Shown: positions 1-64,000 of the stretch, in pieces
How the letters are laid out: each line of letters opens with the position of its first letter
How positions within the stretch are numbered: position 1 is the first letter of the stretch
Assembly: GCF_037975245.1 (NCBI RefSeq)
Contig: NC_092572.1
Coordinates: 13,582,269 to 13,646,268 of the forward strand
Direction of reading: 5' to 3'
Origin: Apostichopus japonicus
Taxonomy: Eukaryota; Echinodermata; Holothuroidea; Aspidochirotida; Stichopodidae
DNA length: 64,000 nucleotides
Notes under the pieces: model-generated
Told to the model about the DNA's origin: nothing
Database searches by the model: none
The model's input: the letters and a program-made list of their open reading frames with translations, nothing else
Translations under genes and position numbers: made by a program

Positions 1-2116
1 TCTATTGCAAAGGTCGGTTCTTCCTGTACCTCTCTGTATGATATGAACACTAAGGCTTAATTATGCTTTGAAAATGGAGAATCACGAGTATGGTCGTAAT
101 TGTGTATTTGACAAATCTGTACCGTAGTTTTCTTACATACGACCGGTAGGAACCAACCCGTTACGTTTAAATATAATCAGAAGTTGATAGGTTAATATGT
201 GAAAGTACATTCTAGACAGGATTTGGCACCAAATTATTGTATTGAAATGATATATATCAAGATGATCTATACAAAGAAATAACTAACGAATAACACTATG
301 TACGTTGCCGTCAAGTAGTTCCTTTTTTGAAAACAACATTTTGTATATGACGATATTTGTTGGGGATATCTAACTTCCTTGTTGTGAATTAACCAACTAA
401 GGAAAATCTTGTTCAGGGTCTCGCAACCCCATCCCACCCTACTCTCATGGATGTGTTGTACGTGAGTTTAATTGTAAAAATACAAACAAAATAGCAGGAT
501 TGTGCCTCATATCTTTGGTACTTCCTTGACCGTCTTTAAGTTGCTGAATTCCATTGACTTGTGTACACCGCAGATATGGAAAACATGTAGCACTAATTAT
601 GTGTACTACAGTACTGGAACCGATCATAAATAAATGGATTAAATCTGATTTGGTATGTCTTCAGTAGCTTTATACCAGGGAACTGCTTACACTTTATTTC
701 GTGTTGTTACGTAATGGTATGCATGTTAGCTCTTGTAAGAGCCACTTCGATGTTTCACAATTCGGCACCCGATAATTAGATAAATTTCTGACTTTCGAAG
801 ATTCATTAACTTTAGTTTACAGGTATAGCACATTTCAACGGAAGTCCCATTATTTTTAGTGAAAACTTATTTTTCTTTATGTTAGCAATATCCATATTCC
901 AGTTCTGTGGTAAATCCATAACTATTTAAGTTATGTTTTTTTTTGTATAAGCTAAAGTGTCCTTTTTATAAATGTTATTGGTGTTTATTAACTTCCAGTG
1001 CAAATGCTTACATCTGCGGTGAATGTTTTTAACTACTCTTTCCTTATATATGAAACATAGAGCTGAGTCAGGGTAAAGTCATTAAGGTTTATTGGTTAAC
1101 CTGTACTCCAGCCTCTTTAAACATGTAAATGAAACATAAAATTATTCCTATCAGAAAATAGTGTATTTCTGTGATTTACGTCACTTCAAGAGAAAAAAAT
1201 ATATACAAACTCTAATAAAAGCTGAAGTCCAGGATCCCCACTAGCGCTTGGAATACATTCCAGAGAACTATAATACCTGTTTCTGACAAATATGTGTTTG
1301 TCCTTTACGTCACTACAAGAGTTAAAACAAAATCATCAATTGGTAATTTAGGCAACGATGGAAGGTATTGTAGAAAATTAATTATAAATAACTAGTGAAA
1401 TCAGATTAAAAATGTTACTGCACATTAGGGTTCTTTTCACACAGCGATGAGGGAGTGGGCCAAAGATATTTTTAGTTACATTAATAATTCCGATTTACAT
1501 TTAAAACTAGGTCAGCTATCAAATTATAAAGGTTGCAAAACCAGTTGGGATTAGGGAAATTTCTCATATGAATTGTGTGCGTTATTAAAAGTTGAACGTG
1601 TACATATTTTTCAACTTTTTTCTCTAAGTTTGTCATTTCAAAACAAAATGTGACCTTTTTTTACCTTTTCGGCTTTATAATTTCAACGTCTTACGATTTC
1701 AACAATTTTCACTACGAATAAGTGAATAATAATTGCGACACGTCTTTGGAAATATCGTGAATTACCTCTGGTAATATCTGTTTCATTGATAGGTGACGGT
1801 TATTTTTCGAACGTATAGGACTAAAAACAAATGCACAGTCATGTTTTATACTTAAATTTTAGACTTCACTTTATATAATATCAACAACTACTTATAGAAT
1901 TTAATTATGGAAGTCAATCCAAATCCATTTTGAGTTATTTACCTTAGTAAAGTAACCACCAAACAGTTGATGTGTGTGTGTGCGCATGAGTGTGTGTGCA
2001 TATATTGATGGTACCCTACCTTGCTTACATGATGATTCAAGTCGATAGATTTGACACTTCTTGTGTCTTTGCATTCTATTCAAGAAAATTACAACTGTCG
2101 TAAGTAGTTTATTGAT

Positions 2117-2120
<4 letters not shown>
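1..2120. other. Intergenic, no gene recognised
   Basis: AT-rich DNA with frequent stops in all frames. I see no exon with convincing splice sites or protein similarity. It holds one copy of a dispersed repeat near 1203-1278, annotated separately. A short motif (tacgtcactncaagag) occurs at about 1176 and again at about 1303. Confidence 0.6.
1203..1278. repeat. Dispersed repeat copy 1
   Basis: About 70 bp containing ccccactagcgcttggaata followed by cattccagagaacta. It is nearly identical to 37643-37712 in the same orientation. A weaker relative (ggcgctctcagatacattcc) lies near 2780. The two copies are 36 kb apart in unrelated flanks, so this looks like part of a dispersed family. I could not define its ends. 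Confidence 0.6.

Positions 2121-2180
<60 letters not shown>
2121..2180. repeat. (TA)n microsatellite
   Basis: About 60 bp of TA repeat with one TG interruption near its end. Open frames across it only encode Tyr-Ile runs and are not genes. Confidence 0.95.
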
Positions 2181-6527
<4,347 letters not shown>

Positions 6528-6731
6528 TTAAGTTAGTACTAAGTCCTCAAATAAGTACCGAATCTTTGCTGTGACATTTCGTTTCGCCCACAGTACGATC
6601 TCCACTAGTAAATCATCTCTTTGTTCCAGATTGATGTCATTTAACTCGATGATTTCAATCGCAGGCAACTTCAGTAGAAGCAGAAAATCCAATGGGCAGT
6701 CTGCACCGAATGACATAGATGCAAATTTTAC
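6528..6731 (-). CDS. Exon 10, short LRR-like C-terminus
   Basis: Acceptor ctcatctatttcgcag, phase 0, 204 nt ending in a stop. It encodes a start of VKFASMSFGADCPLDF followed by LLLKLPAIEIIELNDINL, which resembles one leucine-rich repeat strand, then an acidic helix-like end (DDLLVEIVLWAKRN). Most NLRs carry many LRRs after the NACHT; here only this stub is visible before the stop. Further LRR exons 3' of 6528 were not seen. Confidence 0.75.
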   Translation of the reverse strand, partial: VKFASMSFGADCPLDFLLLLKLPAIEIIELNDINLEQRDDLLVEIVLWAKRNVTAKIRYLFEDLVLT

Positions 6732-9700
6732 CTGCGAAATAGATGAGAGAGACATAAGTTAAGCTGTCCTCCTTTCTTGTGTTTGTGAATCTCGAAAGTG
6801 ATTGCCATAAAATAATTGAAATAATTGTTTACCCACTGTGCTATCATCGTGGTATCGCTGAGTTCATTTTATTTTATGGAAATGGCCATTTGCAAAACAG
6901 TTTACAACGCATGTGACTTAGTAAGGTCAATTTAAGAGAACAAACATTGCTTGCTATGTCTTTGTTTATGAAATAAATTTCCACTTCGAATCTGTCTGAA
7001 ATACTGCATTAGTAACAATTCATATGAAGGAGTATCTATTGGTAAGTAGGAACTGTCGGCGTGTGGCAAAGAGTGCTAAATTGTACGGATGAATGATTAC
7101 TTGGTAAAACCCCGTTAGTTTGTACGAAGACTGTACTAAAATCTAAGAGTTATGTTCGAATTTCTAGTCGCATGATGTGTAATGTGTGCCATAAATATTT
7201 AGTAAACTGCCAGAAAATGCTTGTTATACTTGTTATGCTTGTTATACTGCAATCCTTTACTATGGTTGTGCTACCAACGTAGTTTCCTAATAAAACATTT
7301 GTTAGTTGATTTGCTTGATTATTATAATGGCAACAAATTAATGTATTTATTTTTTCTGAGAACCTTATCGGAAAGTTTTACAAACTTGCATTATTTTTCT
7401 TAAACTGATGATAAATTGTATAACGCTGATAAATCCCCCAGACTGATATTTTGTTTCATAATAATTGTGAAACATATATTTCGCTTGAGTGTTCAGAATC
7501 AATCGACTTATTACAGACGATTACAACAATTACCAATGTATTATACATTTTACTCCAAATAAGAAAACGCTATGGGCGTTTGGAGACTCGTTTGTGACTG
7601 GTAAAACACGGGTTAAGAAGATAGCAAAGCCGTTACTCACATTCGAGCGTAAACACTTTCCAATGAAGAGTTTGAATGAATTTTGATGATATCGCTCATC
7701 TAATCGCACAACTTTCATGTTTACAAGCGACGAGTACTTCTGCTGAAGAGTAAACGGTTTGACAGACTCTTCATTAGTTTCCATATCAAGAGTGTCCTCG
7801 TCGTTTTCCGATTCATAGATGCAATCTGCTAACGTATTCCAACATCTATTTGTTAATAGGTATTGCAATGTTTCGACTCTCATGTTCTTAGAAATGCCGC
7901 ATATGAACCGCAATATTCGGGAGATTCTTATATTTTCTTTTTTGTTGTTGGCTTTTAAAGCTCGTAAGATCATCTGTAAAGCGAATGAATCCTCGGAAAC
8001 AATATATTCCGCAATACAAAACTCTTGAATATAATCATGAGAGAACACATTGTAGTCAGGTTTTGACACGCCAACATTCTCCAACGATTTGATAGGTTTT
8101 AGATATCCAATTGTTTGAGCCATTTCTATTTCATGACCTTGAAGACGTGCTTCGTTAAGATCAAAGTTTTTAATCGATTTACTTATATCATAATTTAAAG
8201 ATGCTTTTGCGAGTTTCATACGTAACGGTGGTAGCGCACTTAAAATAGCTTCTTTACCGTGTTTCTCTTGGAACCTTCTGTCGAGGCAAGTTATGACTGA
8301 ACTAACTAATGAAGACATCTTGTTGATGTCCAACTCATTGATTGCCTTATTGATTTTGAGTAGCTTTGATACTATGATATGAATAAACATAACAATAAAC
8401 AACGGTGTGTCTTTAAAGTCTTTCACTAAATCATTTTGATTTAGAGTATAAATTGTTTTTTCTTTTAAGTCTGCATACATTTCATCATTTTCTTGCTGTT
8501 TTGGTTTACTTTTTGATACATCAATTAAACCATCGTTATGAAGTGTTCTAGTTACACATGGTTGGATGCGTTTGAAATAATCCAGTGTTTTACCGACGTA
8601 TGTTTCGATCTCTTCTGTATTGAATCCTAAAATCTCGACTTTAACGTATGGTTGTTCGTAAATGCAGTTTGACTGATCTATCTTTCGTGACGTTACCCAT
8701 AACCTCAGATGTGGGTAATGACTCAACATGGACTCGTTCAATAAACGTTTAATTGAAATATCACCAGGTGAGACAACATGTGTACTGCTAGTATTTTCTT
8801 GTTGGCTTATTTCGTGTAATCCATCCAGCAGTAGATGACATTTTCTTTTCAGTATAATATCACACAGTTGTTCACGTGAGATATTCATATCTCCTGGCAA
8901 AGTTTTATGCAATTGTTCTCCAATACCGGCAGTAATGTCGACTCCTGTCAGTGGCAGGATAAAAAGTATGTCTTTTTTCTTTTCCTTTAGTTTCCTCTTT
9001 GACCACTGACAGGCTATATACTGACGAAGTGATGTCTTTCCATGACCAATGTCTGCAATAAACAGCGCCCTCTTTATTTGTTTAGAGACCTTTGGATCCA
9101 GCAATGATTTGCTTGTCTTGGTTTCTGTGGGGCTATTGTCATAAGTAAGATTACATATAGTTTCAGTGTAGAGTTCATCGATGAGAACCTTCTCTCCCCA
9201 TGGCAGTGGTTTTATGTAGCTCATCGACTGATATCGGTCTTGAAGATGATTCATCAACTTGTCCATTTGTACTTAAAACAAGAAGAGTCACAAAAGCAAA
9301 ACAATTTCTTAAGTTTCATCAACATTCTTGGGCAAATAATAAGTGTTAACAGATTAACATTGGTTATTAAAAAAATTATAAGTTTGTTTATAAGTTTATT
9401 CGGTATTTAAAAGAGGATTTGAGTTAGTCATGTGACATCATTTACATATTACACCATTTTTGTAGCATTTTCTTAAAAGGAAGATTCCCTAGTGTTGCTT
9501 GTTTGTCTTTACATGTCAGGAGAAATAATAAAATTGTCCAGACTGAATAATACACTACATCATTACCTTCCGATAAAGGCGATGAATGTGTAAGAAGGGG
9601 CTCTGTTGCACTCTGTGGAAGATAATAACATGACAGTTGAATGTTAATGATTAAAATTTGACATTTGCGATTCGTGTACTTGAATAGTTAGCAATACAAA

Positions 9701-12700
9701 GTTCCATTCGACGAGACGCAATTACTATTTTCGGGGGAAATAATGACACCAAATATGTGATCAACACGTAGATATTCTAAAAGAGTTAAAAACAATCTCA
9801 ATTATGCATTTGCAAAAAGTTAAATCGGACATTATTTGTATTGCTAAATTTATCAACAATCATTATCGTAATTATATTTTGTGTAGTGTATCATTCAAAC
9901 ATTGCAATAAAGTAATATTCCTAAATCTCAAGGAACGCTTAAAGAAGATCTGAAATATCATAATATAAATAGTTAGTACTATCTATACTGAACATACCAA
10001 TTCGGTGTCACTCTCTTGATATTCCTTTTTGGAGTTGTCATTCCTTACTAAAACTGAAAAGTATTTACAAATATGTTTTTTAAAATTAAAAAAAAAACAT
10101 CAATTCATGAGATTCTATTTCAGAAGGTATTGATACCGTTGTGCGATATATGTCATCAGTAATGCGTTGGGTCTGCTGATATTTGAATTTACTCACTATT
10201 CTAGAATGTCAAATTAGCTTTATAATAATCGGGGTTCAAGTCTATGAAAATTAATTATAACCCAAACTTAAGATAATATGAAAACTATACGATATAACAT
10301 ATACACAATTGTTAAAATCATAGCAGAACATCCAAGGATATGATTTCATTGTCTGACATGCGAAAATGTTAACCTGCTGATTAAAGCTGATTAAAATAGA
10401 GAATTAACAGCTATGGAAAATCTCTATCTCAAGGCCCTTTATACATGTAGAGGTAGCAAAAAAATACAAAAAAAAGGATCAACCATCAATAAGTATCCGT
10501 ATGGGAGTACGCAGTCAGAAAATCAAGAGAAAGCAAGCGCACTGGGTAAGTGGCGAAGCTAGGAGCAGTTCTAATGGACACCCAAAATGAAGTATTTACA
10601 TACCCCAATCATTGTTTTGGATTAATAATAATTGATGGAACTATGATTTATTTTTTTATTTTTTATCTTGCTCATCTAGTTTGCCGGGTTTTACAATTTT
10701 CAGCTTTCTCTGTTGAGGACAGGAGTTTTTCAATTGTTATATTTGGAGTGGGTACAATTCATTTGAACGTTTCCTTGTCGTTATTTGTCATGCTGCTGTC
10801 TTGGGCCACTCTCCAGATTACTATCAGTATCGCACTTAAAACTTAAAACAATGAACATTTTTTTTTAATTTCATGGTTTTAAGGACGATGAAAGTATATC
10901 CAGTTGTGTACACTGTTATTTGATATGCGTATACAGGGTATCTAGATTTTCAAATAGCTATTGACTTCTGCTAGATATTTTGAAGCACATCAATAGATGT
11001 CAAAAATAGGAATTACTATTTTGTATTTATGATTTGCAAATAATACATCATTACCTTCCCATAATTCCGATGGATGTGCAAGAAGAGGTTTTGATGCATC
11101 CTGTGGACGCTAGTAATATTAAAATATTAAAATGTTAACGATTACAATTGACATGTCGCATAAAAAACGACGATTCGTGTACTTTAATATATAACAATAA
11201 CAGTCAGATTCGACGAGACGAAAATACCACCGGGACATATAAATGAAACAATTATGTAATCAACACGTTGCTACGCTGGAAGAGCCAAGAACTATCTCAA
11301 TATAAATTTGTAACAAGTTAAATCTGGCATCATTTGTATTGTTTAATTTATCCACAATTGTTCCGTTACTATGTTTGTGAATATTATATATAATTCAAAC
11401 ATTGTAAGAAAGCAATATTTGCAAAACTCAAGGAACCCTTATAGAAAATCTTAAATTAATATGAATATTCAGTACTATTTATACTAAACATACCAATTCG
11501 GTGGCACTCTCTTGGTGTTCCTTTGTGGAGTTGTCATTCCTTACTAAAACAGAAAAGTGTTTCCACATGTTGAAAGAAAACATCAATTCATGAAATATCC
11601 TTCAGAAGGTATTAATACTGTTATTGGATATGCGTATACAGGGTATCTAGATTTTCAAATAGCTATTGACTTCTGCTAGATATTTTGAAGCACATCAATA
11701 GATGTCAAAAATAGGAATTACTATTTCTTATTTATGATTTGCAAATAAGAAACTTCAGAAAGGAACTGAATATGGACATTGAGTATTAATGACAACATAT
11801 TTACATGTTGCATTAACAAACAAAAAAACATTACGTGGCATTTCCATCCCATAAAATGTGTCTCACCGTGGAATTAACATTAGCAATAACTAATATACGA
11901 GCTCAAAAGTCCTAAACGATTAAAAAAATTAATTGCATGTACATATATTGACGTCTTTCTTACCTTTTTTACATACAGTAAGACAAACGATAACAACCAT
12001 ACATGTCACTATCACTATCACGGCGGAGACTTCAACAATTATTACTAATCTAAAACCATCAAGAAAGACAGGTACTTCTTCATCCTTCGCTGTGGAGTCA
12101 GTTTGTGTGTCGGTGGTTTGAATGCAAGGCGCTACAAATAAATACGTAAAAAGGTATGAGTTTTCAGTGTCTCCTTGTTAATATCTCATTTTATATATAC
12201 ATTCATGCTTGGCCACTAAAGTCAAAATATTTGATAATGCATTTCAATTTTTTACTGAACCAACTGCATAATGGACAACACACTGTCTTAAAGCCCTGAT
12301 AGTTTTGGTGGCACTTGAAATACAAACTTAGATAATCTTTTTCCACCAATTTCAACCAGTTCTTTGTCTGTCTATTCTTTATAATTGTTGTATCGATCTC
12401 TTTTATGCAGTACTTTGATAGCATAACCCCTCTCTCCTTGCTATTTGTAAATTGTTATGCTTTAATGTGTATACAAAAATGTATATAAAAATGATTAATA
12501 TACTAACAAGTCTGCCATGGTATTATGCTTACACATAGTGAACATATTTACAATTATTTAATTATGTGAACAAAACTCTAACCTAAAAGACTAAAAGATG
12601 GTCTGGTTAAATTATGATATAAAGAAGATTACCTGAATTTAGATCCATTGAACTATCTTTGATGCCAAACATGTTACTTCCAACGACAGTGCATCTCACT

Positions 12701-15429
12701 GACAGTTTTGAACCACAAGTATCCATAGAAACCTCCATGTGAGCAATAGTGTCAAACGTATCCGTATCTGTATTATGCCTGACGGTAACATTGAAGAGGT
12801 CTTCGTTTCCAGTGATTAAACTGACGTTTACTTGAGGACGAGCACCAAGGACACTGCAAGAAACATTGTGGTTGGTCTTACCGTCAGAGCTGCAGTAGCA
12901 GGAATCACAGAGGGAAACCACCAGACATTCTTGTTGAGGATTAACTACGAATAAAAGTTATTAAATAAGACTTTAACGCTAGAAAAGATATCATGTCAGC
13001 ACGTTGATACAAACTTTAGAAACTGAAAGTAAAAAAAACATAGAATGCAATATGTTTTTATGTTGCATTTAGAAATGCCAGCAGGGGAGACCCGAAATCA
13101 TTGTTTTAAAACAAATCGGCTTATAATAAACTAACATGACGTTTGAAAAATAATTTAACTTTAATGTTCAAGAGAGTATTAAATTTCTATATTGTATTTT
13201 AAGCTTAGGTTCATTTGTTTGTGTTATGTTGACATTATATTTGTATTAGCTACATATTAAACTACAGTGAGTTGTATTGTTTAGAATAGATGAGAGTAGT
13301 TTTTTTATATTGTATAATACTTACTTGCAAGTTCTACACGAACAAAAGCTTCTTCATACGTTACATCTTTCACACTGACGATCTTGTACAAACCGCATTG
13401 ATCTTTTATTACGTTTTTGATCAACAAAGTTCCTGTTCCTGAAATATCATAAGTACCTTCCGCGGTTTTTTCTCCGTTTTCAAGTGTTACCAGAGGATTG
13501 TCAAACATAGTCTTCTCACTGTACCAGTATACGTTACTACCGTTTTCCACATGACAATCAATGGCGATATTCTGGCCGATTGTAGCATACTCAATCTCGT
13601 TGCAAAGGAGGTCGTTAGCTAACAAAAAAACATTAAGGCAATAGCTGTAACTATATTGTATACTTTATAATAATAAAATAATGTATACTTACATATACTT
13701 ACTTGTTTTTTGTGACATATTTTGCCTTACTCTAGATATCAAGCATGATGCTAACCAACTCGAAATCCTTTGTGATTCCTAAAGCCGGATCTCAAAAGAG
13801 ATACTTTGAAACAAACTTTATGTTAATGAAATGGAGGTAAACGACAAAGGCAAATGAATATATTATATATAATTGAAATCGCAAGAAGTTGGAAAATCAA
13901 GAACAGTGATAAAACTCATTACGATTTGTATTATATATTTATTCATTATATATACATTAAACGTATTGATCATGCGTTGTGTAAAACCACGGTGATATTG
14001 GATCCACAAAAGGACTTGGTATCGCTTTGTTTGGGACTGAGTTCGAATTTCGCTGGGAATGTGTCAACACCACTCCACTCCACTCCACGAAACTCCACTC
14101 CACGAAACTCCACTCCACGAAACTCCACTCCACGAAACTCCACATAACTGCACAAAATTTGAGTAACGCAATATATTTCATCACTGGGCCTCTGTTAATG
14201 TACTAAAATGGTATCTGGGAGTTACCCCTATAAGTATCCGTTTGCAGTTTCTCGCGCTCTCCTACTTCCCAGGATTGGATCCTTTTCTTGCACAATATAC
14301 TTGGGATATTTGTAAGCATATTATCTGGCTGAAAGACATTTTTTCAAATGTGTATCATGCAAACTTCTATGTGTGTATGTAGTAAACGAGCGGCACCAAT
14401 GTTTTTAGTTGTTTTTGACCTAGAAAGCGGACTAGGACGTGTTCCGTAACTGTTGTGTGTGATTTAAATTTTACTCAGGTGCATTTTTTCACTTAATAAT
14501 TGCTTTCCCCAAACTGCTTGAGGCCCCATCGGCCAGCCCCTACTACCGCCCCCCCCACCCCTATATGTGAAAAGTCTGATGCTGCCAATATCATTGATGA
14601 TCGACGTACACACAGAACGGTAACATTCTGAAAATTACCTGAGACAAAGTTGATATCATCTTAGTACAATAGTTTTCAAATTCTGAAAATTAACGCTATG
14701 ACGAGATGTACTAATCGTGGAAAAAGTAAAACTGCACAATTGCTACTATTTTTCGATTGTCTTTCCCGTTTTTCACACTAACTACTCTGAGAGAGCGTGC
14801 AAAGAGCGTGCAAGTTTCAGATTTTGACAGCGTTGCAATGTTTATAAGCCGTCAAACATGATGTCCCTTCTACGTTTCCGTTATTGTTCTATACTAAGGC
14901 ATAGTTTGCGTGTAATGATAAGCACTAGTCTTGTGCTATATTATTACAAGTGAAAAAGGATTCGACTACCATGGTCATTTATTCGTGGTTTGCTAACATA
15001 TCAATGTAAATGATAAAATGTTGATAAGAATGACACAGCTTATAGGGTTAAAGCAAAATCAAAACGTGTCTAGGATTGAACAAACAAATGTCGATATTAT
15101 CCTTTACATACTCTCATGTAGTTGTAACATGTTGATATTAGGCTACTTCTGATATTAAAACCTAACATTTTGATTTTAATATCAGTATGCTGATGTTACA
15201 TTGTAGCATGCTCATAGTTTTCCTAACATACTGCTATGTTCTCCTAACAAGCTGAAACAGATGGCGTTCCGTAGAATATGGATCGATTGACTTGATGCAT
15301 CAGTCAGGTGATAACTATTAAACATGTGTTTAAGACATCTGGTTAATTTGCTAATGAAATAATAAACTTACCTTTACCAAACGACATGAATACAGCTAGA
15401 GACAAAACAACTTCCACGATGTCCATCAT
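6528..15429 (-). CDS. Ig-Ig-TM-NACHT receptor (membrane-anchored NLR-like protein)
   Basis: Ten exons, in transcript order: 15429-15372, 13618-13325, 12944-12633, 12131-11964, 11543-11494, 11100-11055, 10047-9998, 9612-9567, 9271-7641, 6731-6528. Every junction is GT-AG and the phases agree throughout. The sum is 2859 nt, so 952 residues plus stop. Predicted order: signal peptide 1-20, Ig-like domain 20-117, second Ig-like domain 118-221, juxtamembrane stretch 222-249, one membrane span about 250-275, a duplicated short cytoplasmic cassette 278-341, NACHT STAND ATPase with winged-helix region about 345-885, short LRR-like end 886-952. STAND NTPases of this type act as nucleotide-switched oligomerising scaffolds in innate immunity. 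The Ig ectodomain and membrane span suggest a cell-surface sensor with a cytosolic NACHT. The exon model is read from sequence; ligand and signalling are unknown. The alternative is two genes, with a second start at the ATG at 9266. Against this, all eight upstream exons keep an open phase into the NACHT exon. Confidence 0.82.
7641..9271 (-). CDS. Exon 9, NACHT ATPase domain
   Basis: A 1631-nt exon coding for the whole NACHT module. It begins with the leader typical of NACHT proteins (DRYQSMSYIKPLPWGEK), then Walker A ADIGHGKTSL (about residues 414-423), Walker B HLLLDGLHE (about 487-495; the second acidic position is His) and sensor VTSR (about 534-537). The winged-helix signature FSHDYIQEFCIAEY is at about 751-764, followed by ISRILRFICGIS. 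These motifs place it in the NACHT clade of STAND NTPases, as in NLR proteins. The reading frame runs to a stop at 7530, but a perfect donor (AAT|GTGAGT) at 7641 matches the phase-0 acceptor of exon 10, so I end the exon there. If the intron is retained, the protein ends 36 codons later. Confidence 0.93.
9567..9612 (-). CDS. Exon 8, cytoplasmic cassette B (copy 2)
   Basis: A 46-nt micro-exon encoding SATEPLLTHSSPLSE plus one base, acceptor ttccacag, donor GTAATG. It joins the NACHT exon in phase 1 (G then TA makes a Val codon). Confidence 0.66.
9998..10047 (-). CDS. Exon 7, cytoplasmic cassette A (copy 2)
   Basis: A 50-nt micro-exon encoding VRNDNSKKEYQESDTEL. Splice sites are as in exon 5. 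His in exon 5 is Tyr here, giving an acidic KEYQESD context that could be a phosphotyrosine site; that is inference only. Confidence 0.68.
10914..11042. repeat. About 130-bp direct repeat, copy 1
   Basis: Near-identical to 11619-11748, including gcgtatacagggtatctaga and gaagcacatcaatagatgtc. Only a few differences exist, so this repeat is younger or more recently homogenised than the surrounding exon duplication. It lies in an intron of the Ig-NACHT gene. Confidence 0.9.
11055..11100 (-). CDS. Exon 6, cytoplasmic cassette B (copy 1)
   Basis: A 46-nt micro-exon, phase 0 to 1, encoding DASKPLLAHPSELWE plus one base. Acceptor gtccacag, donor GTAATG. Its duplicate is exon 8. The A-B pair adds about 32 residues per copy and leaves the reading phase unchanged (1 to 1), so it can be gained, lost or skipped without a frameshift. 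Confidence 0.66.
11494..11543 (-). CDS. Exon 5, cytoplasmic cassette A (copy 1)
   Basis: A 50-nt micro-exon, phase 1 to 0, encoding VRNDNSTKEHQESATEL between a ttttag acceptor and a GTATGT donor. It is about 88 percent identical at protein level to exon 7. The stretch is hydrophilic and rich in Ser, Thr and Glu, with no known domain. Preservation of both splice sites and the phase in two copies supports real use. Confidence 0.68.
11619..11748. repeat. About 130-bp direct repeat, copy 2
   Basis: Partner of 10914-11042, same orientation, about 705 bp away. The two copies bracket cassette exons 5 and 6, so recombination between them would delete or amplify that pair without changing phase. Confidence 0.9.
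11964..12131 (-). CDS. Exon 4, transmembrane segment of the Ig-NACHT receptor
   Basis: Phase 1-1 exon of 168 nt. It encodes an acidic, Thr-rich stalk (QTTDTQTDSTAKDEE), then about 25 mainly aliphatic residues from LVIIVEV to VCLTV, closed by CKK as a stop-transfer signal. One Glu lies within the N-terminal part of the span. The position after the Ig domains and before the NACHT predicts a type I protein with a cytosolic NACHT. Confidence 0.8.
12633..12944 (-). CDS. Exon 3, second Ig-like domain of the Ig-NACHT receptor
   Basis: Phase 1-1 exon of 312 nt. It opens with a cysteine-rich stretch (ECLVVSLCDSCYC), then a C2-like Ig with B-strand NVSCSV and F-strand LSVRCTVVG. Sequons such as NVT and NVS are present. 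The exon ends DLNSG at a GTAATC donor. A remnant similar around the F-strand (VKCAVKG) lies on the minus strand at 32817-33011. Confidence 0.78.
13325..13618 (-). CDS. Exon 2, first Ig-like domain of the Ig-NACHT receptor
   Basis: Phase 1-1 exon of 294 nt with a pyrimidine-rich acceptor (ttttttgttag) and a GTAAGT donor. The B-strand cysteine is in IAIDCHV and the C-strand tryptophan in VYWYS. The E-to-F turn is GTLLIKNVIKDQCGLYKI. The usual DxGxYxC motif is altered: the F-strand cysteine position carries Ile, and a Cys sits four residues earlier (DQC). The fold is therefore probably V-like with a shifted or missing disulfide. Confidence 0.82.
14070..14144. repeat. 15-bp minisatellite
   Basis: About four to five copies of ctccactccacgaaa in intron 1 of the Ig-NACHT gene. 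Both strands stay open across it because the unit is divisible by three, which creates false repeated peptides (WSFVE on the minus strand). Not a gene. Confidence 0.93.
14145..15371 (-). other. Intron 1 of the Ig-NACHT gene, distal part
   Basis: No exon recognised. Contains a C-rich stretch near 14552-14565 and several short repeats of ctaacat/catgctgat type around 15120-15250. Confidence 0.5.
15372..15429 (-). CDS. Exon 1, signal peptide of the Ig-NACHT receptor
   Basis: Starts at tandem ATG codons and encodes MMDIVEVVLSLAVFMSFGK plus one base, then a GTAAG donor (phase 1). Together with the first bases of the next exon (ending ...GKA-ND) it forms a typical hydrophobic signal peptide. The first ATG was chosen because the hydrophobic core follows at the usual distance. 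The 5' UTR and promoter are not resolved. Confidence 0.82.
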
Positions 15430-15911
15430 TGTTTCAATCCTCGATTGTTATCAATCACAGACTGAAGAAGAAATTCAAGAACTGAGAATCATGAATGTCT
15501 TCAAATATGCATGTTTAACGATAGTGTCAAAATATTGTTTCATGCTTTATTAGTTGGTTAACGTAATTTGATTTTATCATTTTACTTTAAAGAATATCCT
15601 GGAAGAATCGAAAACTTTCGAGAACTGTCAAGTAATTCGTTTGTAAGATGAGTTCAACATTTTGTCATTTTTATCAAACCATATGACATATATTGCCTTC
15701 TACTAATTCCTTAATTCAGTAAGGTGATATATGCGGTAACATTTTTTGTGTGGACTTTTAACTATTGATGTTTAACAAATTTAACGTCCAGTGATGTATT
15801 AGTATTCAATTATGAGGATATATAGCAATATCGAGGGTGTGCAGGTGTGGGATGGAGGGAGGAGTACGATGAGAGGCAGATACAGGTGTTTAAAGCATGT
15901 CCCTTTATTGT

Positions 15912-16045
15912 CTAGACTCGGATTCGTCTCGCAGACGGCCTAGCTTGAAGTTGTCTTGGACTCGGATCTGTTGGATTCGCTTTCAACCTTTCCTGCTGCT
16001 CTTCAGGCGAAATGTTGAGTTTCAGTTTCGTACTTTGACTTAATA
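15912..16045 (-). CDS. Candidate terminal exon, unknown protein
   Basis: An open stretch of about 44 codons reading KLKLNISPEEQQERLKANPT, then DPSPRQLQARPSARRIRV and a stop at 15912-15914. A possible AG acceptor (attgag) stands at 16046-16047, and AATAAA follows the stop within 10 bases on the minus strand. GC content and codon use stand out from the AT-rich flanks and look coding. It lies only 0.5 kb upstream of the Ig-NACHT start codon on the same strand. I do not recognise the family. It could be the end of another gene or part of a repeat. Confidence 0.35.
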
Positions 16046-16746
16046 CTCAATATCGACTCGACTGATAAAACAAACACAACAAACGAACAAACGTTTACGA
16101 ATAATATATTTGTTTAAACAAATCGCACCGGTATCAAATAAGGCAAACAGTGTTTAATGTTTGCTTTAAAGTAGATTGTTTGCCATATATGTAATGTCTT
16201 TATCTACCGAGCTTAACTGACTGATAACCTTTTATTTATTATTATTATTCGGCCTGCCAATTGTAAAAACTTTATATACTGTAAAAAATCCTTCCTATTC
16301 TCTGATCACATCAACTGAGTCTTACATCAGACTTTGTAGCAGTGAAAAATATGACTCAACTTTGTGTCCTTAAACAGTTCTTACGGTAGGTCAATAGATA
16401 TGAAATAGTTTGGAATACGATATAACCGAGAGATTGCGTACGCAACACATATACCATTTGTAGTAAGTTTTATGGTACTTTGATAGGTCAACATACATAA
16501 TATACGGAGTGTCTTTATCAATGATTCAGCCACTCTGATTCATACCAATGATACATACTGTAGGTCATACAGAAGCAAGCAAAACAACCATTTTTCTTGA
16601 ATATTAAATATGCATGCCAACTGACAATTTAAATAAGAGTTTAATTTTGAAACTACGTACACTGGACGCAATTTCTAGTCCAGACTTGAGTAAATGCCTT
16701 TATATTACACGTCCAGTCCCAATCACGTGAAAAACGCATAATTTAA

Positions 16747-17317
16747 AGGATTAGTGTAGGTGTTTGACATGTCTATTTTGTATGAAACAGCACAAAAAAA
16801 GAAAGAAAAACAGTGAAGAAACTACCATGATAGCATGCTCTGTTAGGGAGATATAACACTTTAAAGATATCAAAATTTCTTTGAAAACGACTGGTGTAGA
16901 AAGACTTACTGTGGGGGTGTGATGTCACATCCTCACTTCCTTAACATTTGTGAATATATTTCTTTAAAAATTATTTACATTTAATAACACATTTGAAAAT
17001 AATATAATCAAAAATTCTTCAGATGTTTAACTTCAAATACTTCCTTTGACAAATATGAAATCTCCTGACATATCTTTGGTTGAAAGTCATGAAATCTCAC
17101 AAAATATTAAAGAGAAAAAAACAAAGACTTTTCATGAATGTGAGGATGTGACATCACAGCTAGTCAGATTTCAGCAGTTTCTACACAATCTGATAAAACT
17201 TTACTCTTGAATATCTCTTTAACCGAAAAAAAGATATTTGAACAGTTTTCACAATTGTGTTTCTTTTATTGTCCTCTTTCATATAACATAAACATGTATG
17301 ACAACTGAACCAATCCT
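16747..17317. mobile_element. MITE flanked by TTAA (piggyBac-type target site)
   Basis: About 571 bp with imperfect terminal inverted repeats starting AGGATT at 16747 and ending AATCCT at 17317. Each end is bordered by TTAA (16743-16746 and 17318-17321). Inner inverted arms include tgtgatgtcacatcctcac near 16918 and its reverse complement near 17138. TTAA duplication is the hallmark of piggyBac-superfamily insertion. No transposase frame is present, so this is a non-autonomous copy. Confidence 0.7.
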
Positions 17318-17635
17318 TTAAGTCTCCATAGGTGTTAATTCATATATAGTGCGTACCAACGGAGACTGACAGGAATGTATGAAGCACTTTATGCCTTATG
17401 AGATCTACATTCGATAGTGTTGAGGATTTAAATGTTTTAGCTAACATAGCGGAAAAGGTGGTTTACATTACTCTTACCAATATTTGTATATATATACAGT
17501 ACTTACATATCTCCACACATCACGTTTAATTATTTAAAGGCCTTCAACACCATACGGCAGTCATGTTTTATACTCTACGTTAGCTCTAAATCTCTTATTA
17601 CAAATGAAGAAAGTTCAAGCGTAGGGTAAATTCCT

Positions 17636-17881
17636 TCATATTTGCCGTAGTTTATACTTCAACTCTCCCTCAGGAAAAAAACAATTCTCATCACCGTACT
17701 CGAGACATGATTGCTGGAAGATTGCAAGGTAATTTTCTTGTAGATTTATTAGATGGTGAAACGCTGTGGTGCAGTGACGAACACTTAGTAGTCGGTCATT
17801 TTTGTTATTGTTAGCCATAACATCAGACAAATCGGTAGCTATATTCCGTACATGATCTTGTATTAGTTTGGAAACAAAGAA
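17636..17881 (-). CDS. Candidate exon, unknown protein
   Basis: 81 codons open from a possible AG acceptor (ccattggtag) to a stop at 17636. It opens FFVSKLIQDHVRNIATDLSD and contains CTTAFHHLINLQENYLAIFQ. The sequence has the look of an amphipathic helical protein and little low complexity. I do not recognise a family. It may belong with the candidate exon at 15912-16045 to a gene between the two receptors, but no connecting exons were found. Confidence 0.3.
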   Translation of the reverse strand, partial: FFVSKLIQDHVRNIATDLSDVMANNNKNDRLLSVRHCTTAFHHLINLQENYLAIFQQSCLEYGDENCFFPEGELKYKLRQI

Positions 17882-19341
17882 CTACCAATGGTTCCGAGAA
17901 CTTGACCAATGTATCTTTCACCTATTACATTATTATATCAAATCTAACGAAAAATGACATGCGTTACACGTTACAGAAACATATTATAATTCATGAATTA
18001 TACTTACCTAAAATTACGAGCTGCGTTACTGACACGTATACAGGACTTACCTTGTATGTCATTGCAAACACGTACAACGGCCTACTCGTATCATTGAACC
18101 TTGAACCAACGCAGCGTTTACAGTGGTTGTTCGACTTTAACCCCTGTAAAACCTTATAATGAGCAAACGCTTATTGATAAGCATAACGTATAGACATAAA
18201 AGGAGCGATGCTTATATGTTTGTTAAGTATTCCATGTTCATGGTAAGAATGTAGAAGGTAACTTATCTTTACCGACATAACGTAGGTGTTTAATAACCTA
18301 CTCCCAATCAAAGGTCTTATAAACGTGCCTGTTTGTATCCCCGGGAATTACGATTATTGGTTAAACGAATCCAACACACTCTCCATTGTAATTTAAGTAT
18401 GCGTTTAACCTTTGTACTGCCATGGAACTTTTCCGATTACGTGTCGTGACGAAACGTCAAAAAAAAGTTAATGTTGCTTTACACAATTGTTTAGTACTTG
18501 GAGTGGAAATTAAACCCAGAGAATAAATATTTGAGAGTGAATAATAGAGGCAGATTGTTTAATATTAATCAATATTAATGATTCAATTAATTCAACCTTG
18601 TCTGTTAGATTTACAATCGTTTTCACAATAGCGGTACCGTATATTACAAATAAAATGATTGGAATCTTCAGTATAAGCTGAATTCCTACATTGGATTAGC
18701 CTCTAGCACAACCCTATATGTTAACCACATGGCACCTCTCGACGAATTTCTTGTCTGTTTCAAAATACTTCCAACCCCAATGAATAAAGTGTCAATACCT
18801 TCAAGAAAATGGAACAGGATAGTATTTGTTTACACCGGGAATCGTTAGCAACATCACTATAGTGTTCAGCCCCGATTATGACTTAACTGCAAGGTTTTAA
18901 TAATGCATGTTGCGTTAGTTACAGTGGTTTTTTTCTTGCACGTTGTCATGCTATAAGGCGTTATCGATTTACGTTTGATACCGAATAAATGATGCCTTTG
19001 GACACCACGCGGTGGAGAAGTAGGAAACATTACATCCGTTTATTTACTTATGGAATATAATAGACAATAAGCAGTCTAAAAAGTCTAGGACACTACAACA
19101 GTGAAAGTATATATTTGATGAAGGCATTGTTAGTCAATATGACCTTATTTACTCCACGACTAACAGCTAGCCAACCAATGCGTATAGTCTAACGGATAGA
19201 AACGTGTATTACTTAATGGCCATTATCACGCAGACTAGCTACTTTCACATAAGATTCGATTAAAGCATGTTAGCGACTCATCAAATCATAAGTTATTGGC
19301 AGAACAAGTGAGGAAGAAAAACACAACCACAATATTACAGT
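17882..19341. promoter_or_regulatory. 5' flank of the Ig-pseudokinase receptor gene
   Basis: About 1.4 kb upstream of the plus-strand start at 19342. No convincing core promoter element was recognised. Together with 15430-17881 it forms the 3.9-kb interval between the two divergently transcribed receptor genes. Confidence 0.35.
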
Positions 19342-19393
19342 ATGGATAGTGTTTCTAGACCATTTATTCTCTTCGTTTGTCTTGTATCTAGAG
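19342..19393 (+). CDS. Exon 1, signal peptide of the pseudokinase receptor
   Basis: Encodes MDSVSRPFILFVCLVSR plus one base, then a GTATGT donor (phase 1). The hydrophobic core PFILFVCLV is typical of a secretory signal. The phase-1 SP plus Ig exon layout mirrors the divergent Ig-NACHT gene. Confidence 0.75.
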
Positions 19394-22300
19394 GTATGTA
19401 TTCAGTTGCTATATAGTTTATCTCTGTTTATCTGAATATGTGTAATTAATTATATTTTAGCCATCTGTTTCACATACTATGGATATTTTGTTTGTTTCAT
19501 AGGGTATGTCTCAACAACTATTTTTGCACAATGTTTCAAGGGCGAGAACGTTTCCGATGATTTGACTTCATGCAATGTTGAGATCGGTGATGATTTGTGT
19601 TTGATATGTCCTGTCAATATATCAAACACGTCAGCTATCATGTGGACGAGAAACCATGACCTAATTTACGCCGGTGTAAATAAACTTCAAAAAGACGCAA
19701 CGATATTTCAAAACAATTGTCATCCCGTGCTGTCCTCGATTCAGTTAAAGAATATTTCTTTTGCTAAATACAACGATGTGTATGAATGTCTCAGAAGAAA
19801 TCAAGACTTAGTACTAATTACGTACAAGGTATCAGTAATAGGTAAGATTAAATGTTTTCATCGCATTTATTTGTATCTTCAATTCCAGTGTTTTGTAGAA
19901 CTATGGCATGTCATATGTTAAAAGTATTGTTTGAGTAAATTTCAATCAGTAGACATTTCTCGTAAATTGAGCAATCAACCTAAAACCTTCTACTGTCTTG
20001 TATGCAGTTATCGCTTAGTTATTGCAGTTCATTAGGAGCTTCAAAATGGTAGATTTTAATGTAATTTGCAATGGTAAAAGAACATGTTCCGTGGCTGTTT
20101 CTGAAATAACTATGTACTAGAATATGTAAATGTGAAAAAATATAGTACATCGTTTGAGTTTGAACACTGCTACAAAACCTTGCTTTATGCTATTTATGCA
20201 AGTTAACTACCCTTGGCTAATACTCTTTTACGCTCTGCTTAGCCAACAACCAAATAAAAGAATACCAAACTAAGAAATGAGAAACATTTACTGTAGCGTT
20301 TTTACATCGTTTTCCAGTGTAAACAGAGTGACGATTGTTCGTGACTAAAAATGTAACGTCAAAGAACATGTTCCGTAGCTGTTTATAAAATAACTTGTAC
20401 TAGAATAAGTAAATGTGAAATAAATAGTACATAGTTTGAGTTTGAACACTGTTACAAAACCTTGCTTTATGATATTTCTGCAAGTTTACTACCCTGGGCT
20501 TATACTTTTTGTACGCTCTGCTTAGCCAACAACCAAATAAAAGAGTACCAAACTTAGAAATGAGAAAAAAATATACTGTAGCGTTTTTCATCAATTTCCA
20601 GTGTAAACAGAGTGACGACTGTCCTTGACTAAAAACGTTACGTCAAAGAACATGTTCCGTATAGCTGTTTCTAAAATAACTATGTACTAGAATATGTAAA
20701 TGTGAAATAAATAGTACATAGTTTGAGTTTGAACACTGTTACAAAACCTTGCTTTATGATATTTCTGCAAGTTAACTACGCTGGGCTAATAATCTTTTAA
20801 CGCTCTGCTTAGCCAACGACCAAATGAAAGGGTACCAAACTTACAAATTAGAAATATATACTGTAGCGTTTTTACATCAATATCCAGTGTAAACAGAGTC
20901 ACGTTATACAAAACTCATATGTGGATATGAACATATCGGTACATGTCTACATGTGTTATCATGTTTCAGGAATTAATCTGCCGCTAACAGTAATCGGGGT
21001 TTTTTCTCTTAATATCGAATACGCAAGTAGCAGGGGTTTTTTTTATGATACGAGCACTTTAGCAGTTATAGTTTGACTATTTCGCTTATGTTTTCAGTAG
21101 TCTTAATATGTGCAAATTATCACATAGTCAATGAATCGATTGTTTTTAAAAATAAACTTTAGTCAAAGTAAATAATATTAAAGAGTGAAATAACGCATAC
21201 TACATTTAATCATTTCATACAACAAAATCACATAAAATGACCCCGTAAGTACATAATATTACCACAAAAAAAGTAAACGCAAACTTAAGGTGGCCGTCAT
21301 TATCGTCACAGTCAATGTCATCATCATGAAAAGTCGATAGCATGCCGCTGATGTTTAATCAATAAGCTTACATTCAATGAATAGTTATACTTAATTTTAT
21401 TGAAATTTTAAAGATATATTTTTGGGTTTGTTTTGTAAATGCCACTTTCCGCTGCACATAAAAAAGTAATTAATCAAAAAGTACCCGAAAATGAAAAATC
21501 AACCGTTGCTTTACCTGTTTTTAAGTAGGAAAGAAATTTGAATACTAGACTTACACCTTTGGAGATGACGAAAGCGAAGTCTTTTTTTTAAACTCTGTCT
21601 AGTAAGTAAATTGGTCAATACATTTTGGGGAATGAATTATACTTCATTTGCCCATATTGTTTTGCTGAAACTATACACGCAGATATCAATTAACGTTCCA
21701 TTGCAAATACCCTTGCAGATGCAAATGAATTTTGCAAACAATATTGAGCTTAAAGAAGCTCATAATACATCAACTTTTAGTGGATCGTGTCGGTGGAAAC
21801 TGGTATGCATACAACAATTCAGAATGTTATAAAGACTAAACCAATGATTTATTATAATATCGATGTCCTTCTACAATCAATATATCTTGTAAATGTATAA
21901 ACTCTTGTACCGCAACTTGCCCTATAGATACGTTTAATATGTTTAAGGTTTTGTAGTTAAAATTCCAAACTAACGTAAGTTTAACTAAATGTCGTTTCAA
22001 CATATCTCGTACTCAAAGTTTAGTTCATTCACATTCGCTTAAGAAGTATAATCCTACGTGCTAGTTGGAAAGACCTCGAATTATCCCATTTTTTTCTCGA
22101 GTTTAACATTTTAATTGGGAGGGATACAGAATACCATTTGCTATGTTTTCTGTTGAGTGCGTCTGCTTTTCACAACCGTTTGCAGTTTATTTTCACATTT
22201 GATATGCTTTGATACAGTTCCTTCAGTATACTATGGATACATAACTAATAGAACCCTGCGTGACATGTTGATGTCTCATTACTATTCAATGATAAAGGTA

Positions 22301-25300
22301 TCACATGGGGTATTGCAGACAGGTATGTTCCTTTTCTTAACTAGATTTCACCCTTACGGCATCTTAGCTAGGTATTAAGACAGGCTTTGTAAGATTTGTT
22401 AAACTAGTTTTTTTTATTTATGTATATATATCAATGATGCCTAACATTACGTCTGGGGTTATCGATCAATCAGTGAAAACAAGCTTCCGTGTAAGTTTTA
22501 TCTCTGAATTTATTGATCTGATTCTACCGAAGGTATAGCAAATGACATTGTGTTGGAATACATCAATAGATCGCCGACCACAATTCCAAACAATTCTTGG
22601 CAAAATATCAACGCTTTTAAAAAATGTTAGCCGGGAAGCTAATTCAGAGTTTTATCCTGCATGTAAGCACTTTATGTCATGGTTCTCTGAGATATGTTTT
22701 ACTTATTGAAACGTCCAGAGTTTCTCAACAAACTGTCAACTAATGTTAGATCTCCTTTCTTGTTCATTTTGTAGGAAGAACACGTTCTAGATGTAAACCA
22801 TCAGACTACTACTCGACCTTGGAAATATCGAAATTAAGCTGTGGTGAAATATGTTTCAATAATAGGTGATGGATATTAAAGAACATTTAGAAATAAAAAC
22901 CAAATGCACAGTCGTGTTATTAGCTCAAATTGCAGTTTGCAAAAATAATTAGCCATCATGAAAGTAATTTAAGCTTTTTTCGTGAACATGAAAGTTTTCA
23001 ATAACACATATGTATTTCATTTGCCCCAAATTCTGTGGCCCTTTTTGTATTACCTGTTGCCAATACAAGATTGGTAAATGTAGATATTTTTATTTGCCGG
23101 CATCCCTTTACATTACTTCAGTTAATGTTAACATGTAATTTTTGTAATTTACAGTCTTAAAAACAGTAAAATCTAGTCGTTAAAAGAACGATACAGATTG
23201 ATTACAATGTAGATAAACCATTCTAGCAAAATATTGCTTTACTTCTTATAAATACATATTGTACAAAACCGTGGTTCATGATTACCTTATCTTTCAATTT
23301 CCACCTACCTGCAAACTATAAATTTAATAAAGTTTCTAATGTTACTAACCAAATAATATTTAAAGGTCAAACCACACTGTATACAGTATTATGTTCCTTA
23401 TGTAAGTCATTCATTCAGTTATATATAACCATTTGGTATATTTAATACTATCATTCATTATTATCAATTATTCATTACCTTCCATTCATCCCATCATATA
23501 TTGTTACAACGTATAATAATCATAATAATAATAATAATAATCAGCAGTTATTTGTACGACTCTTAAGAGACCACAAATGTGGGAGAAAACAGCAAGGGCT
23601 TATGGATTACAATATATACGTCGGGTGGCTTTCAATTCAATATTTTAACTCAAATTTGGAATCTGTGCAATTTAGAAAGTCATTTCAAATGCGAAAACCG
23701 TACATTGCTCTTGGTTTAAAAACCCACCTTACTATGACCCGGCCGGGTATCGAACCCGGAACCTCCCGACTGATTAGCCCTATTGCCGCCTTTATCCACT
23801 CAGCCATGGCATCGGTATCAAAATGAAAATGAAACATACGATACAACATTTTGTAATTTACCATAAATTTGAGCTATATATTCTTGATTACTGTTTTACC
23901 ATTATTTTGAGATAGTAATGTCATATTAAAGGTCAAACCACACTCAATACAGTTGTTCTCTTCCTCATGTAGATCATTGACGAGTCATATATAACCATTG
24001 TATCCATGTTATTCCATTATTCATTAGTTTCCATTGATCCATTCATCTATTGTAAGAGCTTGTAAGAAATGAAACAGACGTTGCAACAGTTTGCAAGTTA
24101 CCCTAAATTTGAGCTATTCTTGATTAAGATTTTATCGTTAATCGTGAACAACTTTCCATTTAAACACAATGTTTGCAACCTTCTGCCATCAACTATATTA
24201 TGTCTTACGATGCGAAACATGCAAAGGGAACAAGGGGTTGTGATTGCAGGTTTTGACAGATAATGTGAACACTTGAAGTATTATAAGGTACTTCACTTCA
24301 TCACAAAGTTGTTTATAAACTCAGCCATACTAGTTCTGTTTTATCTCCGTTATATTACAAGTGAGCGTGTGAAATATATCGTTCATAAAACGTAAAATTC
24401 GTATGAATATAGTTTAAGGGTTGCACTTTGTCCTTTAGTAGGAACTGTGTTTGATACTGAAGTACATGATAGTTTCAGTTTATAGCTGGAAATATGATTA
24501 AGCACGCCGTTTATCCATAGAAAGCATCGACAGAAATATTTATTTACAAAAATCCTTCATATTCAGGTGTGATTTAATGATTTCCAGCCAGCTGGAGGTG
24601 CAATTGGAGGTGACGGGATGAGAAGTGACGTCACGTTTAGCCTCTCAGTCACAAACTAAAGTTACAATGTTTACCTCTATGTATATATGATGTAGCCATG
24701 GATTCACACCAAAATATAAAATACGATGTATTCAAATACTCGTTTCGATTTATTCGTGATTAAATGGCCTGCTGTCATCATCCTAAGGCAGTGGATGAAT
24801 TATTCCTCCGTTTAATATATATACTATATAATTTGTAAATTGTTTATGTCATCTGATGAGAGAAAACAGTGTGTCTTTGGGTTATAGAATCACAATCATC
24901 ACCACAGACAGTATGGCCACTAGGTAACACGACAAGATTTAATTTAACTAAAATACAGTCCGTTTCGGTTGCTGAACCTGTTTTTAATTTATCAGACATG
25001 AAAGAAATTTCAGTGCAGTTGCTTAAAGAAATAGACATGGATTTTGACTTGGTTAATAAATGAAAATATACAAAGAAAGGAGCTATTCAATGAAACTGTT
25101 GACCATAGAGTGGTGTCTACATACAGCTTCAACCAGGATGGAAATTCGAAAACAATTGCATGTCAAGTTACCTGGTTCCCATATCAAACCCGCCAGTGTG
25201 ACTTACAACTACCAAAAAGCAACTTCGGGTAAGGAAATTTTCCCTTCAACACGTAAATCCTTCTACGAAACAAAAGGCACACTGAATATTTTTGTTCAGC

Positions 25301-28198
25301 AAATGGGTAAGTTGATTTTCATTGACTTCAAACTGTACGTCAAAGAACATGTTCAGTAGTTTATTGTGAAATATAGTACTATGATACATGAATTGCAAGC
25401 ATTATAAAGTAAATCTTTTAAGTTTGAATACTGTGATAAAACCTTGCTTAATTTTATTTCTGAAAAATAACTACTTTAAGCTGATTATCGTTGTACGCTC
25501 GTCTCAACCAACAACCAAATGAAAGAGGAACAACTAATAAATAAAAATATACAATGGATGATTACATCAGTTTTCCAATGTGAACAGAGTGATGTTGTAT
25601 AAAGGTTGTGTTTTGGTTATTGACAAACTGGTGCCTTGGTAACGCCTACATGTGTTATCCTGTTTCAGGAAATAATCTGCAGCAAATAATAATTGGAGTT
25701 TTTGTCCTTATATCGGGAATGCTAGTAGCATGTTTCTTTATCTACAAGCACTGTGAGTATACAATTTTATTAATACTGTTTCATTACCTATTTCTTATCT
25801 TTGATTCAAAGAAAGAATGAGAAGACCAAATTCTGTCATCAGAATGCTGCTGTTGTTTAAATTTGCATGTTCATTTCGTTTACTGTTTGGAAATACGCAA
25901 ACACTATCTATTTCAATTATACAGACAATCACACATGTTATGTGCATGTCAACTTAAATAAAGTTAAACTCTCTGCCACCTTTCATCATACATTTCAAAA
26001 ACATAACTAGACGTGAGAGACGTTTCGAAGGGTAGGTAAGACATATAACAATAGTCCCTTCAGCTGGTGTATAATAATCGCCTTAGTTATAAATGTGTCT
26101 TACAGCTAAAAGTGTCAAGTTTACTATTTCGCGTGTTTTAATTAGTTTAGATATTTGTAAGTTATTAATGAGGGTTCATAACAACAATCATTGAATCGAT
26201 TATTCTTTAGAAATAAAATCTGGTTAAATTAAATGATATGAAAGGGTGATATAACGCATACTACACTTAATTCTTTCACCCAACAGGGAAATCAGATTAA
26301 ATGATCCCGTAGCCACACACGGTGGTAAGTGTTAACAATTACAAAAAAAAGTAAACGCAAAGTGACGGTGGCCATTACTATCGACACCGTTAACGTCATC
26401 TGCATGAAAAGTCGATTGTATGCCGCTGATGTTTAATCAATAAGCTTGCATTCAACGATTAGTTATATTTAATTGCAATGACATTTAAAAAGATATTTAC
26501 TGATTTGTTTTGTAAATACCCCTTTAAGCTGTACAGCAGGGTAATTAGTTATCAGTTAACAGAAGTCAGAGTAGAAATACTGGAGAACCAAACAATTTGT
26601 GATGATAATGACGATAACATTTTAACAATTAAGCAAACATACAAAATCGCTAGAAACGCTTCTTGTATGATATTCTATTTTAAATATTACTGTATGACAT
26701 GATCGTAACTGTGACGCTTGTAATTTTGAATATGATAACGATATAGAGATCATACCGCTCAGTTGCAGAGTTGGATGTTCAAACCGAACTTGTTCAAGTA
26801 CCCAAGGATGAAAACAAACATGGATCAATCATCGCATTACACACCTGCTTAAAAGTAGGAAAGAAATTTGAATACTGGACTGGCACATTTGGAGATGACG
26901 AAAGCGAAGTCTTCGTTAAAACTCTCTCTAGTAAGTAACTTGGTCAATACATTTTGGGAAATAAATCATACTGCATTTGCACATATATGTTGACGAAACT
27001 ATACACATAAATGCCAATTAACGTTCCCTTACAGATGGAAGCACCCTTGCAGATGCAAACGAATTCCGAAAACTAGCATTGAGCTTAAAGAAGTTGAGAA
27101 GACATCACCTTTTTGTGGATCGTCTCTTAGTGTCCGTGGAAAATGGTACGCATCAAAAATACAGACTGTTGTAAAGACTAAACCGATGATTCCTTTCATG
27201 ATCAATGTCCCTCTACAATCAGTATATCTTGTGAAATGTATAAACTCCTTTTATTTGTCTGATGTTTTGGTAGTAAAATTTCCAAATTAACGTAAATTAT
27301 ACGAAATGTCGTTTTAGCACATCTCGTGCTACGTTCGAAGTTTAGTTCATGCACATTCGCTTCAGAAGTATAATCCTAAGTGTTATTTGGAAAGACCTCG
27401 AATTGTATGTAATGTCTAATTGGTACACCAAGTGGGAGAGATATAGGATATTATATATTTGTTATGTTTCCTGATGAGTGCGTCTGCTTTTCACAACCGT
27501 TTGCGGTTTTTTGTACATATTTGACAATAATGCTTCCATACAGTTCCTTCGGTATACTATGAATACATATCTAATGGAACTCTGCGTGATATGTTGATGT
27601 CTCAATACCAAGAAGCCCGGAAGTCACATGTGTTGACGAATAATAAAAAGCAACTTCCAGAAAGTATGAAAAGTCAAGTTGAGGTATTGCTGCATTTATC
27701 ATGCGAGGTTGCTTCTGCCATGGTTTTCCTATCTTCTCAGAAGGTAATATGAAATAATTTCTCATATTTCGTTTTTTTTAACCGTCTTTGTAAATAACTG
27801 ACATTGTGGAATTAATTCTATTATTCGAATACCAGTGCATTTTTCTTACATTGAATCTTATTACAGAGTATTATCATATTAATATGATATTTCTTGTTCA
27901 GTTTATCATTCTGCCTTGTCCCGTTTAGTTTTGTCATCCTATTCTGTCAACGAGGAAAGTCCTCCTAACAGAGACTGGTCATTGCAAACTTTATGATGTT
28001 TGCCCCGAGAGCATGGCTGTATCCATCGTCAATGAGAAATTGGATAAGGTAAATTGGCCGTGTAATACAAACACAAACCCACCCAAATACCCATACATGT
28101 AAATGTGTCGCAAGTGGTATGACAGATATATTAAACAAATGAAATCAACACACCCAAAAGGACCAAACCTGTCTTCTGGTGTGTTGGTATTTTTAATT

Positions 28199-28229
<31 letters not shown>

Positions 28230-29452
28230 TGATACTACTATGTAGTTATTGAGATGTATATAGACCCAATCTTTCAAACAAAACAAAAAACAAGTAAAAC
28301 CTAATACTGACAATGCAAACTGATATAATGTTTAATAGGTAAGTTTTTACGCCAAAGCAGGTTGACGTTTTCTTTTTGCTTTTGGTTCTATGCTTATTTA
28401 TTGACAAATATGTATGAGCAATTGAATTACGATAAGACTCTAAATGTGTCCTATTCACTTTACAGGAATACCCACCAATCATGTGGATGTCACCGAGGCT
28501 GTATTTTTGAAACAATACTCAGTTGACAGCGATATCTGGAACTACGGCACCTTCTTGTGGGAAATATTTTCTTTGGGTAATAATTCAATTGCTTCAAATT
28601 TTGCTCTACCAGTTAATACTTATCAATACGCTTTAAAAGTTTTTTTTTTTTTTATGAATAACGAAACGCATTTTACCTCAATAAAAAATATCACATTTAA
28701 ACTTGAAGGAGAAGTACCTTACGCTGGACTCAGTAAACTTCAGTTAGAAGAAAAAATAAGACAGACCATTGTGCTTGCTCAACCAATTTGCTGTCCAGGT
28801 GCTTTGTAAGTTTGCTAACTTTAATCTTTCCTTTCACGATTATGTATACTTTCCGTTACTAATCCTAGTGAAACTGTTCAAGTTTGCATAACACCGTTCA
28901 ATATTCAATGATAAATGTTTGTCAGAGAGTGTTGCAGTAAGGTATATACTTACTCCACAATTTTACCGATACAGCCTTTTAGCTACAAAAAATAACAGGC
29001 TGTGGGAGATGTGTTTTAACATGTTTCATTACTTATGTATATATCAAAAAGATGCATAATAATACTTCTGAAGTTAGTGGCCAATGAGTGAAGTACAAAC
29101 GTCCATGTATGTTTCATCTCTGAATGCATTGATCTGATTCTTCCGAAGGTATAGCATAATGACACTGTGTTGGAATACATCAATAGATCACCGACCACCA
29201 TTCCAAACAATTTTTGGGAAAATATCAACGCTTTTAGAAAATGTTAGCCAGGTAAGTAAATTCAGAATTGCATCCTGCATGTAATCACTTCATGTCATGA
29301 TTTTCTGAGAAATGCTCGACTTATTGAAACATCCAGAGTTTCTCAACAAACTGTCAACTAATGTTAGATCTCCTTTCTTTTTCATTATGCAGGAAGATCA
29401 AGTTCTAAGATGTAAAGCATCGGACTACTACTCGACCTTGGAAATATCGTAG
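19342..29452 (+). CDS. Ig-domain single-span receptor with tyrosine pseudokinase domain
   Basis: Proposed exons: 19342-19393 (signal peptide), 19503-19841 (Ig1), about 24911-25308 (Ig2, frame-disrupted), 25669-25752 (membrane span), 26763-26930, 27035-27145, 27544-27743, 27929-28048, 28466-28576, 28709-28805, 29149-29251 and 29393-29452 (kinase-like domain and tail). Phases agree at all junctions except that exon 28466-28576 is one base short. The kinase-like part matches receptor tyrosine kinases from the N-lobe to the CW...RP motif at the C-terminal end. However, the glycine loop reads LKVGKKFEYWTG, HRDLAARN is replaced by HPILSTRK, and DFG is replaced by DVC. Lys of the VAIK motif (VFVKTL) and the alphaC Glu are kept. 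It should therefore bind but not phosphorylate, or serve as a scaffold. A dead duplicate of the TM-kinase exons sits between Ig1 and Ig2. With one frameshift in the kinase region and one in Ig2, the locus may be a pseudogene, or these may be assembly errors. Confidence 0.68.
19503..19841 (+). CDS. Exon 2, Ig-like domain 1 of the pseudokinase receptor
   Basis: Phase 1-1 exon of 339 nt with a ttgtttcatag acceptor and a GTAAG donor. B-strand cysteine in DLCLICPVN, C-strand tryptophan in AIMWTRN, F-strand motif YNDVYECLRR. This canonical Cys-Trp-Cys spacing gives a V/I-set-like Ig. Several sequons (NVS, NIS, NTS) are present. No stop or frameshift. Confidence 0.82.
20056..20905. repeat. Three tandem copies of a 285-bp intronic repeat
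   Basis: Copies begin near 20076, 20361 and 20645, each with aaagaacatgttccgt, then tagaatangtaaatgtgaaa, gtttgagtttgaacactg, and cgctctgcttagccaac. A fourth, more diverged copy lies at about 25341-25600 just before the TM exon of unit B. So the repeat marks the intron before the TM exon in both units. Confidence 0.88.
20967..22850 (+). pseudogene. Unit A: decayed TM and kinase-like exons
   Basis: Degenerate copies, in order, of unit-B exons. TM exon near 20967 (shared aatctgc, ggagttttt-like core, but the frame is broken after the first half). Glycine-loop exon near 21526 (Trp codon changed to TAG in FEY-W). AlphaC exon near 21713, disrupted. Hinge exon near 22217 (VPSVYYGYITNRTLRDML still readable). 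C-terminal exon near 22534, one base short after TATAGC. Tail exon near 22776 with a deletion. Copies of unit-B exons 27929-28048, 28466-28576 and 28709-28805 are absent. It lies inside the long intron of the receptor gene and cannot encode a kinase domain. Confidence 0.8.
23364..24420. repeat. Unit A 3' flank repeats
   Basis: Contains two copies (near 23364 and 23931) of a segment starting aaaggtcaaaccacac and continuing tcttcctcatgtagatcatt and atataaccattgtatcc. Two more copies sit at about 30083 and 30362 in the matching 3' flank of unit B. This supports tandem duplication of the whole unit, including downstream DNA. Confidence 0.75.
23514..23815 (-). mobile_element. tRNA-derived SINE
   Basis: Read on the minus strand, the head (about 23815-23735) has tRNA-like A and B boxes: ggctgagtggataaaggcgg and ggttccgggttcgatacccg. 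A body of about 200 bp follows and ends in an (ATT)n tail at 23514-23542. Head, body and simple-repeat tail are the SINE layout. It lies in an intron of the pseudokinase receptor and is absent from the matching region of unit B, so it inserted after duplication. It is not a working tRNA gene, because the acceptor stem does not pair. Confidence 0.72.
24911..25308 (+). pseudogene. Exon 3, Ig-like domain 2 (frame-disrupted)
   Basis: Starts after a plausible phase-1 acceptor (accacagacag) and ends at a phase-1 GTAAG donor. The first frame gives VWPLGNTTRFNLTKIQSVSV followed by AEPVFNLSDM up to DFDL. The Ig C-strand to F-strand then continues in another frame as LTWLINENIQRKELFNETVD and SKTIACQVTW. 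The end (KGTLNIFVQQMG) lies in a third frame that matches the donor phase. The Trp (TWL) and the F-strand Cys (IACQV) are visible; the B-strand Cys is not. Two frame changes suggest a degraded exon or sequence errors. A partial copy of its first half is in unit C (32376-32588). Confidence 0.5.
25669..25752 (+). CDS. Exon 4, transmembrane segment of the pseudokinase receptor
   Basis: Phase 1-1 exon of 84 nt, acceptor tgtttcag, donor GTGAGT. It encodes GNNLQQ, then the span IIIGVFVLISGMLVACFFIY, then KH. It is a clean single membrane helix followed by basic residues and predicts a type I receptor. Confidence 0.78.
26763..26930 (+). CDS. Exon 5, juxtamembrane and N-lobe start
   Basis: Phase 1-1, 168 nt. 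Encodes a juxtamembrane stretch (AELDVQTELVQVPKDENKHG), then beta1 to beta3 of a kinase-like fold: LKVGKKFEYWTGTFG and EVFVKTLS. The GxGxxG loop is reduced to one glycine at that position; Lys of the VAIK motif is kept in FVKTL. The unit-A copy carries a stop here. The acceptor (ataccgctcag) has a weak pyrimidine tract, so the 5' edge is less certain. Confidence 0.68.
27035..27145 (+). CDS. Exon 6, alphaC helix region
   Basis: Phase 1-1, 111 nt, acceptor gttcccttacag, donor GTACGC. Encodes NGSTLADANEFRKLALSLKK with the alphaC Glu (NEF), then LRRHHLFVDRLLVSVENG, matching the alphaC to beta4-beta5 region of receptor tyrosine kinases. Confidence 0.8.
27544..27743 (+). CDS. Exon 7, hinge to alphaE
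   Basis: Phase 1 to 0, 200 nt, acceptor cttccatacag, donor GTAATA. VPSVYYEYISNGTLRDML is the beta5-hinge-alphaD segment. An insert rich in Lys, Gln and Asn follows, then LLHLSCEVASAMVFLSSQK, the alphaE helix. This pattern is specific to tyrosine-kinase-like domains. Confidence 0.85.
27929..28048 (+). CDS. Exon 8, degenerate catalytic loop and DFG region
   Basis: Phase 0-0, 120 nt. Encodes CHPILSTRKVLLTETGHCKL followed by YDVCPES. Aligned to the family pattern HRDLAARNVLL...KxxDFG, the catalytic Asp is Ile, the Mg-binding Asn is Lys, and DFG is DVC. The Asp of DFG is kept. This is the main evidence for a pseudokinase. Confidence 0.85.
28204..28229. repeat. (TA)n microsatellite
   Basis: Short TA array in the intron between exons 8 and 9 of the pseudokinase receptor. 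Confidence 0.9.
28466..28576 (+). pseudogene. Exon 9, activation segment and alphaF, one base short
   Basis: Starts in phase 0 with EYPPIMWMSP and ends in phase 1 with YSVDSDIWNYGTFLWEIFSL. These two parts are in different frames. The exon is 111 nt where 112 are required, so one base is missing around 28494 in tcaccgaggct, where the conserved APE-type motif (here MSPE) should be. Otherwise the exon is well preserved. It is either a real inactivating deletion or an assembly error. Confidence 0.75.
28709..28805 (+). CDS. Exon 10, C-lobe alphaG region
   Basis: Phase 1 to 2, 97 nt. GEVPYAGLSKLQLEEKIRQT and LAQPICCPGAL match the family pattern GG.PY.GL....IR.G.R...P..CP..LY. Donor GTAAGT. The open frame through the preceding intron is accidental; the GGTAATA donor and the ttgaag acceptor restore the family spacing. 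Confidence 0.8.
29149..29251 (+). CDS. Exon 11, C-lobe end (CW...RP motif)
   Basis: Phase 2 to 0, 103 nt. YSIMTLCWNTSIDHRPPFQT and IFGKISTLLENVSQ carry the kinase subdomain XI signature CW......RP.F..I...L. The unit-A copy at about 22534 has lost one base and is out of frame. Confidence 0.85.
29393..29452 (+). CDS. Exon 12, C-terminal tail
   Basis: Phase 0, acceptor ttttcattatgcag, 20 codons ending in TAG: EDQVLRCKASDYYSTLEIS. The paired tyrosines (DYYSTL) could be a docking or phosphorylation site. The unit-A copy at about 22776 has a frameshift. Confidence 0.75.
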   Translation, partial: EDQVLRCKASDYYSTLEIS

Positions 29453-31042
29453 TTAAGCTGTGGTGATACATGTTTCATTAATAGGTGACGGATATTCAAG
29501 AAACATTTAGAAAAAGAAAAAACGCACAGTCCTGTTATGAAGCTCAAATTGCAGTTTAATCAAAGAATTGGCCTCTATGAAAGTACCTTAAGCTCATGTC
29601 GTGAACATGAAAGTTTTCAATAACATCTGTAAACTTCATCCAATGCTTTATTCTAAGTATAAAGTCAGTCCATTCCGTTTTGAATAAATCAAAGAAAGGT
29701 TGAAATTCATATTATAATTCTCTATAACTCTGCTGCTTTTGGTGACAAGTTTTTTAGTGATAACTTACCACCAACATACCTGTTGCCAATACAAGATTGG
29801 TCAATGTAGATCATTTGATCACACGGTAACATTTACATTAACATTACTTCAATTAATATTAAGAAGGAATTGTTGTGCTTTACAATCTCAAAACTTATTA
29901 AAATTTAGTCTTCAAAAGAACGATTGGAGTGGTGACAATGTAGATAATAATTGGAACAAAATATTGCTTCAAAAACTTCTTATAAATGTATGTTATGAAA
30001 AAAAAGTGGTTCGTGATTACCTTATCTTTCAATTTCTACCTTCCTACTTTACAAAATTAAAATTTAACAAAGTATCTAAAAAGGCTAAATCACAATGAAT
30101 ACATCTGTTCTCTTCCTTAGGTAGATCATTGAAGGGACTATTAGTTTGCCTCAGTTATTAAGTTATATATAACCATTGTATCCATTTATTACCATTATTC
30201 ATTAGTTTTCACTGATTCAATCATCTATTGTAAGAACTGACAATGAAACAAATTGTACAACAGTTTGCAATTCACCCTAAATTTGAGCTATTTTTTTATT
30301 ACGATTCAATCATTAATCTTGATTTAATAAAGTTTCTAATTTTACTTACTCAATAATAATTAAAGGTCAAACCACACTGAATACGTCTGTTCTCTTCCTC
30401 AGTTAGATCATTGACTATATTATTAAGTTGCCTCAGTTATTCAGTTATATAAAATCATTGTATCCATGTTATAAAATTATTAATTAGTTTCATTGATCTC
30501 ATCATATATTGTAAGGGCTTACAATGAAACAGACTTTACAGCATTTTGAAATGTACCCTAAATTCTATCTATTAGTGATATCTTTAATCTCGAATAATTT
30601 TCAATTCAACACAATACTTAATACAATAATATACTTCAAAAATTTCATTTCATTATTTTAAATGGAAAGCTATAGCTACAGCCTACATATCCTTTTAAAA
30701 GGTATCACCCCTTTTCCCGTCACAATTGAAGGAATAAATAGCATGTCTCTTACAAGGCAAGACAGGCAAAGGGAACACAGTATTTTAAACTGCAGGTTAG
30801 CTTTTGACATTTTTTAATGTGTACAATTTAAGTACTGTATGGTACTTCACGTTATAACACAGTTGTTCACAAAACCAGACATACTAGCTTTGTTTTATCA
30901 CCGTTATATTACAAGTGCGCTTATGAAATTTATCGTTCATAAATACATAAATACGTATGAATATAGTTAAGGGTTGCACTTTGTCCTTTAGTAGGAATTG
31001 TGGTTGATATTGAAGTACATGTTAGTTTCAGTTTATAGTTTA
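29453..31042. repeat. Unit B 3' flank
   Basis: Non-coding. Resembles 22850-24470 (3' flank of unit A) in order and content, including the aaaggtcaaaccacac segments near 30083 and 30362 and the block gggttgcactttgtccttta near 30967. The SINE of unit A is missing here. Confidence 0.65.
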
Positions 31043-32008
31043 CATTTACGTGATAAAAGTCTGTTAGCGATATCAAAGCCAATACACTCGTCTGCATTTA
31101 ATTGTCTATTGATAAATAGGCTTCACCAATAAATAGTTAGGTTTCTACTTGAACCAAGCACAGCTGCGAAACTGTGTATTTGGCACGCATATAACGTATT
31201 TAAATACGACGTGTATGGAATAAAACGATAATCGGACTAAAATAATTCATATGTGTCATATGTCATTTCTAAGACAGACAATTTACAAGTATCAAAAAAA
31301 AAAATAAACACGTGCAACACTAAATATATTCTATAACACTCAATAACACTACACAGGAAGGTTGGTAGGATATATATATATATATATATATAGCTGTACC
31401 TATCCAGGTCATAGGTTATGCTAACCTAAAGTAATACACGCATATCACAAGTATAAAAAATCAAGAAATTAATGATTAAAACTTTTATATTTTGTTGTCA
31501 AGCAATCCACTTGTGTCAAAAAGCCATGCATTTGACGTTATTCGTACTCTTTTAAGTGACCTCGATATATAACTTCCTTGTTTCGAATTGAAAGAAGTAA
31601 ATGTCGTTAAAAGAAAATTGTAACACGTATATATACTAATTGCAACGCACGGTATCATGGTGGTGTCAATAATTGACTTGTTGCCAGTTTCTATTTTTTC
31701 TCTTTCCTGTTTCCATGCTCTCGTTTTTGCTTTCGCTAAGGAAAATTCATAATAAACGAATGAAACCTTCTTCTTCTTCTTGTCAAACGGCTACCGGGTT
31801 TATTGACCATTGTATGTAAAGAGCAAATGGCATTGGCGGATGTAGATTCGATGTTTGTATGGGACTTTGGAACTTTTGCTGAAAGGTAATTTATTACCAT
31901 AGTCAGCTTCTAAAAACTACCTGCTGACACTCTGTCAGCTTTGAGTTACCCTTCGCTACAAGGTCCATAAATCGTTAGACCTGCGTCTATAGAGACAGTG
32001 TGTCATAT
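31043..32008. other. Unit C-specific segment of about 965 bp
   Basis: Comparing 24420-24600 with 30965-32110, the text agrees up to gtttcagtttatag (about 31042) and again from ggatatatgatgaagcacgc (about 32012). The intervening segment has no counterpart in unit B. It contains a short (TA)n at 31371-31392, but no terminal repeats or frame I could define. It could be an insertion in unit C or a deletion in unit B. Confidence 0.5.
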
Positions 32009-32009
32009 A

Positions 32010-32588
32010 GCCCTGGATATATGATGAAGCACGCCATCTACTCATAAAATGCATTGACAGAAATATTTAATTACAAAATCCTTCATATTCAAGTGTGATT
32101 TAATGGTTTCCAGCAACTGTTGTATTATAAGAATGGAGGAGAATGTGACAATCGGAGGTGACGTGATAAGAGGTGACGACACGTTTAGTCTCTCGGTCAC
32201 AAATTAACGTTACAATGTTTACATCTATGTAGAAATAGTAGAACCATGGATTCAAACCAAAATGTAAAATAGGATGTATTCAAATATTCGTTTCGATTTA
32301 TTCGTGGATTAATGGCCCAAGGCAGTGGATGAATTATTTCTCCGTTTTATATATATACTATATAATTTGTAAATTGTGTATGTTCTGCTGAGAGAAAACA
32401 GTGTGTCTTTGGGTTATATAATCACCATCACCACTGAAGACAGAAGGGCCACTAGATGTAACACGACAAGATTTAATTTAACTGAAATACAGTCCGTTCC
32501 GGTTGCTGAACCTGTTTTTAATGTATTAGTGATGAGAGAAATGTCAGTGCAGTTGCTTAAAGAAATACACATGGATTTTGAAAAGTTC
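32010..32588 (+). pseudogene. Unit C: truncated copy of the Ig2 region
   Basis: Aligns with 24495-25045 of unit B. Shared landmarks are agaaaacagtgtgtctttgg, aacacgacaagatttaattt and gttgctgaacctgtttttaa, with the peptide NTTRFNLTEIQSVPVAEPVF. Similarity stops near 32588 before the Trp-bearing half of the domain, and no TM or kinase exons follow. It is a dead partial unit. Confidence 0.65.
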
Positions 32589-32816
32589 TGAAGCAGGAGT
32601 AACTGGTTTGAATATTGGTAGCCAGATCCTGTCCAATGTTAACAAAATGAAAACTGCATCATCCAGCAACATTCTTGGCAGTCTAGAGATTTTCTCCGAC
32701 CATTTTTTTTTTGTATAGTCGTCCAAGTGTTCCTCTGGATATTTCTATTTTCATCAACCAGCTTAACAGTAAGACCTTTTGAAGTTTTAAAAGAGTAAGA
32801 TCGGATGCTTTTTTGA

Positions 32817-33011
32817 TCATTTGAAGTTGAAGCATCTCTTACGAGGAGCCAAATGTGAACAATTTTTAAGAGCAAAGAATTTGTTTCCTTTGACTGCGCA
32901 TTTGACATCAAACAAAAAACTGCAATTCGTCGATATGGCACTGATCGTGGACGATGTAATACACTTATCTGCGACAACGTCGTACTTTGAATACAATATT
33001 GAAGTTTCCAT
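32817..33011 (-). pseudogene. Possible Ig-domain remnant on the opposite strand
   Basis: The frame reads STNCSFLFDVKCAVKGNKFF followed by ALKNCS. It aligns without gaps to the F-strand region of Ig2 in the Ig-NACHT gene (DTCGSKLSVRCTVVG... KDSS) at about one identity in three, including both cysteines, Gly, Phe and Lys. No exon boundaries are clear. It may be a fragment of a second minus-strand Ig gene or chance similarity. Confidence 0.35.
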
Positions 33012-33079
33012 GCATATTATCTATAATGCGTTAATGGAACCTAATTATACTTTGTCCTTAAATTATCTGGGGTGATATT

Positions 33080-34212
<1,133 letters not shown>

Positions 34213-35582
34213 TAAGATGGAAAGTAGTTTTTTTCAATATAATGACACCGTTGAGTTCCCAGGAAGTACAACGAGAAATGTTAATCAAACGCACAATGTT
34301 TATTGTGCACAGTAGATGGTACTCGGAATGAAAAGATATTACAAAACTGAACGTTAAAATGCACTCTTATACAGTCGATCTCGTAACGTGTTGCTCAGAC
34401 GGGAAGTTTAATATATTCTTCTCACTAGAAAATGGCTTAATTTGTATGTAGTTAAAGATTTTTTTATATTCACCATTTATTTTTCATTCAACTGGTCCAC
34501 GTTGTGGCTTGTAATAGTTAGCATGTTTTTTTCTCCAAGAAAATTTATTGAAGTAAAAGTCCCACTTTGGACAGCATTACAATAGACCAGACAATACCTA
34601 GTAGTTTCCGTCATTACAAAGGATATGACTTTAATTAACAATTATGCTACTATAGTCACTCTGTATATAAGGAAAGTGATTGTTTTCTCTAGAATTTGTT
34701 CAAATAAATGAGATATACCGACTTTCAAATATGGGCGCTTTCAAGTGCAGAATGTTTTCTTTAGATAAACACACAAGGCGATTAATTTTGATGGTTGCAG
34801 TGCCAAATGCATATTATACGTAATGCGTATATTGGTCTCACAACTGAGAGTGCCTGGGTCAATTTTCCTACAGTAATGTGTGATACATTAGTATGTGAAC
34901 TTCGTAAGAAGGAACGCAGGACATGTTGTACTAAGTCTTACACGATATTCCCAATTTCCGTCAAAATATTATCTCTTGGAAATCTGGTGCAGTTATAATA
35001 ACTACCGATACCCGAATCCGGCCAAGTCCGCAACCTACAGCCTAAGCTATTCTCCTATCAATTACTGTAAGTGAGTCATATCGCTTACACCGCTTACTTT
35101 AAGTGATATAGTTTTACAATCGAAGATGACGATAAGATTACAAACTAAAGCACAGATATCAAAGAAAATGAGAAAAGAAAACGAAACATTTCATGAAAGT
35201 TGAATGACGGAAAAATATTCCAGACGGAACTGTTTAAGAATTTTTGGAATACACGAAGAACCTAACGTAAATATCTATAAAAAGATTAGGAACCTGGCAG
35301 AAAGACAGACAATCAACAGAAACATTAACCAAAATTATTAAGCTAGTTATGGTCACAGAAAAATTAATATGTTTTAGACGGGGTGTTTAACGTGTCCTAT
35401 TGTTGCCAAATGAATAATTATACTTAACATAAACCAATTCCTTGTTGTGGAGGTTACATTTGTGTTGCAATGAATATGTACATAACGTTTTGTGCAAAAT
35501 ATCATTGCAATTCTTGATACATATTGGCTTATACTTTTATACCAAATTTACTTACACATTTAAGTTTAAGTTTATATCCCAT
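34213..35582. other. Intergenic, no gene recognised
   Basis: No exon, RNA gene or bounded repeat recognised. A 67-codon frame at 34795-34998 has no motifs. Confidence 0.55.
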
Positions 35583-36271
35583 AGAGCAAGGCTGTGCTGA
35601 TGACGTACTACAATAAAGATGGCGGCGTGCTAACCAAATGTTGAAGTGGGGAAATCACATTCGATAATTCAACATAATTGTTGTACTACAGCAGAAAGCA
35701 TTAAGGTGCGTAGGCCTTTCAATAATGACATTATACTGAATCATTGTGCACAACTGACGTGACGTTTGCATCGGGTTCTTTGTTGAAAAACGGCGATGTA
35801 TGATCGCTGTCTGATGTACAAATTTACAATGTCTTCAGATTGACATGACACTGTACTCAGTATACGGTAGTACTGGTACAGTAGTATGTTACGTACTTAC
35901 AGTTTACACACATGTACACAGCAATATTTGTACACAGTGACAGTAGGCCTACAGCGTTAGGAACTTTTATGATCTAGCTAGACTAGAGGCCACGGTAGCT
36001 ATTACTAATACTATTACTAGGCTACTGAGCCTACCTCATTTCATGATTTATGCAAACCTAGCAAAGCACAAGCTGTAGGCGTGTTGTACTAAATTATATT
36101 ATAAGGCAATAGGGCTAGGACTGATGGATGGCTATGCAGTGCTGAACCCTAGGCGTAGGCCCTGCAATGGAATTCGCGATCTTTCGTTTTCCACCTTATG
36201 TTATTGAAGGGACTCATATACCCGACTGACCATCTTCACTGAGTAGTACGTCATCAACACAGCCTTGCTCT
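35583..36271. mobile_element. MITE-like element with about 40-bp terminal inverted repeats
   Basis: Left end agagcaaggctgtgctgatg, then acgtactacaataaagatgg. The right end, read in reverse complement, is agagcaaggctgtgttgatg, then acgtactactcagtgaagatgg. Thus about 38 of 42 terminal bases pair as inverted repeats across a 689-bp element with no coding frame. I could not identify a clean target duplication, so the superfamily is not assigned. Confidence 0.7.
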
Positions 36272-38435
36272 GATTGGCTAAACTCCACGTACACTGCCCG
36301 AAAGGTTCAGGAAAAAAAATCGCGCCCCGGCAGTGATATTTGTTTTCCCAAACAGGTTTACTATTACAGAGTTTTCAGCCAATCAGATTGTTCATCACGT
36401 CTGCATCAATAATGACCATGGCTTGTAAGTTCGAAGGCATACACTGGAATACACACTTACATCTAGTAACGGGGGTTCCCTTCAAACGCCCTAACTTAGC
36501 TTTTAATGCTTGGGTCACATGTTGACCTTTTTAATGTCCATTGTGTTCGTGTTTACGTTATCTAAGACTCGTGAGCCGTTCTATTAAAATCAAAATTCGT
36601 TTCGTGGACTTTGTACGTTAAAATCAAATTCACGACGTGAGTTTGCGAATCTTGAATGAATATACGCAATGCGGTATAGTCTGCAGAATTATACATTTCC
36701 GTCACTTCCCTGTGTACTCTGTTATAGTGCATATATGCCTACAGCACATGTTTGATGCACCCTTGTACGAAAATTTCACTGTGCAATGTTATCGATTAAT
36801 ACATTCACAGAAAACTTCGATCAAACATCGATAGCAGATCATAAAATCTTAAAAACTAGTGTGATAAATATGTCTTAACCAATTCCAAAGATACGAAAAA
36901 CTTTCGGGTTTATATTTGTTGCAACGATGGATGCAGACATACGAAGTGAAGGTTTCTATGCTGATTTACACACAATTGCAAACCAGTTTGAAAAAAAAAA
37001 TCGCTCCCCGGCATAGGCATATCTCACTATATATCTCACGTTTAATGCTTATAGACCAGTTGTGCAAATGTTCTTTTTGTGGTGAATTTCTCTTTATGAT
37101 TATGTATGTATCAAACGTAAAAACCTTAGTCGTCACAATAATTTTCATCAAGATTCATTGGATGCTCTTACTTCAATCGTATATAAAGATATAAATTCAC
37201 AATTTTACAGCAACAACACCAATTAGTCACTCAACGCATCAACGAGAAATCTAGCATACATATTGCATTCTTGAAATCATGGTATCCCCTAAAATAACAT
37301 ACTGCGTCAAGCGTGTTCAAAGGTTCTCGGGGGCTTCTAGTGGTGTGTGTGACACATATCAAAACTCGGTCAACAGTCGGTTTCACAATTGAATTCAGTA
37401 ATGTACACACATGCAAGTTATATAAATAAAAAAAATTGAAAAACGAAGAAACAAACCCACTATCTATGTTTCTTCCTAACGTCTTCATTTTCCAAAACTT
37501 GGAAAATAATAGACTGAGAAAATGCAACAGCTTCTAGTGTAACTTTGCAATTCAATCCCTCTAAAATTTTAATTTCTCTTATAAATCAGGTTATTTCTTG
37601 GCTTTAAAGTCACCTATTGGAAGTTAAAGATACCTGCAAACTTTGAAGCTGAAGTCCATGATTCCCACTAGCGCTTCGAATACATTCCAGAGAACTACAA
37701 TATTTTTGTGTTTTAGAGTATCCACGAGGGATAAACAACTGTAACCAAATGATAAAGCTTCCAGGGGTGTTGCTTTTTGACCCCAGCTACGCTATGAGTA
37801 GCAATCCATATAATGTAAGATTAAATTATTTTCTAAAATGGAGATCATAATTCTGCTGTGCTTTTCGTATCAAGTTCAGATATAGCGTGATGGTTTCAAA
37901 TTATTTTTTTTTTAATTCCATACCCGCTTACCACGTTGTTTACAGTATAAAGACAGCCTACCTGCGCATATATATAGGTCTAAACTAAGGCACTTCGAGC
38001 GATACGAAGATCCTATCAAGTGGAAAATGTGGAAATTCGTCAGCTCAATAGTGCCAGTATGAAATCAAATTAAACGTTATACGCCGCGGACCACAAATAG
38101 TACCCGTCAGCCCCACTTTTCAAGGTTTTAAGCCCAGTATTTGTTCAGAATTTGAAAATTCACATTTCTCGTGAATAAATTCACTTCAAAACATACCCAT
38201 AACGTTGGACAAAATTTCATCTATGGACAACCAATATAAAAACCTCCTTCAAACCCTAACAGACCTGTCAAAATTGCACGAGTAGAGGGAGGTATGATGA
38301 AGAATGCTGGTTAGGGAACTTTCGAAATTTCAGACACAGTTTATTTATTGGTCTACAAATATTAAGACCTCTTATAACGACTACTATAAAACTTCGTTGA
38401 AGGAAATGAACAGATATTTCTGAAAGCGAACACTA
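36272..38435. other. Intergenic with a dispersed repeat
   Basis: No gene recognised. Two similar A-run plus cg(c/t)(g/t)ccccggca motifs occur near 36320 and 36990. The dispersed repeat shared with 1203-1278 lies at 37643-37712. Confidence 0.5.
37643..37712. repeat. Dispersed repeat copy 2
   Basis: Partner of 1203-1278: cccactagcgcttcgaatac followed by attccagagaacta, same orientation, unrelated flanks. Confidence 0.6.
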
Positions 38436-38935
38436 CACACATAGGCGTAGGAGGCGGGAGGGGGGGGGAGGCTGCAGCCTTCCCCAACCAAATATCGTTG
38501 TGAAAATTCGAGCAATATGCTGAGAAGTTTTCGGGCACCTACTGAAAGAAAAAAATAAATTGCAATGGTGTAGCTAAAGAAGATCAAAAGTTTAAAACAA
38601 AATATCCTTGGTAATTCAAATAAAGTTCTAAGCTTGCCCGACTATTTCGCAATTACTAATGTAAAAGAGAGTTTTGACGTAATTGGACCTCCATGCTTTT
38701 TATCCATCTAACTAAGACATTTCGTTGTTTACATTAGCATCAAGCGGTATACTGCGAAACTTTCACGGACCGTATACGGTACACGATAGCATGCGATGTA
38801 ATAACCGATGCTTGCCTATATGATATTTACATATTAACATGTTGAACGCGCAAAAATTGGTTATATTTTTTAGGGCAAGTCGTTACAGCCCCCCCCCCCC
38901 TCCCCGCCCCCAATCAAATTGGGCTCCTACGCTTT
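38436..38935. mobile_element. Possible inverted-repeat element with G-run/C-run ends
   Basis: The left end ataggcgtaggaggcgggag leads into a long G run. The right end has a C run, then gggctcctacgctttt. The words gcgtagga(g) and (c)tcctacgc are in inverted orientation about 480 bp apart, both next to homopolymer G/C. Interior inverted repetition is weak, so this may instead be two separate insertions of one family in opposite directions. Confidence 0.4.
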
Positions 38936-39869
38936 TGACTACACACTTAGACAGTTTGGACGCTGTTCATCCTGGAACGTCATTTTCATGCTCACTGTAT
39001 GATGTAATATCTGCTGTTTGCCTTACAAATTCGAATAATTGATATGAGACTAAAATAATGAACTTTTATCTGTTTATTGTGCAATGCCCCACATTCTTTT
39101 ATTTCGAAAGACGCAAAGTTTCAAGTTCATTACACACTAAAAGCTTCGATTCTCTATCTGTCTTCAGTTTAGGGGAATTCTTGGGATGTTCATCCCTATA
39201 GATATCACTAGATGTTGCTAGATATCCATACAGTACAGTGTCCTTGGTATTTTTCGGGCCTGATCTTAGGAAATTGCAAAATCAGGACTAGTCACACTCC
39301 CTGTAGTTCAGTGCACGACCTCCAGATGTCACTAATAAACACAACCCGATCACTTGTTATCGACGAAGTGGTGTGTTGCCGGATTTTGTCAAGGTCTTGG
39401 TACTACGGGCGAAGGTCATTAATTAAGTTTCGTAACTCATCGAAAAGGGATTAGAGGATTGAGGCGTAGGGTTGCAGAGAGAGAGGGGGGGGGGGTCGTT
39501 TTCATACAGTTGGGAACAATCTCAAGAAGTGATGGGTGCGTCCGCCTCCCCCACTCTCCCACCCATGATGCGCCCTTGGATCCACTACATTATATTCGCA
39601 GGAGATGTGCTCAATTCTTCAATCGCATGCGGAATTTATTTTTAGATTCATTGTTCGAGTAACGATACTAGGTTTGGGGTAACAATTAGCATTCAGGTCG
39701 GACTGTATAACATTTTATCTCTTGATGGCAGTGCTGCATCGAACGCCATATGACTAGTGCAGCTCGCATATAGATCCTGGTCTACAACGAAATGCTTTAT
39801 GTTCCCCGACGACTCGGTCGAGTTCGAGACCAGCCACAGTTGGTTTCATAGCAAAATTGTACATACGCG
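38936..39869. other. Intergenic, no gene recognised
   Basis: Contains a purine-rich G run near 39480-39497. Short open frames at 39212-39662 have no family motifs. Confidence 0.5.
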
Positions 39870-40856
39870 TTATGATAGACCATATATAGTATATATATAT
39901 ATATATATCAGCAGATCAGCCACTAACCCAATCAAAACCAAAATCCAGGTTGTGGACTCCACCGAAAAGACGTAACCGCTGTATTGGCCTCTATATCAGC
40001 TCGGTTAGGTCACATCTCGACAAATTTATATGTTCCATCTCCGAGAAGAAGATGCAATCTCGTCCTAACCTCAACAAATTGCAGCACATGGCACTCCAGA
40101 CCGTGAAGAACAATATCGGAATGGTGGTGAAACCAGCTGACAAGGGAGGAGTCATTGTTATACAAGATCGCGACGACTACACTTCGGAGGCACAAGGCAA
40201 CTATGCAACGACACTTTCTACCTGCAACTCAACTCAGACCCAACAATAAACCATCACAACGAACTTAATCGCATAATCTCAACCTTTCCTGAACGGCTCC
40301 GCCAAACCATCGAACATCTCATACCCAAAGCTTCATCACCCGGTTGCTTCTACATACTCCCCAAAATCCAAAAAATGAAGACAATACCTGGATCCTCTGA
40401 GTCGACCGCTACTATGCACACCAATGACAAAGAGATACCACCCGGACACCCTATTGTTTCTGGTAGAGGTACCCTCACTGAGTATATTTCTGGCTTCATC
40501 GATAGCCATCTACAACCAATGATGGGGAACATACCTAGTTTCGTCAAGGATACGACGGATTTTCTTCGGAAACTATCCATCCTACCCACCAGACTCCCGG
40601 CCCAAACCTCACTGGTCACAATCGACGTATCTGCCCTATACACTAATATTCCGCACGATGAGGGGGTGCAGGCATGCTAAAAATACTTATCTGATGGAAA
40701 CCACCACAACGCTGAGGAGTTCGCCCTACTTATAGACATAATCCTCAGAAACAATGTGTTTGCGTTCATGGACAGATTATACATTCAGGCTAAGGGGACA
40801 GCCATGGGGACGAGAAAAGGCCCCAGCGTATGCTAATCTCTTTATGGCTGATTTTT
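39870..40856 (+). pseudogene. Penelope-like retroelement fragment (reverse transcriptase N-terminal half)
   Basis: Readable in three frame pieces. KNNIGMVVKPADKGGVIVIQ is at about 40110-40170. FYILPKIQK, then PGHPIVSGRGTLTEYISGFI, then SLVTIDVSALYTNIPHDEGV, is at 40345-40672. GTAMGTRK, then [12 protein letters not shown], lies near 40795-40856. These are the LPKIHK, PGRPIVSG, LYTNIPH and GTxMGTxxAPxxANL motifs of Penelope-like element RTs. Defects: a frameshift near 40200, a TAA after VQAC at 40678, a one-base shift near 40820. The element ends abruptly in a (TA)n array, so the palm YADD and GIY-YIG parts are missing. Dead fragment. Confidence 0.83.
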
Positions 40857-40857
40857 A

Positions 40858-40930
<73 letters not shown>

Positions 40931-40966
40931 CATATATATATATTAATATATATATATATACATCTT

Positions 40967-40997
<31 letters not shown>

Positions 40998-41040
40998 ATC
41001 TAAATGTATATATATATATGTATATATATATACATATACA

Positions 41041-41100
<60 letters not shown>
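40857..41100. repeat. Interrupted (TA)n array
   Basis: About 240 bp of TA repeat with interspersed TGTA, CATA and TTTA variants. It truncates the Penelope-like fragment on its 3' side. Confidence 0.93.
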
Positions 41101-41118
<18 letters not shown>

Positions 41119-41210
41119 GAGAGATGGAGAGAGAGAGATGTGGAGAGAGAGGTGGGTGGAGATGGAGGGGGGGGGGGAGAGAGGTGGAGAGAGGTGGAGA
41201 GAGAGGAAAT
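41101..41210. repeat. (GA)n-rich purine tract
   Basis: Runs of GAGA interspersed with TGGAGAGA and a G run. Joined directly to the TA array. Confidence 0.9.
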
Positions 41211-41332
41211 ATGGAACTGTCAAAATGGACTGTCGCTCTAAGGGAAGTGTGAGGCGCACGCCTCTTCTGAAATCCTCGATCTGTCACTGGCTACCCTGTG
41301 TATATAATAGGGATCAGCGCTGTAATGATATC

Positions 41333-41480
41333 ACTGTTTCTCTTTCTCTTCCCGGGGTCTTGGCGTCTCCTTTTCTCCTTTGTCTCTATTTCTTCTCTGT
41401 ATTTCCTCTTCCTCCCTCTCCTCCTCCTTTTTTCCCCCTTTTTCGTCTCTCTCTTTTTTCTCTCTTCTTTTTCTTATCCG
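41333..41480. repeat. Polypyrimidine tract
   Basis: About 150 bp of C/T-rich sequence (tctttctcttcccggggtct onwards). Present in lectin copy 1 and absent at the matching place in copy 2. Confidence 0.8.
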
Positions 41481-42127
41481 GGCGCGCGCCCCCATCGCCC
41501 CCTTATTGTAGCTGTTTCGGGAGGTTGTTCATGATACTTATTCCTATCACATAAGTCTATAATGAATATCAGCTTTGTGTCTCCTTTAACTTTGTCGTTC
41601 GCATCATAATTGATTCATTTGGGTATAAATTGTCCATTGATACTGGAGTGGGGATGTGTGAAATCTGCTTCAGTGTCATGTACATATATAACTATCGCTA
41701 GTTTTGAGGAGGGCACACACTCCTTCTTTGACACAGACAAATCATTTACAATACGGATTAATTGGTTTTACATTGATTCAACAATTGATCGACCGCAGAA
41801 GTACACTGTTGACCATTCGCATCAACCAACAACAGAAAAGAAACACTTGCAAAAACATATTCCATATCATATCGAGAGAGTAAACATATACCATTGGCAT
41901 CTTGTTTCATAGCGTGCTATCAATATATCTTGTTTTATTTCCTTTACACAGGAACACCATATACTATGACACAGACAAAATCAATGACAACACGACTATA
42001 TTGGTTTAAGCTCAGCAATTCCTCGACAACAGAGGTACATTTGTGACCATTCCCTTCACCAATAACAGAAAAGAAACACTTGGAAAACATTCATCGCATG
42101 CTTTTAATCAATTTCGTTTTAATTCGT

Positions 42128-44291
42128 TTAGAGAGGAACACCGTATACTTCCACTCCACACAGGGTAAGGAGTTTTCTGTTTCCTGGCAGACGCACTGAT
42201 ACATGCGTCACAGTCTTGTCCAATGTAAACACAATGGGATTGTCAAGTAGTTCCTTGGAACCTATGGTACCTATGATTTCGTTCCTTAGCGGATCAGCTG
42301 CAGTGCCAGCTAAGACTTGAGCCCCAAGAAGTCTCGGACCTACAGATTCCGGAAATTAAATGACATCGATATTGATTCAAAATATAAGCATGATAGAAAT
42401 TGCGAAACGTTTTCAAAATTCCTCTGCTTTGAGGGCAATTAAATGTTTAAAAGAGGCGGGAAAATGCATGTTTGTTGATAAAAACCGATGAACATTAGGA
42501 AGAATTGTGACATGTGCCATATACTACAATCACGTATATTTATGTTACAAGTCAACATTTATAATAATGCGACATTTATTGCGAACGATATTAATTGGTC
42601 ATGTATCAAGTAACTTTCTGTTTGGACTATGGCAGAAACGCACCCGTTTCTGCTATTTGTGAACTTACCCAAATTTCCTTCAACACGGTTATATATGTGG
42701 ATACTTCCCACTTGATAAGATGCACCAAGATCAACAGTCCACCATGGATTAGGTGCCCACACTGTCGTTTGAAAGAAAAGTGGTTATTATTGAAACCGTT
42801 CCATCAAAAATCAGACAATTTAGTGACGTAACAATGCACTAAACTTAAAATCGACAAAAAACAAAACATTTTAATAATTTGTGTTAAATTCAGTATCAAA
42901 TTTGGCAGGTTATAATATTTGTTAATCAAACTTAATACACATAACAAATATATTTTGTTTGCGAATACAGAGAAGCACACTCATAACAGTCACATATACC
43001 TTAACTCACCTTCCCCATGCCAACCCGTCCCTAACGTATCGCTTCTTATCAATGGGGCAAAATTAGTATTCTCCATTAACAGAGAAATGATTTATATGCC
43101 AACTGGTGCAACATTGTTGACATATTTACGGATTAGCATAAGTTCGACACACAGGAAAGGTGACATAAATCGTAAGGTACAGACAGCTCGGTATGTAATG
43201 ACGACTAGAGTATATATGGAACTAGTTCGAACATGAGACGTTGATATGTAACTGGATTGACAAACATATTAGAATACTCTTAATAGGACCGACAACCGAC
43301 TCCAAACTCTGCGGTGGTATATGTAACTACTAACATGTTCCTGTACAGCTTCGAGTTCTCCAATATCCGCTGGTGTTTCCGTTGACAGCATTTTCTGATC
43401 TCCCGTCTTGGTTGTATGTGGAGTGTTGTTTTGTTTTTTTTCCTGCGGCAACTGACAGATATAACAACGTTATTATTTAAGAGATCCTTGATATTATTCC
43501 TAACAAAATATGTTACTTTATATCTAACAAGATATGCTTCTCCTTACAAACAGTCTAACCACCCCACACAATGTGTTGTGGACTGACAAGAGGAGGTTCA
43601 GTGGTGAGGGGACGGGGTGAAACCCCCGGAGCTCGAGTTCAATCATTGAGCCCACTTAAATATGGCAGCTGTAATAATATATAATCATTTTCATAACGTA
43701 TAGTACTTAACTTCTTCACGAAAAGATATATGTGATATACCCGTGCCTGGGCACGACCCCATTGACCTCGACAATACATGCAGTTGGTGTATCAGTATTT
43801 CAATTGTAACATTAGTGAAAAGATGTTGAGCTAGAAATTGGCTCTGAACGTGTCCTTGAGAACGTCTAGTTAATGTGTTAACCTAATAGTCAAGTTATTT
43901 TATAGTGTCATACAATAAGAAACGGATATTTGGAAGTGAATAAAAGAGAATACACAAAACTGTTTGCCCATCAAACGGAATGTCGGATATCTTTGATGAC
44001 TGTGTTAGCAGGCGTAGTAACATGAAAGACATTTCAGAGTGAAATATTTTAACGTTAGCAGCATATTCATAGACATTGCGTTTGAACTTTTAAAAGTGGC
44101 CCAACAACGAAAAAAAAAACAGAAGCAGTGGAGGAGTTAAACTATATCTTATGTACATGTTGCTTGATGACTAAAGAAACGTGAAATAGAAAATTGGTGC
44201 TACTTACCATCATGTGTACATAATGTCATGCTAGTCAATTGGCCATTGTCACACGTTTGTGCTGTAGAACCCGAACAAACAAAATATAGTG

Positions 44292-44361
<70 letters not shown>

Positions 44362-45043
44362 CATATATATATATATAGCATATATATATAAAGTTTCATT
44401 AATCAAATGTCACACTTTTCGGGTGTTATATTTTATACTTTCCATTCCACTGTCTATTCTTGCTGAAGAATGTCACAAGGGGATCAAAAATTCCAGCACA
44501 TTTTATTTTACTGTACTCCTTATTTGTCAACTATGAATCACACCTTTTTCTCTACTGATGCTTTTTTTAGTAGGCTACACTTGGGTTTTCTTTACCATAA
44601 ATATAATATGTTTTGATATAGCATCCAAAATATACCTACAATTATCTCAATATGTTTGAACAAAGGTCACTAATAATTTTACGACCAATATTCAACAGAA
44701 AAATTTGCCAATATTTACCATTCAACCCAAAACGATGGATACAGTACGTATGATTTTGTAGTTATCTATCACTACACACAATGGTAATAAACACACACAC
44801 ACAGTGTCGCTTATATATCCAACTTAACTAAATGAGACTTCATGACAATGCTTTCTTTTTCATATATTAAAACAAATTCTCTCAGCTAACCACAAGAAAA
44901 CTATTTATTCAACATATTCTATGTAAAACATCCTAATTGGACTCTTCTTTGTTACATAACATTAACAGCTTACCGGGTGTTCCGACAACCAGACAAAATA
45001 ATATCACTGCCAACGTTCCGGTATTGATAAGAACCATCATCAT
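42128..45043 (-). CDS. Secreted F-type lectin (fucolectin-like), copy 1
   Basis: Five exons in transcript order: 45043-44974, 44261-44208, 43451-43335, 42761-42669, 42339-42128. All junctions are phase 1; the sum is 546 nt, so 181 residues. Exon 1 is a signal peptide (MMMVLINTGTLAVILFCLVV...). Exon 2 is a short Cys-containing leader (QTCDNGQLTSMTLCTHDG). Exons 3-5 form an F5/8-type C / F-type lectin domain: STYNQDGRSENAVNGNTSGY, SCTGT, NPWWTVDLGASYQVGSIHIY, NRVEG, LLTLCGVEVYG. Family members bind fucose or related sugars outside the cell in innate recognition. However, the His of the usual fucose triad aligns to Trp, and RxD is RVE. Sugar specificity may therefore differ. No stops or frameshifts. 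The donor of exon 3 is the less common GTTAGT, conserved in copy 2. Copy 2 is about 18 kb to the right. Confidence 0.9.
44293..44380. repeat. (TA)n microsatellite in lectin intron 1
   Basis: TA array just upstream (in transcript sense) of the exon 2 acceptor. An array occupies the same place in copy 2 (62459-62528), so it predates the duplication. Confidence 0.93.
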
Positions 45044-47444
45044 TAGCTGCTTTTCCAAATTTCTAGGGACATAATATGTTGGTTAGAAGCAGTAATGTTG
45101 TTGCATTACTAATGCATGTCAAGAATCTCATTTTTCTGAGGAATGCATAACATGATTCTAAGCAATTCTTTATACACTACACTACTACATCAAATATCTA
45201 TAAAGAACAAACTATGAACCAGAAAAAAAATTGATACAAAAGTCTACACTATATAAACAGTAGCCTGGCAAAATTGGTTCCAATCGCCCGTGATTCCAAA
45301 GTTAGAAACGTAATTTTGGAAACTCTCCTAAGTGATACAATTTTGCTCCCATAAAATTGTTATAAAAGGATTTGTTTCAAAGTTGAATAACTCCAAAATG
45401 ACGTGCATAGGAAGATTGCAATTTTCACGAGAAAAAATAAATAAAGAAAGGAATCGTGGATAACTAGGTTAACTAATGAGCAGTGTGAGATACTTAGTCG
45501 TACAAGGCTACATGTTGAAAATCAATGAATAAGACTAACCACAAGTTGAGCCTAATTAAACCAAAGTCAACTCGAAATGCCATTGGAGTGACATGGAAGC
45601 ACATGATAACGAGGAAACATGATCGAGACCAACAATACTAACATTCATGTTACGGTAATGATGATATTTCCTTATTCAAGCGTAGGTTATGGAACATTAA
45701 TGACCGTGAATTTGAAGTGAACCAAATTAAGGAGACCTTCACCGCTGTCGAAGTTGATGGAACGGGTTGACTATCGTTGTGTCAGTAGCATAATTTTCTC
45801 TCATAAATATATCATATCACATACAATGAATATAAATTAAAACATCTTTCCTAATCTTCCACTGTTACAGAATTACAGCAAATACTGGATGCTTTTTTAT
45901 GTAAACAGTGAAATAGTTGCAGTGATGGGACTTGATTTTAGTATGAGGACACAAATTCGTTTGTCCTCCCACCGCATGCCTCCCATAGCTCTTTGTATAT
46001 AGTTTAAAATATGTATGATGGAGGGTAACTCAATAATCTTCCCATGCATAATTTGTTACCAAGATGTTGTATTCATAACCTACATCCCCACTCGAATAAT
46101 GAATTGCAATTAACATAGACTTGTCTGAGCTATGTCTTTGCAGTAGAATACGCGGTACTATGGCTTTGAAAGCTGTCTGGTGGGGAGTCAAATTTCTTGC
46201 CCGGGGGTCACGTTCTTCCTACATTTGTTCAAAACCATCCTTGTAAAGACTACCTTTAATTAGAGAACATGTCACCCCCACCCCTACCCTCGCGTCCATC
46301 CACGAACTTGAGTAGCAAATCAACAACAAGTGTTTCAATTCAAATGACAATCTAAACTCTCAAGATTTTCGATTACAATCGATCCTAAAGGTAGTCCTAC
46401 TTATTATTAACAATAACAAGTCAAAATTAAATATACCTCAAAGTATACTTGCCCCTAATTTCGTTTTTTTTTTCAACCCGTTTACATAGAAAACGGGTTT
46501 CGTGTTTTAAGGTTAGGTTATAGATTCTGGAAACATAACTATCAATGACTATAGACAAAAAGAAAAGCAAGAGTCAGTAGGAATGACGGAATGAGACATG
46601 AAAATTCAATGACAAGATATAATTTTGTTATTTGTATTAAACTGTTAATAACTCGATTATAAGGAGCAGGAAAGTCAGGGTCGTAACAAACTTAAGTCAC
46701 TTAATACATTTTTTGTTTTTTTTAGGTGTTAAGGTTTTCCATTTTCTTTGATGGGAGTACTCTATTCGATTAAGCCCACAAGGGTTTCTTAGTTTACTTC
46801 CTTTCACATATTTACTTATTTGCAGTTATATTGTCTTTTTCACCTTGTATTACTATGTGTTGAAACAATTCAATCAATCAATCAATTAAAATAATACTGA
46901 GGCGTATCTAACGGTGTGTGAATGTTACATGGCGTGTGCAGAATGACATACAATGCACAGAAAATAGTTGTAGATGACTTACCTTGATATGATCAACAGG
47001 TATCTTCAAAAACGACTGTCTGTCTGAAAAGTAACGGATGAGTGTCATTTGTATATGGTTTACGGCATCCCCTTCTGAGTCGTCTTGTCGCCACGTGTAA
47101 GAATAATACTGGTACCTTTTCTAGTTGATAACAGAATTGTAGATAGTGAGGCATAAGATTATAACTTTTAATTAAATTGCCTGCGGAGGTAGAAACTGAG
47201 TTTCCACCTCCGAAGGCAATTTCCCTTTCGATAAACCTCGATGCCAAATATGCCCCCATATTACCCCAGGCACCGTGGTCAAGATTCCCAATGTTGACTA
47301 TAGTCTTAGACCCTATTCCCTCTCTGGTGATTCTATTAATGTTATTTACATTTTCTAATGTGTACTTTGCAAATAGGGCAATCATGCAGGGGAAACAGGC
47401 TCCCGGTTCCGCTTACGTTTTAATAATCATAACAATCTATTCGT
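45044..47444. other. Upstream flank of lectin copy 1 and intergenic DNA
   Basis: 45044-45947 is shared with copy 2. It includes a TATA-like tttatatagtg on the minus strand about 210 bp before the start codon (45250 region; the matching place is about 63300), a possible core promoter. From 45948 to 47444 nothing is recognised with confidence; a 130-codon minus-strand frame at 46993-47385 has no motifs I know. Confidence 0.5.
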
Positions 47445-47661
47445 GATAAGTTTGCAGGATTCCCAGTTTCCGAACATTTCAATCCTTCATATTCATTCTC
47501 TCAAAAACCTGTTATGTATTATAATTGCCTCGAACTTCAAATCAGCTACTGAACGTAAACGTAAGGAAATCGATTGGATCTTTCGTACTAAGTCTCACAT
47601 CACCGACTTCAACAAAGACTTGGGACCCCTTAACAATTATCTGTTCTACAAACATATGTAA
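47445..47661 (+). pseudogene. Retroelement C-terminal remnant (Penelope-like type)
   Basis: One frame reads FPVSEHFNPSYSFSQK, resembling the PVxEHFN..HS stretch near the end of retroelement GIY-YIG regions. Another frame then reads NFKSATERKRKEIDWIFRTK, resembling the terminal R..RE..WI..L block, and ends at a stop at 47659. The two parts are one frameshift apart. The upstream RT is not visible here. Assignment to a Penelope-like element is tentative. Confidence 0.42.
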
Positions 47662-47761
47662 TCCGTTCTTTGTTCCTTAATCCGCTTCCTGTATATTAAG
47701 TCATGGTTTATTTGGTTTTAATTACATCAATCAACTTACACTTATCTAGCGTCATAGCGTC

Positions 47762-49240
<1,479 letters not shown>

Positions 49241-49241
49241 T

Positions 49242-50408
49242 GTGTATTCTATATCATTATATCACCATTTACGAAGAATTTGTTTCACTTTTAAGCGTTT
49301 GACATTCGGCAACGACGCCTATAGGCGTTCGTTCGCCTCACGTTACACTGCGATGGATTCCGCGAAACGCCACAAGATGGGTGAGTTAAAGGAGTGTAGT
49401 GTTAGAGTGTCGGACAGAGGATACGAAGTCAATGATTTGGTGAAGGCAATCATTGGGGATATCGGAAATGACAAGGTATTAAGTTGTGTGAAATCTGGGG
49501 GATATTGGACAATTACTCTACGAAACCGGGAGGATGCAGATTTACTCATAGAAACAGGACTAATAATCAATGGTGGGACTTGCAACGTGTATGGAGTGTC
49601 GAAATCACTTTTAACTGTTAGTGTATTTGGCGTCCCCTCGTTTATTGACGACGAGGAACTCTCCGAGAAACTGCTCGAATTTGGTTGCAAACTCAAAGGA
49701 CAGTGGCACCACAACACATACAAGAAATTCCCCAACATCGAGAATGGAATTCGCTACATACGGTTAGAACTACCCGCAAAATCCAAGGGCCTTCCATACG
49801 CAATAACGGTGAACGATATACATATGATGATAAAGCATAATGGACAAACAAGGGTATGCAATCTCTCTCTAGAAACTGACCACATCATACGGAACTGTCC
49901 CAAATACATATGCCGAGAATGTAACGTACAGGGACATCGGGAAGCTAACTGCCCTAAAGTTAGATGCTATAACTGTAACGATTTTGGACAAAAAAGTTTT
50001 AATTGTCCACAACCCGAAGCTGACGATGACGAAGACACCGACTACAACGATCACCATGGTAACCAACTCATAACAACAAGCAAAGACACGATTACACAGG
50101 CCAGCGTCCAACACGAGGATCAACCAAGAGATGAAGTCATGGACTTATCCCAGACAAAAGATACGGAGCATAACGAAATAACAAAGGAGCGAGACCATAA
50201 CACAACGACACGTAACGAAGGTAACAATGGTAAACAACGAACAACGTCACAAATCCCACGGGCTGCAGAAAGTAAGGCAACTGGAGAAACTAAACCGGCC
50301 AAAGATAAAGCTGCACGAGGTAACAACAAAACCACCAATAATCTCGATCGCAACAACAGAGCCACTGAAATTCCCCAACAGATTAAGCGAACATTGTCCC
50401 TTGGTTAG
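49242..50408 (+). CDS. LINE ORF1, gag-like RNA-binding protein
   Basis: 388 codons without interruption. The second Met (49353, MDSAKRHKMGEL) is the more likely start, since the first 37 residues are unlike ORF1 proteins. An RRM-like region contains LTVSVFGVPSFIDDEELSEK. Three zinc knuckles follow. The first has lost a Cys (CNLS instead of CxxC), the second is intact (CRECNVQGHREANC), and the third has His replaced by Gln (CYNCNDFGQKSFNC). The C-terminal third is low-complexity, rich in Thr, Asn, Glu and Lys. The role in the family is to bind element RNA for retrotransposition. Open but with decayed knuckles, so probably not functional. Confidence 0.85.
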   Translation: MYSISLYHHLRRICFTFKRLTFGNDAYRRSFASRYTAMDSAKRHKMGELKECSVRVSDRGYEVNDLVKAIIGDIGNDKVLSCVKSGGYWTITLRNREDADLLIETGLIINGGTCNVYGVSKSLLTVSVFGVPSFIDDEELSEKLLEFGCKLKGQWHHNTYKKFPNIENGIRYIRLELPAKSKGLPYAITVNDIHMMIKHNGQTRVCNLSLETDHIIRNCPKYICRECNVQGHREANCPKVRCYNCNDFGQKSFNCPQPEADDDEDTDYNDHHGNQLITTSKDTITQASVQHEDQPRDEVMDLSQTKDTEHNEITKERDHNTTTRNEGNNGKQRTTSQIPRAAESKATGETKPAKDKAARGNNKTTNNLDRNNRATEIPQQIKRTLSLG

Positions 50409-50504
50409 GGGGAATTCAGAACTGTTCGACTGAAGAAAAAGACATTCCATCCAAATCTCAGCAAAGGGAGGAATTCCAACCCCAGGATCACTGAAGCGCA
50501 ATAA

Positions 50505-53484
50505 TGATTGAATTGACAATATATTTATTACTGATGGCGACGCTATCAGCGACTGGCCCGGCTGGTGACATTAATCCTGCAGACAATATCACCTGAAAGT
50601 ATTATGACATTAACTCTTTTAATGATGTAGAATCTCATTCCAGTTTTTTCCATTTTTCACCATAATAGCCGAAGTTTAAGCCAAAATTTCGACCAAATCA
50701 ACACTTTTATTTCTTTACTAAAAGAACATTTTTCAATAATCGGTTTTACGGAAACATGGTTTACCAATATTATTTCACCCCTGATATCCATAGATAATTA
50801 CAATCTCATTGAAAAACATCGTGAAAACCAAAGGGGTGGCGGCGTGTGCCTATTTATTAATAACGATCTTAACTTTAAAAATAGACCCGATCTTTCTACT
50901 TTTAATGATTCTATTGAATCTCTATTTGTTGACGTCACATTACCCCACATGAACGAAAAGTGTACTGTAGGTATTATACATTTGACCACCAAGTGGTTCT
51001 CATGAAATGTATGATTTTTATCTTCAAAATATTCTTAGCACTATATCGGAAGAACAGTGTAAATCGTATGTAATGGGAGATTATAATATTAATCTATTGG
51101 ATAAACCCAAGTCCCGCCGATTTTTAAACATCCTTTATTCCAACGGGTTCATTCCAACAATCTCTAAACCCACTCGTATTAGCAGTACTTCATCAACTTT
51201 GATTGATAATATTATTTTCAACGTTAACTTCAACATCTATTCAGGCATATTTATTACTGATCTTAGCGATCACCTACCGATTTTTCTCAAAGTACCAACC
51301 AGGAGATATAAAACAGAACCATTTGTGAATGCTCGCAATTATAGCACCAACAATATTAGACGCTTTATCGCAGAGATCCAGGACAAATTATGGGACAATA
51401 TCCTGAGAGAAAATGACACTAATACTGCCTATAATATATTTTATGACTGTATAAACACAACATATAGTAACTGTTTTCCATACCACAATATCAGAACTAA
51501 AAATCGCAAAAAGAAACATCCTTGGATCACAAAAGGTATTTTGACTTCTATTAAAAAGAAAAATAGGCTTTTCAAAAATTACATTCAAAATCCAACGCCT
51601 ATTAATAAGAAGTCTTATACAACTTACCGTAACAAGCTTAATCACATTACTAGATTCTCCAAAAGATTACATTTCAACAATAAATTTTACGATACTAGAA
51701 ATAATCCGAGGGGCACCTGGAATACTATAAATGAAATTCTTCATAATAACCGTAAGCAATCAACGTATCCTGCTGCTTTCAGACACGGGGATCGCGATAT
51801 TAACAATGAAAATGATATCGCAAATACCTTCAATGACTTCTTTGTCAACCTTGGCCCATCATTAGCTAATAAGATCAACTATCAAGGATCACATAACGAC
51901 TTTATGAGTGACAATATAAACAGTCACTCTATTTTTACCTATCCTGTGTATGAGGAAGAACTTAAACAAATCGCTAATTCATGTCTAAAACCCAATAAAG
52001 CAGCAGGATATGATGATTTCAAGCCGGGAATTATTAAGCATATTATCCCTTTTATTACAAAACCACTGGCCCATATATGCAATTTGTCTTTTCAAACTGG
52101 CACGTTTCCAGATAAATTAAAAGTTTCAAAAGTTATACCGGTGTATTAAAAGGGTGACAAAGATAATTACGAAAATTACCGGCCTATATCATTGTTGTCG
52201 TGCTTTTCTAAAATATTTGAAAGGCTTATGTTTAATCGTATTTTTAATTTTCTTAACAAGCATGATATTCTATGTGATCAGCAGTATGGTTTTAGAGCAG
52301 ATCACTCTACTGAACTTGCATTGGCAGATGCTATTGACAAATTTTTCCAGCAGCTTAGATAACAATAAAACTTGCATTGGTGTATTTCTAGACCTTTCAA
52401 AGGCTTTCGACACTATTGATCATGTTATCTTAATGAGTAAATTGCACCACTACGGTATAGAGGAACAACACTGAATTGGATAGACAGTTATATTACAAAT
52501 CGTTATCAATATACCTCTTACAAAAACTCTACTTCTCGTATTGCAGAAATACAATGCGGTGTCCCACAGGGTTCAATTTTAGGCCCATTGCTTTTCATTT
52601 TATATGTCAATGACATCTGCCAAATTTCTAAATTTGCAAACATTACATTATTTGCTGATGATACAAGTATTTTCTTCGATTCAGATGTAAATGCAAATTC
52701 ATTCCATATTCAAATCTCTAATGAACTAAGTAAATTTAATAACTGGTTTTCTGCCAAATTGAATAAACTATCACTTAATATTGGCAAAACTAATTATATT
52801 GCGTTTAATACTTCCAGAAATTTTAGCTGGGATAAAGATATCACCATGGGTGGTATAATTCTAAAACAAGTTTATACTACTAAGTTTTTAGGTTTATATA
52901 TTGATAATAAGCTTTCGTGGCATGAGCACATTTCTACAGTATGCAGGAAAGCAGCGAAAAGCGTTGGGATTTTATCAAAGTTGAAATTTCTCCTACCAGA
53001 GCGCATATTAAAGACTCTCTACCAAACTTTGGTCGTTCCACACATCTCATATTGTTCAATTATCTGGTCTGGCACGCCAGAAACCAATCTTCATCCTCTT
53101 ATTATTCTCCAAAAGAAAGCCATGCGCCACATTTCACGTGTTGCACCTCGTGAACACACAAATCAACTTTTCAAGAATCTCAATTTATTAAAAGTTACCG
53201 ACATTTTTCGTGTAAATCTTGCCACGTTTGCATATAAGGCATAGAATGGTTTATTGCCTAACGCATTTCATGATTTTTTTAACTAGTAACAGTGTGATAC
53301 ATCACCACAACACACGGTATGCTGATAATGCACATTACTTTCTTATAAAACATCAATTGGGATGCTTCGTCTTAGAAATCGTGCAGTAAAGACATGGAAT
53401 TCCATAACAGAGCGCTTCAAAACCAAAGTATCCAGTAAAATATTCAAAAAGCATCTGACCAAAGACGTTATATCCAGTTATTAA
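50505..53484 (+). pseudogene. LINE ORF2, endonuclease and reverse transcriptase, broken
   Basis: The endonuclease starts near 50660 (HNSRSLSQNFDQINTFISLL), with FTETW, then RGGGVCLFI, then MGDYNINLL (51079) and SDHLPIF. A linker follows, then RT: NYRPISLLSCFSKIFERL, GVFLDLSKAFDTIDH, GVPQGSILGPLLFILYVNDI, and the catalytic FADDTSIF near 52655. The C-terminal region ends RLRNRAVKTWNSITERF and ISSY before a stop near 53482. Defects seen: stops near 50640 and 50600, a one-base shift near 50975, TAA at 52147 (in PVYxKGD), an extra base near 52358, a missing base near 52460, and TAG at 53242. Before the endonuclease, GDINPADN recalls the NPGP-type 2A-like peptides of some CR1 elements but is degenerate. 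Confidence 0.87.
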
Positions 53485-53974
53485 TAAGTCATACATTCAT
53501 TTGCACGATAACAAATTATTATCGTAAATATTGTCACCATATATAGTATTCATTGATTGTCGAATTATTCTATTTTGTATTGTTATGTAAATACTTTTCT
53601 TCTTTCCTTTATACAGGGAGTCTTCTACTTTGTTAAGCTGTTGTACGCTTTTTGGAAGACTTCCTTCACACTGTAAATTTACACGTGAAAAACAAATAAA
53701 TGAATCAAATCAAAATAAACGTGTTAAACAAGTTTGTTTTAAATTCAATTGTTTGAATTATTTGTCTATATTCATATGTACTTATTATATCAGTATGTTG
53801 ACAATCTGGTTAAACAGTTTGAACGTTGGAAGAAAGGAAGAGAATGGCTCGTAAGCTATTACTTGGAGCAATAGACCAAGACTCATGGGCAGATCGGTTA
53901 CGAATTCGTAACTGCAGTTTAATCTAGACCATGAAGAGCGTTTAAACTATCACGGGGTTGAACACAGGATACTT

Positions 53975-54259
53975 ATGGCGATATTCTATTACATTCTGTG
54001 GTCTCTCCTTCCCTTTGAGATATGTTGTTGTGGTAAGAGGGCTGCAATGTATGATGGAGCTATCATTTTCATCTTTAACATATGTTTAGTACAACTTTCA
54101 GTGTTGCCAGTTTTAACGACTTTTTGTGCATGTGTCGTTAAATGTAAAGAAATTGGAAGATCTTTTGGGATAAGAGGGAGGAAGGAAGAACGCAGACCCA
54201 TGACGACAGTGGCTACAGTCCTGTATATAATAACAATTGTTTTTTTATATAAGCATTAG
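53975..54259 (+). CDS. Hypothetical hydrophobic protein or fragment
   Basis: 94 codons with three hydrophobic stretches (FYYILWSLLPF, IIFIFNICLVQLSVLPVLTT, TVATVLYIITIVFLY) separated by a basic loop (KCKEIGRSFGIRGRKEERRP). The layout hydrophobic segment, basic loop, hydrophobic segment recalls TM5-loop3-TM6 of seven-helix receptors. No signature residue settles it, and no flanking exons were found. It may be chance. Confidence 0.22.
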   Translation: MAIFYYILWSLLPFEICCCGKRAAMYDGAIIFIFNICLVQLSVLPVLTTFCACVVKCKEIGRSFGIRGRKEERRPMTTVATVLYIITIVFLYKH

Positions 54260-54479
54260 ACTGCCAAGGACTAATGCAACAACTTAATAAACAATGTATT
54301 ACAGATGTGTCAAGTACAAATGATGTGTACTGTGCTGTGTGCATTCATGAAAGTTACAGGAAATCACATTTGCTTGCCAGGGATTTGGTGTTGTAATTTC
54401 GTAAAAATTCGTGGATTCACTAAATTAAAATCAATCCTAAGATCTGCCTTGACTCATCCTTAGCGAACTCTGCAAGTAA

Positions 54480-54850
54480 ATATAGAACCCGTTCTTTCGT
54501 CAAAACAAGATCGCAGTTAATATTCACGCAGTGTCCAGGAACGAACTGCATTGCAATGTTTGATGATATTTTGATGAATTGACAGCTAAATAATTTGCTG
54601 GTAACAAAAAAACAAGTTTTATTAATTAATTGACTTATCAGGGTTATTTACATACTCATCTCTGATAACTACAGAACTCGTGCTTCGTTAAAACAAGATC
54701 GTAATCAATATTCATGCATTGTCGAGGAACTAACTGCATTGCAAAATTTGATTACATTTTGATAAATTGACACCTCACTAATTTGCTGGTAACAAGTAGA
54801 CACGTCTTTTAATTAATTGGCATATCAGGGTCATCTACGATACTCTGCTC
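54480..54850. repeat. Two tandem copies of a 187-bp repeat
   Basis: Copies begin near 54484 and 54671 with agaac(c)cg(t)tcttcgt.aaaacaaga, continue gaactgcattgcaa, and end ttgctggtaacaa.. and tatcagggt. About 80 percent similar. Non-coding. Confidence 0.8.
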
Positions 54851-55263
54851 TGATGAAGTTGTGAACAAACAACATGATTGCAGGAGACAAATGTTAGATT
54901 GTTTTATAATTGTTTTTATTGGAATTGAGTTGGTTACGCTGTACACTTCTTTCGTTTCTAGGACGTAAAAGTAAAACTGTGTTGCATTATTGTACCAAAG
55001 TTCACATGAACAGGTGAACGACGTGTTTATACCACCACATATAACGTTATAAAAACATATATTAGAGGCTCTTTTAAAAATGTTAGGATAACGTTTTGGG
55101 TTTGCTGAATAGGATCATTAACAGGTGCGGCAGATCCGGGAAAGAAGGGATGGGGGTAACCCTTCAAACTGATGGAACACTTGTCTACTCACAAAATATC
55201 GTAAAAAAACACACACATACTATGAGCTATTCATCTATTTAATTGTTGGAATTACAACTTACT
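54851..55263. other. Intergenic, no gene recognised
   Basis: Nothing identifiable on either strand. Confidence 0.5.
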
Positions 55264-55612
55264 ATGCTAGGAAGTAAGAAGAACGAATTCTGGTGGGATG
55301 ATTCATTAGAAAACTTGTAATTTGACACAATACGCATATTATTTAGAACGTTGTTATCTTCATTAGTGGAAGTGCAATGAATCTCCAAAGTGAACCTTTT
55401 CAGCCTTGGCAAGGCCCAGATGTCAATTTGTAATGAAAGGAAGTAGGAAGAACGAATTCAGGGGAGATGGTTTATTATAAACATTGTGATTTGGTAAAAT
55501 AACTCATGTCACTTGGAACGTTGTATTCGTCATCAGTGGAAAGTGCAACGAATCTCCCACGTGAGCCTTTCCGCAACACACCCCAATACTTGTCAGACTT
55601 AGATGTCAATCT
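55264..55612. repeat. Two tandem copies of a 170-bp repeat
   Basis: Copies at about 55264-55430 and 55433-55612 share ggaagta(a/g)gaagaacgaattc, acgttgttat/acgttgtatt, cagtggaaagtgcaacgaat and agatgtcaat. Non-coding. Confidence 0.75.
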
Positions 55613-57400
55613 CAATTCTAAGGTTCATTCAATTAACGCTGTCATTTTTTCGAGATGGCGTCGCATAGTAATACTGCATTCAGAAACTTTGATGTGCGCA
55701 GATATAAGAGGATGAGTGGTTCATTTGTTGCTTGGTAGCTTGAAATTGGTAGCAATATAAATTCAAATAATTCTCAACTGGTGCTTTTATTCTATAAAAA
55801 AAAAACAGTTCTTTCCAATATTTTTCTACCAGAAACTTCAAGTGTGCAGACCTCCAAGAAGTTGTAATTGGAAGTTAAATCATATCCGTTGGTACAAGAG
55901 TTTCAAAGACTGCAGCTGTACAAAGTTCATTTCATCTAAGTTTCCATTGACAGAATATGTGCTTCTAAATAAATGATGAAGGCTTCTATGACCCAGTGGT
56001 TTTGGAATTCTCTGCATGATCCGGAGTAACTTTTAAATGTAACATTTAAATTAGCTGAAACGTGTACAATATTTAAGGCAGATTGTATCGTAACCCGTGC
56101 TGATAAGTATCGGAATAAGTCACTGAAGTTTGGTCAGGTGGGGGAGGGTATATCCCAATCCCACATTTGTGCAAGGAAAGCCTTTAAAAATAATCCATTG
56201 TTATTCATCAGGAACACCCCACTTCGTTAATGAAAAGTTCCCTTTATTATTTAAAATGATATGTTTTTTGAAGCCTTGCGAGCTGTTGGCTTCTTCAAAT
56301 CAAAGTTATATGTTCCAATGACTTTCGACATTATGGCACAGCCACCCTCCTCCTCCTCCTACTCCTCCTCCTCAAACGAACCCCTCTTTTGCCGTCTCTG
56401 TTAGGTACCATTCATGACTCAAGGCCGTTTATCCAAACATTAGTATCGTGGCCGTCCTTTGCATATTTGACAGATCTCTGACTTTGCTCTCTGAGTTTCG
56501 AATCAGACATTTGGGGAATATAATGAATAGACTGTGTATATTTCGTTGCTCCAAGGATCTCGGCCAAAGATACTTACGTTTTGCATTTCGTCTATGAAAA
56601 TATACGAAGGAATATGAAGTAAAATAAACGTGCTTTGAGCCGTTAAGCCAGTGAAGAATCAGACCACCCCTCCGGGTGACCCCTCCACCCACTTGCCACC
56701 CCCACCCCTTGTCAATCTTACATCGAAATTAAATATTTATAATTTGCTTAAGGTTAAAGAAATAATGTATTAAATATTCCATGTACAATTTAACAATTCC
56801 TAAATATTCATAACTTAATTACTTAAATCTTCCCTTCTACATAATAGTCGGTTTTGAAGACCCAAGGGGCAGAGATTCTTCTTAACGAGGTCGTTCCTTC
56901 GCAAGCCTCTGAATTAAAGTACCTGATCATGACCGAAGTAATAAATATAACAACATATATATAAAGAGGGAAAATCCTAATGTATTCAAATATTATATGC
57001 TCGTTTGGCAAAAAACATTCAAGAACTACAAACCTGACATAACTGTCCATTGCGATGAGTTAATTGTACCCTTACATCATAACCCCATAATCTCAACAGT
57101 TTCTCCCCCTCCTCCCTCCTTCCTTTACCGGTCTCATTAACATCATTGGGTGGAACCTTTTAATTGACGGACACCACCTACTACTTTACTATCAAGGGTA
57201 ACTATTAAAACAGTCGTTGATAACTTACAGCAATTTGTGTTTAGTGGAATGCGAGAGTTAGAGATTTGGCGAGCGATCTAGACACTTAAAAGCCTAGTAT
57301 AGTGTACCATTGTCTCCTTGACAATGGTGGTTAAACGAAATGCGCAGGGTGTAATTCACGGCATTACCTGGTTACCTTTCTTACCTCTTTAAGAACCGTG
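55613..57400. other. Intergenic, no gene recognised
   Basis: Contains a (CTC)n stretch at 56347-56376 and C-rich patches near 56665-56710. No exons recognised. Confidence 0.5.
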
Positions 57401-57454
57401 CACTATTTTAAGTTCATTTAAACAGAAATGTTAATATCACAGGAGCAGCATCAG

Positions 57455-58045
57455 TTTTAAGATTACCCTTCCTCGAATGGTTACACATCTCACCCAGTGA
57501 TTGCTCTTTCCTAGAATGGTAGCGCATACAATCCAGGGTTTGCCTTTTTGTAGAATAGTTACACATCTCACCCAGGGATTGTCCTTTCCTAGAATGGTAA
57601 CGCATTCCCACCATGGGATTTTACTTTCCTAGAATGGTAATACATTTCATCCAGGCTTTGCCCTTTCCTAGAATTGTAACACATGCCACCCGGGGATTGT
57701 CCTTTCCTAGAATGGTAACGCATGCCACTCAAGGATTTTCCTTTTCTAGAATAGTAATACATCTCACCCAGGGATTGACTATTCCTAGAATGGTTACACA
57801 TCTCACCCAGGGATTGTCCTTTCCTGAATGGTAACGCATCCTACCCTGGGATTGTCCATTCCTAAAAAAAGGAACAAATCTCACCCAGGGATTTCCCTGT
57901 CCTAGAATGGTAACGCATCTAACCCAGGGTTTGCCCTTTCCTAGAATAGAAACGCATCTTACCCAGGGATTCCCTTTTTCTAGAACGGAAACGCATCTCA
58001 CCCAGGGATTTCCCGTTCCTAGAATGGTTACACATCCCATCCAGG
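57455..58045. repeat. 34-bp minisatellite, about 17 units
   Basis: Diverged tandem units built on tcctttcctagaatggtaac, then gcatctcacccagggattg. Because units are near 33-34 bp, long frames open on both strands (RYHSRKGQSLGEM-like, PRMVTHATQGL-like and GNPWVRCVTILGKG-like repeats); these are by-products, not proteins. Units vary by substitutions and single-base indels. Confidence 0.93.
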
Positions 58046-58827
58046 GTGGTATCACTTTAAGTTATAAGTAGGCTACCGAAATGCATGATGGATTACCTTA
58101 TGAAGTTTTACTATTGATTTACGTGAACTCGTATTAGCTGATTGTGACTATTTGTGATATGTTCACCCTCTATAGATCAATATTATCATATTTCTTTCCA
58201 TATAGGATTCTATACTGCACAATGATCCATGAATATTAATTCATGAAATTAACAGAGCAAAAGCGTTTAAAATCGCTTTCTGAATTATTTTACAACAAAA
58301 ACGAAGGAAAGAAAAGTGGATCCATTTTGTGAAATCACAATTCTATTTTATATCACTGCACCTGTATTCTTTCTGAGGACAGAAAGAGGATTTAAATGAA
58401 CCATTTTTAACAACGCTATGCATTCTTTTTAGGCTTTATAGCAATAATGTTGATGTCTGTATTGCACTAATACCATCTTATGAAATGCTCAAAGTAGCTG
58501 AAATTTGCCTTAATGGTATTGTCAAATGGATTAGAAGTCAAGCATCTATTTATATCAATAAAAAATGACTAATATCTAAGCTAGGTAATTTTATATAATC
58601 TCAACATCAAAGTAAATGCCATGGATTAGAGATTTAGTTTCCTGTTTTCCATATAATGCAATGTAAGCATAACAATGTGTCGCATTTTGTGATGAAGGAT
58701 AAAGATTTCAGATTTTTATCTGTTATAACATAAAATAATCACATTCATTAAGAACTTCCAAATAATTTTGCATCATATCGTTCGCTTAAACTTAAACGAT
58801 CTATAGACAGAAATCAAATTTTCTTTT

Positions 58828-58963
58828 TTAAGAAGGTTCAAAATCTGGCAAGAGTGATGACACTTTCTTTCTCATTTCCTCTCGTCTGAGCTCTCGGTCT
58901 TTTTCCTGTTTTAATATCTTGGGATACTTCTTCCACGCTTCGAAGACCTTAGCAATTATCCTC
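58828..58963 (-). CDS. Terminal exon of a coiled-coil protein (CCDC191-like?)
   Basis: Acceptor atcgatttcag, phase 2, 136 nt to a TAA stop. Encodes RIIAKVFEAWKKYPKILKQE, then KDRELRREEMRKKVSSLLPD and FEPS. Charged, helical, with an FxxW motif typical of SFI1/CCDC191-type helical repeats. It reminds me of the C-terminus of CCDC191, but I cannot verify this. No other exon of this gene was found up to 64000 on the minus strand. Its upstream exons must lie beyond the window, with lectin copy 2 nested in its intron, or the exon is an orphan fragment. Confidence 0.58.
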
Positions 58964-59163
58964 CTGAAATCGATCCGACATTACCAATTTTAAAATTATG
59001 CTGATCCAGGAGAGAAGATATAAACCAAGAATGAATCAAATTATAAATTAATTTCCAGTGCCAAAGGGGTTTCGTTAGAATTACCCTCAATGATATCTAA
59101 AACAGGATTAAATTTGATCACTTTTTCATAACGATGTTGCAATAAATAATATAATAATAATTA

Positions 59164-59379
59164 TACTTTTTAAACTCTTAATGCACTGTTAGTGTACTTC
59201 TTTTCAACGGTGACCTCGAGTCTCTCTCTGCAACCCCTTCCGATGTCTGGGACCAACCCTTTTGATGGCAGTTCAGCCTGCAGTGATCAGGTGGCCTGAA
59301 AGATCATCTGGTGTCGGGGATCTAATCCAGCTACTGGACGAGGGACAACGGAGATTCTCGGAAGGCGATATATAAATAT
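59164..59379. other. Unassigned repeat-like segment before a (TA)n array
   Basis: GC-richer than its flanks (ccccttccgatgtctgggac onwards to ctcggaaggcga) and directly joined to a TA array, as the SINE at 33969-34212 is. It may be another short retroposon, but no A or B box is clear. Confidence 0.35.
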
Positions 59380-59381
59380 AT

Positions 59382-59427
<46 letters not shown>

Positions 59428-59452
59428 ATATCTATATATATATATATATTTA
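59380..59452. repeat. (TA)n microsatellite
   Basis: Interrupted TA array with TAGA and TCTA variants, next to the left edge of duplication copy 2. Confidence 0.93.
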
Positions 59453-60249
59453 TGTATATATCATTAGCTAGAGGAAAAGGAGTCGTTAAAAAATGGATTA
59501 TCGGTGTGAGGGTAATGTGAGGCACACGCCTCTTCCAAAGTCCTCGATCCGTCACTGGTAATCTAAGGGGCGCGCCCCACGCCCCCTGGATTCGCGCCTG
59601 TAAATGGAATAATACATTTTCGTAGCCGTTTCGGGAAGTTGTTCATGACAGTTATTCCTATCACATCAGTCTATAATGAATGTTAGCTTTGTGTCTCCTT
59701 TGACGTTGTCGTTCGTATCATATTTGAGTACCGGTAATTGGGTATAAATTGTCCATTGATACTGGAGTGGGGACGTGTGAAATCTGCTTCATTATCATGT
59801 ACATTCAAATATAACTCTCGCTAGTTTTGGTCAGGGCACACAGTCCTTCTTTGACACAGACAAAATCATTTACAATGCGGATAAATTGGTTTACATTGAT
59901 TCAACAGTTGATCGACCTCAGAAGTACATTTTGGACCATTCCCATCACCAACAACAGAAAGAAACACATGCAAAAACATACTCCATATCATATCGAGAGA
60001 GTAAATATATGCCATTGGCATCTTGTTTCATTGCATGCTTTCAATAAATCTTGTTTCATTTCCTTTACACAGGAACACCATATATTATGACACAGGCAAA
60101 ATCAATTACAACGCGACTAAATTGGTTTAAATTCAGCAATTCCTCGACAACAGAAGTACATTTGTGACCATTCCCTTCACCAATAACAGAAAAGAAACAC
60201 TGGGAAAAACATTCATCGCATGCTTTCAATCAATTTCGTTTAAATCCCT

Positions 60250-62454
60250 TTAGAGAGGAACACCATATACTTCCACTCCACACAGGGTAAGGAGTTTCTT
60301 GTTTCCTGGCAGACGCACTGATACATGCGTCACAGTCTTGTCCAATGTAAACACAATGGGATTGTCAAGTAGTTCCTCGGAACCTATGGTACCTATGATT
60401 TCGTTCGCAAGCGGATCAGCTGCAGTGCCAGCTAAGACTTGAGCCCCAAGAAGTCTCTGACCTACAGAATTTCGGAAAGTAAATGACATCGATATTGATT
60501 CCAAATATGAGCATGATAGAAATTGCGAAACGTTTTCAAAGTTCCTCTGCTTTAAGGGGCAATCATATGTCTAAAAGAGGCGGGAAAACGCATGTTTGTT
60601 GATAAAAACCGATCAACATTAGGAAGAATTGTGACATGTGCCATATACTACAATCACGTTTATTTATGTTACAAGTCAACATTTACAATAAGGCGACATT
60701 TATTGCAAACGATAATAATTGGTCATATATCAAGTAACATTCTGTTTGGACTATGGCAGAAACGCATCCGTTTCTGCTATTTTCGAACTTACCCAAAGTT
60801 CCTTCAACACGGTTATATATGTGGATACTTCCCACTTGATAAGATGCACCAAGATCAACACTCCACCATGGATTAGTTGCCCACACTGTCGATTGAAAGA
60901 AATATGGTTATTATTGAAATCGTTCCATCAAAAAATCAGACAATCAAGTGACTTAACAATACACTTAACTTAAAATCAAAGAAAAAAAACATTTTAATAA
61001 CTTGTATTAAATTCAGTATCAGATTTGGCAGGTAATCATATTTTTTAATCAAACTTAATACACATAACATATATATTTTGTTTGCAAATATAGAGAAGCT
61101 TAATGATGACAATCGTATATACCTTAACTCACCTACCCCATGCCAACCTATCCCTAACGTATCTCTTCTTATCAATGGGGCAATATTAGGATTATCAATT
61201 AACAAAAGGAATGATTTATAAGCCAACTGGTGCAACATTGTTGACATATTTACGGATAAGCATACGTTCGACCATGGAGCTATCTGTTTATAGCTCCATG
61301 GTTCGACACACAGGAAAGGTGACATAAATCGTAAGGTACAGACAGCTCGGTATGTAATGACGACTGGAGTATATATGGAACTTGTTCGAACATGAGATGT
61401 TCATATGTAACTTGATTGACAAACATATTATAATACTCTTAATAGGACCGACAACCGACTCCAAACTCTGCAGTGGTATATGTTACCACTAACATGTTCC
61501 TGTACAGCTTCGAGTTCCCCAATATCCGCTGGTGTTTCCATTGACAGCATTTTCTGATTTCCCGTCTTGGTTGTATGTGGAGTGTTGTGTTGTTTCTTTT
61601 CCTGCGGCAACTGACAGATATAGTCAACAAATATAACAACGTTATTATTAATGAGGTCCTTGATATTATTCCTAACAAAATATGTTACTTTATATCTAAC
61701 AAGATATGCTTCTCCTTACAAACAGTCTAACCACCCCACACAATGTGTTGTGGACTGACAAGAGGAGGTTCAGTAGCAATGGGACGGGATGAAACCCCGG
61801 AGCTCTCGATTTCAATCATTGGGCCCACATATGGCAGCAAAAATAATATATTTCATAACTTATAGTATTTATCGTCTTCACAAGAGGTCTATGTGATATA
61901 CCCGTGCCCGGGCACGACCCCATTGACCTCGACGATGCAGTTGATGTATCAGTATCTCAATTGTAACATTAAAGTGGAAAGGTATCGAGCTACAAATTGG
62001 CTCTTAACGTGTCCATCAGAACGTCTAGTTAATGTAAACCGTAATTGTTAAAGTTTTTTTTTGAGTGTCATACAATAAGAAACGGATGTTTGATAGTGAA
62101 TAAAAGAGAATACACAAAACTGTTCGCCCATCAAACGGAATGCCTGATATCTTTGATGACTGTGTTAGCAGGCTTAGTAACATGAAAGACTTTGTAGAGG
62201 GAAATATTTTAACGTTAGCAGCATATTCATAGATATTGCGTTTGAACTTTCAAAAAGTGACCCAACAAACAAAAGAAAAAAAAACAGAAACAGTGGACGA
62301 ATTAAACTATATCTTATGTATATGTTGCTTGATGACTAGAGAAACGTAAAATAGAAAATCGGTGCTACTTACCATTATGTGTACATAATGTCACGCTAGT
62401 CAATTGGCCATTGTCACACGTTTGTGCTGTAGAACCCGAACAAACAAAATATAG

Positions 62455-62531
<77 letters not shown>

Positions 62532-63081
62532 TTCCAGCACATTTTATTGTACAGTGCTCCTTATTTGTCAACTATGAGTCACACCGTTCACCATTGATGT
62601 TATTTTTTGAGTAGGCTATTCTTGGTTTTTTATTACAATAAATAGTATATGTTTTGAGATTGACGTCCAAAATATACCTAAAATTATCTCAATATGTTTG
62701 ACCAAAGGTCACTAATAATTTTACGATCAATATTCAACAGAAAAATCTGCGAATATTTACCATTCAACCTAAAATCATGGATATAGTATGTATGATTTTC
62801 TAGTTCTATCACTACACACAATGGTAATAAACACAAACACAGTGTCGCTTATATATCCAACTTAACTAAATGAGAATTCCTGACAATGACATTCTTTTAC
62901 ATATTTAAAAAAAAATCTCTCAGCTAACCACAATAAAACTATTTATTCAACATATTAAATATATAACATCCTAAATGGACTCTTCTTTGTTACATAACAT
63001 TAACAGCTTACCGGATGCTCCGACAAGCAGACAAGACAATATCACGGCAAATGTTCTGGTATTGATAAGATCCATCATCAT
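60250..63081 (-). CDS. Secreted F-type lectin (fucolectin-like), copy 2
   Basis: Five phase-1 exons in transcript order: 63081-63012, 62426-62373, 61610-61494, 60885-60793, 60461-60250; 546 nt, 181 residues, same lengths exon for exon as copy 1. Signal peptide MMMDLINTRTFAVILSCLLV, leader QTCDNGQLTSVTLCTHNG, then the lectin domain with QHSTYNQDGKSENAVNGNTS, NPWWSVDLGASYQVGSIHIY, NRVEGTLGQRLLGAQ and LTLCGVEVYGVPL. Role as for copy 1: extracellular sugar binding, inferred from the family. Most differences between copies are single substitutions (for example Val/Asp after MMM, Thr/Ser after NPWW, Arg/Ala in DPLxNE), and the frame is intact. As in copy 1, the fucose-triad His position is Trp. Confidence 0.91.
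62459..62528. repeat. (TA)n microsatellite in lectin intron 1 (copy 2)
   Basis: Same location as the array at 44293-44380 in copy 1, close to the exon 2 acceptor. Confidence 0.93.
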
Positions 63082-64000
63082 CAGCTGATTATCCAAATTT
63101 CTAGGGACATAAACGTTGGTTAAAAGCAGTTATGTTGTTACATTACATACATGTCAAGAACATCATCTTTCTCTAAGTAATGCATCAAATGATTCTACGC
63201 GATTCTTTAATGTATTATACACTATACTACTAATATCGCAAATCGATAAAAAACACACTATGAGCCAGAAAAAATACTTGATACGAAAGTATACACTATA
63301 TAAACAGTAGCCTGGCATAACCGGTTCCGTTACTCACGTGGTTCCAAAGTTAGAAAACAAGTTTTAGAAACTTTACAAAGTGATACAATTTTGCTCACAT
63401 GATATTATTGTTAAGTGTTTTGTTTTAAAGCTGAATACCCCCCCCCCCCAAATGACGTGCATATGAACATTGCAATTTTCACAAAACAGAATACATAAAG
63501 AAAGGAATCGTGGATAACTAGGATAAATAGTGAGCAGTGTGAGATACTTAGTCTTATAAGGCTACATTTTGAAAATCAATGAATAAGACTAACCACAAGT
63601 TGAGCCAAATTAAACCAAAGTCAACTCGAAATGCTATTTGAGTGACATGGACGCACATGATAACGGGGAAACGTGACCGAGACCAACAATACTAACATTC
63701 ATGTTACGGTAATGATGCTATTTCCTTATTCAAGCCTAGGTTATGGAACATTGATGACCGTGAATTTGAAGTGAACCAAATTAAGGAGACCTTCACCGCT
63801 GTCGAAGTTGATGGAACGGGTTGACTATCGTTGTGCCAGTAGCATAATTTTCTCTCATAAATATATCATATCATATAAAATGAATATAAATTAAACATCT
63901 TTCCTCATCTTCCATTGTTTCAGAATTACGGCAAATATAGGATGCTTTATTTTGTAAACAGTGAAATAGTTGCAATGATGGGACTTGATTTTAGTATGAG
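63082..64000. other. Upstream flank of lectin copy 2
   Basis: Conserved with 45044-45947, including the TATA-like element near 63300 and the block cattcatgttacggtaatga near 63698. The conservation only reflects recent duplication and is not by itself evidence of regulation. A C run sits at 63439-63449. Confidence 0.5.

Follow-up and report, generated by a model that had tools for sequence, protein, structure and literature searches.

A twelve-exon Ig–Ig–transmembrane–NACHT gene of Apostichopus japonicus and its paralogue group of shorter ectodomain

Introduction

Can a single gene of the sea cucumber Apostichopus japonicus place immunoglobulin (Ig) domains in front of a transmembrane (TM) span and a NACHT module behind it, and does such a protein differ from those already in print? 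Membrane NLR-like receptors that view the cell exterior are unusual among animals, and several of them occur in sea cucumbers. The locus that raises the question lies in a stretch of 64,000 nt, here called the window (assembly GCF_037975245.1, NC_092572.1, positions 13,582,269-13,646,268, forward strand); all coordinates below are positions within it. Homologous proteins are numbered P0001 to P0011.

Gene structure and correction of the 3' end

A first-pass annotation had proposed a ten-exon gene on the minus strand. From 15429 up to the ends given there, these exons splice in frame to 2868 nt (955 residues plus stop), with GT-AG junctions, matching phases and the order Ig-Ig-TM-micro-exons-NACHT. 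They include the junctions named in that annotation, which listed no further exon coordinates. However, the 3' end was placed wrongly, and homologues and splice sites add two further exons. Residues 940-960 of P0001 match window positions 5833-5771 (tblastn, 71 % over 21 aa, E 2.9e-5), and the C-termini of P0003-P0007 match within 4936-4835, each of these tblastn matches being weak if taken alone (E 0.02-0.2). A donor at 6558 together with the splice sites of exons 11 and 12 keeps the frame, which terminates at a TAA, and the resulting protein aligns through the last residue of P0004. Judged from these matches and sites, the former end at 6528 is a read-through of intron 10. The corrected gene comprises 12 exons with 3009 nt including the stop and encodes 1002 aa:

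Exon 1: 15372..15429, minus strand, start codon and signal-peptide-like hydrophobic stretch
Exon 2: 13325..13618, minus strand, Ig domain 1, V-set-like, phase 1-1 (weak Pfam match and fold of homologue P0003)
Exon 3: 12633..12944, minus strand, Ig domain 2, C2-like, phase 1-1
Exon 4: 11964..12131, minus strand, stalk, transmembrane helix and KK stop-transfer, phase 1-1
Exon 5: 11494..11543, minus strand, first half of cassette copy A, repeat of the exon 7 region (family D3, 88 %)
Exon 6: 11055..11109, minus strand, second half of cassette copy A, repeat of the exon 8 region (family D5, 79 %)
Exon 7: 9998..10047, minus strand, first half of cassette copy B
Exon 8: 9567..9612, minus strand, second half of cassette copy B
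Exon 9: 7641..9271, minus strand, NACHT followed by a helical/winged-helix region
Exon 10, corrected end: 6559..6731, minus strand, beta-alpha C-terminal region
Exon 11: 5758..5831, minus strand, past the former end (tblastn of P0001, GT-AG, phase)
Exon 12 with stop: 4832..4929, minus strand, past the former end (tblastn of P0003-P0007, AG acceptor, phase, collinear alignment)
Intron 9 read-through frame: 7530..7640, minus strand, possible alternative end, matched by the C-terminus of P0008

All internal junctions are GT-AG with matching phases, and the 3009 nt are free of stops and frameshifts. Since stops occur in the introns at a frequency of 0.067 per codon, an open frame of this kind is not expected by chance (about 1e-30), and by every sequence test made the structure is a gene.

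A direct duplication roughly 1.5 kb long gave rise to the two cassette copies (families D3, D5 and D6; 79-88 % identity). The reading frame survives the loss of exons 5+6, 6+7, 7+8 or all four micro-exons, whereas the loss of any single one breaks it. A second NACHT copy was sought in the window and rejected, as exon 9 recovers its own sequence alone by tblastn and the next match has an E value of 1.3. Degenerate copies of Ig domain 1 in the repeats at 20.1-21.5 kb were likewise rejected, the best protein match scoring 21.2 bits, compared with 20.8 bits in the highest-scoring of 30 single-base shuffles. A 31-nt piece of the same repeats is 81 % identical to exon 2 DNA (E 0.001 for a search of 4 kb), which is too little to claim an Ig1 copy.

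Domains, motifs and predicted structure

The exon 1 product has a mean hydropathy of 2.65 over residues 4-14, and the TM span starts near residue 250. The fold of Ig domain 1 is backed by the model of homologue P0003 together with the weak Pfam match; Ig domain 2 reaches the cut-off of Pfam C2-set_2 with exon 3 alone and stays below it in the whole protein. NACHT scores above the Pfam cut-off, and NLRC4_HD2 gives a weak match under it. Neither a CARD nor any other death-fold family was found in the protein (Pfam, E up to 1), nor was an LRR found by Pfam.

Exon 9 contains the motifs ADIGHGKT, LLLDGLHE and FSHDYIQEF, which we take to be Walker A, Walker B and a WHD-like motif, respectively. Walker A, a sensor-1-like TSR and the WHD-like motif are kept in the window protein. 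The Walker B position, in contrast, holds H (DGLHE), where nine of the 11 homologues have D, P0009 has K and P0011 has N; ATP handling may thus be altered. A hydrophobic stretch after NACHT (residues 633-651, mean hydropathy 1.88) makes a topology with two TM spans possible. In our own reading of the sequence it would rather be a buried helix inside the NACHT module.

The predicted structures are weak, with a mean pLDDT of 53.5 for P0003 and 48.3 for exon 9 of the window gene, and Ig domain 2 has no confident fold. Foldseek ranks NLRP7 first for the P0003 model (E 4.7e-10, with a global TM-score of only 0.17) and then ectodomains with two Ig domains, among them RAGE, PD-L1 and nectin. A second fold list matched only the Ig part of P0003 (residues 24-232) and is silent on NACHT and tail. 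Residues 838-951 of this model show alternating strands and helices (block pLDDT 54-68 up to residue 860 and 70-85 beyond) and are perhaps degenerate LRRs. The NACHT open reading frame gave no match to PDB sequences at E values up to 0.1.

Homologues in Apostichopus japonicus

The first homologue search returned nine proteins, all from A. japonicus. P0010, a partial protein, was added by a profile search and P0011 by a search from P0009. The three protein searches thus yielded 11 homologues, ten of them labelled A. japonicus and one, P0011, without a species label, although the first two scored only the about 8000 candidates richest in shared words and may have missed distant relatives. Eight of the first nine (P0001-P0008) contain Ig, TM and NACHT, P0007 beginning inside Ig domain 1; P0009 begins inside Ig domain 2 and continues with TM and NACHT. 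P0001-P0008 are gene models, some named by BSL78 locus and the others as isoforms of an 'uncharacterized protein'.

These eight are homologous to the window gene nearly end to end, collinear across Ig, TM and NACHT with 60.7-82.4 % identity over 822-1014 columns: 82 % for P0002 (822 columns), 77 % for P0001 (956 columns), 65-66 % for P0003-P0007 and 61 % for P0008, the ectodomain of which has diverged. Identity is 34 % for P0009 (775 columns), 75 % for P0010 (460 columns) and 37 % for P0011 (549 columns). Within the NACHT part, P0001-P0008 are 79-91 % identical to the window protein. As these eight proteins cross from Ig through TM into NACHT unbroken, a single gene, as first proposed, is much more probable than a mis-join of two.

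Only P0002 keeps both cassette copies, like the window gene, while one cassette is present in the other eight of the first nine homologues (P0001, P0003-P0009). P0002 is therefore the sole exact counterpart of the junctions 11964/11543 and 9567/9271, in the form of a gene model and not of reads. P0002-P0005, P0008 and P0009 each list a contig with a length of 34,621,101, which suggests one chromosome.

Relation to published receptors

The first-pass annotation knew of no described family with such a domain order. This no longer holds, for AjNLRC4 (MN607598) of A. japonicus has been published as a membrane receptor with the order Ig-like, Ig, TM, NACHT (PMC8699970). AjNLRC4 and AjNLR-new are compared here by their published descriptions. 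AjNLRC4 is located on the coelomocyte membrane, binds bacteria by its Ig domains and drives phagocytosis; its dimerisation was attributed to Ig and its binding of beta-actin to the NACHT part (PMC8699970). Furthermore, it has been linked to caspase-1 and MLKL and to a caspase-dependent lytic death, and a caspase motif LxxD was reported in its Ig region (PMC11932488).

By description, AjNLRC4 and the window gene are alike in having two Ig-type domains, a TM span and then NACHT, without a CARD. However, the AjNLRC4 ectodomain (residues 1-482, TM 483-503) is about twice as long as that of the window protein. An ectodomain of about 480 residues and an LxxD in the Ig region would mark an AjNLRC4 orthologue; the window protein has neither, its ectodomain lacking LxxD and the first such motif standing at residue 386. 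MN607598 itself could not be recognised among the matches of the homologue searches. The window gene is placed in a paralogue group with the same architecture and shorter ectodomains. AjNLRC4 was described with a second TM after NACHT (residues 776-795). Its counterpart in the window protein may be the less strongly hydrophobic stretch at 633-651, the helix that we place inside the NACHT module.

AjNLR-new (PIK48001.1, 1197 aa) also combines Ig, TM and NACHT. For this protein an inverted topology was reported, with NACHT outside and Ig between two TMs, based on TMHMM and cell-binding tests, and A. japonicus genes with Ig, TM and NACHT are called 'unique genes' (PMC13133943). To judge by its length, none of the 11 homologues is AjNLR-new. 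The window gene, in contrast, reads as signal peptide first, and the N-terminal TM of AjNLR-new may be one as well. The order signal peptide, Ig, TM, NACHT gives reason to recheck two published features, the inversion reported for AjNLR-new and the second TM span of AjNLRC4.

Elsewhere in holothurians, V-set is mentioned among the extra domains in a class of six NLRs of Chiridota heheva (PMC8913654), an NLR with an Ig V-set domain being the feature in common with the window gene. TM-bearing NLRs are described in sponges (PMC12909245); passages of PMC11797021 and PMC8455134 contain nothing on Ig-NACHT. Vertebrate NLRs (NLRC4, NLRP) have the NACHT with helical and winged-helix parts in common with the window protein. 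However, the latter has no CARD, PYD or Pfam LRR and carries its NACHT behind Ig domains and a TM span, so that the canonical combination of NACHT and LRR with an N-terminal death-fold in a cytosolic protein does not describe it. The Ig-TM-NACHT order is already in print for A. japonicus, and the window gene adds a member with a shorter ectodomain.

Proposed function

The product of the window gene is probably a type I membrane immune receptor with an Ig ectodomain and a cytosolic NACHT, which is clustered by ligands and docks effectors. In the predicted topology two Ig domains, one V-like and one C2-like, would lie outside and a single helix would span the membrane; the cassette, present twice, would connect it to the cytosolic NACHT ATPase module, and a beta-alpha tail would close the protein. 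Microbial or self ligands could cluster the Ig ectodomains on coelomocytes and thereby gather the NACHT modules, with nucleotide-driven NACHT assembly presumably taking part. The gathered modules would dock effectors, i.e. the actin machinery and perhaps a caspase, leading to engulfment or lytic death. The first-pass annotation suggested that outside recognition could be coupled directly to STAND oligomerisation; in AjNLRC4, dimerisation was put down to Ig, and the NACHT part bound beta-actin (PMC8699970). Gene structure, domain order and homologues come from the present analysis; surface location, microbe binding, dimerisation and phagocytosis are those published for AjNLRC4, and the same role of the window paralogue is proposed by analogy.

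It is unlikely, though worth considering, that the protein works in adhesion, self-recognition or as a co-receptor, with a NACHT that is no more than a scaffold (on actin, for instance) and without nucleotide-driven assembly. The Walker B change from D to H, and the K and N found there in P0009 and P0011, respectively, fit such a role, as do the binding of beta-actin by the AjNLRC4 NACHT and the assignment of dimerisation to Ig (PMC8699970); however, Walker A, the TSR and the WHD-like motif are kept, and conservation of the NACHT part is high (79-91 % identity with P0001-P0008). The Walker B change could also be taken as a sign of a decaying paralogue, which is improbable in view of 12 exons without stop or frameshift and with canonical internal junctions throughout. 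Least probable is a mis-join of two adjacent genes, one for an Ig-TM protein and one for a cytosolic NACHT protein that would begin with the ATG found 5 nt into exon 9 (position 9266), given the matching phases of the cassette exons and the eight proteins that cross TM, cassette and NACHT, even if these gene models could share an error.

A possible module swap in P0008

Within the receptor reading, the most interesting open point is whether ectodomain and NACHT modules may have been exchanged. P0008 is 81 % identical to P0009 in part of Ig domain 2 and 69 % in the TM exon, compared with 36 and 22 % to the window protein. In the NACHT the relation is reversed, with 79 % to the window protein and 46 % to P0009. 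The switch falls at residues 271-300 (located in 30-residue steps), around the phase-1 boundary between TM and cassette. Tree distances between P0008 and P0009 are about 0.35 for the ectodomain and 1.67 for NACHT, those between P0008 and the window protein about 1.9 and 0.32. Domains that evolve at different rates on one tree would not easily reverse distances in this way. The case for a swap is one of reversed distances and not of a rejected topology: the NACHT topology test is uninformative, since a weak branch (54/17) already sets P0008, P0009 and P0011 apart together, and a position of P0008 beside P0009/P0011 is not rejected. The ectodomain topology test does reject P0008 with the window clade (p-AU 4e-43, for a group chosen after the identities had been seen). 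From these comparisons P0008 looks like a module swap, possibly a new one, in which the ectodomain and TM of one branch sit on the NACHT of another.

Alternatively, the P0008 mixture may be an artefact of gene modelling, with exons of neighbouring paralogues joined by the annotation pipeline; this reading is possible if doubtful and bears on the swap only. In its favour, P0008 and P0009 probably lie on one chromosome (longest contigs of equal listed length, 34,621,101); the switch, however, is close to an exon boundary of phase 1, the kind of place at which genuine shuffling of exons is to be expected.

The terminal peptide of P0008 equals the read-through of intron 9 in the window at 22 of 25 residues, so alternative C-termini may be real. 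With Ig and TM exons of phase 1-1, paralogues with shorter ectodomains and a possible swap, a mix-and-match of Ig and NACHT becomes testable. Tentatively, the Ig-TM-NACHT genes could form a chromosomal cluster in which ectodomain-TM modules are exchanged onto different NACHT modules via phase-1 boundaries and which, together with duplicated cassettes and alternative C-termini, would provide a combinatorial repertoire of surface STAND proteins.

Possible alternative ending and a repeat beside the cassette exons

Features within the receptor gene
7530–7640, minus strand: read-through peptide of intron 9, matching the C-terminus of P0008
10912–11043 and 11617–11748: intronic 132-nt direct repeat (98 % identity) adjoining the cassette exons

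Read-through into intron 9, which follows the NACHT exon, would yield a peptide matching the C-terminus of P0008, an A. japonicus homologue with Ig, TM and NACHT domains, at 22 of 25 residues, and this match hints that the read-through represents a conserved alternative ending. The duplication behind the two copies of the cassette exons between the TM and NACHT exons shows 79–88 % identity; the intronic repeat is probably younger than this duplication.

Neighbouring sequences

Features outside the receptor gene
19436–19921, plus strand: Ig-like ORF (C..W..Y.C pattern, by eye)
20113–20860: 178-nt unit in three tandem copies, spaced 283–287 nt
25593–25820, plus strand: hydrophobic ORF
27531–27752, plus strand: tyrosine-kinase-like stretch (PK_Tyr_Ser-Thr 3e-4, under Pfam cut-off)
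28444–28809, plus strand: tyrosine-kinase-like stretch (PK_Tyr_Ser-Thr 1.8e-8, above Pfam cut-off)
49188–53244, plus strand: probable broken LINE-type retrotransposon (three ORFs, Pfam)

The Ig-like ORF, whose Pfam Ig matches are only weak (E 0.16 and 0.18), may form a divergent Ig-TM-kinase receptor adjoining the receptor gene, together with the hydrophobic ORF and both kinase-like stretches. An ORF at 22157–22378 (plus strand; TVPSVYYGYITNRTLRDMLMS) resembles the 27531 stretch by eye and is possibly a duplicated kinase exon; a Pfam search of it with E up to 1 returned no match. The likeness of the tandem unit to the V-set-like Ig1 of the receptor scarcely exceeds that of shuffled sequence. 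Within the retrotransposon-like element, the first ORF carries a CCHC zinc knuckle under the Pfam cut-off (0.035), a Pfam zinc knuckle was sought and not found in the second, and the third matches RVT_1 (8.6e-13).
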